Source: an uncultured Roseicyclus sp.
Lineage (GTDB): Bacteria > Pseudomonadota > Alphaproteobacteria > Rhodobacterales > Rhodobacteraceae
NCBI GenBank assembly: GCA_947491935.1
Contig: CANLLF010000002.1
Span: 806,001-870,000 of the forward strand
Reading direction: 5' to 3'
Length of the DNA: 64,000 nt
The notes under the pieces were generated by a model. It was given only the letters and a program-made list of their open reading frames with translations. It made no database searches and was not told where the DNA came from. The position numbers were made by a program, and so were the translations under genes. Shown here one piece after another: positions 1-64,000 of this stretch. Numbering within the stretch: position 1 is the first letter of the stretch; every line of letters begins with the position of its first letter.

Positions 1-128
1 TCTTGGGCTCTTTCCCGCCATTTGCCGCATTGAGCACGAACGACCGCAGTAACCTGATGCGGGTAGGGAGTGCCGATGAGCGATCCGTGTGCAAATCGAT
101 CCACCTCGGGAGCTACGACCAAAGATGC

Positions 129-404
129 TTAACCCTGCTCGCCATCGGGTTGCGCTCGCGCATCCGGTGGCTTCTTGCGGCTGGCCCGCGACCCCGCCTT
201 GCGCGCTGTGGCGAACCCGCGGTCGGTTGACATAAAGTGGGCGAGCATAGGGGCAACGAGGCGCGCGGGCTCCAGATCCTGTTCTGTCTGGTGGCCGAGG
301 ACTCGTGCGTAATCGATAAGGTCCCGATGAACGTCTGCCGGCAATTCCACGGAGAGCTTGACGGGTTTGTTGTCGGGGATGGCACTTAGTTTCAGTTTCG
401 TCAT
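129..404 (-). CDS. DUF2274 family protein, last gene of the trb operon
   Basis: A 91-residue protein of the DUF2274 family, found almost only at the distal end of alphaproteobacterial trb operons. It opens with a short beta strand (KLKLSAIP) followed by 'KPVKLSVELPADVHRDL', which reads like a ribbon-helix-helix strand and helix, so DNA binding is possible but not shown. The C-terminus is basic and Arg/Lys-rich (about residues 66-85). Its ATG overlaps the trbI stop by 4 bases, so the two are translationally coupled. The molecular role is unknown; the link to conjugation rests on context and family. Confidence 0.85.
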   Translation of the reverse strand: MTKLKLSAIPDNKPVKLSVELPADVHRDLIDYARVLGHQTEQDLEPARLVAPMLAHFMSTDRGFATARKAGSRASRKKPPDARAQPDGEQG

Positions 405-1600
405 CTCACTTCTCCCATGGGCTCCAAGATCAGATCTCGGGTGATCATCACGCGCACGGGGAAACCGGGGCGGATCGTGAGAATTGGCGGGACGGAGATC
501 TGTTGCCGGACGATCTCATCGCCGGTGCGTCCAATTGTACCCTGAGCGGCCGCGCGGATGGCGGTGGCGACGGCGTCCTCGCTTGCAGCTTCGCTTTCCA
601 GACCAACGTTGAGGATCGTGGCGAGACCTGCGGCGAGGAAGACCCGACCCCAATGGTAGTTGACCCGGTCCTGTAGGCCTGAGGCGCCAACTCCATCTGT
701 CCCGGGTTCGCGATTGAGGTTGATTGACCGGCCATCTGGCAGGATCAGCCGGGTCCAGACCAGAAGGAGGCGGTTCTGGCCGATGACTATGTTGCTGTCG
801 TATTCGCCGAGGAGCCGCGCGCCTTGAGGGATGAGCAGGTAGCGTCCGGAGGGGCTGTCATAGACGTTGGAGGTGACCTGCGCGGCGATTTGGCCCGGTA
901 GATCCGAGCGGAGCCCAGTGATAAGCGCGGCGGGAACTACTGTGCCGGCCTGGAGGATGTAGGGGCTTGGCGGAGACACCAGTTGCTCGGGGCTGACGGG
1001 GTCGGCAGAAGCTCCGCGCGTTAGGAAGGCGTCTTGGCCTGTTGCAGCGCCTTGAGGCCCGGAAGAGCCCTGCGGCGTGGGTAACATGGTCGAACCCAAG
1101 GGGGCAGACCCAGGATCTTCACCGCTGCCTTGGGACCCGGTTTGCGCCTCAGCAAAGAGTGCGCTCAACCTTGCGGCCTCGATCTCTTGCAGTCGAAGCT
1201 GTTCCGCCGGATCGATCCCGGGCGCTGAAATGCCCGCAAGAGTTGGAATGGGAACCGGATCACCCCGTTCCTGCGCGCTGAGGATGGGCCGACCAAGCTC
1301 GCCGGGCAGTGGTGGCCCAAGACGGGGAACATCGCCGTAGCTTATTGGCAATCGTGAGAGACCTTCTGCGGCCTGAATGCGTTCGGTCGAATACAATTCG
1401 GATGGTGTGTCGCTGGCCTGGCGGCCTTGCAGAGCGACAATCAGGATGGCGCCAAGACCGAGGGCGCCGGTTGCCACGAGCGCCGCAATGGCTTTTCGGG
1501 AAAGGCGCATGACGCGCGGTGGTTGGGGGCGGAGGCCGAGATCTTGGGCAATGTCCTGTTCTTTGCTCGGGCCCTTGGGGTCGCTGGTTGGAGCTGTCAT
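401..1600 (-). CDS. trbI: TrbI/VirB10-type conjugal transfer protein
   Basis: A 399-residue VirB10 homologue, the protein that spans both membranes in a type IV secretion channel and links the inner-membrane ATPases to the outer-membrane core. There is a short cytoplasmic N-terminus, one membrane helix at about residues 35-57, a Pro/Gly-rich periplasmic linker (about 60-210) and a C-terminal VirB10 beta-barrel domain beginning near 'ILQAGTVVPAALITGL'. Length fits the TrbI family. It overlaps trbG upstream and the DUF2274 gene downstream by 4 bases each. Confidence 0.96.
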   Translation of the reverse strand: MTAPTSDPKGPSKEQDIAQDLGLRPQPPRVMRLSRKAIAALVATGALGLGAILIVALQGRQASDTPSELYSTERIQAAEGLSRLPISYGDVPRLGPPLPGELGRPILSAQERGDPVPIPTLAGISAPGIDPAEQLRLQEIEAARLSALFAEAQTGSQGSGEDPGSAPLGSTMLPTPQGSSGPQGAATGQDAFLTRGASADPVSPEQLVSPPSPYILQAGTVVPAALITGLRSDLPGQIAAQVTSNVYDSPSGRYLLIPQGARLLGEYDSNIVIGQNRLLLVWTRLILPDGRSINLNREPGTDGVGASGLQDRVNYHWGRVFLAAGLATILNVGLESEAASEDAVATAIRAAAQGTIGRTGDEIVRQQISVPPILTIRPGFPVRVMITRDLILEPMGEVR

Positions 1601-2583
1601 CTCACCTGGCCCTCCGCATCGTCAGGGCCTGCCCTTCGGTGCTCGACGCCGTCTATCCGCACGATCCGAACCACTTCCTGTCGGGTTTCGCCAAGTCTGA
1701 GTTCTGCGGCCCCGAAGAGCCGGTCGACGATCAGGACATTGCCCATGACGCGGGTGTTGACGATCTGGCCCTGGCCGTCCGGCCCGATCACGAACAGAGG
1801 CGGCATCTCGCCCTGGGCGATGCCAGTCGGGAAGACGACATAGACCCGACGACCATCGTCAAACACCGCAACCGGACGCCAGGGTGGGCTGTCACCCTGA
1901 AGGCCGTAGCGATAGTTCCGGTCTGCCTCGGGCGGGATGGTCGGGCGCTGCAGGAGTGGTAAGCGCGGACGTGTCGGTTCTGCGGGATAAGCCCAGGCAA
2001 CGGCGGGCATCCAGATATCTTCGCTGGCGCGCAGCTCGATCAGGTAATTACGCCGGTCGGTGCTGATGACGAGATTTGTGGTAATATCCTGACGCGTCGG
2101 TTTGACGAGAACATGGACGCGGGCAGTCCTCCCTGCGCCGCTGATGGTGTCGCCGATGATCCAGCGGGCCGTGTCGCCTGCCGCGATGGGGCCGGGACCG
2201 GTCAGCTGTTCGCCCGCCTCCAACGTGATCGTCGTGATCTGGCCGGGGGCGGCATAGACTTGGTAGAGCGCGCCTTCACTCCACGGGAAGACCTGCAGAG
2301 CGTTGTAATATCCCTCGGGGCGCGGCTCGATCCGAGCAGCGGCGTTGGCCCCAGCGATCCGAGCCTCTGGCGTGGCTGCATCCGGATCGCCGCCACGGGA
2401 TGGGGTCCGTGAAGGCGGGATGTGGACCGGGGGCAGAGGATCTTCCGTCGGGGGCGGTGACGGAGGAGGTGCAAGAGTAGGGACTATGTCGTCGTAGGCG
2501 ATCTGCGGCGGAGGCTCGTTGGCGCACGCCGTCAGGACAGTCGTTGCGAGAAAAAGACAGGATAGAGTTCTAAGATGGGTCAT
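1597..2583 (-). CDS. trbG: TrbG/VirB9-type conjugal transfer lipoprotein
   Basis: A 328-residue VirB9 family protein, an outer-membrane-complex subunit of the mating channel. A lipoprotein signal peptide ends in a lipobox (LTAC, Cys about residue 20). Next come a Pro-rich stretch (about 25-65), the N-terminal VirB9 domain (about 90-200) and the C-terminal beta-sandwich domain containing 'YRYGLQGDSPPWRPVAVFDD' and 'LFVIGPDGQ', both typical of the family. It overlaps trbF and trbI by 4 bases, so the operon is tightly coupled here. Confidence 0.96.
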   Translation of the reverse strand: MTHLRTLSCLFLATTVLTACANEPPPQIAYDDIVPTLAPPPSPPPTEDPLPPVHIPPSRTPSRGGDPDAATPEARIAGANAAARIEPRPEGYYNALQVFPWSEGALYQVYAAPGQITTITLEAGEQLTGPGPIAAGDTARWIIGDTISGAGRTARVHVLVKPTRQDITTNLVISTDRRNYLIELRASEDIWMPAVAWAYPAEPTRPRLPLLQRPTIPPEADRNYRYGLQGDSPPWRPVAVFDDGRRVYVVFPTGIAQGEMPPLFVIGPDGQGQIVNTRVMGNVLIVDRLFGAAELRLGETRQEVVRIVRIDGVEHRRAGPDDAEGQVR

Positions 2584-3263
2584 TGGGCACTCTCCCTCGA
2601 CCAGTTGATGGCATGGACATAGACACCGAGCGGGTTTTGACGCAGCCGCTCTGCATCGTGGGGCGGTTGGATCACGATGGTGAGGATGGCGGTCCAGCGT
2701 TCGGTGGCTGCCAGCTGGCCGTTCTCGTAGCGCCGCTCCATCCAGGCGACGCGGAAGCTGGTGTCGGAGGCGCGGATGACACTGGAGATCTCCACGGCGA
2801 TCTGGGTCTCGCCAACGGCTGCAAAGGGGTCGTTCAACCGTGCATAATCGTTGAGTGCGACAGCCCCGCGATCCGTGGTGAAATCATAGGCGCGCAGCCA
2901 GCTCTGGCGCAGTACGATGGGATCTACGGGAACCTGCCGGACGTTCTCGATGAACCGCGCCAGATGCCAGGCGATCTGTGGATCGGTGGGTTGGTAATCC
3001 GCGAGCGCGGGCGCAACCGCCTGTGCCGCGCCGAGATTGTCGACCTCGACCACATACGGGACGACAGAACTCTGCGCCGATTGCCAGATGAGCGTGACGC
3101 TCAGACCGGCGACCAGCGTGAGGCAACCGTAAGCCATGAGGCGCCAGTTGCGGGCCTGGACACGAGCGGAACCGATGCGGTCATCCCAGACTTGCGCCGC
3201 CCTCTGATAGGGCGTGACGGGCTCGGGGGTGGTGGAGTAGCGGACTGTTGGACGGCGGAACAT
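2580..3263 (-). CDS. trbF: TrbF/VirB8-like conjugal transfer protein
   Basis: A 227-residue VirB8-like inner-membrane assembly factor. A cytoplasmic N-terminus of about 40 residues is followed by one membrane helix (about 43-62) and a periplasmic NTF2-like domain containing 'VVPYVVEVDNLG' and ending 'NPLGVYVHAINWSRE', both TrbF hallmarks. The open frame runs far upstream, but the start at 3263 is chosen because it sits 2 bases after the trbL stop and gives the family's normal length. It overlaps trbG by 4 bases. Confidence 0.95.
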   Translation of the reverse strand: MFRRPTVRYSTTPEPVTPYQRAAQVWDDRIGSARVQARNWRLMAYGCLTLVAGLSVTLIWQSAQSSVVPYVVEVDNLGAAQAVAPALADYQPTDPQIAWHLARFIENVRQVPVDPIVLRQSWLRAYDFTTDRGAVALNDYARLNDPFAAVGETQIAVEISSVIRASDTSFRVAWMERRYENGQLAATERWTAILTIVIQPPHDAERLRQNPLGVYVHAINWSRESAQ

Positions 3264-3265
3264 GG

Positions 3266-4549
3266 TCAGGATCTCTCCGATAGGCTGACGGCTGATCCAC
3301 CGCCGCCATGATCGCCGGAGCGGATCACGTGGGCGGCGGTACTCACACCGTGATGGATGGATTGCTGCTGTTTCATGCGACGCGCCCATGCGGGCGGGCC
3401 AGCGGCCGCGGTGGATGCGTTGGTGTGTCCGGCATGACTGCCGCCGGTTGCGGCGTAGGCGGCGCGCGCGCCGGATTGAGCACTCTCCGCAATCGAGCGT
3501 TGCAGGGGACTCGTGGCGGCCCCAACTCCGGCTTTGCCGATTGCGGCAACGCCTCCCGCAGCCTTTCCGGCCATCGTGGAGCGCGGTGCCGACCCGAGCT
3601 GGTAGGCCGTGGATGCGCCTCCGGCCAGTGCGCTTGCGCCACGGACACCAGCACCTGCCGCTCCAAGAGCCATGCGGCCGGCGGCGGCACCACCGACCGC
3701 AAGACCGCCCGCCGCAACGGCTGTTCCGACGGCGCTGCCTGCGCCTAGTTGTGGGCCGCCCGAAACGATCCCGTTGGCGATGCCGGGGCCGAAGATGCCC
3801 AAGGCCAGAAGTGCCAAGGCACCCAGAACGACTGACATGGCATCTTCGATGGTGGGCTCTCCAGTAAAGCCGGAGGTGAAATCCCCAAAGATGGTTGAGC
3901 CGATGCCGACGATGACGGCGAGGACAAGAACCTTCACGCCTGACGAGATGACGAGGCCAAGCACGCGTTCCGCCATGAAGGCCGTCTTGTTGAAGAGGCC
4001 GAAGGGGACGAGGATGAAACCTGCGAGGGTGGCGAGTTTGAATTCGATCAGCGTCACAAAGAGCTGGATCGCGAGGATGAAGAAGGACAGCAGGACCACG
4101 AGCCAAGCGAAGAACAGTATCGTGATCTGTAGGAAGTTCTCGAAGAACGACACGAAGCCCATGAGGTCGGAGATCGATGCGAGGATCGGGCGACCGGCGT
4201 CCATCCCGACCTGCGCGATGCGGCCCGGTTGCAGCAATTCTTCGGCGCTGATCGTGCCGCCGGTGGCCACCAGCCCGAGGCCAGCGAAGCTGTCGAAGAC
4301 GGTCCGCGCGAGCGTGTTCCAATTGCCGATCAGGTAGGCGAAGACGCCGACGAATAGGGTTTTCTTCACCAGTCGCGCGATGATGTCATCGTCGGCACCC
4401 CACGCCCAGAACAGCGCCGCGAGCGTGATATCGATGACGATGAGCGTGGTCGCCAGAAACGCGACATCGCCGCCCAGAAGGCCGAAGCCGGAATCGATGT
4501 AGGAGGCGAAGACCTCGAGGAACCGATCAATGACACCGACACCGCCCAT
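3266..4549 (-). CDS. trbL: TrbL/VirB6-type conjugal transfer membrane protein
   Basis: A 427-residue polytopic inner-membrane protein of the TrbL/VirB6 family. The first ~270 residues hold several hydrophobic helices, including 'VAFLATTLIVIDITLAALFW' and 'LGLVISSGVKVLVLAVIVGI'. The last ~150 residues are Gly/Ala-rich and low complexity, as is common in TrbL. The start at 4549 gives the conserved opening 'MGGVGVIDRFLEVF' and lies just after the trbK stop. A longer upstream reading exists but would only overlap trbK. Confidence 0.95.
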   Translation of the reverse strand: MGGVGVIDRFLEVFASYIDSGFGLLGGDVAFLATTLIVIDITLAALFWAWGADDDIIARLVKKTLFVGVFAYLIGNWNTLARTVFDSFAGLGLVATGGTISAEELLQPGRIAQVGMDAGRPILASISDLMGFVSFFENFLQITILFFAWLVVLLSFFILAIQLFVTLIEFKLATLAGFILVPFGLFNKTAFMAERVLGLVISSGVKVLVLAVIVGIGSTIFGDFTSGFTGEPTIEDAMSVVLGALALLALGIFGPGIANGIVSGGPQLGAGSAVGTAVAAGGLAVGGAAAGRMALGAAGAGVRGASALAGGASTAYQLGSAPRSTMAGKAAGGVAAIGKAGVGAATSPLQRSIAESAQSGARAAYAATGGSHAGHTNASTAAAGPPAWARRMKQQQSIHHGVSTAAHVIRSGDHGGGGSAVSLSERS

Positions 4550-4553
4550 GACC

Positions 4554-4823
4554 TCACTCCGTCCCGGCCGGATCGGACGGCAGATCGAAGAACCGGCGGC
4601 GCGACTGGTCCCATGCGGCACGGCAGGCTTCGTCGGCTGCATAGTCTTCCGGTGCGAGGGTTCGGCATTGCTCGAGCGTAGACCGGAGCGGGCTTTCTGG
4701 CGCGACGTGCTCGACGCTCTCAGGGCGCAGGGAGCGGCTCAGCTCAAAGGCCGCGACAAGGGCGGCCAAACCTCCCAGGCCAATGGCAATCCCGCGCAGG
4801 ACGTGATGAGTGGCCAGCGGCAT
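4554..4823 (-). CDS. trbK-alt: TrbK-alt putative entry-exclusion protein
   Basis: An 89-residue protein between trbJ and trbL, the place held by the alternative TrbK family in rhodobacterial and rhizobial trb operons. It has one N-terminal membrane helix (about residues 10-25), then a short exported domain with two conserved Cys (C53, C67) and the pattern 'LEQCRTLAPEDYAAD...C..AW' typical of TrbK-alt. TrbK proteins are thought to block entry of a second copy of the element; that role is family knowledge. Start at 4823 follows the trbJ stop closely. Confidence 0.88.
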   Translation of the reverse strand: MPLATHHVLRGIAIGLGGLAALVAAFELSRSLRPESVEHVAPESPLRSTLEQCRTLAPEDYAADEACRAAWDQSRRRFFDLPSDPAGTE

Positions 4824-4827
4824 CTGC

Positions 4828-5610
4828 TCAATCCCGGAACAGACGTGTCGAACCGGGCGCATAGCCTGATCCGTAGTCGAGAAAGCGGGCCAGGTTCTCG
4901 CGGCCCTGCGCTTCGGCAGAGGCGGCGCGCGCGGCCTCCAGCGACACTGCGCTGTTCTGGGCGGCAATGGCGGCGGTAAGATCAGCCAGCTGCGCCGATT
5001 GCAGGGCCATGAGCTGGTTGCCGGCTTGGGCCACCTGCAACGATCCCACCGCGCCCTGACTTTCGCGGACGAGCGCGGCCATTTGTGACCGCGCGCCGTC
5101 GATGTTGCCGACGACACCGGCCTGGATGCGCAGCGCATCTTCGAAACCGGTGACTGAGGCCTGCCACCGGTCGCGCGCGCCACTGATCATTGCGTCGAAA
5201 TCGCCTTGCGCCGCTGCAGTGCCGTAATCCTCCGCGAAGGCGGCCTCGATGGCGGCGACGTCGAAGGCGAGACTTTCGGCTTCGGACAGCAGGCGTTGCG
5301 TCTCGCCAATGGCGCTTTGCAACTGCCCCAAGGAGGAGTGCGGGAGGCTGGCGAGGTTCAACGCCTCATTCATCAGCATCTGCGCCTGGTTGTGGAGTTG
5401 GCTGATCTGGTTGTTGATCTGCTCCAGGGACCGCGCGGCCGAGAGGATGTTCTCTGCATGGTTCTGCGGATCATAGACGATGCGTCCGGCGGCCCCGAAC
5501 AGAAAGGCCTGGGCTGGTGTGCTCAGAATGGGCGTGACGGCTAAGGCGGTGGCAAGCACTGCAGTGGTCAGCTTGCGGGCATTGGCTCGCGGATCAGGGT
5601 TGCGGGTCAT
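4828..5610 (-). CDS. trbJ: TrbJ/VirB5-type conjugal transfer protein
   Basis: A 260-residue secreted VirB5-like protein. A Sec signal peptide ends at 'STPAQA' (about residue 35). The mature part is almost entirely alpha-helical and Gln/Ala-rich, with family-typical phrases 'IVYDPQNHAENILSA' and 'QINNQISQLHNQAQML'. VirB5-like proteins act at the pilus tip or periplasm in mating-pair formation. Its start overlaps the trbE 3' end by 17 bases. Confidence 0.95.
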   Translation of the reverse strand: MTRNPDPRANARKLTTAVLATALAVTPILSTPAQAFLFGAAGRIVYDPQNHAENILSAARSLEQINNQISQLHNQAQMLMNEALNLASLPHSSLGQLQSAIGETQRLLSEAESLAFDVAAIEAAFAEDYGTAAAQGDFDAMISGARDRWQASVTGFEDALRIQAGVVGNIDGARSQMAALVRESQGAVGSLQVAQAGNQLMALQSAQLADLTAAIAAQNSAVSLEAARAASAEAQGRENLARFLDYGSGYAPGSTRLFRD

Positions 5611-8077
5611 CGTTTGTCTCCTTTGAGGTTGGAAGCGGTTCAGGTTCGGGGGAAGTGGCGGCTGGGGGACCTAACAGATCGATGGCCCAGTCCAGACCGC
5701 GATGGTGCAGCCAGGCCTTTGCGAACCCGTGTCGTCCATGTTTCGCGAGAAGGTCGCTGATCGCGGCCTGATCGGTTTTCGAAGAGGCTGCCGTGAAGGC
5801 CAGTGCGACGTCGCCGAGACCAAGCGAGAAGAGCCGGTTCCCGCGTCGGGACTGGCAATAGTAATCACTTTTCGGGAAAGCCCGCGCGACGATCTCGATC
5901 TGGCGATCGTTCAGCCCAAAACGGCGATAGGTGTCGGCGATTTGTGGTTCGAAGGCGCGTTCGTTGGGCAGGAAGATGCGGGTGGGGCAGCTTTCGATGA
6001 TTGCGGGGGCAATCGGTGATGCATCGATGTCGGCCAGGGATTGGGTTGCGAAAACGACAGACGCATTCTTCTTGCGAAGGGTCTTGAGCCATTCTCGCAG
6101 TTGGCCACCGAAGCTGGTATCGTCCAGCGCGAGCCAGCCTTCGTCGATAATGAGCAGTGTGGGCCGCCCGTCGAGGCGATCGCCGATGCGGTGGAAGAGA
6201 TAGGAGAGAACTGTGGGCGCCGCGGCAGTTCCGACCAAGCCTTCGATCTCGAAGGCCTGAATGGGTGCCGCGCCCAGGTCTTCGATCTCTGCGTCGAGCA
6301 GCCGTCCGTGGGGCCCGCCGAGGCAATAGGGCCGAAGGGCCTGTTTCAGATCGTTTGATTGCAGCAGGACGGCGAGGCCAGTAATCGTGCGCTCCTCGAC
6401 CGGGGCCGATGCGAGCGAGGTGAGCGCGGTCCACAAATGCTCCTTCACGTCCGGCGTGATCGCAATGCCTTCGCGGACGAGGATCGCGCCGATCCAGTCC
6501 GCGGCCCAGGCCCTCTCTGCGGTCTCGTCGATGCGTGCGAGCGGCTGGAGGTAGACGGCTCCGTCATCGCTGTCAGAGACCGCGCTGCCCAGATCATGCC
6601 AATCTCCGCCCATCGCGAGCGTGGCGCAGCGAATGGAGCCGCCGAAATCGAAGGCGAAGACCTGTGCATCCGGATAGCGGCGTAACTGCAGCGCCATGAG
6701 AGCAAGCAGCACCGATTTGCCTGCGCCGGTCGGCCCGACAATCAGTGTGTGCCCGACATCGCCCACATGGGTTGAGAAGCGGAACGGCGTCGATCCGTCC
6801 GTGTCGGCGTAGAAAAGCGGTGGGCCGTCGAGATGGTCGTTGCGCTCGGGTCCCGCCCAGACTGCCGAGATTGGGATCATGTGTGCGAGGTTCAGCGTGG
6901 AGACAGGCGGTTGGCGGACGTTGGCGTAGAGGTGACCCGGCAGGGATCCCAGCCATGCCTCAAGCGCGTTGAGCGTTTCCGGAATGCAGGTAAAATCGCG
7001 ACCCTGCACGATTTTCTCGACGGCCTTGAGCTTCGCCTCTGCGGTGCGCGGATCCTCATCCCAGACGGTGATCGTGGCCGTGACATAGGCCGCGCCCGAG
7101 ATATCGGCACCTAATTCCTGGAGGGCCTCGTCGGCATCCGCAGCTTTGTTGGCGGCATCGCTGTCCAGCAGCGTCGAGGCCTCGTTGGTCATGACCTCCT
7201 TCAGGATCGCGGCGATGGATTTACGCTTGGCAAACCACCGACGGCGGATGCGGGTGAAGAGTTTTGTGGCATCGGTCTTGTCGAGGCAGATTGCCCGCGT
7301 GCACCAGCGATACTCCAACGGCTGGCTGTTCAACTCGTCTAGTAGGCCCGGCCATGTCGCACTGGGAAGGCCGATGATGGTGAGTGTTTTCAGGTATAGG
7401 GAGCCGAGACGCGGGGTCAGACCGCCGACAAGTGGGTCGTCCGCGAGCAAAGCATCCAGATGCATCGGGGTGTCCGGGACACACACCCGCTGCCGCTGGG
7501 TCGAAACCGTTGAGTGGAGGTAGGTCAGCGTCTCCTCGTCCGAGAGCCATGCGACCTCCGGCATGAAGCCATCGAGGAGATCAAGCAGGCGATCTGTGCG
7601 GAGAACGAAGGCTTTGACCTGTTCGAGGGGATCGGCACCTCTGTCAGGCGCATTCTCGAAAAGCCAACTGCCAACCCGGCTCGCCTCGTCTGATGGCGGC
7701 ATCCAGACGAGCGTCAGGAAATAAGTGCTTTCAAAATGCGATCCCGCCTCTTCGAACTGCGCGCGACGTTCCGCGTCCACGAGGGACGAGATCGGATCGG
7801 GAAAAGTCGAGGTAGGATAGTCTCGCGCCGGAATGCGCTGCGCTTCGACAAAGACGGCCCAACCCGAGCCAAGCCGACGCAGCGCATTGTTGAAGCGGGC
7901 CGAAGTTGCGACCAACTCAGCGGGCGTGGCGGAGTCGAGATCGGGACCGCGAAACCGGGCGCTGCGTTGGAGGCTACCATCTTTGTTGAGCACGACCCCT
8001 TGCGCGACGAGCGCGGCCCACGGCAGGAAATCGGCCAGAAGGGTAGATTTGGAGCGATATTCTTTTAGACGCATCAT
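5594..8077 (-). CDS. trbE: TrbE/VirB4-type secretion ATPase
   Basis: An 827-residue VirB4 family ATPase that powers pilus assembly and transfer at the inner membrane. The N-terminal CagE/TrbE domain occupies about residues 1-420. The C-terminal RecA-like half carries Walker A GPTGAGKS (448-455) and Walker B 'LLIIDEGW' (about 645-652). The start at 8077 gives a Met-Met opening 'MMRLKEYRSK', family-typical, 4 bases after the trbD stop; a longer open frame upstream only overlaps trbD. The gene looks complete. Confidence 0.97.
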   Translation of the reverse strand: MMRLKEYRSKSTLLADFLPWAALVAQGVVLNKDGSLQRSARFRGPDLDSATPAELVATSARFNNALRRLGSGWAVFVEAQRIPARDYPTSTFPDPISSLVDAERRAQFEEAGSHFESTYFLTLVWMPPSDEASRVGSWLFENAPDRGADPLEQVKAFVLRTDRLLDLLDGFMPEVAWLSDEETLTYLHSTVSTQRQRVCVPDTPMHLDALLADDPLVGGLTPRLGSLYLKTLTIIGLPSATWPGLLDELNSQPLEYRWCTRAICLDKTDATKLFTRIRRRWFAKRKSIAAILKEVMTNEASTLLDSDAANKAADADEALQELGADISGAAYVTATITVWDEDPRTAEAKLKAVEKIVQGRDFTCIPETLNALEAWLGSLPGHLYANVRQPPVSTLNLAHMIPISAVWAGPERNDHLDGPPLFYADTDGSTPFRFSTHVGDVGHTLIVGPTGAGKSVLLALMALQLRRYPDAQVFAFDFGGSIRCATLAMGGDWHDLGSAVSDSDDGAVYLQPLARIDETAERAWAADWIGAILVREGIAITPDVKEHLWTALTSLASAPVEERTITGLAVLLQSNDLKQALRPYCLGGPHGRLLDAEIEDLGAAPIQAFEIEGLVGTAAAPTVLSYLFHRIGDRLDGRPTLLIIDEGWLALDDTSFGGQLREWLKTLRKKNASVVFATQSLADIDASPIAPAIIESCPTRIFLPNERAFEPQIADTYRRFGLNDRQIEIVARAFPKSDYYCQSRRGNRLFSLGLGDVALAFTAASSKTDQAAISDLLAKHGRHGFAKAWLHHRGLDWAIDLLGPPAATSPEPEPLPTSKETNDDPQP

Positions 8078-8081
8078 AGGA

Positions 8082-8354
8082 TCACACCCCGAACCACGAG
8101 GGATAGCGCAGATGCCGCCGCGCGACCTCGGCGATTTGCGCGTCTCGCTTTGCAAGCCAGACCGCGAGGAGATGGCCGACAAGCCAGAACAGGAGGCCGA
8201 CGATCCAAAGGCGAAGCCCAAGGCCAACCGCAGCGGCCAGCGTGCCATTGGCAATCGCGATGGCGCGTGGCGCTCCTGCTAGCAAGATCGGCTCGGACAG
8301 AGCGCGATGCACGGGCGCGTAGAAGCCAGGAATATTGGTGGAGGGGTCCTGCAT
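8082..8354 (-). CDS. trbD: TrbD/VirB3-type conjugal transfer protein
   Basis: A 90-residue VirB3-like inner-membrane protein. 'IPGFYAPVHRALSEPILLAGAPR' at the N-terminus is the TrbD signature (split here by no gaps), followed by two hydrophobic helices (about residues 31-45 and 48-66). It overlaps trbC by one stop/start base set (ATGA). It works with TrbE in pilus biogenesis. The start at 8354 follows from this coupling. Confidence 0.95.
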   Translation of the reverse strand: MQDPSTNIPGFYAPVHRALSEPILLAGAPRAIAIANGTLAAAVGLGLRLWIVGLLFWLVGHLLAVWLAKRDAQIAEVARRHLRYPSWFGV

Positions 8355-8677
8355 CAGATCAACGCCCCGCCGCCAAAGGAGAAGAACGACAGGAAGAAGC
8401 TCGACGCGGCGAAGGCGATGGTTAGCCCGAAGACGATCTGTATCAGCCGCCGAAACCCACCGCCTGCATCGCCAAAAGCGAGGGTTAGTCCGGTCACGAT
8501 GATGATGATCACGGCCACGATCTTGGCGACGGGCCCCTCGATCGACTCGAGGATCGATTGGAGCGGGGCCTCCCACGGCATGCCGGATCCAGCAGCCATA
8601 GCGGGGTCGGCGAGTGTAAGGGCGAAGGTCGCCGCGAGAGCAATCAGGAAAGGGCGGGATACTGGCGAGACGGTCAT
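8354..8677 (-). CDS. trbC: TrbC/VirB2-type conjugal pilin
   Basis: A 107-residue VirB2-like prepilin. A signal peptide (about 1-28, ending 'DPAMAAG') is followed by two long hydrophobic helices separated by a short loop, the usual layout of a conjugative pilin. It overlaps both trbB (ATGA) and trbD. This would be the main subunit of the mating pilus of this element. Confidence 0.95.
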   Translation of the reverse strand: MTVSPVSRPFLIALAATFALTLADPAMAAGSGMPWEAPLQSILESIEGPVAKIVAVIIIIVTGLTLAFGDAGGGFRRLIQIVFGLTIAFAASSFFLSFFSFGGGALI

Positions 8678-9657
8678 GGACGATCTCCATGCGGTCGGCC
8701 AAGAAGCTGTTCGAGGGCGTAGTCGCCTACGGCGGTCAAGCCGGTGACGCGGGCGAGCTCAGATAAGCGCCGATCTGTACCTCGGCCTTTGAGCACCGCG
8801 ACGAGATCGATGGTTTCCGCGATGAGCGCGCGAGGGACGGTAACGACCGCTTCCTGGATCAGCTGTTCAAGGCGGCGAATTGCGCCCACGGCGGACCCGG
8901 CATGGACCGTTCCGATCCCACCGGGATGGCCAGTGCCCCATGCCTTGAGCAAATCGAGGGCCTCCGCCCCGCGCACCTCCCCGATCGGAATGCGGTCGGG
9001 GCGAAGCCGGAGCGACGAGCGCACGAGGTCCGATAAGGATGCGACCCCATCTTTGGTGCGGAGAGCGACCAGATTGGGGGTGAGGCACTGAAGCTCGCGG
9101 GTGTCCTCGATCAAGACCACGCGATCTGTGCTTTTGGCGACCTCGGCCAGCAGCGCATTGGTCAGCGTTGTTTTTCCGGTCGACGTTCCGCCGGCGACAA
9201 GGATGTTGGCGCGACCGGCCACGCCGTCTCGCAGCGTTTGTGCTGCGTGCGATGTCATGATCCTGTTGGCGACGTAGTCCTCAAGCGTAAACACCGCGAC
9301 GGCGGGTTTGCGGATCGCGAAAGTCGGGGCCGCAACAACAGGTGGCAGGAGCCCTTCGAACCGTTCCCCTGTCCCAGGTAGTTCGGCGGATAACCGGGGC
9401 GACGCACCATGGATCTCCGCGCCGACATGATGCGCGACGAGCCGAATGATCCGCTCGCCGTCCCTCGGAGAGATTTGGGTGCCTGTATCTGACAGCCCAT
9501 CCGACAGGCGATCGAGCCAGATCCGACCGTCCGGGTTTAGCATCACCTCGACGACGGATGGATCCTCAAGCCAGGCTGCGATTTCCGCGCCGAGCGCGGT
9601 TTGCAGCATCCGCGCACCGCGGGTGATGAATTCGGGTTTGAGTGGGGTAACTGTCAT
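8674..9657 (-). CDS. trbB: TrbB/VirB11-type secretion ATPase
   Basis: A 327-residue VirB11 family hexameric ATPase. An N-terminal domain (about 1-150) is followed by the RecA-like domain with Walker [10 protein letters not shown] (156-164), an Asp box '[10 protein letters not shown]' and a His box '[13 protein letters not shown]'. It is the first gene of the preserved operon. In related operons traG and a CopG-type gene come immediately upstream; neither is found in the next 350 bases here. Confidence 0.97.
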
Positions 9658-10015
9658 GGTCGTTCCCGCGTTGGATTACGGGATCGATCAAGAAGACCGT
9701 TCTTTGCCTAGGAGCAACGGTCGAGAGGGCATAGTAGTAGTGTGGCGTAGAGAGGCAGGGAAGAGCGTGAGGGTGCGGCCTCGACTCTGGCGTCGAAGAG
9801 GTCGCGGTTCCGGCACATTTCTGCCTTTCACCTTGCCTTCGAGTTTCTGCGGCTGCAGCCCGCTTTCCGGCCATTCGCTGCAAGCGCAAAATCGCGACAG
9901 GGTCGAACTCACAGATCGCGAGACGAAGCAGACCTAATGCCTGCGCAATTGAAAGTCCGCTCTGGCATATCGCCGTTTGGAGATTTGATGCTCTTCATGG
10001 AAACGATCCAACGCG
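9658..10015. other. Gene-free stretch upstream of trbB, with repeat fragment
   Basis: No credible gene is seen. The stretch carries a fragment of the dispersed intergenic repeat (9867-9883 matches 13951-13967 exactly over 17 bases). A CopG/TraG gene would normally start here, so this is the probable breakpoint of the conjugative element. Any promoter for the trb operon must also lie here, but no convincing boxes were recognised. Confidence 0.5.
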
Positions 10016-10885
10016 TCACCGCAGCCTGAGACCAATGTTCTGCCGAGATGTCACTGCCGATTTCACATAGTCCGTTTCAGCCCCGCCAAGGATAGCCACC
10101 AAAAGGCGGGACACGACCGCCTGCATTTGCAAATTGAGGTTTCGGTTTGACCCCCGACCCTCAATCGCAAAACCAAGCGGTTCCCCCATATACAAACCTT
10201 CATGGATCGTCGGGTTGCGCAAACTTGCGATTTCAGCCCCTCCATCCGGGTTCGCCCAATCGGGCACCGGAACGCCGTAGTGGTCGCACATCCATTTAGT
10301 TCGTTCCCCGTGTGTTCGTGGATATGGTCCGGGAAGAATATCTTTCATTATCGCAAAACACGCATCAAGCGCAGTGTAGAGAAACATGAACCCTTCGAAC
10401 TGCAATAGCCTCGGATTTTGTGCGAGGAATAGAGCATGAATGGCCGCCTCAAAGCGAGTAAGTTGCTTCCGGTCATGCATATTGTCTAGCCAGTAGGCCT
10501 CAGCCAGCAGAACCGCTTTTGGCAGGCTGTCACCCAACAATACGAAATCGTTCAGCTTCCCCGGCTTCAACGGTGTTGCATCCAGAAAACCGGCTTCTGT
10601 CGCGCTCAATCTTTGGCCGGTGAAGAACCCAAGCGACCAAATGTGAAACTGAAGATGTCCCAGCTCAGCATCTTCAACGTGGCGAATGATATGCGTGTTG
10701 GGTAGGCCAAAAACCCGCGCGGCATATGGTGCCTGATAGGTCTTGCCAGTGCCAAGGTTCGTGATCGGTTGAAGCGGCGCGTAAATCCAAACTTGGTATT
10801 GCTGATCCGACTGCTCTACTTCGGCAACCTGATCCTCAAGACCATCTAGGGTTTCTATCGTAATAGGGCCTGACTGCACATCCAA
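10016..10885 (-). CDS. Unknown protein with C-terminal HEPN-like Rx4H motif
   Basis: A 289-residue protein with no family I can name. The last ~120 residues look like an ApeA/HEPN-type helical domain: a helix 'FMFLYTALDACFAIM' (about 167-180), then 'RNPTIHEG' with R223 and H228 in the Rx4H arrangement of HEPN nucleases and HEPN-like proteins. The N-terminal ~150 residues lack a recognised motif. It stands alone between the trb operon and an integrase remnant, in DNA noticeably AT-richer than the trb genes, as expected for cargo of a mobile element. RNase activity or a defence role is inference from the motif only. Confidence 0.65.
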   Translation of the reverse strand: MDVQSGPITIETLDGLEDQVAEVEQSDQQYQVWIYAPLQPITNLGTGKTYQAPYAARVFGLPNTHIIRHVEDAELGHLQFHIWSLGFFTGQRLSATEAGFLDATPLKPGKLNDFVLLGDSLPKAVLLAEAYWLDNMHDRKQLTRFEAAIHALFLAQNPRLLQFEGFMFLYTALDACFAIMKDILPGPYPRTHGERTKWMCDHYGVPVPDWANPDGGAEIASLRNPTIHEGLYMGEPLGFAIEGRGSNRNLNLQMQAVVSRLLVAILGGAETDYVKSAVTSRQNIGLRLR

Positions 10886-11138
10886 GGCGGACGAACGGAA
10901 CCAAATTCCAAATCATATGCCATCTATTATTCCTTTCCCTATATTCTCTACATAATACTTCTACGAGAAGCACTCATGTGCTGACAGCGGGTAGTCAAGC
11001 AGACGTTCGTTGTAAGTGCAGCATCCCGCAAAATGGGCTCACTTCGGACATCAGATGCAACGCAGCATCATGTGATATATTGGCGTGGTCAACGTCGGGT
11101 TGTCGTTGTGGTGGGCATGGCGGTTCGGAGGATCAGTC

Positions 11139-11663
11139 ATGGAAACACCAAACTTACCTGCCATTCGCGCGCTTCGCCCGGCTTGGAACAAGGGACGTAT
11201 CGTCGGTCAGAAACGGCCGCTGAAACCAAAACACGTCTGGGCAATTCGTGTTCGACTTGAACTGGCCGAGAACCATCGAGACCTCACGCTGTTCAATATG
11301 GCCATCGACAGCAAGCTGCGCGGCTGCGACCTTGTGAAGATGAAAGTCGTCGACGTCATGGCGTCTGGTCAGATCAAAGAACGGGCATCGGTGCTACAAA
11401 GCAAGACACAGAAGCCTGTTCGTTTTGAGATACCCGAAGGCACACGCGCCTCTATCGAAAAGTGGACGGAAGATGAGTTCATGGTCGGCTCGGAGTACCT
11501 TTGGCCGGGTCGGTTCCATGAACGCCTGCACATCTCGACACGCCAGTACGCCCGGATCGTCCGCGATTGGGTTACGTCGATCGGTCTTGATGCGAAACGA
11601 AGTCACCCAAGAGTAAGGACACTCCGACCAATGTCGCGGCTCCAGAGGTCGTTTAGCCGATAG
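11139..11663 (+). pseudogene. Tyrosine recombinase/integrase, 3' truncated
   Basis: About 150 residues ('METPNLPAIRALRPAWNKGR' to 'VRDWVTSIGLD') match the small tyrosine recombinases common in alphaproteobacteria. They include the first catalytic Arg region ('SKLRGCDLVKMKV') and Lys region ('LQSKTQKPVRFEI'). After 'SIGLD' the family's HxxR and Tyr segments are missing and the remaining ~25 residues are unrelated and Arg-rich. It therefore lacks the nucleophile and should be inactive. Start at 11139 has GGAGGATC upstream. Its position beside the trb operon fits decay of an integrated element. Confidence 0.85.
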
Positions 11664-12186
11664 GAACCTTGCTCGCGGAACTCATCAGGGCCAGTGGCAA
11701 ATGCCACACAAACAGGCCCGACACACGACTGTACTGACAAACCATCGCAATCACAGAAATCGCTTGCAATGCAGGAGCCATCCACGCAAGACGTTGAGCC
11801 CCTCCACTAGATGCTGCGTCCGCAGCCCGCATTGCGGACGTTCGCCCAGAACGCTGCTTTTTGACCTTGGATGGATGACCGCACTACGGGCGAAGGGAAC
11901 TATCAAACTGGGAATCTCCGCACTGCGCTAGTGCCACAGATCTCTTGCGTTTCGAAACGAATGTGATTGCGCTTGATCATCCAGCGACGCTACAACACCG
12001 CCCCCGAGGCCAGTTTCGTCTGACAGCGCCCTCATATGAGCGCGCGGCGCTATGATGCCAAGTATCGACAGAAAGACGGTTTCTACACACTCAAACGTAC
12101 CGGTTTCCTGCATTTGCAACCGGGTGCTGCACAGAGCAGAATGACGGCGACCAACCGCGAAAATTTTAATCCTAAGGATGACCTCT
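11664..12186. other. Gene-free stretch
   Basis: No gene is supported. Short frames on both strands have poor coding character. A GC-rich hairpin-like repeat relative lies near 11817-11866 (the 'ctgcgtccgcagcccgcattgcg' region). The 3' part must hold the promoter for the OmpA gene. Confidence 0.4.
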
Positions 12187-13623
12187 GTGCGTAGCCCCCT
12201 ATTCCTGACCGGCATTGTTGCCCTATCCCTTGCTGGCACCGTCGCCCATTCTCAAGTCGGACCATTGGTGATTGAGGACAGCCGCGGGGTTGAGATCACC
12301 TTCCCCCTCGGCGCTGCATCATTCGCGGACCGGGTGATTTCATATGCGGCGGGCAGCACAATCTCGGCAACGGCCACCACAAACCCCAACCAGGTTCTGG
12401 GCCCGCCCGACTTCGTGCGGAACGACGACACGACGTTCACCACGCTCGGCTGTGGCGGAAGCGCAATTTGGGCCTTCGACGACAACGCCCTGGTCGATGC
12501 GGACGGCCCGGACCTTTGGATTTTCGAGGTCGGCCCGGATGTTGAAGGCACCGCTGTGGCCGTATCGACGGACGGTACGAACTGGTTGGAGTTGGGGATG
12601 ATCGAGGGCGCGACGTCGTTTCTCGACCTGGCCGGACTGGCCGCTCTTGGCACGGCGTTTCGCTTCGTTCGGTTGACCGATGATGCGGTTGATTGCTCTG
12701 GCCGGACGCCCGGCGCGGATATCGACGCCATCGGGGCCATTGGCGCGATTGAACGGATCAGCGTGGACCTGCCGTCTCCGACGGGTTCTGGGGCCAGCAA
12801 CTATGACGATACGCGCGGCGGTCTCGTGTCTTTCCCCGCGGGTGACATCAGCTTTGCCGATGCGGTCGTGTCCTACGCCCCCGGCGGCGGAATTGCTGAA
12901 GGATGGGATGATCCGACACTGGGCTTGCACGCCCCCGATTATGTCGACACCGGGGTCGCACGTGCCACGACCCTCGGCTGTGGCGGCCAGGTCATCTACC
13001 AGTTCGTCGACAACACATTGATTGATGTGCCAGGCGACGACCTGTTCATTTTTGAGGTCGGCCCGGATGTGGAAGGAACCATCCTCGCGATCTCGGGCGA
13101 TAGTGTGAATTGGGTGGACATCGGCAGGATCGAAGGCGCGACCGCGACAATCGATATCGCCCCCTACATCCAACCCGGTGACACGTTCCAGTTCGTCCGA
13201 CTGATCGATGACGGCGTGGCCTGTAGTGGACGGTACCCCGGCGCGGATATCGATGCCGTCGGTGCCATCGGCTCAGCCACCCGCCTCGTGCTGGACGCAA
13301 ACCTTCTGTTTGATTTCGACAGCGCCATGCTGCGTCCCGCCGGGGCCCGCGCAGTGGCAGAACTCGCCGCTGCAATCCGGACGGGCGCTATCACGCAGGT
13401 GATCGTGGACGGCCATACCGATGCCCAGGGCTCAGACAGCTACAACGTCGCCTTGTCTCAGGACCGGGCCAATGCAGTGGTTCAAGCGCTGGTTGGCGCG
13501 GGCGTGGCGGAGCGCCTCATCATAGCCCGCGCATTCGGTGAAAGTCGCCCCATCGCGGACAATCGCACAGCGCAAGGCCAGCAAAGCAACCGTCGCGTAG
13601 AGGTGCTGTTGGTTGGGACATAG
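12187..13623 (+). CDS. OmpA-family protein with duplicated surface domain
   Basis: About 478 residues. A Sec signal peptide ends near 'GTVAHSQ'. Two copies of a ~165-residue domain follow (nt about 12320-12760 and 12860-13290). Both contain TTLGCGG, a DLxIFEVGPDVEGT segment and a CSGRxPGADIDAxGAIG end, so an internal duplication is clear. The C-terminal ~110 residues are an OmpA peptidoglycan-binding domain (LFDFDSAMLRPAG, 'DGHTDAQGSDSYN', 'QQSNRRVEV'). The first ATG (12178) overlaps its own AAGGA; the GTG at 12187 has that AAGGA 8 bases upstream, so it is preferred. Likely an envelope protein tethered to peptidoglycan; what the duplicated domain binds is unknown. Confidence 0.85.
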   Translation: MRSPLFLTGIVALSLAGTVAHSQVGPLVIEDSRGVEITFPLGAASFADRVISYAAGSTISATATTNPNQVLGPPDFVRNDDTTFTTLGCGGSAIWAFDDNALVDADGPDLWIFEVGPDVEGTAVAVSTDGTNWLELGMIEGATSFLDLAGLAALGTAFRFVRLTDDAVDCSGRTPGADIDAIGAIGAIERISVDLPSPTGSGASNYDDTRGGLVSFPAGDISFADAVVSYAPGGGIAEGWDDPTLGLHAPDYVDTGVARATTLGCGGQVIYQFVDNTLIDVPGDDLFIFEVGPDVEGTILAISGDSVNWVDIGRIEGATATIDIAPYIQPGDTFQFVRLIDDGVACSGRYPGADIDAVGAIGSATRLVLDANLLFDFDSAMLRPAGARAVAELAAAIRTGAITQVIVDGHTDAQGSDSYNVALSQDRANAVVQALVGAGVAERLIIARAFGESRPIADNRTAQGQQSNRRVEVLLVGT

Positions 13624-14138
13624 AGTACTCGATCATTGCACGCGGCGAAGGCGAGTTGGACCGGCGTGCGGCCGCCTTTAGGTCTGCCACATCGCTAACT
13701 GACGCGCCCCCGCCGCTTCACAGTATGGTCGCGCCTGCTCACCAAACAAGCAATCGCTTTAGATCATTCGCTACTGAATGGCTTTCATACGGATGCAAAG
13801 TGGGGTGTCAGCACAGTAAAATGATGAGGCAGAATGCAGCCACTGGCAGATGATCTGCTTCGATTGGTCCGGATGATATTACGGCGAGGTGTAACGGCCC
13901 ATAGCCGCCTTTGGCCATCTGCTCTGAATGCTGCGACGCGGCCCGCCAGACCGGCCATTCGCTGCAACTTCGAAATCAGGTGATCCGCGGATTCACACAA
14001 TGCGCCAAACCTCCGAGTTCCTGCGAGGAACAAATGACTGGTTCGGTGGTGCCTTGGAAGGCATCTGTCGCGAACAGGCTCAATCTGTGCTGTAGTACCG
14101 TCAATCAACATCAACCGAGCACAAGTTGGAAATTGGTC
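13624..14138. other. Gene-free stretch with intergenic repeat
   Basis: No gene is supported. The main content is one copy of the dispersed hairpin repeat (13894-13967). The frame of the downstream hydrolase extends back through the repeat, but the signal peptide places its true start at 14139. Confidence 0.5.
13894..13967 (+). repeat. Dispersed intergenic hairpin repeat, copy A
   Basis: About 74 bases: 'ACGGCCCATAGCCGCC', a short spacer, then 'CTGCGACGCGGCCCGCC' and 'CCGGCCATTCGCTGCAA'. The same blocks in the same order are at 61634-61706, and reverse-oriented relatives at 27391-27477, 15456-15513 and 18345-18399. The first block can pair with the GGC-rich second block. No coding potential. 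Confidence 0.7.
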
Positions 14139-15371
14139 ATGCGCCCACTCGTCGCTATTGCAATTGTGTTCTTGCTCGCAGTCCAGGTTCGCGCAGAGGA
14201 TACGATTTTGATTGGTGCCGTACCGCTACCAACCGGCACCGAGATCAGTGAAGCGGGGAACTCCCCTTTCGTAGGCCTCTGGTTGGGCAGATGGGATTCT
14301 TGGCGGCACCATATACTGGTTGTTGAAGGTGTCGACGAAGAAGGGCTGCTTGACGTCATCTATTCGGTAGGCCGTGGCCAGCACGGCGGCGGCAATTGGT
14401 TTCGCGCAAAGGCGCGTCAGGAGAACGACACTTTAGTCTTCACCGACGATGGCTATACGGCACGCTATACGATCTCGGACACAGGACGGTTGCGTGGAGT
14501 GTACCCAACGGAGGACCGCTTCGCGGTGTTAGAACGCCAAGACCAGTCAGCGGTCCTCGCAACACCGACCGATGACTGGTTTCAGTTTGGCCTACGCGAG
14601 TTTCTGGCGACAGACATAATGGAAAGCGGCGAAACAATCGAACTTGCGGTCGCAATATACGCTCCCGACGGCAATGGGCCTTTTCCTTTGGCGCTTGTCC
14701 ACCATGGATCAACGGGTTCTGGAACAAATGCACGCGACTTTGAGTGGTTTTTCACAAACGACTGGTTTGCCGACGTTCTAAATGCCCACGGCTGGATTGT
14801 CGCTTTCCCTCAGCGTCGAGGTCGCGGCGGGTCTGATGGGCTTTACGATGAGGGTTTCTCTGAAGATCGATCTCAAGGCCATTCCACTGAAGCGCGTCTT
14901 TCGCTGTCCGGCGCGGACAGGGCACTCATCGATGCAAACGCCGCTTTGGCGGCCCTTCGAGAACGCGCTGACGTGAGCGATGGCGCAGTGCTATTCTCCG
15001 GGGTTTCGCGCGGTGGCGTCGTTGCGCTCATGCAGGCCGGGGATCAGCCAGAGGATACGGCAGGTGTGATTAACTTCGTCGGCGGTTGGACGACCGAAAA
15101 TCCTGGTGGACCTGAGATTAATCCGACGCTCTTTCGCCGCGTCGAAGGGTATGAAGGCACGGTCTTGTCAATCTATGGTGAAGATGACCCGTTTTACAGC
15201 ATCGATCATTCCAGAGCGAACCTCGCACAAATTGACGAGGTGGATGCCGAAAGCGAATTCCACGCAGTGGCGGTTCCCGGATTCAATAGAGGTCATTGGG
15301 TTATGTGGTGGCCAATGCTTTGGGAAGAGGTTGTAGAAGACTACCTCCATCATGTCGAAAGCGGATGTTGA
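14139..15371 (+). CDS. Secreted alpha/beta hydrolase
   Basis: A 410-residue protein with a Sec signal peptide (1-19, ending 'VQVRA'), so it acts in the periplasm or outside. An N-terminal beta-rich region (about 30-150) precedes an alpha/beta-hydrolase fold resembling the dienelactone hydrolase/prolyl oligopeptidase group. Visible are the oxyanion segment 'LVHHGSTGSG', nucleophile elbow GVSRGG (S290), an acid at D349/D350 ('IYGEDDPFY') and His386 ('NRGHW'). The substrate cannot be told. It stands alone between two gene-free stretches and has moderate GC. Start chosen by the signal peptide. Confidence 0.8.
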   Translation: MRPLVAIAIVFLLAVQVRAEDTILIGAVPLPTGTEISEAGNSPFVGLWLGRWDSWRHHILVVEGVDEEGLLDVIYSVGRGQHGGGNWFRAKARQENDTLVFTDDGYTARYTISDTGRLRGVYPTEDRFAVLERQDQSAVLATPTDDWFQFGLREFLATDIMESGETIELAVAIYAPDGNGPFPLALVHHGSTGSGTNARDFEWFFTNDWFADVLNAHGWIVAFPQRRGRGGSDGLYDEGFSEDRSQGHSTEARLSLSGADRALIDANAALAALRERADVSDGAVLFSGVSRGGVVALMQAGDQPEDTAGVINFVGGWTTENPGGPEINPTLFRRVEGYEGTVLSIYGEDDPFYSIDHSRANLAQIDEVDAESEFHAVAVPGFNRGHWVMWWPMLWEEVVEDYLHHVESGC

Positions 15372-15455
15372 TCTAGCTGCGCGGAAAGACCGCTTGGTCC
15401 CGCATTGCTGCCCTCTGAGCGCCCTGAATGCTGCGTGATCGACCAACGTCTGCTT

Positions 15456-15513
15456 TAGGGAAGCTGCATCGCGGCGCCTGATCAAGAGGCGGACGGCGGC
15501 TATGGGCCGTCCT
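15456..15513 (-). repeat. Dispersed intergenic hairpin repeat, copy B (reverse)
   Basis: Reverse-oriented relative of copy A, containing 'AAGCTGCATCGCGGCG' followed by GGACGGC-n8-GCCGTCC, a perfect 7-base stem. It lies 3' of the hydrolase and 3' of the broken LysR gene, between convergent genes, so it could also stop transcription, though it has no T-run. Confidence 0.55.
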
Positions 15514-15630
15514 TACTAGAAATAGCTGAGCCCAAAAAACCTTTTGCCACGCTTACTCCAAGGCCGGCGAAGAGCCCAAACTACGGAAAGCTGCGCCCTG
15601 CGTTAAGGTCCGCGTCGGAGCATTCACTCT

Positions 15631-16565
15631 CTATGGCGACGATGACAGAGTAACCGCTTCCCGAACGCTTTCCGCTTCGACGAGCAACCACTTTCGGAAC
15701 GCGCGAATCTTTGGATCGTCCTCGCGGTCCTTGGGGCGAAGGAAAAAATACGCGAAGACGAGGGGGGTGCTCAGGTCAGCATCGAAAGGGCGCACCAGGC
15801 GACCCGACGCGAGATGATCGGCTGCCATGCGATCGCCGATAAGGGCGACGCCTTCGCCGTCCAAGGCGGCGCGGACGGCCATGTCTTCTTTGGTAAAGCG
15901 CGGCCCTTTATAAGGGTCTACGTCATGCGCACCAGCTGCAAGAAGCCAGGTGCGCCAACTGCCTTCGGCCTCCTTCCATTCAACGTGCAGCAACGTATGG
16001 CCAGCAAGATCAGCGGGTGACCGCAGCCCTGTTCCCCGATCCAAGACATCAGGGCTGCACACAGGTGTAGCCCGCATCGCAAACAACCGATCACAAAGCA
16101 CGTTCGCATAGCCGCCCATTCCGTAGCGGATCGCGACATCCGCCTCCCCGTTCGCGATATCGACCAGCCGATCCGTTCCATCGAGGCGCACCTCGATCTC
16201 TGGATGTTTGCGCCGAAAGCGATCCAACCGCGGCACAAGCCAAAGGGAGCCAAAGCCAGGGCTGACACTGATCGTCAGCAAGTGATCGTCGGTGCGCGCC
16301 TGCATGCAGGCTGTCGCAGCGGCCAACCGGTCAAAGCCTCCGTCATCAGTGGAAAGGCGGCCTCGCCTGCCTCTGTAAGGCGCAGAGCGCGGGTCAGCCG
16401 ATGAAACAGCGCCGCACCAAGCCAATCTTCCAGCGTCTTGATCTGATGGCTGACCGCCCCGGGCGTCACGCCAAGCTCTGCCGCAGCTCGAGAGATGCTC
16501 AGATGACGTGCGGTCGCCTCGAAGGCCTGCAATGCACGCAGTGGGGGGAGGGAGCGTCTTGGCAT
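15631..16565 (-). pseudogene. LysR-family regulator (GcvA-like), frameshifted
   Basis: Two frames together make one full LysR regulator of about 310 residues. The first (from 16565) gives the HTH part: '[20 protein letters not shown]' and '[19 protein letters not shown]', ending in 'FPLMTEA'. The second frame resumes at '[12 protein letters not shown]' and runs to 15631 with the substrate-binding domain. The switch lies in the GCTTT near 16333-16340 and needs a single lost base. It is divergent from the EamA-LysE pair, which it would normally control. Either a recent pseudogene or an assembly indel. Confidence 0.85.
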
Positions 16566-16680
16566 ATGCATCAATAAATCTAATGCGCCTAGTGAAATCA
16601 ATTCCTTTGTCGGCGCGTAGATCCTTCAATATTTGATCAGGTATCACATGAAACATGTTTTGAATGAGTGAGAAATACTC

Positions 16681-17589
16681 TTGGTGGAACCTGAAACTGA
16701 CAGACGATCTAAGGTGCGGTCCGGCTATGCGGTCGGGGTAACGTTACTCATCGTGTCGGCCATCACGTTCAGCACGACAGGGATCTTCACCAAGGGCGTT
16801 GAAGCGGCGGCATGGGCCGTGATCTTTTGGCGGGGCGTCTTTGCGGCCACTGTCACGACGGCGTGGGTCGCGAGGCGAGGTGCGCTGCGGCAAGAGTTCC
16901 GTTCTATGGGTCGGGCAGGTTTTGCTGTCGGCGTCATCGGGGCGGTTGGTACCGCCGCGCTGATCCCGGCTTTCAAACTTACAACCGTTGCGAACGTTGC
17001 ACTGATCTACGCATCCGCCCCGTTCATCGCCGCCTTGATGGCGTGGGTTACACTGAAAGAGCGTGTTTCGCGGCGTACTGCGCTCGGTGCGGCGGGGTCA
17101 CTTGCAGGCGTCGGCACCATCGTCGCGGGCTCATTGGGAGATGTGAACCTAACGGGGGATGGGTTGGCGCTGCTAATGACCGTGGTAATGGCAACCATCA
17201 TGGTCATCTACCGCGCAAGGCCAGACACACCGAGCGCAGGGCCCTCGGTCCTGCAATCTCTGTTTCTGGTGCCATTGGCCCTCATCTTCGGTTCACCGTT
17301 GCAAATTGATCCAGTCGAAATCGCAATCCTCGCTGCCTTCGGTGTCATGCACGCAATCGCTTCCGTCACACTGGCCGAAGGGGCAAAACGCGTCCCATCC
17401 GGGCAGACAGCCCTTCTGGGCGCATTGGAAACGCCGCTCGCACCGATCCTCGCATTCCTTTTACTGTCAGAAATTCCCCCGACTGCTACGCTTATTGGGG
17501 GTGCGATTGTGTTGGTTGCGGTCCTACTCTCCATCAAACGTGAGGCCACACCGGTTGTGGAACTGAGCGACGAAGGAACGCGCCCATGA
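16681..17589 (+). CDS. EamA/DMT-family transporter
   Basis: A 302-residue protein with about ten membrane helices in two EamA repeats, the drug/metabolite transporter fold, in the inner membrane. Phrases such as 'TKGVEAAAWAVIFWRG' and 'LIYASAPFIAALMAW' are typical of the EamA family. The substrate is unknown; many homologues export amino acids or metabolites. The start is uncertain: TTG 16681 and GTG 16684 are both possible. Its stop overlaps the next ATG (ATGA), so it forms an operon with the LysE gene, under divergent LysR control. Confidence 0.88.
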   Translation: MVEPETDRRSKVRSGYAVGVTLLIVSAITFSTTGIFTKGVEAAAWAVIFWRGVFAATVTTAWVARRGALRQEFRSMGRAGFAVGVIGAVGTAALIPAFKLTTVANVALIYASAPFIAALMAWVTLKERVSRRTALGAAGSLAGVGTIVAGSLGDVNLTGDGLALLMTVVMATIMVIYRARPDTPSAGPSVLQSLFLVPLALIFGSPLQIDPVEIAILAAFGVMHAIASVTLAEGAKRVPSGQTALLGALETPLAPILAFLLLSEIPPTATLIGGAIVLVAVLLSIKREATPVVELSDEGTRP

Positions 17590-18215
17590 CTATCGAAATA
17601 TGGCTAACCTACCTCGCAACGGTTCTTGCCTTTATGGTGACGCCCGGGCCGAGCCATTTGCTTATGCTCTCCAACAGTATGACACATGGCTTCAAGCGAT
17701 CACTTGCAACGGCAGCTGGTGACCTAACCGCGAATGCGTTGCAAATGGCGGCAGCCGGTCTAGGGCTTGCGGCGGTCCTGGTGGCTTCGCAACATGCCCT
17801 TGCAATCGTGAAGTGGCTTGGTGTCGCCTATTTGTTGTGGATGGGTCTTCGCATGTGGCGGCAGGCAAGCCACGCCAGTTCAAAGGCTGGCGCCGCAGCC
17901 TCTGCATCCCTGAAAACCTTGTGGGGTCAGGGGTTTCTAACCTCTGCTGCAAATCCGAAGGCTGTCGTTTTCTTTGCCGCACTGTTCCCGCAGTTCATTG
18001 AGCCCGGTCTGCCGTTCTGGCCGCAGTTTCTGATCCTTTCGGTCACATATCTGATTGTCGATGGTATGTTTTTGTCGAGCTATGGAATTGGAGCCAGCTG
18101 GATCGCTTCGAAACTTAAGGTAAACGCTTCGGCGATGGTCCATCGGATCGGCAGCGCGTTCCTGATCGGTGCCGCTCTGATGCTTGGTCTTAAGACGCTG
18201 CGCGACACAGTATGA
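17586..18215 (+). CDS. LysE/RhtB-family translocator
   Basis: A 209-residue inner-membrane exporter of the LysE/RhtB superfamily. It shows the family opening 'YLATVLAFMVTPGPSHLLML', about six helices and 'GFLTSAANPKAVVFFAALFPQF', a strong family motif. Family members export amino acids or homoserine lactone-like compounds. It is translationally coupled to the EamA gene through ATGA, so the two exporters are probably made together. Confidence 0.93.
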   Translation: MTIEIWLTYLATVLAFMVTPGPSHLLMLSNSMTHGFKRSLATAAGDLTANALQMAAAGLGLAAVLVASQHALAIVKWLGVAYLLWMGLRMWRQASHASSKAGAAASASLKTLWGQGFLTSAANPKAVVFFAALFPQFIEPGLPFWPQFLILSVTYLIVDGMFLSSYGIGASWIASKLKVNASAMVHRIGSAFLIGAALMLGLKTLRDTV

Positions 18216-18344
18216 GCGTTACCTTAGTCCGAATGCTAGCGATAGCTGACCTTAGCGGGGGTGCAGCGAAAGCCCACTTCGCCCCGTGATCCGCTAATTC
18301 GAACGGGTAAAGATTGTGGCTGTGCGGCGAAAGTCGGGTTCAGA

Positions 18345-18399
18345 GAAGCTGCATTGCGGCGCGGCCTGATGCAATGAATGGCTGGCAAAGGCCGTCTAC
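18345..18399 (-). repeat. Dispersed intergenic hairpin repeat, copy C (reverse)
   Basis: Contains 'GAAGCTGCATTGCGGCGCGG', then 'GAATGGCTGGCAAAGGCCGT', matching copies B and D in order and orientation. It lies in the gap between the convergent LysE and HAD genes. Confidence 0.5.
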
Positions 18400-18470
18400 A
18401 GCGCAGCTTTCGACAGTCATCGGCTACGGTACCATCCCAGATTCGATAAACCCGTGATTGATTGTAAGGC

Positions 18471-19160
18471 CTAGGACGCCGTTGCTGATTTCAGTCGCGT
18501 TGCATGAAACCGATCGATCGTTGTTCTAAGGTCCTTTCCCAGCTCAAAATCAGCTTGGGAAAGCCTCTCTGCGTCGGCGTACCGGTTCTGAAAGCCTGCG
18601 GTTGAAAGACCTGCCCGCTGTGCCGCCATCATGCCGTGTTGCGTAGCCTCAATGGCCATCGCGTTAATCGCGCTGACATTAAGCCGTTTCAAGGTGTGAA
18701 GGTAGAGCGCTGGCGATGGCTTCGGCTCTGCTACGTCTCCTTGTGACGTCACGAAGTTGAAAACCGTTGATGCTCGCGTTGGGTAGATGGCCGCAAGAAC
18801 GCGCAGAACTGTTTGCCTCTCCGCACCGGAGACCAAAGCGACTTTTGTGGGCCGTTTGGCAAGCTCGAGTAGAGCAGCCTCTGTCCAAGGATGAGGTACA
18901 AGCCGCGTGTCATCAATCAGATTACGAAAATGCCGCTCTAGGTCTTCGTAGAAGGAGGCTTGCTCAAGGTTGGGTATCGCGTCGATAACTTGGGATACAC
19001 CGGAGAACCTCCCCCGCTGTTTGATGACTTTCATATAGTCCATACTGGACCACGAGATCGGGACCCCATGTTGTTCGAGCGCCAGGTTTAAGGCCCGCCG
19101 TTCAAGATCAATCAGGTTCGTCAGCGTGCTCAGGGATCCGAACAGGACAACTTTGACCAT
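18471..19160 (-). CDS. HAD-like hydrolase lacking the usual nucleophile
   Basis: A 229-residue HAD subfamily IA-like protein. The cap domain covers about 15-90; motif II is 'VALVSGAE', motif III a Lys in 'AEPKPSPALYLHTLKRL'. Motif I, normally hhhhDxDGT, reads 'VVLFGSLSTLTN', so the catalytic Asp is replaced. It is therefore unlikely to be a normal phosphatase. Its start is 4 bases past the RND transporter stop with GGAG 7 bases upstream, so it is the third gene of the efflux operon. A regulatory or binding role is possible. Confidence 0.75.
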   Translation of the reverse strand: MVKVVLFGSLSTLTNLIDLERRALNLALEQHGVPISWSSMDYMKVIKQRGRFSGVSQVIDAIPNLEQASFYEDLERHFRNLIDDTRLVPHPWTEAALLELAKRPTKVALVSGAERQTVLRVLAAIYPTRASTVFNFVTSQGDVAEPKPSPALYLHTLKRLNVSAINAMAIEATQHGMMAAQRAGLSTAGFQNRYADAERLSQADFELGKDLRTTIDRFHATRLKSATAS

Positions 19161-19164
19161 AACG

Positions 19165-22100
19165 CTACTCCGCGGCGATATTCTCAGGTGTGGTTGAAGA
19201 ACCGTCTGTTCTCCGACGTCCAAACAGCCTGACAAGTATGCCAGGCTTATTGTCTGTCATCGCCTGACGCTTCTCCTCGCGGCGTTCTTTGCGCAGGAAT
19301 GTGTGATAAAGCGCAGGCACGCCGATCAGCGTCAGGACAGATGCAAAACCCAAGCCCGCCATGATCGCCACGGCCATCGACGCGAAGAACGCATCCGAAA
19401 GCAGTGGCACCATGCCGAGGATCGTGGTGGCGGCGGCGAGGATCACAGGGCGCAACCGGCTGACGGAAGCGGATACGATTGCCTCCGATTGGGGCTTGCC
19501 CTCTTCGTCCTGCTGCGCGTCGATTTCCTCGACCAGAACAATTGCGTTCTTGATCAGCATTCCCGATAGGCTGAGCAGGCCAAGAAGAGCAGTGAAGCTG
19601 AAGGGAAGCCCGGTGAACAGGAGCCCAAGCCCAACCCCCGTCACGGCCATAGGTACTACTGTCCAGATCACCGCCGTCTGGCGGAGTTTACCAAACAGCA
19701 AGATCGTGATGAGCAGCATGGTGCCGAACGCGAGGGGCATCTGGCGTCCAAGGCTGGCTTGCGCGGTCGAGGCGCTTTCAAACTCTCCGCCCCATTCGAA
19801 ACTATAGCCTGCCGGCAACTCCATCGCCTCGATCGCCCCGCGCACCTGCGCAAACGCTTGCGGGGGCAGCACGTTCGGCACGGTGAACGCTTGTACGCTC
19901 ATCGTGTTCACCCGGTCGCGCCGTTGGATGAGCGTATCGCGGGGGACCACGTTGAACCCGTCGATGACCTGTGCCAGCGTCGTATAGCTGCCGGTGCTGG
20001 GGGCGTAGATCGGCTGGTCAAGCAATACCCCGTCACGAGTTTGTTCCACATCGGGCGTTCTGATCACGATCGGGATTAACCGGTCATACTCGCGGAAGGT
20101 GCCCGCACGTATGCCATCGGTCGCCAAGGCCACAGCCTGCGCCACGTCGGATCGCGAGATACCAAGCGCCTGCGCACGGTCGGTGGCATAGATGGGCTGT
20201 GTGACCAATTGTCGTTCGCGCCAGTCAATGCGCTCGACGGTCAAGAGGTCGGTTTCCGTCTCAAAAATGCGCTGCGCCTCCGCCGCGAGTTGGCGCAGGA
20301 GATCCGGGTTGGGACCAGACAGCCGCACCTCGACGTCCGCCCCAACGGGTGGGCCATAGATGATCTGCTGAACACGTGTTTCTGCCCAGGGAACAGCCGT
20401 GTCAGCGAATTCTGTCAGGGCGTCGCGAAGCGCCGGGATCTGCGTGGAATCCGCCACGCGGATAACGATTTGACCGTAGGACGGATTGGGATCGCCGGGC
20501 GTATAAGTCAGCAAGAACCGGGTCAAGCTTTGGCCGATTGTGGTAGTCACCGCCTCAACGTCATCACGCTCTAGCAACCAGGCTTCCAGGATCGCCAAGT
20601 CTTCGCTGACACTGGCAACAGAGCTGCCTTGGACGCCATTGTAATTAAGATAGACCAACGGCGTGGTCGCGGGCGGGAAGAATTGCTGCTTCACGCCACC
20701 CATCGCCCCCACCCCGGCCACCGTCGCTCCGATGAGGCAGATTATGACGAGCCAACGCACTCGCAAACTGAACTCCACCAGCTTGCCATAGGCACGGAAA
20801 AAGAACGTGTCATAGGGATCTTTCGCGTGTGCAGAAGTTTCCGTCTTAAAAAAGTAGCTGGCCAGAAGCGGGGTTACCGTGACCGCGATGATCCACGACA
20901 GCATGAGCGAGATACTGATCACCGCGAAAAGCGAGAACAGGAACTCGCCTGAACTATCCGGGCTAAGACCGATGCCCGCAAATGCCATGATGCCGATGAT
21001 CGTCGCGCCCAAGAGCGGGATTTGCGTACGACGCGCCACCTCGGCGGCGGCATCAAGAGCCTTCCGGCCACGCCGCATTTGCACCTGCATACCTTCCGCG
21101 ATCACGATGGCATTGTCGACGAGCATCCCCATCGCAATGATGAGTGCGCCAAGACTGATCCGTTCGACCTTGATGTCGAAAATATTCATAAAGAAGAAGG
21201 TGAAGCTCACAGTGAGAAGGAGCGATCCGCCCACCACGATCGCTGCGCGCCACCCCATGAAGAGCGCCAGGACCCCGATGACCACGCCAACGGACATTGC
21301 AAGGCTGCCAAGAAAGGCCTGGTTCGCTTCGTGCACGACCCGGTGCTGTTCGTAGATCGGCTCAAGCGAGACCCCCGCAGGCAACAAGGGCGTCAGCGCA
21401 GCCAACCGTTCCTCGACCCGCTGACCAACTGTGACGATGTTCTCTGACGTCAGCCCTGCAATGCCAATGGTGAATGCTTCCTGACCGTTGTGGCGAATGA
21501 TCTGTCTAGGGCTCTCCACACGGGCGCGGAAGACCTCAGCAACGTCTGTGAGGTTAATGACCTCGCCCTGAAACCCAAAGGTCAGTGAACTGATCTCGGA
21601 CACACTGTCATCAATGGCGGGTGCATCGACCCGCAGGTCACTTCGCGCATCATCGGCTGTCCCGGTCGGAACGATCGTGTTCGTGGACGCCACCGCACCG
21701 AGGATGACCTCCGGCGGAACTCCCAGTGCCGTAAGCGTCTCACCGGACGGTTCAACGAATATAGCCTCCTCAGGAAGCCCTATGATTTCTGCATTGGCGA
21801 CGCCATCGACGGCCAGCAACTCACGGCGCAAGAACGTACCGATTTCCCAGACATCTGCGTCTGAATAACCGGGGGCTGATACGGCGTAGAAAAGCCCGAA
21901 CACATCACCGAAGCTGTCATTTACGACCGGCGGCAAGGCGCCGTCCGGAAGGCTTGGTAGGGCGTCTGCGATCCGGTCGCGCATATCGTCCCAGACCTGA
22001 GGAAGCTCCGTACCATCATAGGTGTCCTGAATTGTCACCTCGATCACGGACAGGCCCGGCGTGTTGGCGGATGAGATGAAGTCAATCTCATCCATCTGCT

Positions 22101-22314
22101 GGATTTCCGCCTCCAGCACTTCAGAGACTTCGACCGCGACTTCCGCGGCAGTGGCACCGGGATAGGGCGTAATGACCAGCGCTGACTTTAATGTGAAGAC
22201 CGGGTCTTCAAGCTTGCCGACACTTAGATAGCCAGCGGCCCCACCGAAGAGACAAAAAAGGATCAGAAGCCACGTGTAGAGGGGCCGCTCAATGGCCAGA
22301 CGCGCGAATTGCAT
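19165..22314 (-). CDS. RND efflux transporter, permease subunit
   Basis: A 1049-residue inner-membrane pump of the AcrB/MexB superfamily. There is one N-terminal helix, a large periplasmic porter domain, helices 2-6 around residues 335-480, a second large loop and helices 8-12 near 870-1020. Membrane Asp residues that relay protons appear in 'LIIAMGMLVDNAIVI'. The C-terminus ends in a short polar tail. It pairs with the adaptor gene immediately upstream; no outer-membrane factor gene is in the operon, so a TolC supplied from elsewhere is assumed. Substrates are not predictable. Confidence 0.95.
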   Translation of the reverse strand: MQFARLAIERPLYTWLLILFCLFGGAAGYLSVGKLEDPVFTLKSALVITPYPGATAAEVAVEVSEVLEAEIQQMDEIDFISSANTPGLSVIEVTIQDTYDGTELPQVWDDMRDRIADALPSLPDGALPPVVNDSFGDVFGLFYAVSAPGYSDADVWEIGTFLRRELLAVDGVANAEIIGLPEEAIFVEPSGETLTALGVPPEVILGAVASTNTIVPTGTADDARSDLRVDAPAIDDSVSEISSLTFGFQGEVINLTDVAEVFRARVESPRQIIRHNGQEAFTIGIAGLTSENIVTVGQRVEERLAALTPLLPAGVSLEPIYEQHRVVHEANQAFLGSLAMSVGVVIGVLALFMGWRAAIVVGGSLLLTVSFTFFFMNIFDIKVERISLGALIIAMGMLVDNAIVIAEGMQVQMRRGRKALDAAAEVARRTQIPLLGATIIGIMAFAGIGLSPDSSGEFLFSLFAVISISLMLSWIIAVTVTPLLASYFFKTETSAHAKDPYDTFFFRAYGKLVEFSLRVRWLVIICLIGATVAGVGAMGGVKQQFFPPATTPLVYLNYNGVQGSSVASVSEDLAILEAWLLERDDVEAVTTTIGQSLTRFLLTYTPGDPNPSYGQIVIRVADSTQIPALRDALTEFADTAVPWAETRVQQIIYGPPVGADVEVRLSGPNPDLLRQLAAEAQRIFETETDLLTVERIDWRERQLVTQPIYATDRAQALGISRSDVAQAVALATDGIRAGTFREYDRLIPIVIRTPDVEQTRDGVLLDQPIYAPSTGSYTTLAQVIDGFNVVPRDTLIQRRDRVNTMSVQAFTVPNVLPPQAFAQVRGAIEAMELPAGYSFEWGGEFESASTAQASLGRQMPLAFGTMLLITILLFGKLRQTAVIWTVVPMAVTGVGLGLLFTGLPFSFTALLGLLSLSGMLIKNAIVLVEEIDAQQDEEGKPQSEAIVSASVSRLRPVILAAATTILGMVPLLSDAFFASMAVAIMAGLGFASVLTLIGVPALYHTFLRKERREEKRQAMTDNKPGILVRLFGRRRTDGSSTTPENIAAE

Positions 22315-22317
22315 GGA

Positions 22318-23412
22318 TCAATTCCCCTCGACAATCAGTCCGGTGTACCGGGCTAGCAGCGCGTCATCGGCAATCAAATGACCGCCCAGTTCGATGATCT
22401 CCGTACCCGGCTCAATTCCTGAAACCGCAAGCTCAACGCCGGTCGATGAGCGGACATCAACGGGGATGAACTCCGGTCGAAGCGCGCCATCTGTTTCCAG
22501 CAGGCCAATCACTGCAGTATCGCCATTCGGTCGCGTGATCACAGCCGTTGCTGGTAGTGGAATAGCGTCGTCTTGAATGCTGAGGCGCGCCGTAACGGTG
22601 ACAGTCTTCCCCGGTAATACCAAGCCGGAGACCTGCCCTTCCACGGCCAAAGAAATGGTGTAGCTCTGCCCAACCGAGCCAGTTTCGGCTTCGATCTCGC
22701 GGAAGGTTAGAACGGAGGGTTCAGTCTGCCCGGGCAGAATTGTCGAGAACTCGACAAGGGACGGATCGCCAATCATTGCCAGAATACGTTCCGGCAAATC
22801 AAACTCGACCCGCGTCTCGGACATATTGTGGAGCCGCACGATGGGCTGGCCCGGGGAGATGTTGGTAAACGTTGCAACCAATCGATCCGCGACGATCCCG
22901 TCAAAGGGTGCGGTAATCTGAGCGTCGGCCAACGCCTCACGCGCATCCTGCAAGGCAACCTCCGCCAAGTCCCGGGCCGTCTCCGCATCTTGTACCTGAA
23001 CTTCGGATGAAACGTTGCGCTGCGCCAGGGTCTGGAAGCGCTCCAAATCCCGCTCCGCTTGCGCCAGATTCAATTCAGCCCGCTCAACGGTTCGCTCAAA
23101 CGCTCCTAGGTCCAAGCCGGCGATCTGCTCCCCTTCTTCAATAAACGAGCCGCGCGGGGCGTTCAGAACGGACAGATAGCCGGGAACCTCGAAGGACAGA
23201 TCGGCAGTTTCCAAAGCTGCAATGCGCCCGAAGAATTGCCGCTCGTGCGTTGCGTCCGGCGCCTCGACAATCATCGTACGTACAAAAACCGGCGCAGTTG
23301 GGGTCGCTTCCGGAGCGGGTTCAGGCGTAACCTCCTGCGCAAAGCCAGCACCGAGCGATAACCAGACAAGGGCTGCCGCAGCCCCTGCAATCCGGATTAC
23401 TTGCTTCATCAT
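22318..23412 (-). CDS. RND efflux periplasmic adaptor subunit
   Basis: A 364-residue membrane fusion protein (AcrA/MexA class). A signal peptide (about 1-25) precedes a lipoyl-like half-motif 'LSFEVPGYLSVLNAPRGSFI', a coiled-coil hairpin (about 105-165), the second lipoyl half 'ITAPFDGIVADRL' and beta-barrel and membrane-proximal domains. AGGAG lies 6 bases before the first of two ATGs (23412, 23409). It is 3 bases ahead of the pump gene and divergent from tetR, with a palindrome in the 67-base gap. Confidence 0.95.
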   Translation of the reverse strand: MMKQVIRIAGAAAALVWLSLGAGFAQEVTPEPAPEATPTAPVFVRTMIVEAPDATHERQFFGRIAALETADLSFEVPGYLSVLNAPRGSFIEEGEQIAGLDLGAFERTVERAELNLAQAERDLERFQTLAQRNVSSEVQVQDAETARDLAEVALQDAREALADAQITAPFDGIVADRLVATFTNISPGQPIVRLHNMSETRVEFDLPERILAMIGDPSLVEFSTILPGQTEPSVLTFREIEAETGSVGQSYTISLAVEGQVSGLVLPGKTVTVTARLSIQDDAIPLPATAVITRPNGDTAVIGLLETDGALRPEFIPVDVRSSTGVELAVSGIEPGTEIIELGGHLIADDALLARYTGLIVEGN

Positions 23413-23432
23413 CGTTGGCTCCTAAGTACTTA

Positions 23433-23446
23433 ACCGACCGTTCGGT
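23433..23446. promoter_or_regulatory. Palindromic TetR-type operator candidate
   Basis: ACCGA-CCGT-TCGGT is a perfect 5+5 base inverted repeat in the short divergent gap between the RND adaptor and tetR genes. TetR repressors usually bind such palindromes and repress both directions. The site is inferred from position and symmetry. Confidence 0.65.
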
Positions 23447-23479
23447 AGGGAGGTAGAATTGGAATTGAAAGAGTCAACG

Positions 23480-24100
23480 ATGAAATCCGATCAAGACGTC
23501 GGTGAAACCAGACGCGAAGAAATCATGCGGATTTCAACCAGGTTGTTCTTGGAAAACGGTTTCGCCGGAACCTCGATGAGCAAGGTCGCCGCGGCGTGTG
23601 ATATGACTAAGGCGAGCCTCTATCACCATTTCTCAGGGAAGGACGCGCTCTTCAGTGCTTGCGTGACCCATGGCTATGCGCCTGCCCTCGACCATCTGCG
23701 CACACTTGAAAATGATCCGACCCTTCATCCGGCTGAACGGCTGCGCGCGGTTATCAAGGTCCTCTACGAGACGACCATTCACTCGGAAGTCGGCCAGATG
23801 TCACCATTGATTGCCGAAGTCTCGCGCGCGTTTCCCAACGTGGCGCGCTCCTTTCATGGTGATTACATCGCGCCGCAGCAGGCGATCGTCTGGCGCATCG
23901 TGGAAGACGGAATTCAGAAGAAGGCGTTGCGCGCGGTCGACCAGAAGGCCTTCTTTCATCTTCTTTTCGGCCCCATCGTCACACTGTCTTTGTCGCGCGA
24001 GATGTTCACCAGCTTCGACGATCTTGACGACCATTTTCCGGTTGAAGTGCTAAGAGATGCACATATCGCAGCCATGCTTGAGCACCTTCACGCAAGATGA
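23480..24100 (+). CDS. TetR/AcrR-family repressor of the RND operon
   Basis: A 206-residue regulator. The N-terminal HTH is clear: 'RREEIMRISTRLFLENGFAG', then 'MSKVAAACDMTKASLYHHF' and 'SGKDALFSACV'. The C-terminal ligand domain is of the AefR/TetR_C type. It is divergent from the efflux operon and most likely represses it until a pump substrate binds. Start at ATG 23480; an upstream TTG at 23459 would add seven residues with no better ribosome site. Confidence 0.92.
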   Translation: MKSDQDVGETRREEIMRISTRLFLENGFAGTSMSKVAAACDMTKASLYHHFSGKDALFSACVTHGYAPALDHLRTLENDPTLHPAERLRAVIKVLYETTIHSEVGQMSPLIAEVSRAFPNVARSFHGDYIAPQQAIVWRIVEDGIQKKALRAVDQKAFFHLLFGPIVTLSLSREMFTSFDDLDDHFPVEVLRDAHIAAMLEHLHAR

Positions 24101-24144
24101 GGCACCCGTATGGGTGACAGCGAAATCCTGTTGCCCCGCCCCGT

Positions 24145-24467
24145 TCATGCAACCAAAGACTGATCGCGCCCGTGCGGCTGGTCGAAGGTCATCTCCGGCC
24201 CTCCAGCGACGACCCGGCTGGGATTGATCCAATCGTGGCTCGCATAACAGTGCGGAATGATGAGATCGTGCCGAAAGGGTTCTGTGATCTCGGGCAATTG
24301 GTGCAAATCGCGCAGCCAGCCCGTCCGATTAAGATAGTCGATCAACCGACGGCGGTTGCATTTGAAGTGCCCGTGATAGACATGATGGAAGCGCACCACG
24401 AGGTGAAGAGCCGCCAATCGGCTTCGGTGAGCGTGTCGCACCACTTGCCTTCAATCATAACGCCCAT
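24145..24467 (-). pseudogene. Glutathionyl-hydroquinone reductase remnant
   Basis: The start (24467, with AGGAG upstream) reads 'MGVMIEGKW' like the N-terminus of ECM4/YqjG-type glutathione S-transferases. It then jumps directly into the C-terminal domain: 'TEADWRLFT', and in another frame 'VRFHHVYHGHFKCNRRRLID' and 'YASHDWINPS', ending 'QPHGRD'. About two thirds of the protein, including the Cys-containing thioredoxin-like domain, is deleted and there is at least one frameshift. The enzyme cannot work. It is convergent with tetR. Confidence 0.82.
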
Positions 24468-24745
24468 CAGTGTCTCCTTAATCTGTTTGACCACGCATTG
24501 CGTTTTTGCAATTCATTGCAGAATTGATGGACAAAGCTCGGTAACTGGACCTTGATCTCTATGTTCCTAATGTCGGCTTTGTTGCGCAATCTGTCAGTTC
24601 GCCCACCATCTGATTTCGCGGTTGCGGCGAATGTCGGCAATGCGGGTTGCGACTGCAGTATCGCGACCAGTCGTTAGACGGCAGGTTTGGGCCGACCTAC
24701 GACATATTCTGAAGCCGTCGGTTGGCGACAGATCGGACAACGCTG
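24468..24745. repeat. Gene-free gap with a repeated 18-base element
   Basis: No gene is supported. Bases 24630-24647 (AATGTCGGCAATGCGGGT) recur exactly at 30190-30207, in front of the truncated gene there. The flanks also resemble pieces of the dispersed repeat (GCGGTTGCGGCGAATG and a GACGGCAGG block). Confidence 0.5.
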
Positions 24746-25219
24746 TCATACTGTCTCAAGACGGAATTTGAGGAACTTCTCGCCATCGTACTCGATCTGG
24801 CCAACCGGCTTTGCACCCAGTCTACCGAGCGCCCCCAGGTTTTTGCGGGACGGCGGCAACAGAAAGGTCACAAATGGAATGCGGTCGTCCGCCATCGCAA
24901 AATCAATTGCCTTCATTGCAATGCGCCGCCCGAGGCCGAACGAATCCGGTCGTAGGACGAGCCCGAAATCCCACTCTTTGCCTTCCTTTTGAAAACCACC
25001 CCATCCGACATATGTGTCGTCGGCAAGAAACGCCCAATGTCCAAGACCGTCCCTGGCCCAGGATTCTTCCTTCTTGGCGACAAACCCGGCCGCGACATTG
25101 ACATCCCACGCGGACGTCAAAAGCGGCATGTGCTCAGCGACCCGAGGGTCGGACATGTGATCTGCAATCTCGGCGGGCTCAACTTCGGTGAGCCTTGCGA
25201 ATGTGATGTCGTTTGTCAC
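24746..25219 (-). CDS. GNAT-family N-acetyltransferase
   Basis: A 157-residue acetyltransferase-like protein of the RimJ/RimL-like GNAT type. Visible are 'HWAFLADDTYVGWGGFQ' (beta4), 'RPDSFGLGRRIAMKAIDFAM' (acetyl-CoA loop and helix) and a C-terminal strand. GTG 25219 is chosen because AAGGAGG lies 8 bases upstream; the open frame continues 32 codons further but without such a site. The substrate is unknown. Confidence 0.8.
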   Translation of the reverse strand: MTNDITFARLTEVEPAEIADHMSDPRVAEHMPLLTSAWDVNVAAGFVAKKEESWARDGLGHWAFLADDTYVGWGGFQKEGKEWDFGLVLRPDSFGLGRRIAMKAIDFAMADDRIPFVTFLLPPSRKNLGALGRLGAKPVGQIEYDGEKFLKFRLETV

Positions 25220-25347
25220 GGTCGCCTCCTTTGGCGTCCATTTGCGGCCTTCCCAGATTATGCACGGCACTTTTCCGGTCGAGTTGAGGGTGAGGCCCAG
25301 ATTTCCGAGTCTCACCTACTTGGTAACGGTGTCCGGGCAAGCCTCCG

Positions 25348-25794
25348 TCAATGCTTTGACTTCTGAATCCGGTTCCAAAGATTGATAATGCTGATGTCTG
25401 CTGTGATGACCGAGATCTCTTCATCGGAGTAGTGCTTTCGCAAATCCTGCCGGAGGTCCGACAGATCCCTATCCCGATCAAGGTAGGTCAGCGCTTCGGT
25501 CCAGGCGAGGACCGCTTGTTCGGCCGGCGAGAAATGGTCCACCTCGCGCCAGACAACGAGTGTATCCAGCTTTAATTGTGGAACACCTGATTTGCGTGCT
25601 TGGTTGAGATGCATGGCCACACAGTAGGCGCATTGATTGATTTGAGACGCCCGAAGCTCGATCAGCACCGACAGGGCATGATCTAGGCCATGACTGGCCA
25701 TCAATGCATGGGTATGGCCGAGGTGCCCGAATATCTCCGGCTGGTTCTTCTCGTGCGTGAGTAGAGGGTCGGTATCAGTCATTGATTTTTCCAT
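25348..25794 (-). CDS. Carboxymuconolactone decarboxylase/AhpD-like protein
   Basis: A 148-residue protein of the AhpD-like alkylhydroperoxidase family. The active-site pattern CxxCxxxH is present (C55, C58, H62) within 'RASQINQCAYCVAMHLNQAR'. Such proteins reduce peroxides or act as thiol oxidoreductases. It is the third gene of a small operon with two membrane proteins, divergent from an HxlR regulator that often senses quinones or aldehydes, so a redox-stress role is plausible. Confidence 0.92.
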   Translation of the reverse strand: MEKSMTDTDPLLTHEKNQPEIFGHLGHTHALMASHGLDHALSVLIELRASQINQCAYCVAMHLNQARKSGVPQLKLDTLVVWREVDHFSPAEQAVLAWTEALTYLDRDRDLSDLRQDLRKHYSDEEISVITADISIINLWNRIQKSKH

Positions 25795-25806
25795 TGCTGG
25801 TTGGGG

Positions 25807-26217
25807 TTAGGTGTAGTGCGCAGCACCGGCAGGCAGTGCCGCTTTCCATCGCCAAGCCATGACAACGATGGCTGACATCGCGATGAGTTGAAGTGCGAGG
25901 TGGTAGGCGTCATCCAGATCGATGGGTGCGGGCGGGATCATGGTGATCGTCGTGACAAGCGCCGCGACGAATGTGAGCGGTCGGGCGAAGTGACGCTCCA
26001 GCATAAGTGACAGCGGCACCATGGAAATTGGCACCGAGACCACGACACCGCCGATCAACATCAATTCCGGCGTGATCTCCATGCCGTTGAACTGGCCCGT
26101 CATGATAGTTTCGAAGAAACCGGGCATCACGATCTGGTGGAGATCGCGAAAGATGATGTTGAGCAGAATGAACAGCCAAAGGGCCGAGAGTTGGATGTGA
26201 GTGTCCACAGGTCGCAT
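25807..26217 (-). CDS. Small membrane protein, DUF6326-like
   Basis: A 136-residue protein with four hydrophobic segments (about 9-25, 53-72, 80-95, 108-122). 'LSALWLFILLNIIFRDLHQI' resembles DUF6326 family proteins, whose function is unknown. It lies between another small membrane protein and an AhpD-like gene and 12 bases before the latter. Start at 26217 is the first Met giving a normal N-terminus; the longer open frame upstream is not protein-like. Confidence 0.7.
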   Translation of the reverse strand: MRPVDTHIQLSALWLFILLNIIFRDLHQIVMPGFFETIMTGQFNGMEITPELMLIGGVVVSVPISMVPLSLMLERHFARPLTFVAALVTTITMIPPAPIDLDDAYHLALQLIAMSAIVVMAWRWKAALPAGAAHYT

Positions 26218-26324
26218 AGGTGTAGTCTTTCTTTTGTTTGGAGAAGGGAGGACGGCGGCCAGTGACCGCAGGCTTGAACCATCTGGCCTTGGACGCGGTT
26301 TGCGCGATAGAAGCGCTCTTTTCG

Positions 26325-26714
26325 CTATCCGGAGAGAACCGGTTGAATGGCAGCCATTGGACTCAGTGCTGCCCAGACAAGAAGAAGACCAAGCGTGCCA
26401 AAAATGGTGGCAAAAGCCCGTGACGATGCGGCCGGAGCAAAGGCGAGAATTCCCGCAGCACCCACATTGGACACGATACCCATCAGGACTGCCGCCCAGG
26501 GAAACACGGCGTTCATGCTTTGCCAAAGCCCCACGCCGTAGCCGACCAGCAAGGCTGTAGCTGCCATTCCATAAAGCCGGAAAAGAACCGCCGACGCAGC
26601 GGAGACGCCGGTCATGGTCTCGAGCCGGTGCCGCGGCAAAAGCAGGAATGGCCCTGTCACGAAAACAACTGTGACCATGATCTTCGCTGTAAGAATCAAC
26701 GATATTGCAGACAT
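26325..26714 (-). CDS. Small four-helix membrane protein
   Basis: A 129-residue hydrophobic protein with four predicted membrane helices (about 4-26, 36-60, 70-92, 98-120). It opens 'MSAISLILTAKIMVTVVFV' and belongs to no family I can name. It is the first gene of the HxlR-divergent operon (then DUF6326-like, then AhpD-like). The start at 26714 lies in the 52-base divergent gap. Confidence 0.65.
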   Translation of the reverse strand: MSAISLILTAKIMVTVVFVTGPFLLLPRHRLETMTGVSAASAVLFRLYGMAATALLVGYGVGLWQSMNAVFPWAAVLMGIVSNVGAAGILAFAPAASSRAFATIFGTLGLLLVWAALSPMAAIQPVLSG

Positions 26715-26766
26715 AATCTGAAACCTTATTGTGAACTCAGGTTGCGAATATAGGAGCTGAAACCGA

Positions 26767-27231
26767 ATGTCAAACTCAGAAAGCGCATATCGTCGGCAAT
26801 CCCCCGTTCCCATAGACAAGTGCGGGGCAGCTCTGGCGACCGACATCATGTCGGACCGTTGGACAATTCTGATTATGCGCGAGGCGTTTTATGGTGTGAT
26901 GCGGTACGATGACTTCCGCGCAGACATCGGTATACCGCGATCCGTGTTGACAGACCGTCTCAAGCGTCTGGTCGACGCCAAGATGCTCAAGCGCATTCCC
27001 TACCGCGAAGGCAATTCTCGAACCAGGTACGGATATGCGCTTACAGAAATCGGTGTGAGCTTTGGTCTGCCCCTACTTGCTTTGATGGCTTGGGGGGACA
27101 CGCACTTTGCGGAACAGGGAAGCGCGATATCGATCGTCGATCGGTCAACTGGAGAGAAATTGAAGGTCGCTTTGGTGCCCGAAGAAACGCCTGAAGTCAG
27201 TATAAGCGGCGTGAAGATTGTTCCGAACTAG
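26767..27231 (+). CDS. HxlR-family transcriptional regulator
   Basis: A 154-residue winged-helix regulator. The HxlR signature is plain: 'DIMSDRWTILIMREAFYG', 'RYDDFRADIGIPRSVLTDRL' and 'LVDAKMLKRIPYREG', then a C-terminal extension of about 50 residues. It has one Cys (C19) near the N-terminus, which in some HxlR members senses electrophiles. It is divergent from the membrane protein-AhpD operon and is the likely regulator of it. Confidence 0.92.
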   Translation: MSNSESAYRRQSPVPIDKCGAALATDIMSDRWTILIMREAFYGVMRYDDFRADIGIPRSVLTDRLKRLVDAKMLKRIPYREGNSRTRYGYALTEIGVSFGLPLLALMAWGDTHFAEQGSAISIVDRSTGEKLKVALVPEETPEVSISGVKIVPN

Positions 27232-27390
27232 GCCGAACGAACAGAGTTGATCCGTCACAGGGCGAGCTGCAAGTGCGAAGTCGTCTCATGCAAGTACGCC
27301 TCATCGCGAGGCGGCAATGGCGCACATCCTCAAAGCGCCATTCCACGTGAGTGTCTGTTTTGTCCTGCGAGCTGTGGCTTAGCTGCGCAA

Positions 27391-27477
27391 GGTTTCGTAC
27401 CTGCGGCGAATGGCTGGTTCGACGAGCCGCACCGCAGCATTCGACACCCAAAACGGACGGCAGCTTAGGGCCGTCCT
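27391..27477 (-). repeat. Dispersed intergenic hairpin repeat, copy D (reverse)
   Basis: Reads 'CTGCGGCGAATGGCTGGTTC', then 'GAGCCGCACCGCAGCATTC', then GGACGGC-AGCTTAGG-GCCGTCC, a perfect 7-base stem. Order and orientation mirror copy A. It lies in the 295-base gap between hxlR and the SRPBCC pseudogene. Confidence 0.65.
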
Positions 27478-27526
27478 CACACCCACAGCAAACGCGCTCG
27501 CACGGCCTCGTGCCATTGAGCTATCA

Positions 27527-28089
27527 CTATTGGCCTTGGATCTTTGCCTTAAGCTCGGCGTTGAATGTTTGATACATCGGAAGCGGTTGAGACACGAAGT
27601 TCGCCGCGTAGGGATTGCCCACGATTTCGTCTGATTGCACGAAGAGCGTCTGATCACCACAAGCCTCAACCCGGTAGAGATGGTTGTCATGACCGCCACC
27701 AATTTCGTCGGGGAAGGGGTCCGACCAACCAATCACGCTGCCCTCCTGGTAGATCAGGGTGTGGGGGATCGTCATGACGTGGGGCTCGCCATCCTCGGTG
27801 GTGCCAAAGATGAAGGTGATCGTCACGTTTCCTCCGTCTTCGATGTCCCCGGTCATGCCCTGAAGGGTGCCGGAGCTCCAACGCGCCGTGGCGTCGAAAT
27901 CGGTCAGCGTGGCCCAGACCTCAGCGGGGCGGCGTCGATCAGCACGGATAGTTCCACCGTTGCGTGGGCGGCGCTCAGCTGCGCGATGCTGCCGTGCATC
28001 AAGGTCGCATCGCAGGACGTTTCGGCCGAAAGTGACGTAGCGATGGCCCCGGCAAAGGCGCTCGTGGCGAAGAACATAGAACGCTTCAT
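27527..28089 (-). pseudogene. Exported SRPBCC-family protein, frameshifted
   Basis: The first frame starts at 28089 (GGAGTGATC upstream) with a signal peptide (MKRSMFFATSAFAGAIATS, ending SLSA). It runs to 'VLIDAAPL', where it meets a stop after a few codons. The second frame continues 'EVWATLTDFDATARW' and 'GTLQGMTGDIEDG' to 27527, the normal SRPBCC/START-like fold. Restoring one G near 27924-27930 would rejoin them into a protein of about 187 residues. A recent frameshift or sequencing indel. Confidence 0.85.
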
Positions 28090-28144
28090 GATCACTCCAT
28101 GGGTTTCGAGATCGGATGGTTTGAACGAGACGCGGCGACGGCGA

Positions 28145-29053
28145 TCATTTGCTCGGATCACCCGACGCCCAGGCGACACCATCGCCCCGGTCCATGGTTG
28201 CCATCTGCGCCATGTCAGCGTCGTCGATCGAGAAGGAGAAGAGGTCGAGGTTCTGACGCATCCGCTCCGGGTTCAGGCTTTTGGGCAGGACGGCATAGCC
28301 ATTCTGGACACCCCACCGCAGCAGCAGTTGCGCCTCTGAAACGCCGTACTTCTCGGCCATGCCCCTGAAGGCTGTGCCGTCTGCTTTCATCTCGTCGGTC
28401 TTGGCGCTGTCCTGACCGGGCTCTGTCCGCCACGTCGAAAGTGGAACAAGGCTGCTATAGGCGATCGGCGCGATGTCATGCTTGGCCATGTGGGCCAGCA
28501 GGCCCGGTTTCTGGGACCATGGATGCAATTCGATCTGGTTGGCATCGGGCATGGGCAACCCGGCCGCGGCGATTTCATCAAGGTGGCTTTCGTTGAAATT
28601 ACTCACGCCCACTGATCGGGCTTTGCCGCTGGCTTGCAAATCCAAGAGCGCGCGCCATTGCTCAAGACGCCTATCGCCACCGTAGGGGGCGTGGATCAGG
28701 TAAAGGTCGACGTAGTCCAAGCCCAGACGCGACAGGCTTGCATCGCATTCCTCGATTGTTTGTGCCCCGGTTTTGGGCGCATCGCCCCACGCGGGGTTGC
28801 CCGGCCACAACTTGGCCGTGACGAACAGATCAGCGCGGGTCAGCCCTTCGGCGTCCAACCCCTGTCTGATCCCGGCACCGACGGTTTCTTCGTTGCGATA
28901 GCCGGACGCCGTATCGATGTGCCGATACCCCGCAGCAATCGCAGACCGGATCGCGGCTTCGGCATCGTCATTCGAGATCAAATAGGTGCCAAACCCCACG
29001 GCGGGGATGGCGGTTTCGGTATTCAGGGCGAAGGTGGTTTGCGATCCTGACAT
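28145..29053 (-). CDS. Aldo/keto reductase
   Basis: A 302-residue NAD(P)H-dependent aldo/keto reductase of the 2,5-diketo-D-gluconate reductase-like group. The catalytic tetrad is complete: D47, Y52 ('DTASGYRNEE'), K81 ('TAKLW') and H121 ('LIHAPYGG'). Coenzyme-binding segments include 'GVSNFNESHLDEI' and 'PKSLNPERMRQNLDLFSF'. It is divergent from an AraC regulator, a common arrangement in which carbonyl stress induces the reductase. Confidence 0.95.
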   Translation of the reverse strand: MSGSQTTFALNTETAIPAVGFGTYLISNDDAEAAIRSAIAAGYRHIDTASGYRNEETVGAGIRQGLDAEGLTRADLFVTAKLWPGNPAWGDAPKTGAQTIEECDASLSRLGLDYVDLYLIHAPYGGDRRLEQWRALLDLQASGKARSVGVSNFNESHLDEIAAAGLPMPDANQIELHPWSQKPGLLAHMAKHDIAPIAYSSLVPLSTWRTEPGQDSAKTDEMKADGTAFRGMAEKYGVSEAQLLLRWGVQNGYAVLPKSLNPERMRQNLDLFSFSIDDADMAQMATMDRGDGVAWASGDPSK

Positions 29054-29212
29054 AAGATGCTCCGTTCAGATGCGTGGTTGATCCGAAACTATGAGCGCGG
29101 CGACGATGCGTCCTGCCAGATCCTCTAGCAGTTTTATCAATTCCTCCAAATGTCGGTGGTAATGCGTGATTTTCGGGCGTCGGTTTGGTAGGGGTCGTGA
29201 AGGAGTTCCCCG

Positions 29213-30085
29213 ATGTCACTGGCACGACTAAGACACCTTTCAGCCGAGCTTTATGGCCGGGAAATGGAAGTTTCTGGCAGAATCCTACCGGCTGCGCATA
29301 TCTTCGAGCGCACGGAAACCACTGTGTTCGAAGCGATCGTCTATAACCCTGTCATTTGCCTGATCCTACAAGGGCGGAAAGAAATGAGTGTCGGGCGGCG
29401 GTTTATCGAGCTTGACGAGGGCGATGTTCTCCTGGTCAGTCATGATTTGCCAGTGGCCTCCAGGATTACCCAGGCCAGTGCGGAGCGTCCCTATCGTGCG
29501 CTCATAGTCTCATTGGATCTGAGCATTCTGCGGGGCTTGTACGAACAGGTGGGCGACGCGATGCCGGGCAAGGATCATGCGACGTCTTTGTCTGCGGCGA
29601 AAGCCGACCCTGCATGGACCGAGCCGATGGTGCGCTATCTGGAGCTGATGGATGCGCCGATGGATGCGCAGGTCCTCGGCCCGATGATCTTGAAGGAAAT
29701 CCACTATCGCCTTCTCCTGTCGCCGATCGGAGGTATGTTGAGAAACCTGCTGTCGGTGGATAGCCATGCCAGCCGTATTTCCAAATCCATTCAGCAGATC
29801 AGGGCCAGATTTCGGGAACCTTTGGTCGTTGGCGAACTGGCGCAGGTCGCCGGAATGAGTCAATCATCGTTTCACGAGCACTTTAAGTCCGTGACGGGCA
29901 CAACGCCACTTCAGTACCAAAAGGATTTGCGGATGATTGAGGCGCGCGCCCTCTTGGAACGTGGCGTCCCTTCCGTATCCTTTGCAGGGTTCGAAGTTGG
30001 CTACGAGAGCGCGACGCAGTTCAGTCGCGACTATTCCCGCAAATTCGGGTGTTCGCCCAAACATCATTTTGCACGAGCGTCCTAG
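29213..30085 (+). CDS. AraC-family regulator with AraC_N domain
   Basis: A 290-residue regulator. The N-terminal half is a cupin-like AraC N-terminal domain ('FEAIVYNPVICLILQGRKEM', 'LDEGDVLLVSHDLPV'). The C-terminal ~100 residues hold the two HTH motifs ('LAQVAGMSQSSFHEHFKSVT', 'AGFEVGYESATQFSRDYSRK'). It faces the aldo/keto reductase across a 159-base gap and probably controls it. Confidence 0.93.
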   Translation: MSLARLRHLSAELYGREMEVSGRILPAAHIFERTETTVFEAIVYNPVICLILQGRKEMSVGRRFIELDEGDVLLVSHDLPVASRITQASAERPYRALIVSLDLSILRGLYEQVGDAMPGKDHATSLSAAKADPAWTEPMVRYLELMDAPMDAQVLGPMILKEIHYRLLLSPIGGMLRNLLSVDSHASRISKSIQQIRARFREPLVVGELAQVAGMSQSSFHEHFKSVTGTTPLQYQKDLRMIEARALLERGVPSVSFAGFEVGYESATQFSRDYSRKFGCSPKHHFARAS

Positions 30086-30227
30086 GCTAGGCAGCGTAGT
30101 TGCCAAATCGGACGTCCATTTTTTCGTTCGATGGCGGCATTGTCGGCACTCTATGAATTCGAGTGTGCTACCTCTTTGTACTGGCGACCAATGTCGGCAA
30201 TGCGGGTAAGCGGTTATCAAACCAAGC

Positions 30228-31579
30228 GTGAACGCGGTTGCCGCCTGGCTCGCTCTGACAGAAGAGTCGACTAGGCTGGAGGTTCCGCGCCGCAAACCGC
30301 AACTGATGGTCACCGCAGGTTTGCTGGGCGCGATGCCGGTTCATGTTCGGGCGGATGTGCTGCGGGCCTATGTTGAAAGGTACGGGCAAGATGGCTGGTG
30401 CCGGGCCGGCATCGGCCATGGAAAAATGCGTCAGATCGCGCACCCTGAATTGGGGCCTGTCGTGCAGGAGCTGTGGGATCGGGCGTATCGAGGGTATGAA
30501 GCGCGGGAGGTTTTGCTTGAATTGATCTGGTTAACCCCTTTGCCAGATTGTGCGGATCTTGCACTGGCAGCGCTTCAAGATACGGCACTCGATATCGGGC
30601 ATTTGACCGACGCGGCGCGCGGCGTTTTGGCAGTTGGTAATACTGACGCAAAGGAGATGCTGAAGAACATGGGCCTTGCCCATGAATTGCCGCAGCCGAT
30701 CATTCGCTACATTCTGCCCGAACTTTTTTCCAACGTTCTGAGCAACGACGAATTTCTCGCCCTGATCGACAGCCTCAAGAGGTTCCCGGGACTGTCCACG
30801 GCCTGGGATACGCGATCTATTGTGCAGTCAAGTCAGTGGAGCAGGATGCCGGTACTCTTCGAGATCGGCTGGTCGCCGCGATCTGGGATCGGCGTAGAGA
30901 GGGTACTCACATATACGAGGCCCATTCATCATCTAGTCACTATGTCGAAGGCTTGTTTGAGCTTTGCCTGTCCACAATTCCGCCGGAAGGTCGCGCGGAC
31001 CCGGCATGGGGATGGGCGCTTGCGATTGCGACCCACTTTGGGGAACGGCGCGGCAGCATCATAGCTCGCCAGGAGGTCAAAGCGCTTGATGTAGCTCTTG
31101 AGGCCCGAAGCGACCGACGCAAAGCATATTTTTGGGCCTACATCCAGCTAGGCGACCGCTTGGAGGGCCGAGAGACGGATTGGGAACGCTTTATCCGAGG
31201 TACTTCCGAAACCCGCCGAGGCGCGAGCATCGTAGATTGTGATCAAGGTTGGCTGCTCAACTCCTTGCGGGATGGGCCGGAAACCGGCATTGCCTATCAT
31301 GCGTTACTGTACTTCTTCGATGTTCGATCCGACCAGGCACTTGCAAACGATATTCGAAACCGCATTGCCGATCGACCGGATCTTCTGGAGCACCTAGATG
31401 CGATAGCACAGCCGACCCATCCGGCCGTGCTATCGCTCCCATCTGCATCCTCTCAAGGGCTACGACGAGCCAAATCCCCTCGCTTCGCAAAACAACACAC
31501 TCTGTCTCAAAGGCTTTGGTGGGGTACAGGTGGCTGCGTCGAAGCGCTGCGCTGCGGCTTCCCTGAGCCGGGCGCCTGA
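30228..31579 (+). pseudogene. C-terminal part of a large unknown protein, truncated and frameshifted
   Basis: The first frame (to about 30805) encodes helical repeats: 'WLALTEESTRLEVPRRKPQL', 'PVHVRADVLRAYVERYGQDG', 'LIWLTPLPDCADLALAAL'. The second frame picks up near 'GYAIYCAVKSVEQDAGTLRD' and continues 'VAAIWDRRREGTHIYE' to about 31400. One lost base near 30802-30812 explains the switch. The start is immediately after the 18-base repeat (30190-30207) and has no N-terminal domain, so the 5' part is missing. The alpha-helical repeat style recalls C-terminal regions of large NTPase-type proteins, but no family is certain. Confidence 0.6.
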
Positions 31580-31977
31580 TGATCGCGAAGGATCTGCACT
31601 GGCCAGACGCGGGAGTGCGGGGTTAAGCTGCGTTCAGTATGTTTGCTTCGGATTGCCGTCAAAGCGCAAAGAAGGATCACGAGGAGAGCCAGGCAGTGTC
31701 GACGGGCATCGCAGCGATGCCGTTGTCCCGGCATCCACGCACAAAACGAACCGGTCAGGAGCCTTTGTGCCAATGTACCTATGCGCAGTAGAAACACGTC
31801 TTCGCGTCCAAGATGCTGGTAAGGCGTGCGGATCTAAGTAGGGCTGCCGCCACCGTTGTTCTGGCGGCTTCTCTGTCCGACGATACGACAGATGTGTGTT
31901 TTGGCAATCTGCCCGCCCTTTCGTGCTTTTCGCGTTGTCATCGATGGAGAACCAAAATCTCAATACTACGCCGTCTC
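31580..31977. other. Gene-free stretch before the membrane AraC regulator
   Basis: No gene is supported. The regulator's frame is open upstream to 31813, but that part is Cys/Arg-rich and not membrane- or signal-like, so the gap is treated as the regulator's 5' region. GGAGAA at 31946-31951 lies about 27 bases before the chosen ATG. Confidence 0.4.
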
Positions 31978-33729
31978 ATGATTGTGCTTGTCTTGGTGGT
32001 GTTTGGGTTCGGGTTTGCACCGGCTGTCGCTGCTGACCCTGATGAGGGGCTGCTTGCGTGTCGCACTGCTGCTGCCGCAGGCGACGTGATCCACAACACG
32101 CTCGAGAACCTGCCGGGCGGGCAGTTGCGTCCTTTGATGGTCGAGCATTATGCCGACCTGTCAGGATCGATGACGAGCGACGAGATCGAAGCACAATCAT
32201 TTGTCCACACGCCTTGCGCCGGGCGTTATCCGATCGAGCGCCCACGTGGTGCGTTGTGGTTGCGGTTTTCGGTCAGCAATCCGAACGACCATCAGGTCGA
32301 ATGGATGGTGGCCTTCATGGAGACCATGTTTGACGAGATGGCGCTTTATGAGCAAACCGAAGCGGGTTTGGTGTTGCGCGCACAGAATGGTCGGACCCTG
32401 CCGGTCGCTCAGCAGTCAATTGTTAGCGTAAGGACAGCATTGCCCGTGATTCTGGCGCCCGGTGAGAGCAGAGATCTGTACGTCCGGGTGGCAGGCACAT
32501 TTACCCGACACGTGACGCCGGTTCTTGTATCGGCGCCGATGTTTGACCGGTGGTCAATGTCGTTCGAAACTGTGTTGATTGTCTTGCTTGGGCTCATGGC
32601 GCTGCTGGCCGCGCTCAGCCTGATCCTGTTTCGCAACGTGACGGCCCACTTCTACAAGTACTACACGCTCTACCTGGTCTCGGCGTTTCTTTTCATTTTC
32701 ATCGTGTACGGCTGGATGCACCGGCTGTTCGACGTTCAGCTCCCTGTCACAATAGTGGTTCCCATGATCCAACTTGTGACTGGGATAAGCATCATTGCGA
32801 ATATCCAGTATTGTCGGGTGTTGTTGGCAGGTGGGAAAAGGCCGCCGGGGCAGAAACTTGGTTTCCTTGTTCTTACAGGTGTCGCTGTCATCCTCTGCAT
32901 CGTTGCCGTCATTCGACCTTGGCAACTCTCCGTACCCAACAACCTGATGTTGTTCGTGAGCCCCGTAATCTTGCTGGCCTTCGCCGGCAGACGCCTGAGG
33001 AGCGGGCTGCCTCAGGTGCTCCCATTGTGCGGATCTTTGATCTGTTTGATTGTTGGTCTGGCGATCTCCAACTACTTCTTCCTGTCCCCACCCCACATCG
33101 CCGTGTCGTCATCTGTTACGGAAGTGATGCTCTGGCGTGCGGGAACGTTCAGCTATGCGCTCGCGATCATTGGCGAAGCGATATTCATGATGTTGGCCAT
33201 TTCGACGATGCTCCGCGGCATCCGCAGCCGGAGCCAATCTGCATTCGACGAAATAGAGGCCCTTCGCCGCTCGTTGGCGGCAACACAGCGAAAAAGTGCA
33301 AAGACCGTGGAGATCGCCGAGGCCCGGGCCCGATTTGTCGAAGATGCGTTGGAGGCGAGCGCCCGAGAGCAAGTGTTACATCTTGAAGATCGGTTGGAGG
33401 AGCAGGCTCGAAAGATCATAACCAAAAATGTCGGGACGGAGGGGTTCGGCGCTCAAGCGCTGGCGTCGGAAATGGGTGTCAGCGAACGCACGCTAAGTCG
33501 ACGGATGAAAGACGCCCTCGACACGACGCCCGCGAGCTTCATTCGACAAACACGCCTCGATCTTGCACGCGACCTTATCCTGCTTCGGCATTACAGCAGC
33601 GTTGCAGAAGTGGCGCATGCCACAGGGTTCTCCAGCGTTAGCCACTTCGCCAAACTGTACAGCGCCAAATATCAGGAAACGCCGCGCACGACCTTGAAGT
33701 CGACCAAACGAACCCAAGCCGCATCCTGA
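31978..33729 (+). CDS. Membrane sensor-AraC regulator (7TMR-DISM type)
   Basis: About 583 residues from ATG 31978. Order: signal peptide (1-19, 'FAPAVAA'); periplasmic domain of about 160 residues resembling 7TMR-DISM extracellular type 2 ('RGALWLRFSVSNPNDHQVEW', 'LAPGESRDLYVRV'); seven helices (about 195-410, from 'FETVLIVLLGLMALLAALSL'); a coiled coil (about 420-480); and a C-terminal AraC HTH ('LASEMGVSERTLSRRMKDAL', 'VAHATGFSSVSHFAKLYSAK'). It is a one-component regulator that senses something in the periplasm. It is immediately upstream of the borosin-like cluster, with a GACA direct repeat 120-168 bases past its stop. Control of that cluster is inferred. Confidence 0.85.
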   Translation: MIVLVLVVFGFGFAPAVAADPDEGLLACRTAAAAGDVIHNTLENLPGGQLRPLMVEHYADLSGSMTSDEIEAQSFVHTPCAGRYPIERPRGALWLRFSVSNPNDHQVEWMVAFMETMFDEMALYEQTEAGLVLRAQNGRTLPVAQQSIVSVRTALPVILAPGESRDLYVRVAGTFTRHVTPVLVSAPMFDRWSMSFETVLIVLLGLMALLAALSLILFRNVTAHFYKYYTLYLVSAFLFIFIVYGWMHRLFDVQLPVTIVVPMIQLVTGISIIANIQYCRVLLAGGKRPPGQKLGFLVLTGVAVILCIVAVIRPWQLSVPNNLMLFVSPVILLAFAGRRLRSGLPQVLPLCGSLICLIVGLAISNYFFLSPPHIAVSSSVTEVMLWRAGTFSYALAIIGEAIFMMLAISTMLRGIRSRSQSAFDEIEALRRSLAATQRKSAKTVEIAEARARFVEDALEASAREQVLHLEDRLEEQARKIITKNVGTEGFGAQALASEMGVSERTLSRRMKDALDTTPASFIRQTRLDLARDLILLRHYSSVAEVAHATGFSSVSHFAKLYSAKYQETPRTTLKSTKRTQAAS

Positions 33730-33848
33730 TCGTTTAGGAACGCACCATGCGCCAAAGCCAGGGCGATCCCGAACGTGCGACTCGCACGATCGCAGTTGGA
33801 CAAGACCCTTGATGTTGGCCTTTTGGCCCGCCCATCGTGGGGCAGGCG

Positions 33849-33897
33849 TTTGTCCAAAAGTAGCTAATTCCGGACAAATTTGACCGAATTTCAGACA
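33849..33897 (+). promoter_or_regulatory. GACA-repeat operator candidate, site 1
   Basis: TTTGTCC (33849-33855) and GGACAAA (33872-33878) are inverted; GACA at 33873 and 33894 are direct repeats 21 bases apart (two helical turns), spaced as AraC-family half-sites often are. The block ATTCCGGACAAATTTG...TTTCAGACA recurs at 39984-40014 and 60671-60701. It lies between the membrane AraC gene and the first precursor gene. Confidence 0.6.
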
Positions 33898-34039
33898 ATC
33901 AAACTCCGGCCTGTTCCCCGATTTCAAATGATCTGTCTTTGGTTGACGTAGGGTCATCCGACACAGTCCAGACCCACCCGAACAGATGGCCCCATGGGCC
34001 TGTCGCGTTCGGTCCGTCTTAACCTTGAGAGGGAGACCG

Positions 34040-34084
34040 ATGATGGTTCGTGAAATTCAGTTGAAACAGGGAGATATCCAATGA
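34040..34084 (+). CDS. Micro-ORF coupled to the first precursor gene
   Basis: A 14-codon frame reading MMVREIQLKQGDIQ, preceded by GAGAGGGAG. Its TGA stop overlaps the ATG of the first precursor (ATGA). It is too short for family assignment. It may be a translation-coupling leader, or chance. The precursor has its own AGGGAGA, which lies inside this ORF. Confidence 0.3.
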   Translation: MMVREIQLKQGDIQ

Positions 34085-34395
34085 TTGACGTTCTGAACGA
34101 CTTGGCGACAAATCTTGCGTCTGTCCGCGCGTTTCGGGCAAGTCCCGAAGCTTACCTGGACAGGTTCGTTGATCTGACATCCGAAGAACGGCAGCTCATG
34201 CTGGACGGAGACTCGGGAAAAGTCAGTGGGTACCTTTCTGGCAAGGCGAACACAGAGACCACCATCGTTGTGATCATCCTTGCGGCGCCAGAGGCATCCA
34301 GAAACGGCGACGTTGATGCGCGCGAATTTCACGAAGCGCGCCATGTCGATTTTTGGAACCATGTGGACCAGCGCAGCGACGTTCTCGCCGCCTAG
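34081..34395 (+). CDS. Borosin-like precursor peptide A (putative)
   Basis: 104 residues. The N-terminal ~50 residues are helical with 'FRASPEAYLDRFVDLTSEER' and 'LMLDGDSGKV', the same layout as the borosin-binding domain of split borosin precursors (F..xPE..L..F.LT.EE...ML.GD). Then comes a Val/Ile-rich stretch (60-69, TTIVVIILAA) ending in APE, the candidate methylated core. An acidic tail contains HVDFWNHV (88-95). AGGGAGA lies 7 bases before the ATG. The next gene is a paralogue and the methyltransferase is three genes downstream. The LigA-like N-terminal pattern is an alternative description; the context favours a RiPP precursor. Confidence 0.7.
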   Translation: MIDVLNDLATNLASVRAFRASPEAYLDRFVDLTSEERQLMLDGDSGKVSGYLSGKANTETTIVVIILAAPEASRNGDVDAREFHEARHVDFWNHVDQRSDVLAA

Positions 34396-34428
34396 ATCCG
34401 ATCTTGTACAACAATTCAGGAGGGCAAA

Positions 34429-34779
34429 ATGCTCAAATTCCTTAACCTAATCAGCAATGACCACGAGTCTCTGATGGCGTTCCAGAGCGACCCGGAAGGG
34501 TTTCTGAAGCGGTTTGATGAGATCTCACCTGAGGAGCGCAAACTCCTTCTGTCGCGTGACTCGATGGCCGTTGAATGGCACCTGAGAAACGCGTTGCAGA
34601 ATGGTGACGCTGACACGACGATTCATGCGGCGACGACAGTGTCGGTTGTTGCGGTCATCCTCATCTTGGCGCCCGAGTTCGACGCGCTGGACGAAGAGGG
34701 TGCAAGCGAATTGCAACTGCAACAGCACAACGATTTCTGGTCACATGTCACCGAGCGTGGCGCGGCATACGCCTGCTAA
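34429..34779 (+). CDS. Borosin-like precursor peptide B (putative)
   Basis: 116 residues, a paralogue of the upstream protein. N-terminal domain: 'MAFQSDPEGFLKRFDEISPEER', split as QSDPEGFLKRF plus ISPEERKLLL. Then a longer hydrophobic stretch (69-80, TTVSVVAVILIL) ending in APE, an acidic tail, NDFWSHV (101-107) and a C-terminal Cys (116). The shared hydrophobic-APE and DFW(N/S)HV elements with precursor A suggest constrained core and follower regions. AGGAGGG stands 7 bases before the ATG. The stop overlaps the strong AAGGAGG of the next gene. Confidence 0.7.
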   Translation: MLKFLNLISNDHESLMAFQSDPEGFLKRFDEISPEERKLLLSRDSMAVEWHLRNALQNGDADTTIHAATTVSVVAVILILAPEFDALDEEGASELQLQQHNDFWSHVTERGAAYAC

Positions 34780-34792
34780 GGAGGAAAGTCAG

Positions 34793-35194
34793 ATGAAATT
34801 CAAACTTATCACAGCAGCGGCCGTCGCCATCGTGATGGCGTTCCCTGCGGTTGCCCAGGAAACCGGCGTCGAAGCAGAGATGCAGATGATCGCGGACGGG
34901 GTCAACGGCCTCCACGCGCAGGCCGAAGCGGGAAATGCCAGAGCGGCGTTCTACCTCTCGTCCCTGTATCATGTCGGAATGTTCGTCTCGCCGGATCGCC
35001 AGCTTGCGATGGAGTATCTGAACACCGCAGCCGAAGCAGGTGATCCCGAAGGGCAATACTATCTTGGCCTTCACTTCCTCAACGGCGTCGAAGTCGATCG
35101 TGACATCGAACGCGGTACCGAGTTGATCTCGGCGGCGGCAGAGGCCGGGCATACGGCGGCCAACATTGCCATGGATACCTACCTGACTGAGTAA
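34793..35194 (+). CDS. Exported Sel1-repeat protein
   Basis: 133 residues. A Sec signal peptide (1-21, 'FPAVAQ') is followed by two or three Sel1-like repeats (about 46-82 and 83-120: 'AEAGNARAAFYLSSLYHVG', 'AEAGDPEGQYYLGLHFLNG', 'AAEAGHTAANIAMD'). Sel1 repeats form alpha-solenoids that bind proteins. It sits between the precursor genes and the methyltransferase, with AAGGAGG 8 bases before its ATG. A periplasmic partner for the peptide product or the regulator's sensor domain is possible but inferred only from position. Confidence 0.82.
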   Translation: MKFKLITAAAVAIVMAFPAVAQETGVEAEMQMIADGVNGLHAQAEAGNARAAFYLSSLYHVGMFVSPDRQLAMEYLNTAAEAGDPEGQYYLGLHFLNGVEVDRDIERGTELISAAAEAGHTAANIAMDTYLTE

Positions 35195-35199
35195 CACCG

Positions 35200-35220
35200 T
35201 CAAACAGTCCTGCTGTTTGA
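35200..35220 (+). terminator. Hairpin after the Sel1 gene (attenuator candidate)
   Basis: TCAAACAG-TCCTG-CTGTTTGA is a perfect 8-base stem with a 5-base loop, 6 bases past the sel1-like stop. The following bases (TCTTCCTTTG) are T-rich but not a full T-tract, so it may slow or partly stop transcription, or protect the 3' end of the precursor message. That would make precursor exceed methyltransferase. Confidence 0.5.
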
Positions 35221-35228
35221 TCTTCCTT

Positions 35229-35282
35229 TGAGGCACGCGCCCGAAGCAATCTCGCAAGGGTTGTGAACACCTGCGTGCCTCA
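35229..35282 (+). repeat. 10-base inverted repeat before the methyltransferase gene
   Basis: TGAGGCACGC (35229-35238) and GCGTGCCTCA (35273-35282) are perfectly complementary, with a 34-base loop, ending about 33 bases before the methyltransferase ATG. With the hairpin just upstream, the whole 121-base gap is structured. Confidence 0.5.
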
Positions 35283-35315
35283 TCCTCTCTCAAAGAACAA
35301 TTTGGAGTGCATCCG

Positions 35316-36122
35316 ATGGGAACCTTAACCGTAGTGGGCACTGGAATTATGTTTCCATCCCAGATGACCTTTCAGGCAGCCGACGCAATTCGGGCTGCGG
35401 ATGTGACGCTATTCAACGTGGGCAATCACGCTCTTGCGGTCGACTGGATCAACGACAACGCCAAGCTGGCGGTTGATCTCTATGATTACTACGACCACGG
35501 AAAAAGCCGCCAGCACACATACGGACAGATGGTGGACGCCATCCTCGATGAGTTGAGAGCGGGGAAGAACGTCGTCGCCGCCTTCTATGGCCATCCGGGT
35601 GTATTTGTGGGCCCGGGGTTCGATGCGATCAAACAAGCCCGCAAAGAGGATTTTGAAGCCTACATGTTGCCGGGTGTGTCTGCCGTGGACTGCATGTTTG
35701 CAGATTTGGAATTCGATCCTGCGCCTTATGGCTGCACGATGGTTGAAGCCTCGGATTACGTTCTGATGGAACGCAATTACGATAGCCGGATGCCGCTGAT
35801 TGTCTGGCAGGCTGGTGTCGTTGGCGACATCTCGTTCAATGCCAAAGGCTATGCCACGTCCGAAAGCGAAGACATGCTGAAGCGACGCTTGCTGCGTGAC
35901 TATCCCGAAGATCATCCGATTATCACCTATGTCGCAGCGACCTTGCCGGGCATGCAATCGAAGACACGCAACGCAACGATCGGCACCCTTGAAGATCTCC
36001 GCTTGAATGCCTCCAGCACATGCCTGGTTCCGCCAATTCACGTCGGGGCATTTGATGCCGAACTTGGCGAGGAATTCCTGAGGCAGATGCGGTCTTCCGT
36101 TCAGTCGGAAAACGCAGCCTAG
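35316..36122 (+). CDS. Split-borosin-type peptide alpha-N-methyltransferase (putative)
   Basis: 268 residues with the tetrapyrrole-methylase fold, SAM-dependent. VVGTG (6-10), 'AGKNVVAAFYGHPGVF' (82-97) and 'LPGVSAVDC' (118-126) mark the SAM site. Unlike cobalamin or sirohaem methylases, it has the borosin pattern Y56, Y59, R65, Y69 followed by QM. This has the same spacing as the catalytic Tyr/Arg set I recall for fungal OphMA, and 'TYGQMVDAILDELRAGK' closely resembles SonM of Shewanella. It should methylate backbone amides of the upstream precursors. Start 35316 has TGGAG 8 bases upstream; a GTG at 35307 is less likely. No precursor is fused, hence the 'split' type. Confidence 0.85.
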   Translation: MGTLTVVGTGIMFPSQMTFQAADAIRAADVTLFNVGNHALAVDWINDNAKLAVDLYDYYDHGKSRQHTYGQMVDAILDELRAGKNVVAAFYGHPGVFVGPGFDAIKQARKEDFEAYMLPGVSAVDCMFADLEFDPAPYGCTMVEASDYVLMERNYDSRMPLIVWQAGVVGDISFNAKGYATSESEDMLKRRLLRDYPEDHPIITYVAATLPGMQSKTRNATIGTLEDLRLNASSTCLVPPIHVGAFDAELGEEFLRQMRSSVQSENAA

Positions 36123-36430
36123 CCGCGCAAAGGGGCTGGCTTCGTTTGCTTTCGTCTCTGCGGCTCAGGAAGAAGCCTGATGAGTTTGTGCATTTCGCGC
36201 ACCTTTCGGCCGCCCGCATATGGCGTGGTTGATGTTGCGAAATGTCCAAGACCAGCTGGCGCCAGGTGTTCTGAGCCGCAAAGGCGCCAGCTTTCAGACG
36301 CCTGGACGGTGGTGAGGCGCGGGCAAACGCGGCTGATCTTGGCGGGCGACGCAAGGGTCTTGGGACATTTCCGATTACACGACGCGTCCTCTGTAGGCGC
36401 GCCCACACCTTTAAACGGGAGAAGCCGGGG
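36123..36430. other. Gene-free stretch with inverted repeats
   Basis: No gene is supported. AGCTGGCGCC (36254-36263) and GGCGCCAGCT (36283-36292) form a perfect 10-base stem with a 19-base loop, a possible 3' end for the borosin-like operon although no T-run follows. A second, wider inverted pair is GAAATGTCCAAGAC (near 36239) and GTCTTGGGACATTTC (near 36358), with one extra base; these could be operator half-sites for the outer-membrane protein gene. Confidence 0.5.
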
Positions 36431-39400
36431 ATGCTTCTTAGAGTTCCAGCACTGGTTTTTGCAGTCACTGTCGCGATTGTCGGCGGTCCGGCTTCGGCTC
36501 AGAACGTCAACGCGAGCTGCCCTGCGCGGTCGGTAGAGTATGCTATAGGCGGCAACAATGCTGTTTCTTACGGCGCGGCCGCTGGCAATGTGTGTACGGA
36601 AGACCCAGCCGCTGCGCTGGTTGGGGCCGCGGCAATCTTTTTGCCAACGTCCTACAGCCTTTCTGGTTTCAGCGAAGGGGGCGGGTCTTTTTCAACGTCC
36701 TGCGTCGGCGGGTCGAGCGACATTCCTTATGGCCAGACCAGATCATGTTCGGCTTCGTCCATCACCGATGGCTTCCAATATGAGGTGAGTTTTAGCGCAA
36801 CCGCGAAGTTGGTGCAGAATGGTGGCACCCTTCGCGTAGTGGTCGACTTTGGGGAGTCGACCTTTTCTCGCACGGCGATCCCCGCAACACTCAGCCTTGC
36901 CTCACGGGCGGCGACAAGTGTTCCGTTTAATGTAGTCGTCACATCGGATCAGGATCTTGACCCTACCAGTGTCGCAGCAACCGATCTCACCGTTACTGGC
37001 ACCGGCAGCGCGACTGCGACCGTCGACATGCCAGTTATCGTTTCGCCGACTGCACTTTATTTCCGCGTAACCCCTAGCGGCGAGGGGGCACTTTCGTTTG
37101 AAATTGCCGCCGGTGCGATTGATGGGGTCCACGGGGTCAGCAATTCAGCGACATCTCTGTTAACGGTCATCGTGGATACGATCAGACCAACGGCCACTTT
37201 CTCTGCATTGCCGCCAATTGTGGGGTCGAACCCTCTGGAAGTCACATTGACCTTCTCTGAGGCGGTGACCGGATTGACGGTGGATGAGTTGATTACAACC
37301 AATCTGACCGCATCAAACCTACAAACCACGGACAACATCACCTACGCATTCGAGGTCGTGGCGTCCGGCGACGGGCCCGGTGGTGTGTCGTTGCCCTCCA
37401 GCGCGGCGCGGGACCCACTGGGCAACCGAAGTTTCCCTGTCGACGAAGTTGTGACGCAGGCCGTGGCCTCGCGGCCAGAGATCACATTCGTTGAAATCGA
37501 CAGCGCGCCGGGTGACCGACGATTGTATCGCTTCAATGTCTCGCGCCCGGGCGGTGGCAGGGTCGATTTCATACGGCCAAGTGTGTCGCCTATTCTCGTA
37601 AACGCCTCGCTCATCACCACCGGATTGAACTTCGTATCCGGGGAATTGACGCTTACCGTCCTCCCCAGTGGTGGCGATGTCTCCGTCTCTTGGCCGGAAG
37701 GTGCGTTCTTTGATGTTGAAACGGGGAACACGAGCCTTGCCTTTGGACCAACGATTGTTGACTCCGTCGATCTGAGCCCGCCCAAGCCCACGATCAGTTT
37801 CGAAGGGTATGATCTTGAAAACACTTTCACCGCCCGGATCACTTGGGATGAGGATGTCACCGGATTTACCAGATCCGACATCACGCCGGTCGGGGCGACG
37901 CTTGGCGCGTTCGCGGCAGTCAGCGCCTCGGAATATACCGTCGAGGTGACGGCCATCGACCTGACGACTGCGCCGTCGATCAATATCGCCGCTAACGTGG
38001 CGGAGGATCTGGCGAGCAATGGCAATCTTGCCGCGAACGGCGCACCACCCCCGGCCGACGGAATCGCGCCCGTGCTGGACATCACCGGCGTGCCGGACGG
38101 GTTCGGCGGGCCGCAGATTGTGACCGTCGGTTTCAATTGGGGCGAACGTGTTCTGGGCTTTGAGGACGGCGATATCGCAGTGACGGGCGGCACGCTTGGC
38201 CCGATCACCGGCGGGCCGCAGATTTGGACGGCGCAGTTTACCATCCTTGGAACCGAGGATGTCTCGGTGACGGTTGCCGCACACGCCGTCCTGGATGCCA
38301 GCGGCACACCCAATGCCGCGACCGGCAGCGACGGCGCGGTCGAGACCGATCCGCCTACACCCAAGATCACCTATGCGGGCTATGACCGGATCGACCCGTT
38401 CACGGCGACGATCACCTTTGACGAGGATGTAACCGGGTTCGAGGTGGGGGATCTTGTGGCGCCGTTTGCGCAGCTCAGCGCCTTCACGGCGGTCTCGGCC
38501 AGTGTCTACACGGTGACGGTGCAGGGCTTCGACCTGCTGACCCCGCCCGAGGTCTCGGTTCCGGCAGGTGTCGCGCAGGATCTGGCGGGCAACCTCAACC
38601 TGGCCGCCCAAGCGGCCGCCATCGCGCCGCCCGACGGCGTGGCGCCCGTGGTCACGATCACGGGCGTGCCGGATGGGTTCACCAGCGCCCAGACCGCCAC
38701 GATCACGTTCGATTGGGGTGAGGATGTCATCGATTTCCGCGACGCGGACATCACTGTCACCGGCGGCACATTAGGGCCGATCGGCGGTGGCCAGCAGACG
38801 TGGACCGCCAGCCTCTCCGTCGACGGCGACCGCGATGTGGTTGTGTCTGTCGCGGCCAATGCTGCGTTGGACGGGTCGGGGATGGGCAGTGCGGCGGCCT
38901 CTGTCATCGGTGCGTTTGCGAGCGGGGAGATTGCCGAAGAGTTGATCCGCGAGTTCCTTGGCGCCCGGTCAGCGGCATTGTTGGCCGCGCAGCCGAACCT
39001 GTCGGGGCTGTTGGACAATGACGGGCCAAGCGGCAACATCTCGGTGACCCGCGGCGTTGGCACCGTTCAGATCCGCACGGGCAGCGAAGGGCCGATCTGG
39101 GCGGCGCTGAATTCCAACTGGTCCGACATCGATGGATTTGAAACGACATATACCAACGTCAGCTTCGGGACGCACATGTATCTGCAGGACGAAACGTTAT
39201 TGGGTGTGATGGTGCAGTTGGATCATGCAACGTCGTCCGAGGGCGTGTCGGACATCGAAGGCACCGGCTGGCTCATCGGGCCTTATTACGTGGCGCGTTA
39301 TGACGACGTGGATCTGGATGCCCGGCTGCTCTGGGGACGGACGGAGAATGAGATCAGCCCGCTTGGCACATACACCGATAGATTTTCGACCGAGCGTGTG

Positions 39401-39805
39401 TTGGCGATGGTCAACTTATCCGGTGAGATCGAGGCCGGTGCGACCCTGCTCCAACCGCTGGTCGGCTGGTCCTACGTGGAGGACAGATCCGAGGCGTATC
39501 TCGACGCATTGTCCAACCCCGTCGCTGCGCAGCGAGTGCGACTGAGCCAGCTGGAGGTGGCATTGGACTGGACGCGGCCCATAGGCGCCAACGGCATGGA
39601 GTTTGTCGGCGGCATGGCGGGCCTCTTCACGGCTGAAGAGGGGGGAAGTGGCAATGTGGAGGGCGCCCGCGGGCGGCTTGACCTGGGCCTTCTCCGACAG
39701 GGGCAAGGTCCGTTGAACTTCGACATTGGACTCTACGCCGATGGCCTCGGTCAATCAGGGTTCGAGGCTTACGGTATTGATCTGAGCGTGGATTGGCGGT
39801 TCTGA
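36431..39805 (+). CDS. Large Ig-like repeat protein with C-terminal autotransporter-like barrel
   Basis: 1124 residues. A signal peptide (1-23, 'GGPASAQ') precedes a unique N-terminal region (about 24-150). From about 150 to 840 there are Ig-like domains of the bacterial Ig type, with recurring 'TITFDEDVTGFEVGD', 'VTITGVPDGF' and 'DITVTGGTLGPI' units. The last two pairs are nearly identical, so recent duplication is likely. The C-terminal ~270 residues are beta-barrel-like and end in WRF, the outer-membrane insertion signal. Likely a surface-exposed adhesin-type autotransporter. It is 308 bases after the methyltransferase, same strand; a functional tie to the peptide cluster is unproven. Confidence 0.82.
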   Translation: MLLRVPALVFAVTVAIVGGPASAQNVNASCPARSVEYAIGGNNAVSYGAAAGNVCTEDPAAALVGAAAIFLPTSYSLSGFSEGGGSFSTSCVGGSSDIPYGQTRSCSASSITDGFQYEVSFSATAKLVQNGGTLRVVVDFGESTFSRTAIPATLSLASRAATSVPFNVVVTSDQDLDPTSVAATDLTVTGTGSATATVDMPVIVSPTALYFRVTPSGEGALSFEIAAGAIDGVHGVSNSATSLLTVIVDTIRPTATFSALPPIVGSNPLEVTLTFSEAVTGLTVDELITTNLTASNLQTTDNITYAFEVVASGDGPGGVSLPSSAARDPLGNRSFPVDEVVTQAVASRPEITFVEIDSAPGDRRLYRFNVSRPGGGRVDFIRPSVSPILVNASLITTGLNFVSGELTLTVLPSGGDVSVSWPEGAFFDVETGNTSLAFGPTIVDSVDLSPPKPTISFEGYDLENTFTARITWDEDVTGFTRSDITPVGATLGAFAAVSASEYTVEVTAIDLTTAPSINIAANVAEDLASNGNLAANGAPPPADGIAPVLDITGVPDGFGGPQIVTVGFNWGERVLGFEDGDIAVTGGTLGPITGGPQIWTAQFTILGTEDVSVTVAAHAVLDASGTPNAATGSDGAVETDPPTPKITYAGYDRIDPFTATITFDEDVTGFEVGDLVAPFAQLSAFTAVSASVYTVTVQGFDLLTPPEVSVPAGVAQDLAGNLNLAAQAAAIAPPDGVAPVVTITGVPDGFTSAQTATITFDWGEDVIDFRDADITVTGGTLGPIGGGQQTWTASLSVDGDRDVVVSVAANAALDGSGMGSAAASVIGAFASGEIAEELIREFLGARSAALLAAQPNLSGLLDNDGPSGNISVTRGVGTVQIRTGSEGPIWAALNSNWSDIDGFETTYTNVSFGTHMYLQDETLLGVMVQLDHATSSEGVSDIEGTGWLIGPYYVARYDDVDLDARLLWGRTENEISPLGTYTDRFSTERVLAMVNLSGEIEAGATLLQPLVGWSYVEDRSEAYLDALSNPVAAQRVRLSQLEVALDWTRPIGANGMEFVGGMAGLFTAEEGGSGNVEGARGRLDLGLLRQGQGPLNFDIGLYADGLGQSGFEAYGIDLSVDWRF

Positions 39806-40325
39806 TCCGCGGCTAGGATAGGCGACTGACGCCGAGTTTAGGGTCCGGCGTTGATCGGTGAGACCCCAGGAACACCAAGACAGCATTCTTGCGTTTCACG
39901 ATGAAAGTCATGACCAATGCCGAACGTTGAAATGTGCACCTGATGCCCCCCGTCCGCGCCGACCTTCCCGGTCGAAATGCGCGATTCCAGACAAATTTGG
40001 CCGCATGTCAGACAAAACTCATGTGGCCTGTTTCCTGAGCCCTGTCGACGTGCCTATCTTGTCTCAAGTTTTGACGGGATCGCTCAGGCAGACACAAACG
40101 CGGCACGCGTTTTTGCATTCATCACAGCAGCGAACTTGCCCGCAGACCGTCAATTTCAGGCGGTGACATCGATGATCAGAATTTAGCCACACCATGGTTT
40201 GTGGCCAACGGGCCATCACGTGGTTGATCCCGGTTTTTTGGAATGAAGTAAGGGAGGCTGGACCGTGCGTCGCATCGAAGCTTTGATGGTAGAAGCGGCA
40301 ATTCTCGGGTTGTCCGTGATGCACC
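39806..40325. other. Gene-free stretch with operator-like site 2
   Basis: No gene is supported; the short frames here have no family-like character. It carries the second GACA-repeat site (39984-40014) and possibly the promoter of the SulP gene. TTGACG at 40072-40077 could be a -35 element, without an obvious -10. Confidence 0.4.
39984..40014 (+). promoter_or_regulatory. GACA-repeat operator candidate, site 2
   Basis: ATTCCAGACAAATTTGGCCG followed by CATGTCAGACA, with GACA at 39990 and 40011, again 21 bases apart. It matches site 1 at about 25 of 31 positions. It lies 310 bases upstream of the SulP gene and 180 bases past the Ig-like protein. Confidence 0.55.
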
Positions 40326-42194
40326 ATGTATGACCTCTCTCAAGAGCACGCATCCGACGGCCGGGCTGAGGCGCACAAGCCTCATACTATCCCCGGGCGC
40401 ATCGGGCGCCGGAGGGGGATGGACCAGCCAGCAGAGCGCATGGGTTGGTTGCACCATATCCCCGCGGCTCTCATCGCCGGACTGATCTGTGGGTTGCTCG
40501 CCGTGATGTTTTCAATCTCGGCAGCGGCTTTGTTATTCTCGTCCGTGTTGAGCGAATACATCGTTGTTGGCATCGGCATCTGCGTTTTCGGGACAATCGT
40601 TCTGAACAGCTTCATCGCGTTTTTCAGCTCCTGCCCGGGCATTGTCTCCGTCACTCAGGAAGTCACTGTCGTGACTTTGGCCGTCATCGCAACCTCCATC
40701 CATGCCAGGATGTTCGCGGCACACAGCGAGGCAGAGACGCTGGCAACGATCATCGTCATGATCGGGCTTGCGACGGCGATCACGGGGCTTGCGCTTCTTT
40801 TGATTGGGACACTGCGTCTGGGGCGTTTCATCCGCTTCGTTCCCTACCCAGTTACTGCCGGGTTCCTGGCGGGTATGGGGTGGCTGATCGTATCAGGCGC
40901 CATGGCCGTCATTCTCGACATTCCACTGGATCACCTATCTATCTCCAGTCTTCTCGCCCCGGAAAACTTTACCAAGTGGGTGCCCGCCACAATTTTCGCC
41001 GCAATCGTCTATGCGGTTTCTCAACGCAATGGCAGCCCCCTTATTTTGCCATCAGCCGTTATCGTCTCTCTCATTTTGTTTCATTCAGGGGTCGCAATCC
41101 TGGACCTGTCTATCACAGAACTACAGCATTTCGGCTGGCTGTTTACGCCACCACAAGACGGTCGGCTTTTACTGCCGTTCCAGGGCAATCCATTGGCCAT
41201 GGCAGATTGGGGGATCATCTGGTCCGAAACGCCCAAGATTGTCGCATTGGTTGCAATCACGGCCTCCGCATTGCTGTTTGCGTCCAGCGGCATTGAGGTT
41301 TCGCTCAAACGTGATGTCGATCTGGATCGCGAATTGCGGGTGGCGGGCATTGCCAACATCTTTACAGGTGCTGGCGGAGGGGCTGCCGGATTTCAGGGAC
41401 TGGGCCTCACGCTTCTGGCTCATCAACTTGGTGCGCCCTTTCGCATTGTTGGTCTGCTTGTCGCGGGCGTATGTATTGCCGCCTTGTTTTATGGACCCAT
41501 GCTACTCAGCTTTGTTCCGGTTCCGCTTCTTGGCGGTCTGCTTCTTTGGATTGGCGGATCCTTAATCTATGAGTGGTTGATTGCAATTCGGGCTCAGATC
41601 CCACGGTTTGAGCATCTTACAGTTTTACTCGTGGTCATTGTGATGGTGACGGTCGGGCTGATTGAAGGAATTCTGGTTGGCGTTTTTGCTGTTACCGCTC
41701 GCTTCATGTTCGATTTCTCTCGTGTCGACGTCATTAAATATGTGATTACGAGCGGAACCTGTCAGAATCCGAACGGTAATGGAGACAACAGTTCTTCGAA
41801 CTATAAAGATGATAACAACCGTATCCTTGCGTTGAAGCTTCAAGGGTTCATTTTCTTTGGCAACGTATACCGCTTACATCACTTTATTTTGGGGCAGTTG
41901 GGCCAAGAATGCGAACTGAACACCCGATTTGTGGTATTGGATTGCCTGGACGTCACTGGAATTGACTCATCAGCCATGAGGAGTCTGAAAAAGATACGTG
42001 ACCTAATCGAAAAGAAGAATGGGCGGTTGATCTTGAGTGGCCTGACGCAGGCCAATTCCGAAAAGGTGTCAGATTTAACAAGACGGGGCGACAACGGCCA
42101 AGGTATTTACCGCTTTGTTGACACGGCCCAAGCCATCGCCTGGTGTGAAGGCAGTATTTCAACTGGCTTGGATGATCGAACACGGCGCTGCTGA
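40326..42194 (+). CDS. SulP-family anion transporter with STAS domain
   Basis: 622 residues. A polar N-terminus (~45) is followed by about 12 helices of the SulP/SLC26 fold ('PAALIAGLICGLLAVMFSIS', 'GFLAGMGWLIVSGAMAVIL', 'GAGGGAAGFQGLGLTLLA'). A cytoplasmic STAS domain (about 490-610) contains 'VVLDCLDVTGIDSSAMRSL'. SulP proteins move sulfate, bicarbonate, dicarboxylates or other anions; this subfamily's substrate is unknown. Many relatives carry a C-terminal cyclic-nucleotide-binding domain, which is absent here. The start may instead be Met32 or Met39, just before the first helix. Confidence 0.88.
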   Translation: MYDLSQEHASDGRAEAHKPHTIPGRIGRRRGMDQPAERMGWLHHIPAALIAGLICGLLAVMFSISAAALLFSSVLSEYIVVGIGICVFGTIVLNSFIAFFSSCPGIVSVTQEVTVVTLAVIATSIHARMFAAHSEAETLATIIVMIGLATAITGLALLLIGTLRLGRFIRFVPYPVTAGFLAGMGWLIVSGAMAVILDIPLDHLSISSLLAPENFTKWVPATIFAAIVYAVSQRNGSPLILPSAVIVSLILFHSGVAILDLSITELQHFGWLFTPPQDGRLLLPFQGNPLAMADWGIIWSETPKIVALVAITASALLFASSGIEVSLKRDVDLDRELRVAGIANIFTGAGGGAAGFQGLGLTLLAHQLGAPFRIVGLLVAGVCIAALFYGPMLLSFVPVPLLGGLLLWIGGSLIYEWLIAIRAQIPRFEHLTVLLVVIVMVTVGLIEGILVGVFAVTARFMFDFSRVDVIKYVITSGTCQNPNGNGDNSSSNYKDDNNRILALKLQGFIFFGNVYRLHHFILGQLGQECELNTRFVVLDCLDVTGIDSSAMRSLKKIRDLIEKKNGRLILSGLTQANSEKVSDLTRRGDNGQGIYRFVDTAQAIAWCEGSISTGLDDRTRRC

Positions 42195-42423
42195 ATATGG
42201 CGCTTCCTGGCTATGACGCGAGCATTCAAAGATGCCCCTTCGAAGAGCGCGTTCTTGTGGGGCAGCCAGAGCGCCTTTCTTGGCGACGAGGCCCATCCTT
42301 AAGCCCTAGTTTCGCGGGGTGGTGGCCGTTGGACCCAGGTGGAACCTGACGCGTGCCGGTTGGCAATCATATTTGCCTGTGCAGCGTCGACATCGGGTGA
42401 GCAGCCGACGGGCTGTTGGAGGT

Positions 42424-43134
42424 TTAATCGGCCGGGTTCTGATCCATGGCCGTCGCCACCATCCTGCTGGCTCCCGAAATGCGCCCGAGGGGAAGCGGGT
42501 CGTCGCCGCGTTTGCGGCGGCGTTCGGCCACAATCTGTCCGCGGGTCAGGGCGATTTCGCTGATGGGCGCTGCATCATGCGGCTGCATCGCGTAGACGCC
42601 ATCCGCATCAGCAAGGATCGCATCCCCCGGCATCACCGCCACGCCACCGACCGACACCGGCACATGTGCCCGCCCGCCCAGATCGGCCATCCTTGTCGTC
42701 ATCGGTGAGACGCCCCGACACCAGACCGGGAACCCCATCTCGGCCAGTTCTTCGCCATCGGTGCACGGCCCGTCGATGATGGCGCTCACGATACCTTGCC
42801 GTGTGGCGGCGGCGGCCACACCGTCGCCGAGGCAGGCATGACGCGTATCGCCAAGACGGTCGATCACCAGGATATCGCCGGGCGCGGCCAGCCCGATGGC
42901 GTGGTGCAACATCACCGAGCACGGCCCGGGAATCTGCACAGTGAGCGCTCGGCCTGCGACGCGGGGGCCAAATCCCTGATTGGCTCGGATGCCGGGATCC
43001 ATCGCCCCCCAGTACAGGATATGGCCCAGCATCGTCGTCTCGCATTGCCGCAGCGTTTCGACGATGGCCGGGTCGAGCGCGGCGGGCGCGGGTCCGATGG
43101 CGTATTTGGGCGGTGAGGGCAGGGGGTCGGTCAT
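42424..43134 (-). CDS. RraA-like/HMG-aldolase-fold protein
   Basis: A 236-residue RraA family protein. The fold is shown by 'AAPGDILVIDRLGD', 'CLGDGVAAAATRQGIVSAII' and 'PGDAILADADGVYAM'. Family aldolases split 4-hydroxy-4-methyl-2-oxoglutarate or oxaloacetate with a DGxxRD pair; here it reads DGPCTD (121-126), so the usual substrate-binding Arg is Thr and the activity may differ. Its start overlaps the permease gene end by 4 bases; it closes an operon of nitrilase and peptide-type ABC importer, suggesting a step in breakdown of the imported compound. Confidence 0.85.
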   Translation of the reverse strand: MTDPLPSPPKYAIGPAPAALDPAIVETLRQCETTMLGHILYWGAMDPGIRANQGFGPRVAGRALTVQIPGPCSVMLHHAIGLAAPGDILVIDRLGDTRHACLGDGVAAAATRQGIVSAIIDGPCTDGEELAEMGFPVWCRGVSPMTTRMADLGGRAHVPVSVGGVAVMPGDAILADADGVYAMQPHDAAPISEIALTRGQIVAERRRKRGDDPLPLGRISGASRMVATAMDQNPAD

Positions 43135-43982
43135 CGTTCGCTCCGCAAAGTCGGGTCAAGCCGGTCGCGCAGCCAGTCGCCGATCATAGAGACCGAGAGC
43201 GCGAGACAGAAGATGATTGCGCCGGGCAGAAGCGTCAGCCACCAGGCGGTCATCAGACGGTCTCGGCCCTCGGACATGATCTGGCCCAGGCTGGTGAGCG
43301 GCGGCTGCACGCCGAGGCCGAGGAAGGAGAGCGCGGTTTCCAGCAGGATCGTCAGGGGAAGGTTCACGGTGAACTGGACCAGCGCGATGTTGAGGATATT
43401 CGGCAGCACATGGCGCAGATAGATCCGCGCAGGGGTCGCACCCAGCGCGCGCACGGCGGTGACATAGCCCGACTCCTTGGCCTGCAGCGTCGCGCCGCGC
43501 ATCAGGCGGGCATAGACCTCCCAGCCGTTCAGGCCGACGAGCAGCAAAAACAGCGTGAAGGAATTGTCGAACATCGCCAGCATGAAAAGCGCCACGATGA
43601 TGATCGGCAGGGAGGCCTGCACGTCGATGGCCGCCACGATCACCGCTTCTGTCTTGCCCCGTTGCGCGGCGGCGATGATCCCCAGAAGCGAGCCGAGAAC
43701 GGCTCCGATCACCGTGCCGACAATCGCCACAACCAACGTGATTTGCGCGCCGGTGACCAGACGGGCAAATAGGTCGCGCCCGCGTGCATCCGTACCAAGC
43801 AGATAGCCTTCGGTGCCGGGCGGCTCCAACCGATGGAGGAGGGACGTTTCGCGGAACCCGTGCGGTGTGAGCAGGTGGCCAAAAATGGCGACCAGCACGA
43901 AGCAGGCCACGAAAACGAGCGCGAGTTTTACGCTGAGCGGGATCGCCGGGGCGACGCGGAGCGGTGTGATGCTGTTCGTCAT
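43131..43982 (-). CDS. ABC transporter permease (DppC/OppC type)
   Basis: A 283-residue inner-membrane permease. An N-terminal helix (~18-38) is followed by the OppC N-terminal segment 'LLGTDARGRDLFARLVTGAQ' and five more helices. The EAA-like loop is 'AVRALGATPARIYLRHVLPN'. It pairs with the DppB-type permease upstream, overlapping it by 4 bases. Confidence 0.95.
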   Translation of the reverse strand: MTNSITPLRVAPAIPLSVKLALVFVACFVLVAIFGHLLTPHGFRETSLLHRLEPPGTEGYLLGTDARGRDLFARLVTGAQITLVVAIVGTVIGAVLGSLLGIIAAAQRGKTEAVIVAAIDVQASLPIIIVALFMLAMFDNSFTLFLLLVGLNGWEVYARLMRGATLQAKESGYVTAVRALGATPARIYLRHVLPNILNIALVQFTVNLPLTILLETALSFLGLGVQPPLTSLGQIMSEGRDRLMTAWWLTLLPGAIIFCLALSVSMIGDWLRDRLDPTLRSER

Positions 43983-44887
43983 TTCGCGCGGATCCTCGGG
44001 TCGATGACGAGGTACAGCATGTCGACGATCAGATTTGCCATGACCATGGTGAAGGCCACGACCAGCACCAGAAACTGCACTTGCGCCAGATCCCGCGTGG
44101 CGACCGAGCGCACCAGAAGCTGCCCGACGCCGGGCCAGGCAAAGACCTGCTCTGTCACCACCGAGCCCGCCACCAGCGCGCCCAGCGACAGGCCGATCAG
44201 CGTCACCAGCGGGATCGCGGCATTGGGGGCCGCGTGGCGCACAAGGCGCCTCCCGAACGGCACGCCCCGCGCCTCGGCGGCGCGCATGTAAGGCGCGTTG
44301 ATCGTCTCCAGCACCGACGACCGGGTGAAGCGGGCGAAACTGCCCATCGCGGCCAAACCAAGGGTCAGCGCAGGCCAGATGACATTGGCGTTCTCCCCGC
44401 CCAGAAAGGTGCTGAAGGCCAGAGCGGCCACAAGGATCATCACCAGACCGAAGAGGAAATTCGGCATCGCAAAGGCAAAGACGGAAAACCCCATGACGAA
44501 CCGATCCAGCGCCGTGCCCCGTCGGATAGCCGCCAGCGCGCCGATGGGAATGCCAATGAAAACGGCCAGGGCAAGCGCCGTGATGCCCAGATGCAAGGTG
44601 AACGGCAGACGCCCCAGAAACGTGTCCTCCACTGCAATACCGGTATGGATCGAGAAGCCGAAGTTCCCCTGCAAAAGCCCGCCGACATAGCCCAGATACT
44701 GTTGCCAAAGGGGCTGATCGAGGCCCATGAGGCGGGCGTATTGATCGATCACTTCCTGCGGTGCATCGGGGGGCACAAGGGCTGCCGCGGGATCGCCCGA
44801 AAGACGGATGAACAGAAAGACCAGCGTCACGGTGACCAGCATCGTCAGGGTCGCGCGCAGGACACGGGAAAGGATGTAACCGGTCAT
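43979..44887 (-). CDS. ABC transporter permease (DppB/OppB type)
   Basis: A 302-residue permease with six helices, opening '[20 protein letters not shown]' as usual for DppB. It contains 'LGLDQPLWQQYLGYV', a DppB hallmark, and an EAA loop 'AAEARGVPFGRRLVRHAAPN'. It overlaps both neighbours by 4 bases. Together with the DppC-type protein it forms the membrane channel for a peptide- or opine-like substrate. Confidence 0.95.
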   Translation of the reverse strand: MTGYILSRVLRATLTMLVTVTLVFLFIRLSGDPAAALVPPDAPQEVIDQYARLMGLDQPLWQQYLGYVGGLLQGNFGFSIHTGIAVEDTFLGRLPFTLHLGITALALAVFIGIPIGALAAIRRGTALDRFVMGFSVFAFAMPNFLFGLVMILVAALAFSTFLGGENANVIWPALTLGLAAMGSFARFTRSSVLETINAPYMRAAEARGVPFGRRLVRHAAPNAAIPLVTLIGLSLGALVAGSVVTEQVFAWPGVGQLLVRSVATRDLAQVQFLVLVVAFTMVMANLIVDMLYLVIDPRIRAK

Positions 44888-46524
44888 GCGGCGCTGCCCT
44901 GCTGGAACTGATCCAACCCCGGCGCGGCGGCCAGAAGCGCCTGGGTATAGGGATGCGCCGGTGCGGCAAACACGCGGTCGGCGGAGCCGTGCTCGACGAT
45001 CTCGCCGGATTTCATCACCAGAATATCGTCGGCGATGGCACGCGCCACGGCAAGATCGTGGGTGATAAAGAGGATCGCGAAGCCGAAGCGATGCTGCAGA
45101 TCGGCGAACAGATCGAGGATCTGCGCCTGGATCGAGACATCGAGCGCCGAGACCGCCTCATCGGCGATCAGGACCTCCGGCTCCAGCGCCAGGGCCCGCG
45201 CGATACAGATCCGCTGGCGCTGCCCTCCCGAAAACTCCTGCGGATACCGTCCGCCTGATTGGGCCGACAGCCCGACCAGCTCAATCAATTCGGCGGCCTT
45301 CTGGCGGGCGTCGGCGGGGGCCATGCCATGGATGATCGGCCCCTCCGCGATGGCCGACAGGATCGTCTGGCGCGGGTTCAGGGCCGAGAACGGGTCTTGT
45401 AGAACAACCTGGATCGATTGGCGCAATTGCCGCAATGGCGCGCCCGTCAACGTGCTGATCTCCTGCCCCTTGAAGCGGATCGAGCCGCTGTCGATCTCCT
45501 CCAACCGCAGAAGACATCGCGCGAGCGAGCTTTTGCCCGAGCCACTTTCGCCGACAACCGCCACAGTGCGCCCTGCGGCGATCTCCAGCGACACATCCTT
45601 TACTGCGTGCAGCGCCTTGCGATTGCCCAGAAAGCCGCTGCGATAGATCAGGTTTACATCGGTCGCGTCCAGGATCGGCGTGTCGCCATGTTGGCCCAGC
45701 GTCCGCGGCGTTGGGTTGACCGCTGCAATCAGTTTGCGTGTGTAGGGATGTTGCGGAGCCTGAAGGACATCCTCCGCTGTCCCGGCCTCCACCAGCACAC
45801 CCTCCTGCATCACCGCGACTCGGTCGGCGATCTCGGCCACGACGCCGAAATCATGGGTCACGAACAGAACCGCCAGTTCGTGTTCGACCTTCAGGCGCGT
45901 GATCAGAGCGAGGATCTCGGCCTGGGTGGTGACATCGAGCGCCGTGGTCGGCTCATCGGCGATCAAGAGATCCGGCTTGAGCAGAAGCGCGGCCGCGATC
46001 ACTGCGCGCTGTGCCTGCCCGCCGGACAGTTGATGCGGATAAGATCGCGCAATGCGCTCAGGCTCTCGCAGGGCCACATCGCGCAACACCTCAAGAACGC
46101 GCGGGCCGCGGTCGGTCTTCGACATCCCATGCACGGCCAGAATTTCGGCCAATTGCCCCCCGATCGTCCGTACAGGGTTCAGGCTCGCACCCGCATCCTG
46201 GAAAATCATCGCAATCTGCGCCGACCGGATGGTACCGAAGGCCCGGTCGCGCTGTGGCGGCATCTCTGCGCCAGCAAACCGGATGCAGCCGGCCGTGACG
46301 GGCAGGGCGTGCGGCAACATGCCAAGGACCGCCTGTCCCACAACCGATTTGCCCGACCCGCTTTCCCCCACAAGACAGAGCGTTTCTCCGGGCGCGATCG
46401 CAAAACTGATGCCAGAGACCGCCTCGGGCCGGTCGCCATCAACCGGCAATGCGACGGTCAGATCCTCGATGGAGAGGAGCGGCGCGCGCGGCGCCGACTC
46501 CGCGCGTTGGGGCTCACTCATCAT
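44884..46524 (-). CDS. ABC transporter ATP-binding protein, DppD-DppF fused
   Basis: 546 residues holding two complete ABC ATPase domains: Walker A GESGSGKS twice, signatures LSGGQAQR and FSGGQRQR, Walker B '[12 protein letters not shown]' and '[12 protein letters not shown]'. Normally DppD and DppF are separate; the fused form is common in alphaproteobacterial importers. It also has oligopeptide/dipeptide C-terminal segments ('[10 protein letters not shown]', '[10 protein letters not shown]'). The start overlaps the 3' end of the binding-protein gene by 11 bases. Confidence 0.95.
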
Positions 46525-48082
46525 AGCCTGTCATGTAGAGATGGTCGAAGATGGTGACTGCAGAATTGCCCGGATCCCATTGCAGATTCTCATTGATCGC
46601 GTAGCTGACTACGTTGCGCCACATATACATGCCAGGCGTCACGCGCTCCCATTCGGCGACCAGATCGAGATAGGCCTGATAGCGGTCCTCGAACTCCTGC
46701 GCCTGCTCGAACGCTTCGCCAAGGCGCACGAATTCCTCCGTCATGTCCCAGGTGCGGTGCGAGGCGCGGAACCGGCTTGATTCCGGGCCCCAATCCATCC
46801 AGAGCGGCCGATAGGGATCACCGGAAAACTCCGAACTCATCGACATGTTGAGGAAGTGGAACGGGCGTTCATAGGCGAGCGAGAAGTTGTCCTTCAACTC
46901 GATCCGCACGTTGATCCCGATCTCTGCCCATTGCTCGACCATGAACTCCGCCGCGATTTCGTAGTTCGGGTAGAAGCCGCGGGTGATGTGCCAGATCAGC
47001 TCTTCCCCGTCGTAATCGCTGGCGGCCAGGTATTCGGCAGCCTGTTCGGGGTCGAACGGCACTGCGCGTTCGCGGTCCGCTTCGTAATAATCGCCATATT
47101 CCGGGAAGTTGAACGGTGTCGGCACGAAGGTGGCCTCGCCCCAGATCGCCGCCGCAATCGCTTCGCGATCCACGCCCGCCACGATCGCCCGGCGCAGGTT
47201 CACATCCGTCAACGGATTGTCCGGCAGCGCCTCGGTTTCCAGCATGTTGAAAGCGAACATCGGGTAGTTCTCAATACCCTTCTCCATCACGGTGACGCCC
47301 TCTGTGCCCTCAAGCGCATCCACCTGATCGGCGGGCACGCTGACCACCACATCGTATTCTCCGGCCACAAGGCCCGCGAAACGGGTGGAAAACTCGGGCA
47401 CGATCTCAAAGCGGAGCGTGGCCGCAGGCGGCTCCCCAGCCCAATAATAGTCAAACGCCACGGCATCGACCGCAACGGAGGGATCGAACGCGGTCATCCG
47501 ATACGGCCCGGTGCCCATCGGCATCTGCCCAAAGGCTTCGGTTCCGACCTCCTCGTAGTAATGCTGGGGGAGCACAAAGCCGATTGGCGTTACCATTCGG
47601 AACGGCAAATTCGGATCGGGAAAGCTGGTTTCAACCTCCACGGTCAACGGTCCTGTGGCCTCCACCCGAACAAAACCGCGCGTGTACCTTGTGCCGCGCG
47701 GCGCAAGCGGCTCTTCGCCCCAAAGCCGCTCAGCCGACAAGGAGAATGCGACGTCTTCAGCGTCCATGATATGCCCATCGTGGAACGGGACACCATCGCG
47801 CAGGGTGAATTCCCAAACCAACGGCGAAAGCTGCTGCCAGCTTTCTGCAAGCCAGGGCACCAGTTCCGTTCCGTCGGGATCTTCCCACCGGTTGCGGCGC
47901 ACCAGCGTATCGAAGACGTTGGAATGCACCCGCGCACCCGTGGTGGAAATGCCGATAACCGGGTCCATCGTTGGCCAGAGGTTATCGACCGCGATCACCA
48001 TGTCCGGGCGATCCTGTGCCGCTGCGGGCATCGCCAAAGCCCCGGCAAGAAACGTGACGGCCATTAAGCTGCGAAATGTCAT
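46514..48082 (-). CDS. ABC transporter substrate-binding protein (peptide/opine family 5)
   Basis: 522 residues. A Sec signal peptide (1-22, 'AMPAAAQ') precedes an SBP_bac_5 fold: 'LVPWLAESWQQLSPLVWEFT', 'LRDGVPFHDGHIMDAEDVAF' and 'LRRAIVAGVDREAIAAA'. This periplasmic protein captures the solute for the permease pair downstream. The family binds peptides, opines, nickel complexes and others, so the ligand is not predictable; the adjacent nitrilase hints at an amide- or nitrile-containing compound. It overlaps the nitrilase gene by 4 bases. Confidence 0.95.
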   Translation of the reverse strand: MTFRSLMAVTFLAGALAMPAAAQDRPDMVIAVDNLWPTMDPVIGISTTGARVHSNVFDTLVRRNRWEDPDGTELVPWLAESWQQLSPLVWEFTLRDGVPFHDGHIMDAEDVAFSLSAERLWGEEPLAPRGTRYTRGFVRVEATGPLTVEVETSFPDPNLPFRMVTPIGFVLPQHYYEEVGTEAFGQMPMGTGPYRMTAFDPSVAVDAVAFDYYWAGEPPAATLRFEIVPEFSTRFAGLVAGEYDVVVSVPADQVDALEGTEGVTVMEKGIENYPMFAFNMLETEALPDNPLTDVNLRRAIVAGVDREAIAAAIWGEATFVPTPFNFPEYGDYYEADRERAVPFDPEQAAEYLAASDYDGEELIWHITRGFYPNYEIAAEFMVEQWAEIGINVRIELKDNFSLAYERPFHFLNMSMSSEFSGDPYRPLWMDWGPESSRFRASHRTWDMTEEFVRLGEAFEQAQEFEDRYQAYLDLVAEWERVTPGMYMWRNVVSYAINENLQWDPGNSAVTIFDHLYMTGYDE

Positions 48083-48975
48083 GTTGTAGCTCCCGTGGAT
48101 GTAATCTGTTCTGGTCTTGCGGTATTTTCTTTCGCGTCCGCCTTGAGATGGCGGAACGTGTAGTCGCGGGCGTTTTGCAGGTTGGGGATCTGTCGGCGCG
48201 CGGCAACGACAGCGTCGAGCGGCAAGTCAAGCGTGACCTGGCCCTCAGCCTCGCCGCCCAGATCGGCAAGCACGTCGCCCCAGGGCGACACGATGAGCGA
48301 ATGGCCCCATGTCACGCGTCCGTCGGCGTGATTGCCCACCTGGGCGGCGGCAATCACAAAGGCTCCGTTTTCGATGGCGCGGGCGCGCAGCAAGACTTCC
48401 CAATGGGCCCGGCCCGTGGGCACGGTAAAGGCGGACGGAATGAACATCACCGTAGAACCTGCCAAGGCGTAGTCACGATACATATGCGGAAACCGCAGAT
48501 CATAGCAGATCGACAGGGCCAGCGGCCCGAAGGGACTGTCGGCCACAACAGCCTCGGAACCAGGGGCATATCGGTCAGACTCGCCAGTCGCCTTGCGTCC
48601 ATCCAGGAAGACATCAAAAAGATGGATCTTGTCGTATCTTGCGGTGATCTTGCCCGTGGGATCAATCAATACGGTGTGGTTGAGGTATCGCCCATCCGGC
48701 GCTTTGATCGGGCATGACCCGGAATGAATCCAAATACCGTGCCGGGCGGCCTCTTCCCTGCAAGCCGTAATGTAGGGATCGTCGGCTTCCTCGGTGATCT
48801 GCGCGCGCGCGTGGTCCTTGTCGCGATCCATAAGCCCTGCGGCTTCGGGTAGGGCCAACATGTCCGCGCCGTCATCTGCCGCCTGCTCAGCCGCGTCTCG
48901 AAGGCTCCTGACATTCTCAGAATGGATGTTTTTCGATGTCATCTGAACCATCGACACGCGCAAGGTATCGGTCAT
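48079..48975 (-). CDS. Carbon-nitrogen hydrolase (nitrilase superfamily)
   Basis: A 298-residue enzyme with the nitrilase triad: E44 ('ALPEAAGLMD'), K116 ('RYDKIHLFD') and C157 ('LSICYDLRFP'). It resembles the NIT1/omega-amidase-like branch ('CYDLRFPHMYRDYA'), which hydrolyses small amides. It is the first gene of the ABC operon and divergent from a LysR gene. It probably hydrolyses the imported compound. Confidence 0.93.
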   Translation of the reverse strand: MTDTLRVSMVQMTSKNIHSENVRSLRDAAEQAADDGADMLALPEAAGLMDRDKDHARAQITEEADDPYITACREEAARHGIWIHSGSCPIKAPDGRYLNHTVLIDPTGKITARYDKIHLFDVFLDGRKATGESDRYAPGSEAVVADSPFGPLALSICYDLRFPHMYRDYALAGSTVMFIPSAFTVPTGRAHWEVLLRARAIENGAFVIAAAQVGNHADGRVTWGHSLIVSPWGDVLADLGGEAEGQVTLDLPLDAVVAARRQIPNLQNARDYTFRHLKADAKENTARPEQITSTGATT

Positions 48976-49080
48976 TTCCCGTCCTTTGGTTGATGCGATG
49001 ATCGACCATAGGACGTGAAACCTGCTAGAAAAAAGAACAAAATTGTTGTAATCCGTCTGATTTTCTCACATTTCAAGCAG

Positions 49081-50016
49081 ATGCAAACTGCTCGTCGTCT
49101 TCCCTCATTGAATGCGCTCCGCGCGTTGGAGGCAGTTCGGGAAACCGGATCGGTCTCTGCCGCGGCGCGCAGGCTGAGCGTTTCGCATTCTGCCGTCAGT
49201 CATCAGATCAAGCAGTTGGAGGCCTGGATCGGTCGCCCGATCACAATGCGCCGGGGCCGGAGCGTGGCCTTGACAGAGGCAGGCGAAAGCCTGGCGCGGG
49301 TGGTGCACGACAGTTTCGATGCGATCCGGCACGAGCTGGATCTTCTGCCGCTCCGGTTTGCCCGTGCCGTCTCGATCTCCGCCCTTCCGGTGATTGCCGA
49401 GGAAATCCTGCTGCCCAACCTAGCGCAATTTCAAAGCGCTTATCCCGGGATCAGCCTGCATATCTCGCTGGCACAGACCGACCGGCCCAAAACCCCGGCA
49501 CCGGATGTGGAGATCCTGTTTCGCAAGCAGGACCGCCTGCTGCCGGACGAAACGGTCTTGTTCCCGGGCGATGCCGTCCCGGTCTGCACGCCCGGCCTGC
49601 TCGCGGCGGCGGGGAACGATCCTGCGACGGCCGTCCGGAACGGGCCGCTTCTGACGGATGAGGATTCGCGGATGTGGACACGGTGGCTTCCTCAGGCGGG
49701 GGAAGACTGGACTCCGAGCGAGTCTGCCCAGACCATCTACTTTGAGGGCTCGTTCTTGTTGCAGAAAGCAGCCGAGAGCGGGATCGGCATTGCGATTTGC
49801 CGGACGGCAACCATTGCGCGGGCACTTTCAACGGGTGCGTTGGTGCCGTTGTCCGATGTCGCAATTGATCAAGATTGGGCCTATACTTTGCGGGTCGCGA
49901 CGGGGCGCGAGATCGAACCCGAGGTCCAGATCGTCACTGCTTGGCTGAACAATGTTGCGAAACCCCTGCAATCTGGCAACGCGCCTCCGACTTTCCAGCG
50001 AAGGCGAAAGGCCTGA
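49081..50016 (+). CDS. LysR-family regulator of the nitrilase-ABC operon
   Basis: A 311-residue GcvA-like LysR regulator. HTH: 'LPSLNALRALEAVRETGSVS' and 'LSVSHSAVSHQIKQLEAWIG'; the co-inducer domain follows (about 95-300). ATG 49081 gives the canonical N-terminus; the longer frame from 49015 adds 22 residues that do not fit the family. Divergent from the nitrilase gene across 105 bases, where LysR sites would be expected. Confidence 0.92.
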   Translation: MQTARRLPSLNALRALEAVRETGSVSAAARRLSVSHSAVSHQIKQLEAWIGRPITMRRGRSVALTEAGESLARVVHDSFDAIRHELDLLPLRFARAVSISALPVIAEEILLPNLAQFQSAYPGISLHISLAQTDRPKTPAPDVEILFRKQDRLLPDETVLFPGDAVPVCTPGLLAAAGNDPATAVRNGPLLTDEDSRMWTRWLPQAGEDWTPSESAQTIYFEGSFLLQKAAESGIGIAICRTATIARALSTGALVPLSDVAIDQDWAYTLRVATGREIEPEVQIVTAWLNNVAKPLQSGNAPPTFQRRRKA

Positions 50017-50173
50017 TCGGATAGGTCTGCCTTGTTCCGCAGAACATTGGTGCCGGGGTAACAGAGGGAATCCTCTGTAATGTCGTACCGGCTCATTTCC
50101 CCTTTTTGTTGGTGAAGGAGCCGATAATCGCCGAACGAAGGGCGCCGACTCTGAGGCCGCGATCTGAATAGGT

Positions 50174-50311
50174 CTAAAGTGTTTTGGCAGACTTCGAACT
50201 GGTTGCTACACCCTCGACCTTGGCAAACTTCGTTGCTTTGTCCTTGCCTAAAGGCTTGGTCACGAAGCGTCCTGTGGTCGCCGATCTCTTGAGTGCGGTG
50301 CTCTTGTTCAT
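50174..50311 (-). CDS. Short basic protein of unknown function
   Basis: 45 residues, strongly basic, opening 'MNKSTALKRSATTGRFV', then 'TKPLGKDKATKFAKVEGV'. Small 'RSATTGRFV' proteins of this kind are frequent unnamed ORFs in proteobacteria, sometimes beside toxin genes; no partner is evident here. There is no strong ribosome site, only GGTGCGACT upstream of the ATG. Confidence 0.5.
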   Translation of the reverse strand: MNKSTALKRSATTGRFVTKPLGKDKATKFAKVEGVATSSKSAKTL

Positions 50312-50626
50312 AGTCGCACCGCACTACGCTCAGAATTGAATGTGTATGAAGATTCCGTTCGGTCTCATGACCGTCGTGGCGAGGGATGCTGGGCGGCTAA
50401 ACTAGTGTCCGGGCCGCCCGTCAAGCGGTCACGATAATCGGACCCAGTACTGCGACAGGACCCGCAAACTTTGGCGCAGGCATCTGCTCGCTATGCTACT
50501 GAGGTCTGGTTTGAGGCCAAATCGGCTATGTGTTTCCAATCCAGTTCTTGCGGCGACCTTGATGGTCACCGGACAAGAGAACTGATCTTCACCACCACCT
50601 GCGTGTCGCATCCAGGGAGCCTAAAT
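50312..50626. other. Gene-free stretch before pyrF
   Basis: Nothing else recognisable is seen. The DNA is less GC-rich than the neighbouring ABC operon. The frame in front of the pyrF GTG is open to 50471 but has no family character. Confidence 0.35.
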
Positions 50627-51417
50627 GTGTCGCTGAACAAAGTCTTATCGAATGCATCAAGAGCTGATCTCACCATCTGTGTAGGCATCGATCCTACGCC
50701 TGAGACATTATCCGCATGGGGTTTGGAAGATTCGGCGGATGGAGCCAAGAAATTCGCGCTGACAATACTTGAGGCCGCCGAAAGTGCTGTCCCGTTGGTA
50801 AAGCCGCAGGTCGCTTACTTCGAGCGGTTCGGTGCAGAGGGTTACACGGTTTTGACCGACGTCATCCGAGAGGCAAAACAAATGGGATTGCTGGTGCTGG
50901 CGGACGCAAAACGCGGAGACATAGGTTCAACTGTTGATGCTTATGGGGAGGCATGGCTCGGGAAAAGTGCGCCAATGCAAGTGGACGCAATAACTGTGAC
51001 ACCCTACCTCGGATTGGCGCTTTAGCTCCCCTTCTCAACAGAGCTCATGATGCGGGTGCATATATCTTTGTTGTTGCTCGTTCCTCAAATCCCGAAGGCA
51101 CATCGCTACAGGAACACGGATCACCAAAGATGTGGCACAGGATTCTCGACGACATCGCTGAGTGGGAGCAGTCCCGTGGCAACAGAACGATAGGGGCGGT
51201 TGTGGGTGCTACTGTTCCATCAGATCTGAAGTACGCGCTTGAGAGATTGCCCGAAGCCTATTTTCTTGCGCCTGGTATTGGGCGACAAGGAGCGTCTTTT
51301 GAAGACGTTATCGACCTAACAGACGAACGTAACAGGATCATCGTGAGCTCCAGCCGCGCGATTGCTGCCAGAGGCCCAAATGTGTCTGAAATTCGTGCTG
51401 CGATACATCAGCGATGA
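50627..51417 (+). pseudogene. pyrF: Orotidine 5'-phosphate decarboxylase, frameshifted
   Basis: Two frames make one type-2 PyrF of about 263 residues: 'LTICVGIDPTPETLSAWGLE', active-site 'LADAKRGDIGSTVDAYGEAW', up to 'DAITVTPYLGL'; then, one frame over, 'GALAPLLNRAHDAGAYIFV' to 'APGIGRQGASFEDVI'. One base lost in GGATTGGC near 51015-51020 explains the break. GTG 50627 has AGGGAG 7 bases upstream. Its AT-richer composition differs from adjacent operons, suggesting transfer. If truly broken, UMP synthesis needs another copy elsewhere. Confidence 0.85.
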
Positions 51418-51965
51418 CGTTCAAACACAGTATTGGACTTGCGGGTGGAACGGCCGTTTTGTCCCGCGGAGCTGTCATCTGTCGCCTCAAGGTTTGAGTT
51501 GGCTGGTAGATGTCCGATTTGGAGAAGCTGCACCGCGGCGTCAGCTTGCTCCGCTAAGGTCCGCTTGGGGCAGGTGTCCGACGGTCTTCCTGTCTGCATA
51601 CGCATTGGCTGCCGTGGCCATATTCTGGTGACGAGTCCTGACCCTAAACTGCTACCCTGACTTGACAACAATCCGGCGCTCAATCGCTGGCTGCAACAAG
51701 CGTCGACCGCAAACCTGCCAGAGCCTTCAATTCATTGCAACGTTCTGCGCGTCCGCCGCAGAAACAAGGTTTCACAGGGTTGGCTAGGATGGATCAACGC
51801 AGCGGTCGGTCAAGCGCCGCGCACATGCCGGAAAAGCCGATCGGGCCAGGACTGGCGCCAGCAGAACTGCATTGTACTGCAATATCACTCTTTTTGCCGA
51901 AGGTTCCGGACAGGGTGTCGGTGCGGACGATCGGCGATATAAGGCGACGCAGCGGGTAGGGACCA
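51418..51965. other. Gene-free stretch with repeat fragment
   Basis: No gene is supported. GAAGCTGCACCGCGGCG (51524-51540) matches the core of the dispersed repeat (copies B and C). The rest shows no structure I can support. Confidence 0.4.
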
Positions 51966-53117
51966 TCAATCCTGATCCAGAGCAGAAATGAGGAGATTGG
52001 CTGTAGCCTCGGCAGAACCTTCGCGGGTCAATGCCACCGCGACGATGGCCTGCCGTGACGGCACGTAGGCAATGACGGCGCGTCCGCCCTCGACCTCTCC
52101 GGAATGGCCAATCCAAGTCGTCGGCCCCCGTTCGGCAGGCACATCGGAGACCATGACGCCCAATCCGTACCAAACGCCCGGGCTGCCCATCGGAAAAAGG
52201 TCGTCGATCATCTCAGGGAGTTGCCGCTCATGCACAATCCGCCCGCTGAAGATATCTTGCAACAAGACGCTCATGCTGCCTGCGTCGGCGACCAGCCCGC
52301 CGGCCGTTTGGGCATAGGTCGGCCGGAAGGCGGTCGGTCCGGCTGGCCCGGCCAGCGGGACGATGTCGTCGAGCGGGTCGTCAGGCGAGATCATCCGCAG
52401 ACCTCTCGCGCGGCTGCGTGACAGGATCAGATCCGTCGCCGCAACGTGATAGGGGTCTCCGTTGATCTCTTCGATCACCGCACCGAGCAGCGCATATCCC
52501 GAGTTGGAATAACGCCAGACCGCGCCGGGACAGGCGTAGGGGCCGCGTCGGGTGAGGATTTCGAGTTCTTCGGAAAGCGTCAGTGGGCCGCTGCGCGCCC
52601 GTTGTCCGGGGTCCTCGTTGGCGCTGAAGAGCACGGATGTATGGTTCAGGAGCATGCGCAGAGTGATGCGATCGCTATTCGGAACGTAGCCGACGAAAGC
52701 TGAAACCGGATCGTCGAGTGACAGCCGGCCGGTCGCATCCAGCTGCATAACGGTCAGCGCTGTGATGATTTTTTCGACGCTTGCCCAGTAGTAAAGCTGG
52801 TCTTGCGGAGCGCCCTGTTGCTCGGTCCAGCTTTCGCCGCCATCTTGCCAGACGGCCGCTGTCATTGACCGGGCGTTCGTTGCGCCGAACGCGGTGTCGA
52901 AGGCCGTGCCGAGGCGCAGAACCTCGGATGACGAGAAGCCGGATTGGTTTGCCGTGGCGCGTGTCAGGGCGGACAGCGAAAGATTGTCCCGCATGGGCGG
53001 CCCGACATAGGCCGCAGGGGCCGGGCACGCGTCCAGACCGGATGGTTCGGCAACGGCGCAGCCCGCCATCCATAAGGACAAGACAAGCATGCCCGGCTTG
53101 ATCCGAATGGTCGTCAT
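51966..53117 (-). CDS. Serine hydrolase lipoprotein (beta-lactamase fold)
   Basis: 383 residues. A lipoprotein signal peptide ends in MAGC (C20). The class C beta-lactamase/DD-peptidase fold has SxxK S113-VE-K116, YxN at Y203-S-N205 and HSG near the C-terminus ('WIGHSGEVEGGRAV'). Such proteins are usually esterases or D-aminopeptidases rather than true beta-lactamases. ATG 53117 is chosen by the signal peptide. It is divergent from the MipA gene. Confidence 0.87.
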   Translation of the reverse strand: MTTIRIKPGMLVLSLWMAGCAVAEPSGLDACPAPAAYVGPPMRDNLSLSALTRATANQSGFSSSEVLRLGTAFDTAFGATNARSMTAAVWQDGGESWTEQQGAPQDQLYYWASVEKIITALTVMQLDATGRLSLDDPVSAFVGYVPNSDRITLRMLLNHTSVLFSANEDPGQRARSGPLTLSEELEILTRRGPYACPGAVWRYSNSGYALLGAVIEEINGDPYHVAATDLILSRSRARGLRMISPDDPLDDIVPLAGPAGPTAFRPTYAQTAGGLVADAGSMSVLLQDIFSGRIVHERQLPEMIDDLFPMGSPGVWYGLGVMVSDVPAERGPTTWIGHSGEVEGGRAVIAYVPSRQAIVAVALTREGSAEATANLLISALDQD

Positions 53118-53292
53118 GGAACGGCGTCCCCAAGAGGATGGCATCACTCGAAATGATATGTATGACGCGCCGATCGTTCCAAGGGACCGCATCGGTCTAG
53201 GAGTCCGTGCCGAACGGCTCGGACAGGCGATGGAACCGCGCAGGCGCGACGTGATTGTCCGAAGAACCCGTGCAATCCTGAAGGGCAGGGAT

Positions 53293-53310
53293 GGACGCCA
53301 ATTGCCGTCC
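53293..53310. promoter_or_regulatory. Near-palindrome upstream of the MipA gene
   Basis: GGACGCCAATTGCCGTCC is an 18-base near-perfect palindrome (one mismatched pair) in the divergent gap between the serine hydrolase lipoprotein and MipA genes, 76 bases before the mipA-like ATG. Operator role is inferred. Confidence 0.4.
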
Positions 53311-53385
53311 TTGCCGACTGATTGAGACGACAAACAGCGTGGCACGGCAGACATCTCGCTCGAACAAACATCGAGCAGGTCTGAC

Positions 53386-54129
53386 ATGACAAAGAATCCG
53401 AAAATATCGTCACTTCTCTTTGTGGCGATGGTGCTGACGTCTCCTTCATCCGTAGGTGCGGAGGGGCGGTGGACAATGGGCGCGGGCGTTGGCTCGCAGG
53501 CCGGCATCTACGCCAGCGAGGAGTCGGACTTCGGGGCGGGCGCGTATGTCGCATTTGATACTGAAGTTCTGCATCTGGGGCTCGACGGGGTGTCCGTTGG
53601 CGTCGTCCAGGGCGAGCGGTTTCAGGTCAGGGTCGGTCTGGCACCGCGCTGGGCGCCTGATTTTCCCGAGACGGCGCTCTTCTCGGGGCTTGACCGCGAT
53701 GGCACACTGGAAGGAACCGTGTCTGCCGTATTTCACCTGAATGCCGCGCTCCGCGCCACGTTGGACTTTCGTCACGATCTGCTTGACGAACACGGCGGTT
53801 ACGCGCTCGAACTCGCCGCGCGGCGCGGCATTGCCGCCGGCCCTGTGCTTGTCGAGGCATCCGCGGGGGCCCGACATCGCGACGACGACCTCAACGCCCA
53901 TCTGATCGGCGTTTCAACGTCCGAGGCGACGGCAGCGCGGAATGCCTACTCGCCGGGTTCCACGACGACTCCGTTCGTCGGGATCTCAGTCACTTATCCG
54001 GTCGGCGAGAATGTCGCGATGATCGGCAATGTCGAGTACGAATATCTGGGCCATGCCTATCGTGACAGCCCGCTGGTGGAGCAGGCCCACGCATCCTCTG
54101 TCAGCTTCGGCATCGCCTATTCTTTCTAA
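53386..54129 (+). CDS. MipA/OmpV-family outer-membrane protein
   Basis: 247 residues. A signal peptide (about 1-25, 'SSVGAEG') precedes beta-strand-rich sequence with the family pattern 'GVSTSEATAARNAYSPGS' and 'NVEYEYLGHAYRDSPLV', ending in F ('FGIAYSF'). MipA/OmpV proteins act as scaffolds for murein enzymes or as porin-like proteins. A peptidase gene follows 30 bases later. Confidence 0.9.
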   Translation: MTKNPKISSLLFVAMVLTSPSSVGAEGRWTMGAGVGSQAGIYASEESDFGAGAYVAFDTEVLHLGLDGVSVGVVQGERFQVRVGLAPRWAPDFPETALFSGLDRDGTLEGTVSAVFHLNAALRATLDFRHDLLDEHGGYALELAARRGIAAGPVLVEASAGARHRDDDLNAHLIGVSTSEATAARNAYSPGSTTTPFVGISVTYPVGENVAMIGNVEYEYLGHAYRDSPLVEQAHASSVSFGIAYSF

Positions 54130-54159
54130 CTGCTAGGAACACGGAGGGATTGTGAAGAA

Positions 54160-55476
54160 ATGCACCGAGCCACATTTGGGAGATCATTCAAAGCTCCGCC
54201 GCGCCTCCCGCGACGCCACTCAATTCCATTGAAGCGGCTGTTGAGAGTTCCAACCGCCCTGTGCGTCGCGTTGAGTATGCTGCACGCCTCGCCCCTGTCG
54301 GCCGATGATCGTCTGACCACCTTCGATGAGATCGCCGCGACCGTCAGTGATCAGTTTTTCGATCCATCGATGAACGGGACCGACTGGGCCGACCATGTCG
54401 CGACATATCGCGACCGCGTCGTGCCCGACATGGACGTGGAGCTCTTTGCAGAAACCATCAATGAAATGCTGGCGGTTCTGGAGGCCTCGCACACCCGGCT
54501 GTACGTGCGCGACAGCCCCCTATGGTATCAGCTCGCGGGGCTATTCCTGCCGGGCTATGCGGCACTGGCAGACGATCTGGGCCCCTACCTGACAGATGGG
54601 GCGCCGATCTATGCGGGGATCGGCGTTTCCGTCGAAACGCGGCCTGAAGGGGACTTCGTGGTCGGCGTTCTGGATGGGCATCCTGCGGACGAGGCCGGTG
54701 TTGTCCTGGGGGATAGGATCGTGTCGGTCGATGGCCGAAGCTTCGATCCGATCCGGTCGTTCGAGGGGCGGGCGGGACAGACAAATACGCTGCATATCGA
54801 GCGTCGCCCAAGTGTGTTGATGTCACTGGAGGTGACGCCCGTCCTCCTCGACGGCGGCACGATGTTTGAAACGGCCATGCGGGAAAGCACCAGGGTGTTT
54901 GACATTCGCGGCAGCTCGGTTGGTTATATCCACGCTTGGTCCTATGCGGGGCAGCGGTACCACGACATTCTTGTGGAGAGCTTGCTTTATGGGCAACTGA
55001 GAGACGCCGAAGCGCTCGTTCTTGATTTGAGGGGGGGCTGGGGCGGGGCGAACAGCACCTATCTGAATCTGTTCGCGGCCCAAAGCGTGCAACTCTCGAG
55101 TACCGGACGGGATGGTGAGGAACGGGCGTTTGCCAGCGCTTGGGACAGACCGGTTGTCTTGTTGGTCGACGAAGGCACCCGGTCCGGCAAGGAGGTTTTC
55201 GCGCATGGGTTTCGCACGCTTGGCCTCGGCCCGATTGTGGGCGAAACGACCGCGGGTGCCGTGTTGGCGGGGCGGATAAATGCGCTGACGGATGGCAGCC
55301 TGCTTTATGTCGCCGTTGCCGAAACGCGCGTCGACGGTGTTCGGCTGGAGGGGCAGGGGGTCCGACCGGACCATGTGGTTCCGTTCGATCCACCATTTGC
55401 GGCAGGGTACGACCCTCAGCTTGATCGGGCCATCGCGCTTGCGGCCGAACTCGCTGAAGAGGCGCGGACGGACTGA
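54160..55476 (+). CDS. S41-family C-terminal-processing-like peptidase
   Basis: 438 residues. A long signal peptide (Arg-rich, then 'PTALCVALSMLHASPLSA') shows it is exported. An N-terminal helical region (50-140), a PDZ domain (about 150-222, 'GVLDGHPADEAGVVLGDRIV') and the S41 catalytic domain follow, with 'LVLDLRGGWGGANSTYLNLF' and the nucleophile S342 in 'DEGTRSGKEVFA'. A substrate cannot be named. It probably forms an operon with the MipA gene. Confidence 0.9.
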   Translation: MHRATFGRSFKAPPRLPRRHSIPLKRLLRVPTALCVALSMLHASPLSADDRLTTFDEIAATVSDQFFDPSMNGTDWADHVATYRDRVVPDMDVELFAETINEMLAVLEASHTRLYVRDSPLWYQLAGLFLPGYAALADDLGPYLTDGAPIYAGIGVSVETRPEGDFVVGVLDGHPADEAGVVLGDRIVSVDGRSFDPIRSFEGRAGQTNTLHIERRPSVLMSLEVTPVLLDGGTMFETAMRESTRVFDIRGSSVGYIHAWSYAGQRYHDILVESLLYGQLRDAEALVLDLRGGWGGANSTYLNLFAAQSVQLSSTGRDGEERAFASAWDRPVVLLVDEGTRSGKEVFAHGFRTLGLGPIVGETTAGAVLAGRINALTDGSLLYVAVAETRVDGVRLEGQGVRPDHVVPFDPPFAAGYDPQLDRAIALAAELAEEARTD

Positions 55477-55658
55477 CCGCGAGGGCCGGGCGAACGATGC
55501 CTGCCGGACGTCGGCAACGCCGCGAAGAGACCCCTTGATCGAGTCTGAAAGCGGGTTTGGACACTCCGTTTGCAACATGGGCTCCCGGGGACGCTCTGCA
55601 TCCGGAGCGTCGGCACGGACCCCGAGGCAGGGCGGATGCCGGTTACGCCGCCAATCGC

Positions 55659-56123
55659 TCAGGCCGTGCAGTCACCGCGCATGATCAGGGAGCGGATGCT
55701 CTTCGCTTTTCGCCTGCGATGCCGCCGCGCATAGATGAACCGGCAAAACCGCGCAGTCAGAAATGTGCCGATACCGGCATCGAGGACCACCCTGTCGCGC
55801 CAGACGCAGCCGGCGGAGGTGGGTTGGATGCTCAAGAGGTGATCCCAGCGGTCGATGTGGCTGTTGCGCTCGCGACTTTGAATGACGCGCGCCTCAGGAT
55901 CCAATCGTTCCACATGCATCATATGGTTTTTTGTCGTGAACAGCTTGAACAGGGTGACATCGACGATGATCGTATCGCCTTCCAGGATGTCGCGCTGTGG
56001 GAGGCCGTGATAGACGGCAAGCCCGCGCATGGCCTCCTGCATCTCGGCCAGATCCAACGCCTCTCGAAAGGTGGCGTCGGCATCCGACGGGTAGGTGGCC
56101 TCGACGAAGACGGTGTAGGTCAT
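55659..56123 (-). CDS. SRPBCC-like protein
   Basis: 154 residues with a START/polyketide-cyclase-like pattern: 'HVERLDPEARVIQSRERN', 'IDRWDHLLSIQPTSAGCVW', 'FCRFIYARRHRRRKAK'. It probably binds a hydrophobic ligand. No catalytic set is assignable. It overlaps the downstream end of the alpha/beta hydrolase gene by 4 bases, so it is in that operon. Confidence 0.75.
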   Translation of the reverse strand: MTYTVFVEATYPSDADATFREALDLAEMQEAMRGLAVYHGLPQRDILEGDTIIVDVTLFKLFTTKNHMMHVERLDPEARVIQSRERNSHIDRWDHLLSIQPTSAGCVWRDRVVLDAGIGTFLTARFCRFIYARRHRRRKAKSIRSLIMRGDCTA

Positions 56124-56845
56124 CTCACCTCAACCCTCCCGCCCAGGAAGTCGAGCGCGGTGGCGCGGAACACACCTGCGTTCGCGCCGAACACTGGGCA
56201 ATGTCCCTGTCCCGGCATGATCCACAAACGTGCATCCGGGATCGCCTCGAACAGGCCGACCGCGCAAGAGACCGGGTAAAGTGGATCGCTGTCACCGTGA
56301 ACGATCAGGCTCGGGCCGCGCATGCGCCCGAGCAGGGGAGGGGTGAAGTTCACGTCGTCGTAGCTCTTGTGGAAATCGCGCGCAGTCTCGAACAGGGTTC
56401 GGATGCGCTGGTCGTCATCGCCGTGTTTCCGGCGCATATCGACCCATGTGTCTTGAGACTGTCGCTCCGGTCCGGCTGCTTGCATCAGAGCGCGCGCCTG
56501 CTGAGGAAAGTAGGGAGCGGTGCTGATCAGGATCGTTTCATTGATGCGATCCGGCTGTGATGTGCCGAGATGGATGAGCGCCTGAGCGCCACCGCTCATA
56601 CCGATAGCTGGCAGGGCATCAATCCCCATGTCATCGAGGTCCTCCCGAATGAGGTTTGCAGCCTCGCGAAACGTGAAGTGTGCGAGCGAGCGGGAGCCGC
56701 CATGGCCCGGGAGGTCGGGCATCAAGTGGGTCATGCCGGTTGGCTTCTGGCCGAAAACATGATGCCAGTCGTCACCGGTGCCGGTAAATCCGTGCAACAG
56801 CAGAAGCGGCGCTCCTTCCCCATGGGTCGACCATTTGAGGTTCAT
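56120..56845 (-). CDS. Alpha/beta hydrolase
   Basis: A 241-residue cytoplasmic hydrolase. Triad: S84 (GMSGGA), D187 ('VHGDSDPLYPV'), H215 ('GQGHCPVFG'); oxyanion segment 'LLLHGFTGTGDDW'. Similar in style to menH/BioH-like esterases. It lies 38 bases after a second alpha/beta hydrolase and overlaps the SRPBCC gene. Confidence 0.9.
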   Translation of the reverse strand: MNLKWSTHGEGAPLLLLHGFTGTGDDWHHVFGQKPTGMTHLMPDLPGHGGSRSLAHFTFREAANLIREDLDDMGIDALPAIGMSGGAQALIHLGTSQPDRINETILISTAPYFPQQARALMQAAGPERQSQDTWVDMRRKHGDDDQRIRTLFETARDFHKSYDDVNFTPPLLGRMRGPSLIVHGDSDPLYPVSCAVGLFEAIPDARLWIMPGQGHCPVFGANAGVFRATALDFLGGRVEVR

Positions 56846-56883
56846 AGGTCGGCCTCCTTTCGACGATGTTTGCGACCGGGTGC

Positions 56884-57654
56884 TCAGACAGGGATCAGCA
56901 GGGGCGGAAGGGCGTCGCCGTCACACCAGGCTTGCACGGTCCGTGCGAAGAGAGGCGGATCTTCATTGCACCAGGCATGGCCCATTTCGGGGACGATGCG
57001 CGTCGTACACGCAGGCATGGTCGCTTCGAAAACATGTAGGGAGTCGACAATGGTGGCGTGTTCATTGCCCCCGGCGATCATCAAGGTCGGAATCCGGATC
57101 GAGGGCAAATCGTCTTGCACATCGAATACCGATACGAGCTTGAGGATGGCGCGCATCGTGCGCGGGGTCAGGTTGGGTTGACCGTCGGTGCGATCGATGA
57201 TCGACATATCGGTAACGCCCAGAGGTTCGGCAAGTTTTCGGCGCATCCAGCGCAGGCGGATCAGGGGCGACATGAGCCCGGCGAACAAGTTGATCGCGCG
57301 TGCATTTGGGATCGCACCGATATGGATCCCGCTGAGCATCGCGCGGCGGATCAGATATGGATGCCGCGCCATCAGCGTCAATCCGACATAGCCGCCGAAC
57401 GAAAGCCCCACGAGATTGACCTGGCGTCCGTGGAAATCCTGTTCGATCACCATGGCAACGGCATCCGCCGCCTGTTCGAGAGACGTCAGGTCGATATCGC
57501 GCGAATAGCCATGGCCGGGCAAGTCGACAAAGATGCAGTGCAAGCCCGACACGTGCTCGGCGATGTCACGCCACATCGTTCCCGAGTAGTTTCCCGCATG
57601 CAAGAGCAGCAGCGGATCGTGGATGCTGTCCCCAGAGGTGGTGTAGTAGAGCAT
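56884..57654 (-). CDS. Alpha/beta hydrolase
   Basis: 256 residues. Oxyanion segment 'LLLLHAGNYSGTMWRD' (an Ala-Gly variant of HGxx), nucleophile S85 in GLSFGG, Asp in the 'AGGNEHATIVD' segment region, and His in 'EMGHAWCNE'. Start at 57654 gives a normal N-terminus ('MLYYTTSGDS'); the longer open frame upstream is not protein-like. First gene of a three-gene operon. Confidence 0.88.
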   Translation of the reverse strand: MLYYTTSGDSIHDPLLLLHAGNYSGTMWRDIAEHVSGLHCIFVDLPGHGYSRDIDLTSLEQAADAVAMVIEQDFHGRQVNLVGLSFGGYVGLTLMARHPYLIRRAMLSGIHIGAIPNARAINLFAGLMSPLIRLRWMRRKLAEPLGVTDMSIIDRTDGQPNLTPRTMRAILKLVSVFDVQDDLPSIRIPTLMIAGGNEHATIVDSLHVFEATMPACTTRIVPEMGHAWCNEDPPLFARTVQAWCDGDALPPLLIPV

Positions 57655-58168
57655 GGGTGACGTTCCTTGCCAGAGGTAAAGATCTGCTCCGCGTCTTGCG
57701 CGGCTTCGTGAGTTCTGAGACGTCGTACGACCGTGCGCTCGGCGACTAAAGACCTCTGCCCTGCAAAGCGCTCCGGCCCGGTAGGCAAGGACCGGTTGTG
57801 GTCGCTCGGGTGTGGCGACAGGTATCTTGGGGGCGCGGGCCTTTGTGCAACCGTCAACCTTGGGAACACCGAAAAACGACAGTCCACCAGAGACCTGCCA
57901 CAATCCGCCATCATCGGAGATACCCCAAGCCAACAACCATGGATTGAAGCGGTGCCGTAGAATACGGGATGACCACACCCATCGGGACGTGTGCTGATCG
58001 CGCCGTTTCCGTTTCGCATGGGACCGGCACCGGCGGTAGCGACTCGTTGTCTGTTCCGTCAGGGACGGACACGTGTCGGATCGCCGGACATTAAGGTCCT
58101 GGCCGGGCCGTGGTAGGGAAGGCCACACACCAATGCCGGGCAAGTTCTGAAACACGAGGATAGGGTAA
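57655..58168. other. Gene-free divergent region with palindrome
   Basis: No gene is supported. It separates the hydrolase operon from the membrane AraC regulator. GACACGTGTC at 58068-58077 is a perfect 10-base palindrome about 90 bases before the regulator start, and a second GGACA follows at 58086-58090. The palindrome is an operator candidate. Confidence 0.45.
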
Positions 58169-59353
58169 GTGCAGACTATCGGTACATGGGGCGCAGCGAT
58201 CGAGATCGCGGGGTTTTCCATCTGTTGCTTCGCGCTGATCCTGAGCGTCACACAGTGGCACTTTATGGCGGCTTATGGCCTCTTGGCCTGCCTGTTTCTG
58301 ACGCTGATGCTCAGCGATCTCTTCGATGTCGCCTCCATCGTGGTCCGCGACATGGGGCCGGGGACGGCGGCGCGGCTATTTGTGGTATCTTACATATCGG
58401 CCTTCTTCGTGCCGCCGGCGCTGCTGATCTATGTGCGTTCTGTGACCGGCCAAAGCTTGGTCCGCGGCCGCGGCGAAGCGTTGGCGCACCTTGCTCTGCC
58501 GGGCGTCGCGGCCCTGTCCGGTGTCGCTCTCGTCCTGCAGGTATCGCCAGCCACCGCTGTGGGTGTCCCGCCCCCGGTCGATGAAGTGTCGGGCATCGTC
58601 ACATTGTTCGTCGGGCTGATCGAGGCCTTGCCGTTTGCCTTCTATCTTCAGTGCATGCTCTACGCGGCGCTCGTGATGCGCGCCCAGATGCGACATCGCG
58701 AAAGGCTGAAGGATCTCTTCGCGAGCACCGAACCCCATGAAATCCGATGGATCACTAGTATGGCGATTTTGTTCGGCAGTTTTGCAATCCTGAATCTGCT
58801 GTCATTCGTCAATACGCGGCTGGACGGCGCGCTCGGCTTGCCCGGTGTCGTCGACAGCGCATTGGAGTTGATGATCGTCCTGACTCTGGGACTTTGGGGT
58901 TTGCGCCAATCGCCGGGCCTGGCGGAACTTGGGGCGGATGCAGACGCGCATGATGAGATAACCCACATCAAATACGAGAAGAGCGCGCTGGACCCCGAGC
59001 GAGCGGATCGGATCGCCAGAAAGCTGCATGTCGCGATGGACCGCGATCAGTTGTTTCGCGATGCGAACCTGTCTTTGATGGGGCTGTCACAGCATGTGGG
59101 CGTGACCACGAATTACGTCTCTCAGACATTGAACGCACATCTTGGCATCTCGTTCTTCGACTTCGTGAACGGGTGGCGCGTCGAGGCGTCCAAACCGATG
59201 ATCGTGCAGGGTGACCAGCCGATAACGCTTATCGCTTACGAGGCCGGTTTCAATTCGCGGTCGTCCTTCTACTCGGCGTTCAAGAAAAACACCGGAATGA
59301 CGCCAAGCCAGTACCACGACGACGCACAGGGATACGTGGCAGAAATCGGCTGA
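58169..59353 (+). CDS. Membrane-anchored AraC-family regulator
   Basis: 394 residues. About seven hydrophobic helices (about 9-250) are followed by a linker and a C-terminal AraC HTH (about 285-385: 'LSLMGLSQHVGVTTNYVSQT', 'LIAYEAGFNSRSSFYSAFKK'). Such regulators sense a membrane or periplasmic signal directly. GTG start 58169, with GAGGATAGGG upstream. It is next to an exported protease inhibitor gene. It differs from the regulator at 31978 in lacking a periplasmic DISM domain. Confidence 0.88.
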   Translation: MQTIGTWGAAIEIAGFSICCFALILSVTQWHFMAAYGLLACLFLTLMLSDLFDVASIVVRDMGPGTAARLFVVSYISAFFVPPALLIYVRSVTGQSLVRGRGEALAHLALPGVAALSGVALVLQVSPATAVGVPPPVDEVSGIVTLFVGLIEALPFAFYLQCMLYAALVMRAQMRHRERLKDLFASTEPHEIRWITSMAILFGSFAILNLLSFVNTRLDGALGLPGVVDSALELMIVLTLGLWGLRQSPGLAELGADADAHDEITHIKYEKSALDPERADRIARKLHVAMDRDQLFRDANLSLMGLSQHVGVTTNYVSQTLNAHLGISFFDFVNGWRVEASKPMIVQGDQPITLIAYEAGFNSRSSFYSAFKKNTGMTPSQYHDDAQGYVAEIG

Positions 59354-59401
59354 TCATGCGTCGGATCGGCCAGAGCTTTACACATCAAAAGGGAAGAAAC
59401 C

Positions 59402-59674
59402 GTGCCCTACATTCCATCGCGACCTGTGAGTGTTGCCTTAGGCCTTGCGGCTCTTTTGGGGATCGCCGCCTGCGCCCCACAAGCGGAGGAGACCTGTGAT
59501 TTGGAAAGATACAGAGGCTTTCTTGGCGCGAGCCTGGCGGCGGTCACGTTTCCCGCCGACCCCAACCTTCGCCTCATCATGGCGGGCGACATCGTGACGA
59601 TGGATTTCGTGCCCGACAGGGTGAACATCCATGTTGATGACAATGAGCGCATTCATGACCTCACCTGCGGCTGA
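59402..59674 (+). CDS. Lipoprotein with inhibitor I78 domain
   Basis: 90 residues. A signal peptide ends in a lipobox (IAAC, Cys24). The mature part fits the peptidase inhibitor I78 family: 'CDLERYRGFLGASLAAV', 'LRLIMAGDIVTMDFVPDRVN' and 'NERIHDLTCG', with two Cys probably paired. Start GTG 59402 with AAGGGAAGAAACC upstream. Placed after the membrane AraC gene and likely co-transcribed. Confidence 0.83.
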   Translation: MPYIPSRPVSVALGLAALLGIAACAPQAEETCDLERYRGFLGASLAAVTFPADPNLRLIMAGDIVTMDFVPDRVNIHVDDNERIHDLTCG

Positions 59675-59806
59675 GCGATCATGCATATGATCGTCGACAT
59701 ACCACGGAAAGCGGGCGAGCCGTTGGTGTGAACAGCTCCAATCCCGCAATCTGCCAATGCAGGTCATGACAGCCCGAGATCCAATGGTTCTCGCCGAGCA
59801 ATCGGC

Positions 59807-60454
59807 GTGACCAGCGAACGCCTCCAGATTCATGCCGCACAGGTCAGACTTATTGCGGGAGGATGTGCGTTGACCATTGTCATGTTGGCAGCGGTTCCCG
59901 CGGTATCGGCTGCTGTCGCATTTCCCTACAGCTACGTTTGCATCCTAGCGATCTACTGGATCATCTATTGCATCCCGGTCGCCGTCGGATGTGCCGGCGA
60001 CCATCCCAGAGTCACGGTGCGCCTGTCTCGCGTGCGGTGGCCGGTGATTGCGGCCGCCCTTGCCTTGCCCTGCTTTGTCGCGATTGGCGCGGGAACGCCA
60101 GGTGCCCGCTTCGGTGACATCGAGTTGATCCTTCTCGCGATTGCGGTGGGCGCAATCAACGGACCGCTGGAAGAATTCGCGTGGCGGCGGACCTACAGAT
60201 CGAACGGGTCCGGAAGTTGGCGTTTCGAAGGCTTGGGCCTGCTGATTTTCACGCTCTGGCACATCCCGCTGTTGCTCTTTTCGGGGGTTTCCTACGAATT
60301 CGGTGCTCTGGGCTTGCTAGGCGGTGCGTTTTTCATGGGGCTTGTATGGTTGATGATGGCCCGGGCAACCAACTCGATCGGCTGGCCCGCCGTCAGCCAT
60401 GCGCTGGTCAACATCGCCGCCTTCATCCCGTTTTTTCAAATAGGTTCGACCTGA
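59807..60454 (+). CDS. CPBP-family intramembrane protease
   Basis: 215 residues with five or six helices. The CPBP/Abi motifs are visible: EExxxR in 'PLEEFAWRRTY', 'FTLWHIPLLL' with its His, and 'AVSHALVNIAAFIPFF'. Such glutamic proteases process prenylated or other membrane proteins and sometimes give self-immunity to peptides. The start is uncertain; 59807 is the first in-frame Met. Confidence 0.85.
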   Translation: MTSERLQIHAAQVRLIAGGCALTIVMLAAVPAVSAAVAFPYSYVCILAIYWIIYCIPVAVGCAGDHPRVTVRLSRVRWPVIAAALALPCFVAIGAGTPGARFGDIELILLAIAVGAINGPLEEFAWRRTYRSNGSGSWRFEGLGLLIFTLWHIPLLLFSGVSYEFGALGLLGGAFFMGLVWLMMARATNSIGWPAVSHALVNIAAFIPFFQIGST

Positions 60455-61055
60455 CGTCCGGCTGTCTACCGTCGCGGTTTCATGGGTTTCGGCTCAAGAC
60501 GCGAGATGCCGCCCAGCATATGCCGCTCTACTGCATGGCGACAGGATCCGTGGCGGGCGCGCCTGGCGCCAAATCCTTTCGCCCGACCGGCAGTGTTGCT
60601 GGCTTGACGATGACTGCGTCGTACCTTCGGTAGCGGGTCACACCTAAGGTTCTCGCGACGCATTGGTCGGATTCCAGACGAACAATTGCGAGCTTTCAGA
60701 CGTGGCTTATTTCATAAGCGTGTCGATCCTAATCGCCCTTTAGGCGCCCCCCCTGTACGTTGAACCCCGCAAGAGTCGTCGCGCCTTTCGGACGGGAGGC
60801 GAAGTTTCGTTGTAGGAGCAACAGCCTTGTAACGTGCTCCCCTTGGAGCCCGCGTTTAGGCGGCCACCTCGTCGCGCAGATGGCGATGGTAGGTGAGGAT
60901 GTCGTCTTTCGATAGCGGATCGGTGAGTTGGTTGCATCTTTTTGAAACGTGTTCTTCAACTGGTAACGATACTGGGACGCAACCTTATCGTCAAAACTGC
61001 CGTTAATGTCCGGTCAATCGGAATCTGCTAAGCGGACGAAGCTGCCCTTCGAAAT
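60455..61055. other. Gene-free stretch with operator-like site 3 and a decayed ORF
   Basis: No intact gene. It contains the third GACA site. On the minus strand around 60859-61000 there is a decayed coding remnant: 'FDDKVASQYRYQLKNTFQKD', then, after a frame change, 'QLTDPLSKDDILTYHRHL' and a stop. The family was not recognised. Confidence 0.4.
60671..60701 (+). promoter_or_regulatory. GACA-repeat operator-like site 3
   Basis: ATTCCAGACGAACAATTGCG then AGCTTTCAGAC shares the two GAC blocks with sites 1 and 2, here 22 bases apart, so the spacing is one base longer. It is the weakest of the three and no gene starts directly downstream on the plus strand. Confidence 0.35.
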
Positions 61056-61529
61056 CTAGCTCGATTGGTTTGGTGCTATAGCTTTCGTCATGTGGACTGT
61101 CTCTTCGTCTCCAAAGAAGTTCCGTGACTTTTCGATGTATCCCAAGGCTGAGTAGAACTGCTTGGCAAAGAGTGAAGAAGAAACCTCCAGTGTTTCAATT
61201 CCGCGGCTCGCTGCCATCTCTTCAAGTTCACACACCAAGGCATACCCGATACCTTTTCGATGCCAGTCGGGGGAAACAAAAACCGATTTCACTTCGGCGC
61301 CTTGAATGGCTCCAGTACCGACAATTTCCTCTCCTACCAAGGCAACCAAAGTCTGCCTGTGCTCTAACAGAGCCGCAACGTTTTCTGTCGTGAAGTTCCG
61401 CAAAAGGCGATTGATTTCGGCGGGTGGATAGTCCCTTGCATTGATACGTTCAATCGCGTCGCGAATGACTCTGCCGATGCCCTCCGCATGCTCGGTCTTC
61501 GCTGGCGTCAGAGTGTACTCATCGCTCAT
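61056..61529 (-). CDS. GNAT-family N-acetyltransferase
   Basis: A 157-residue GNAT enzyme. 'EVKSVFVSPDWHRKGIGYAL' holds the acetyl-CoA loop (RKGIGY), and 'KQFYSALGYIEKSRNFFGDE' is the C-terminal helix and strand. It resembles the YafP/ElaA-style small GNATs. Start ATG 61529 gives a normal N-terminus. The DNA is AT-richer than average here. Confidence 0.85.
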   Translation of the reverse strand: MSDEYTLTPAKTEHAEGIGRVIRDAIERINARDYPPAEINRLLRNFTTENVAALLEHRQTLVALVGEEIVGTGAIQGAEVKSVFVSPDWHRKGIGYALVCELEEMAASRGIETLEVSSSLFAKQFYSALGYIEKSRNFFGDEETVHMTKAIAPNQSS

Positions 61530-61633
61530 TTGCAGACCGTAATACCCGACACACTCCATGTCACTTTGGGCTCTCAGCCGTCGTTGGGTCGGTCGCAGCA
61601 TGCGCGCCTGCCAGCCAGCATTGTCCCGGCAAA

Positions 61634-61706
61634 GACGGCCCATAGCGGCCGTTGGCCGGCCAATCGGGATGCTGCGGCGCGGCCCGCCGAACCAGTCATT
61701 CGCTGC
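61634..61706 (+). repeat. Dispersed intergenic hairpin repeat, copy E
   Basis: GACGGCCCATAGCGGCCGTT (a hairpin), then 'GATGCTGCGGCGCGGCCCGC' and 'CGAACCAGTCATTCGCTGC'. Same block order as copy A and the best full-length match in the window. Confidence 0.7.
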
Positions 61707-61811
61707 GACTGAAAGATTTCAGCGCAAGCGAACTCACAGTCTGCAGACAAAGCGGGCTTGTGAAGGTGAGGTTATTGCTGGCACAGAGTCCTTTCGCCAA
61801 CGCGGCACAAA

Positions 61812-61856
61812 AATCGCTGCCGCGCGGCGGGTTCCGCCAAACCGGTCATTGAAAGC
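61812..61856 (+). repeat. Dispersed intergenic repeat, partial copy F
   Basis: AATCGCTGCCGCGCGGCGGG, then TTCCGCCAAACCGGTCATTG, matching the second half of copies A and E. Confidence 0.5.
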
Positions 61857-61949
61857 GAGCCCGAGCAGTCAAACTCAAAAAACCACGCTTTCGCTGCAGC
61901 CGTGAGCAACCATCGAGACGTGGGACAAAGCTACCCTGTGCAGACGCGT

Positions 61950-62446
61950 CTATTGCTGACGCAGTATTGCCCCGAGAGTGTAGCAGGTTCGTCGCTGCAT
62001 TATAGTTGGTGGCGTCAGACCCGTCATTCGCAGGTTCATGCTTCGCCCAAATCGAACCTGTACTTTCACGGCAGCCTCGTACGGCAAACAAGACGTAGAC
62101 GAAGTAGCCGTTCCATCGTCCGTAATGAACAGCTGTTCTTTGCCCAACGCAGCAGATGTGCATAGTCCATGCTTCTCGCATAACCATGCCATAAGCCGCG
62201 CAGTCGCGTCAGCCATTGCAGCATTTTTTGTGCGAAGAGCCTTGGCTGCTGCATTTCAAGTATGGCCGCGGGAGGAACGTCCTCTGCGGTCGATACGACC
62301 CGACAGCTTGCGGTGTCCAGTCTGTCCCGCTCGAGTTTGGCCATGAGCGTGGCGGCTCCGGAATCGGCGGTCAGGAGAGGTAGGTCCTTGCCGCGGTCCG
62401 ATGGGCGAAGCGACCAGACCGCAATCTGTTCGGTTTTCTTCTCCAT
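61950..62446 (-). pseudogene. Unknown protein, probably frameshifted
   Basis: Begins at 62446 with a good ribosome site (AAGGAG, 7 bases) and 'MEKKTEQIAVWSLRPSDRGK', running to 'PPAAILEMQ'. A different frame from there looks more coding-like: 'AKALRTKNAAMADATARLM', 'AWLCEKHGLCTSAALGKE', stopping at 61950. The first frame instead becomes Arg/Leu-rich. No family is recognised. The frameshift model is inference. Confidence 0.4.
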
Positions 62447-62589
62447 CGCTGTTCTCCTTTCAGTAGTGATAGTAGGCGCCGCAGCTAGCACGGGGTCCGC
62501 CACATCAAATCAAGCCACGCAGCAAAAAAACAGTTTTGTCAGTCATTTACTTGGATCACCAAGATGCGCTGACGATAAAGAATTTTGTC

Positions 62590-62800
62590 GCTGTCGGCCC
62601 GCATATGCGAAGACAACCTCGGCCATTCGCTGAATACCGGATTGGCGGTGACGATGAGCATAGTTCATTTGTAGAGTTCGCTGATCAGGTGGGAGAGGAT
62701 CTCCCCTTCGGTTCGGGCAACAGGCAAATAGCCCGGTTCATCGAGGATCAGGAGGCCAAGACCGGAGATCAAGTCGGCATATCTCCCCTTACACTCGGCG
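62590..62800 (-). pseudogene. IstB-like ATPase fragment (IS21 family)
   Basis: On the minus strand: 'RYADLISGLGLLILDEPGYL', 'PVARTEGEILSHLISELYK', a stop at 62665, then in another frame 'LIVTANPVFSEWPRL'. This matches the Walker B and following region of IstB, the helper ATPase of IS21-type insertion sequences. About 70 residues remain with at least one frameshift; no IstA or inverted repeats were found. Confidence 0.75.
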
Positions 62801-62905
62801 CCGGACTATACGTGCCTATAGGGTCGGGCGATGTACCCGCGCAGAGGCGCTACTGTAGCTGGACGGTCCCTCGAAACGGGCGGACATCCCACATGCAATG
62901 TAGCG

Positions 62906-63934
62906 ATGAGAAATCTAATGAATCGACGCGTTTTTTCCCTGATCGGGCTGGCTTCACTGACAGCAGCCATCGCGCCGGCGTCCTTAGCTGAGCAAGGAGA
63001 TCCGCCTAGTTGGCAGATTGCCGATCTATCGAGCGATGGGCTTCGGCTGGCACATGGCGGCATGGCCGCACCCGGCATTCCCGTCAATGATCTGACCCTG
63101 TTTCAGGTGGCTTCATGTTCCAAAACGGTGACCGCCCTGGCGATCTTCACGCTGGCTCGTGACGGGTATTTCGACCTCCACGACCCTGTCAACGCGTATC
63201 TTCAGCGGTGGCAATTGACGGGTCCCCGAAGCGACAGGACGACGATCTCAGACCTCCTTTCGCATACCGCTGGAACAAACATTCATGGGTTCATGGGGTA
63301 CGGCGTCGATGATGAAATTCCAGGACTTCTCGATATCCTGAACGGGCAATACCCGGCCACATCACCGGCCATTCGCACAGAGCGGCGCTTGTTTAAGCGA
63401 TATGACTACAGTGGGGGAGGAACAACGGTCTTGCAGTGCCTGATTGAGGACGTAACGGATGAAAGCTTTTCAAGCTATACCTCCACGAACGTTCTGAACC
63501 CCATCGGGGCGACGGCCGCGACCTTCGAGCTTGAACCGCGCACCCCGTATGCGCGGGGTTTTTTGGAGAACGGGCAGCCGATTTCCGGAGGTTTTGTCCG
63601 CCACCCCGAAAGTGCCGCCGCCGGGCTGTGGGCCAGTGCAACCGATCTGGTCAGGATCATGCGCTCGATCCTTGTCTCTCTCAATGGCGATAGTGCTGCT
63701 CTTTTGCCTGCAGACTTAGCGAGGCAGATGATTACCCCCGTCACCCCGGGTGTCGCCCATGGCGTTTTTGTGGAGCCGGGCGAAACAATTGGGCATGACG
63801 GTCGAAATGACGGCTTTGAATCTGCGATGCTTGCCGATCTCGTGTCCGGGAGGGTCCGTGCGGGCGTCACCGGCCAAAACGGCCAGATGCAAAATGTTTT
63901 GGATGCGGATCACGCGCTCCACGGGGGAAGCTGA
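62906..63934 (+). CDS. Exported serine hydrolase (beta-lactamase fold)
   Basis: About 342 residues. A signal peptide (about 1-27, 'IAPASLAEQ') precedes a beta-lactamase/DD-peptidase-like fold with SxxK in 'VASCSKTVTALAIFTLARD', the tyrosine motif 'YDYSGGG' (YSG in place of YxN), and 'GHDGRNDG' as the HxG-type motif. The C-terminus is short for the family. Start: ATG 62906 or 62918 (MNRRVF); both leave the signal peptide intact. It ends 66 bases from the window edge. Confidence 0.82.
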   Translation: MRNLMNRRVFSLIGLASLTAAIAPASLAEQGDPPSWQIADLSSDGLRLAHGGMAAPGIPVNDLTLFQVASCSKTVTALAIFTLARDGYFDLHDPVNAYLQRWQLTGPRSDRTTISDLLSHTAGTNIHGFMGYGVDDEIPGLLDILNGQYPATSPAIRTERRLFKRYDYSGGGTTVLQCLIEDVTDESFSSYTSTNVLNPIGATAATFELEPRTPYARGFLENGQPISGGFVRHPESAAAGLWASATDLVRIMRSILVSLNGDSAALLPADLARQMITPVTPGVAHGVFVEPGETIGHDGRNDGFESAMLADLVSGRVRAGVTGQNGQMQNVLDADHALHGGS

Positions 63935-64000
63935 ACAGGAGATCAGACGCTGTGACTGGTCCGACGCCTGAGCTAAATCAGCCTTTGCAGCATTTTGTGC

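Follow-up and report, generated by a model that had tools for sequence, protein, structure and literature searches.

The genes at 34081-36122 of the window (the whole 64,000-nucleotide stretch of DNA that was analysed) are best explained as a whole as a split-borosin operon, a reading that we consider very probable, and to judge from the sequences one peptide-backbone N-methyltransferase probably methylates two related small proteins along their backbone. The four genes lie in series on the plus strand and encode the two small proteins, a small Sel1-repeat protein and the methyltransferase (Table 1). Every start in the operon is preceded by a purine-rich stretch, which is weak at precursor 1; the methyltransferase start at ATG 35316 has an alternative GTG start at 35307, which would give a protein of 271 aa, and no part could be identified at 33849-34080. 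In class 3 borosins, the borosin-binding domain (BBD) and core are combined in one protein and the methyltransferase is separate (Figure 1 of PMC11395268), and the window locus fits this scheme. Its assignment as a class 3 split borosin is well supported, with enzyme family, catalytic residues, binding domain and a gene order shared with a second genus as the support from sequence and structure modelling.

Table 1. Features between 31813 and 39805, in window coordinates; residue numbers are those of the protein concerned
Feature	Position	Strand	Length	Remarks
7TMR-DISM membrane sensor with AraC-type DNA-binding domain	31813-33729	+		Assigned by Pfam; possible regulator, upstream neighbour in this genus only
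Precursor 1	34081-34395	+	104 aa	Predicted BBD (about 1-54), linker, Val/Ile-rich putative core TTIVVIILAAP (60-70), tail with FWNHVDQR
Precursor 2	34429-34779	+	116 aa	Same order of parts; putative core TTVSVVAVILILAP (69-82), tail with FWSHVTER
Small Sel1-repeat protein	34793-35194	+	133 aa	Signal-like N-terminus
Hairpins in the Sel1-enzyme gap	35199-35282	+		z -2.41; possible partial terminator
Borosin-type peptide backbone N-methyltransferase	35316-36122	+	268 aa	Y59/R65/Y69/Y91
Big_12 repeat protein	36431-39805			Downstream of the operon

The methyltransferase and its catalytic residues

By its sequence, the 268-residue enzyme is a borosin peptide-backbone N-methyltransferase. Searching the PDB at E<=0.01 returned 27 distinct sequences, 25 of which were OphMA, dbOphM, MroMA or SonM (E 3e-54 for dbOphM, about 1e-51 for OphMA, 1e-41 for MroMA and 1e-38 to 7e-38 for SonM), while the other two were CbiF, the best tetrapyrrole enzyme among the matches (E 1.4e-3 and 2.7e-3). 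There is no fused core, and the stand-alone borosin N-methyltransferase proposed in the first-pass annotation is thus borne out; by homology, it would be a homodimer. A Pfam TP_methylase match (E 8e-20) would also be expected of a tetrapyrrole methylase that happens to lie beside unrelated small proteins, but borosin enzymes match at E 7e-38 or better versus 1.4e-3 for CbiF, and the NCBIfam tetrapyrrole-methylase models score far under their cut-offs (29.5 bits versus 163 for cobI_cbiL, the best specific model, and 44.9 versus 525 for YabN). Evidence against it also comes from two further TP_methylase frames in the window genome, read here as CysG-like and RsmI-like: one scored 13 bits against profile A1 and the other gave no match. 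The enzyme does not group with cobalamin or sirohaem methylases, and the PDB E-values and NCBIfam scores led us to reject a tetrapyrrole methylase, to which we leave virtually no chance.

A tree was made of 31 borosin enzymes and the two other TP-methylase frames, in which 15 of the 30 inner branches are open and the outgroup rows sit on very long branches and leave the tree unrooted. The window enzyme forms a single clade with those of L004, L005 and L006 (support 100/100, stem 0.87); L004 and L008 represent one organism, and L006 is cut by a contig edge at the enzyme start. The residue alignment held 26 enzymes (those of the window and of its near copy L004, plus 24 more, with four rows from three plasmid records), those of L019, L049, L054, L056 and L058 being used in the tree only. 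Y59, R65 and Y69 are kept in all 26 and Y91 in 24, and when SonM is aligned with a Shewanella-type enzyme (positions counted by hand) these four are equivalent to SonM Y58, R67, Y71 and Y93, each of which was mutated and each with lowered activity, as described in PMC8429565. Simple residue spacing is misleading here, because the Shewanella-type enzymes are three residues longer between Y58 and R67. The Y56/Y59/R65/Y69 spacing originally pointed out therefore stands for its last three residues but not for Y56, which is present in just 5/26 enzymes and is not a feature of the family. We rejected it as a catalytic residue common to the family, and the counterpart of SonM Y58 is Y59.

Two precursors with a predicted borosin-binding domain

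Profile comparisons and a structural model support an N-terminal five-helix BBD in both small proteins, which are encoded beside the enzyme. They are the paralogous pair that had been suspected (36% identity), and a homologue is present in a second genus at L005 (46% identity to precursor 2, tblastn E 1.7e-19). Pfam yielded sub-threshold matches only, LigA included (E 0.011 and 0.12). LigA is matched at E<=1 by 13 of 14 aligned precursors, a result that fits the statement of the SonA paper (PMC8429565) that BBD homologues cap dioxygenases; the same paper likens the BBD to the LigA fold. Because precursor 2 alone gave nothing meaningful against the PDB, a profile was needed, and this profile (A2) consisted of both window precursors and the L005 homologue. 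It matched 34 PDB sequences at E<=10, and the top 15 were all the clasp of OphMA or dbOphMA (residues 323-381, E 0.008-0.015); without SonA-type rows, the BBD match of the window proteins is modest (E 0.008).

When A2 was compared with the 1893 ORFs from 25 further borosin loci, there were 12 matches at E<=0.3, ten of which are inside a same-strand enzyme frame or no more than 100 bp from one (background 121/1893 ORFs, p 5e-11), with the proviso that the loci are not all independent because some pairs share one genome. These ten are spread over ten loci, with none in the remaining 15; the two matches away from an enzyme frame are L016 3264-3695 and L050 8596-8811, and reversed ORFs gave nothing better than E 3.8. 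A SonA-type profile of six precursors from other lineages (five among the A2 matches, and L037 at just E 3.6) matches SonA at E 3e-22, and hhalign aligned it with A2 over residues 2-54 (95%, E 4e-8). The hhalign result, the clasp matches and the enzyme-adjacent homologues uphold the earlier view of the small proteins as separate precursors that combine BBD and core. Precursor 2 residues 1-61, modelled from a 12-row alignment with SonA-type rows included, gave five helices at a pLDDT of 88, and 30 of the 31 Foldseek matches of this model in the PDB (E<=10) were SonA or MroMA chains, with a TM (query) of 0.56-0.65 and E-values of 1.1 or weaker. The full-length precursor model had a pLDDT of 66.7, and its fold search was without a relevant match.

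Beyond the predicted BBD, the linker is 12 residues longer in precursor 2 than in precursor 1, and the hydrophobic core, Ala-Pro and tail are retained in both. The tail motif FW.HV..R is shared by both window precursors and L005, and is absent from nine aligned precursors of other lineages. In precursor 1 the hydrophobic stretch starts 17 residues past the D of a conserved GD, and SonA L63 is likewise 17 residues past the D of its GD (hand count on the printed alignment); given this equal spacing, methylation of precursor 1 is predicted to start at about I62, and Ala-Pro is the putative end of the core. Two products from one enzyme are plausible. One could also propose that just one of the small proteins is a substrate and the other a decoy or regulatory subunit, which occupies the enzyme via its BBD: according to PMC8429565 the SonA BBD alone inhibits SonM (Ki 3.9 uM), and L005 has a single precursor. 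Since core, Ala-Pro and tail are retained in both window proteins, we think this very unlikely and prefer two substrates.

Neither precursor has a signal peptide, none of the four operon genes encodes a peptidase or exporter, and the tail is kept between genera, which would be unnecessary for a discarded follower. All three points would suit small proteins that are methylated and left uncut, so that the functional molecule is the complete N-methylated protein, tail included, for example as an intracellular partner or regulator. Fungal borosins are, however, released as peptides (PMC11285071), and in some other loci a protease lies near the enzyme (pepsin-like in L043, prolyl oligopeptidase in L017), which makes an uncut end product unlikely in our view and favours a precursor with a released core. 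A search of the window genome for a pepsin-like protease was without a match, but the control was equally silent, so the result carries no weight.

Type IV SonM/SonA of Shewanella oneidensis (PMC8429565) resembles the window locus in its separate methyltransferase and BBD precursor, in the equivalent catalytic residues, in BBD homology and in the distance from the conserved GD to L63, which is that to the hydrophobic stretch of precursor 1. The window differs in having two precursors (104-116 aa versus about 70-75), in the tail after the core, which type IV lacks, in the Sel1 gene inside the operon, and in an enzyme that belongs to another supported clade and has a better E-value with OphMA (1e-51) than with SonM (1e-38). 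It does not qualify as a strict type IV system because of precursor length (104 and 116 aa versus about 75) and the tail after the core. The fused fungal proteins OphMA and dbOphMA provide the best sequence matches of the window enzyme, and their clasp matches the precursor profile, but they combine enzyme, clasp and core in a single polypeptide, whereas the window has them separate. We regard the locus as a variant within a known borosin class, set apart from SonM/SonA by tail, paralogous precursors, Sel1 and enzyme clade. Split borosins of types V-X were reportedly described in 2022 by Imani and by Cho, and a type V-X precursor may already have such a tail.

The Sel1 protein, the conserved unit and its distribution

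The Sel1 protein of the operon is of the exported type, as stated in the first-pass annotation, with two Sel1 repeats and a signal-like hydrophobic N-terminus ending AVAQE. We know of no described borosin system with an exported repeat protein, and no link between borosins and Sel1 was found in the literature (open-licence papers only). At L005, in a second genus, the precursor-Sel1-enzyme order is kept with a single precursor and with different flanks, and the Sel1 protein in the same position is 40% identical to that of the window. Between the window and its sister species, Sel1 has three silent and no replacement codon changes (2/4 in precursor 1, 2/3 in precursor 2 and 7/6 in the enzyme, all small numbers). 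Both observations weigh against Sel1 as a chance passenger in the operon, outside the borosin pathway, for which it can be said that Sel1 was not found in the other 25 borosin loci (best other E 2.1, with L006 cut at the enzyme and some flanks short). We judge such a passenger unlikely and favour a part for Sel1 in the borosin pathway.

The conserved unit is precursor(s)-Sel1-enzyme, because the 12.8 kb around L005 gave no convincing match to either the AraC sensor or the Big_12 protein, and membership of these two in the unit is thus unsupported. The membrane-sensing AraC regulator first counted as part of the locus does exist, although it lies outside 33849-36122 and is no member of the conserved unit; its 7TM model scores just below the cut-off, and it is found in the same 2/41 relatives as the enzyme. 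The gap between Sel1 and enzyme is the sole long gap of the operon, and its hairpins have a z of -2.4 in the window and -3.0 in the near copy L004, while the L005 gap contains a different GC-rich hairpin followed by TTTTC (z -1.35, not significant). A terminator consensus scan showed no excess (3 versus 3.3 in shuffles). Partial termination in this gap, which would keep the enzyme below its substrates, is possible.

Enzyme matches were found in 2/41 relatives, 1/394 family genomes and 4/385 class genomes, and also in 15/398 phylum genomes, 3/380 order genomes and 2/327 genomes of a second class sample; thresholds vary, the samples overlap, and the window genome is counted in all except the second class sample. 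Matches beyond the genus are mostly distant: apart from the window genome and its sister species, the order sample contains just one enzyme, which is distant and falls elsewhere in the tree, and the second class sample contains distant enzymes only, with no further clade members. Window positions 31011-50449 are shared with the sister species at about 96-97%. In another congener the shared part begins only at 42425 (83%, running to the end of the segment compared), and different genes lie upstream of it; from these two comparisons, 31.0-42.4 kb looks like an island inside the genus. The window genome measures 4.65 Mb. Viral contigs contained one distant enzyme and, among 123 pattern matches, no precursor relative; phage records had no match to the enzyme query, and plasmid records had none to precursor 2, while 21 plasmid records carried distant enzymes, all below 60% identity.

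Proposed pathway and a possible signalling role

In the pathway that we propose, the methyltransferase would bind the five-helix N-terminal BBD of each small protein, which would bring the Val/Ile-rich core into the active site; there Y59, R65, Y69 and Y91 would position backbone amides for SAM-dependent N-methylation. Methylation would run from the N- to the C-terminal side, to about the conserved Ala-Pro, and one enzyme with two precursors would give two related products. The later steps may involve the tail after the core, which could be recognised during trimming or export, as well as the exported Sel1 protein, which could bind the product in the periplasm. Backbone N-methylation is a desired modification in peptide drugs. 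The conserved tail, second precursor and exported partner in a four-gene unit offer concrete handles on maturation and purpose, namely a putative cut site, a candidate binding protein and a natural substrate pair for enzyme tolerance. As of 2021, no type IV split borosin pathway had been linked to a final natural product, according to PMC8429565.

Other borosin loci raise the possibility that an exported solenoid reads the borosin product. In genomes of the same phylum, 14 loci were picked for a long same-strand ORF near the enzyme (L041 is without one, and fused and plasmid loci were left out), and in all 14, which belong to other lineages, Pfam found the output domain of a membrane sensor beside the enzyme or precursor, a GGDEF domain in 11 loci and a histidine kinase plus receiver domains in three. 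TPR repeats were present at E<=1e-3 in 10/14, seven of which reach a Pfam cut-off, and TPR and Sel1 repeats both form helical solenoids. Split borosins might in general be signal peptides read by exported helical-repeat proteins, Sel1 in the window and TPR sensors elsewhere, a tentative idea that we rate as rather unlikely. If it were true, the solenoid in the window lineage would be the free Sel1 protein of the operon, the output in this genus may be the neighbouring 7TMR-DISM/AraC sensor, and the tail that follows the core would serve as a tag for release or delivery. The connection between borosins and GGDEF is partly known, because the legend to Figure 1 of PMC11395268 marks a GGDEF domain. 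In a crude hydropathy scan, 12/14 sensors showed two hydrophobic stretches, one at the N-terminus and the other directly ahead of the output domain.

Enzymes with repeat C-termini and a viral-catalogued contig

At two other loci, L053 and L052, the borosin enzyme itself ends in a long series of ELNDAA-like or EQHVT-like repeats, and these enzymes resemble fused precursors whose core is repeated. Another borosin-type enzyme (35% identity) is encoded on L056, an IMG/VR contig catalogued as viral; it groups with the fused-type enzymes (enzyme and core in one protein, as in OphMA) in the tree, and the contig may be a host fragment.

Genes beside borosin-type enzymes at other loci

A link between shewasin and borosins is known, and the split-borosin enzyme of L043 has a pepsin-like aspartyl protease two genes upstream. 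The L017 cluster combines two borosin-type enzymes with a TauD-family dioxygenase, a precursor with a borosin-binding domain (BBD) and a prolyl oligopeptidase. The second BBD-like ORF of L016, which adjoins a nitroreductase-family gene, is signal-like at its N-terminus and hydrophobic at its C-terminus. Of the enzymes from outside the family, that of L006 is nearest to the window clade, and its stop is overlapped by the start of a porin-like ORF.

Flanks of the window operon

In the sister species the Big_12 protein is present together with the operon, and portions 70% alike are found at other genome sites in two congeners. Its last residue is F, like outer-membrane barrels. The conjugation-type genes lie ~25 kb from the operon.

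Coordinates of features in the window and at other loci
Feature	Location	Details
Pepsin-like aspartyl protease	L043:3783-5186	Pfam Asp 1e-11
L017 cluster, Bradyrhizobium sp. 155 plasmid p155_2	L017:3766-8778	side-by-side genes
Second BBD-like ORF, Sinorhizobium meliloti pSymA	L016:3264-3695	E 0.019
Porin-like ORF	L006:771-1760	Porin_4 E 4e-4, below cut-off
Borosin enzyme with repeat C-terminus	L053:6226-7884	
Borosin enzyme with repeat C-terminus	L052:6025-7719	
Conjugation-type genes (TrbI, CagX, TraG P-loop, type II/IV secretion ATPase)	window 401-9657	- strand
Big_12 protein, 1124 aa	window 36431-39805	signal-like N-terminus; five Big_12 stretches
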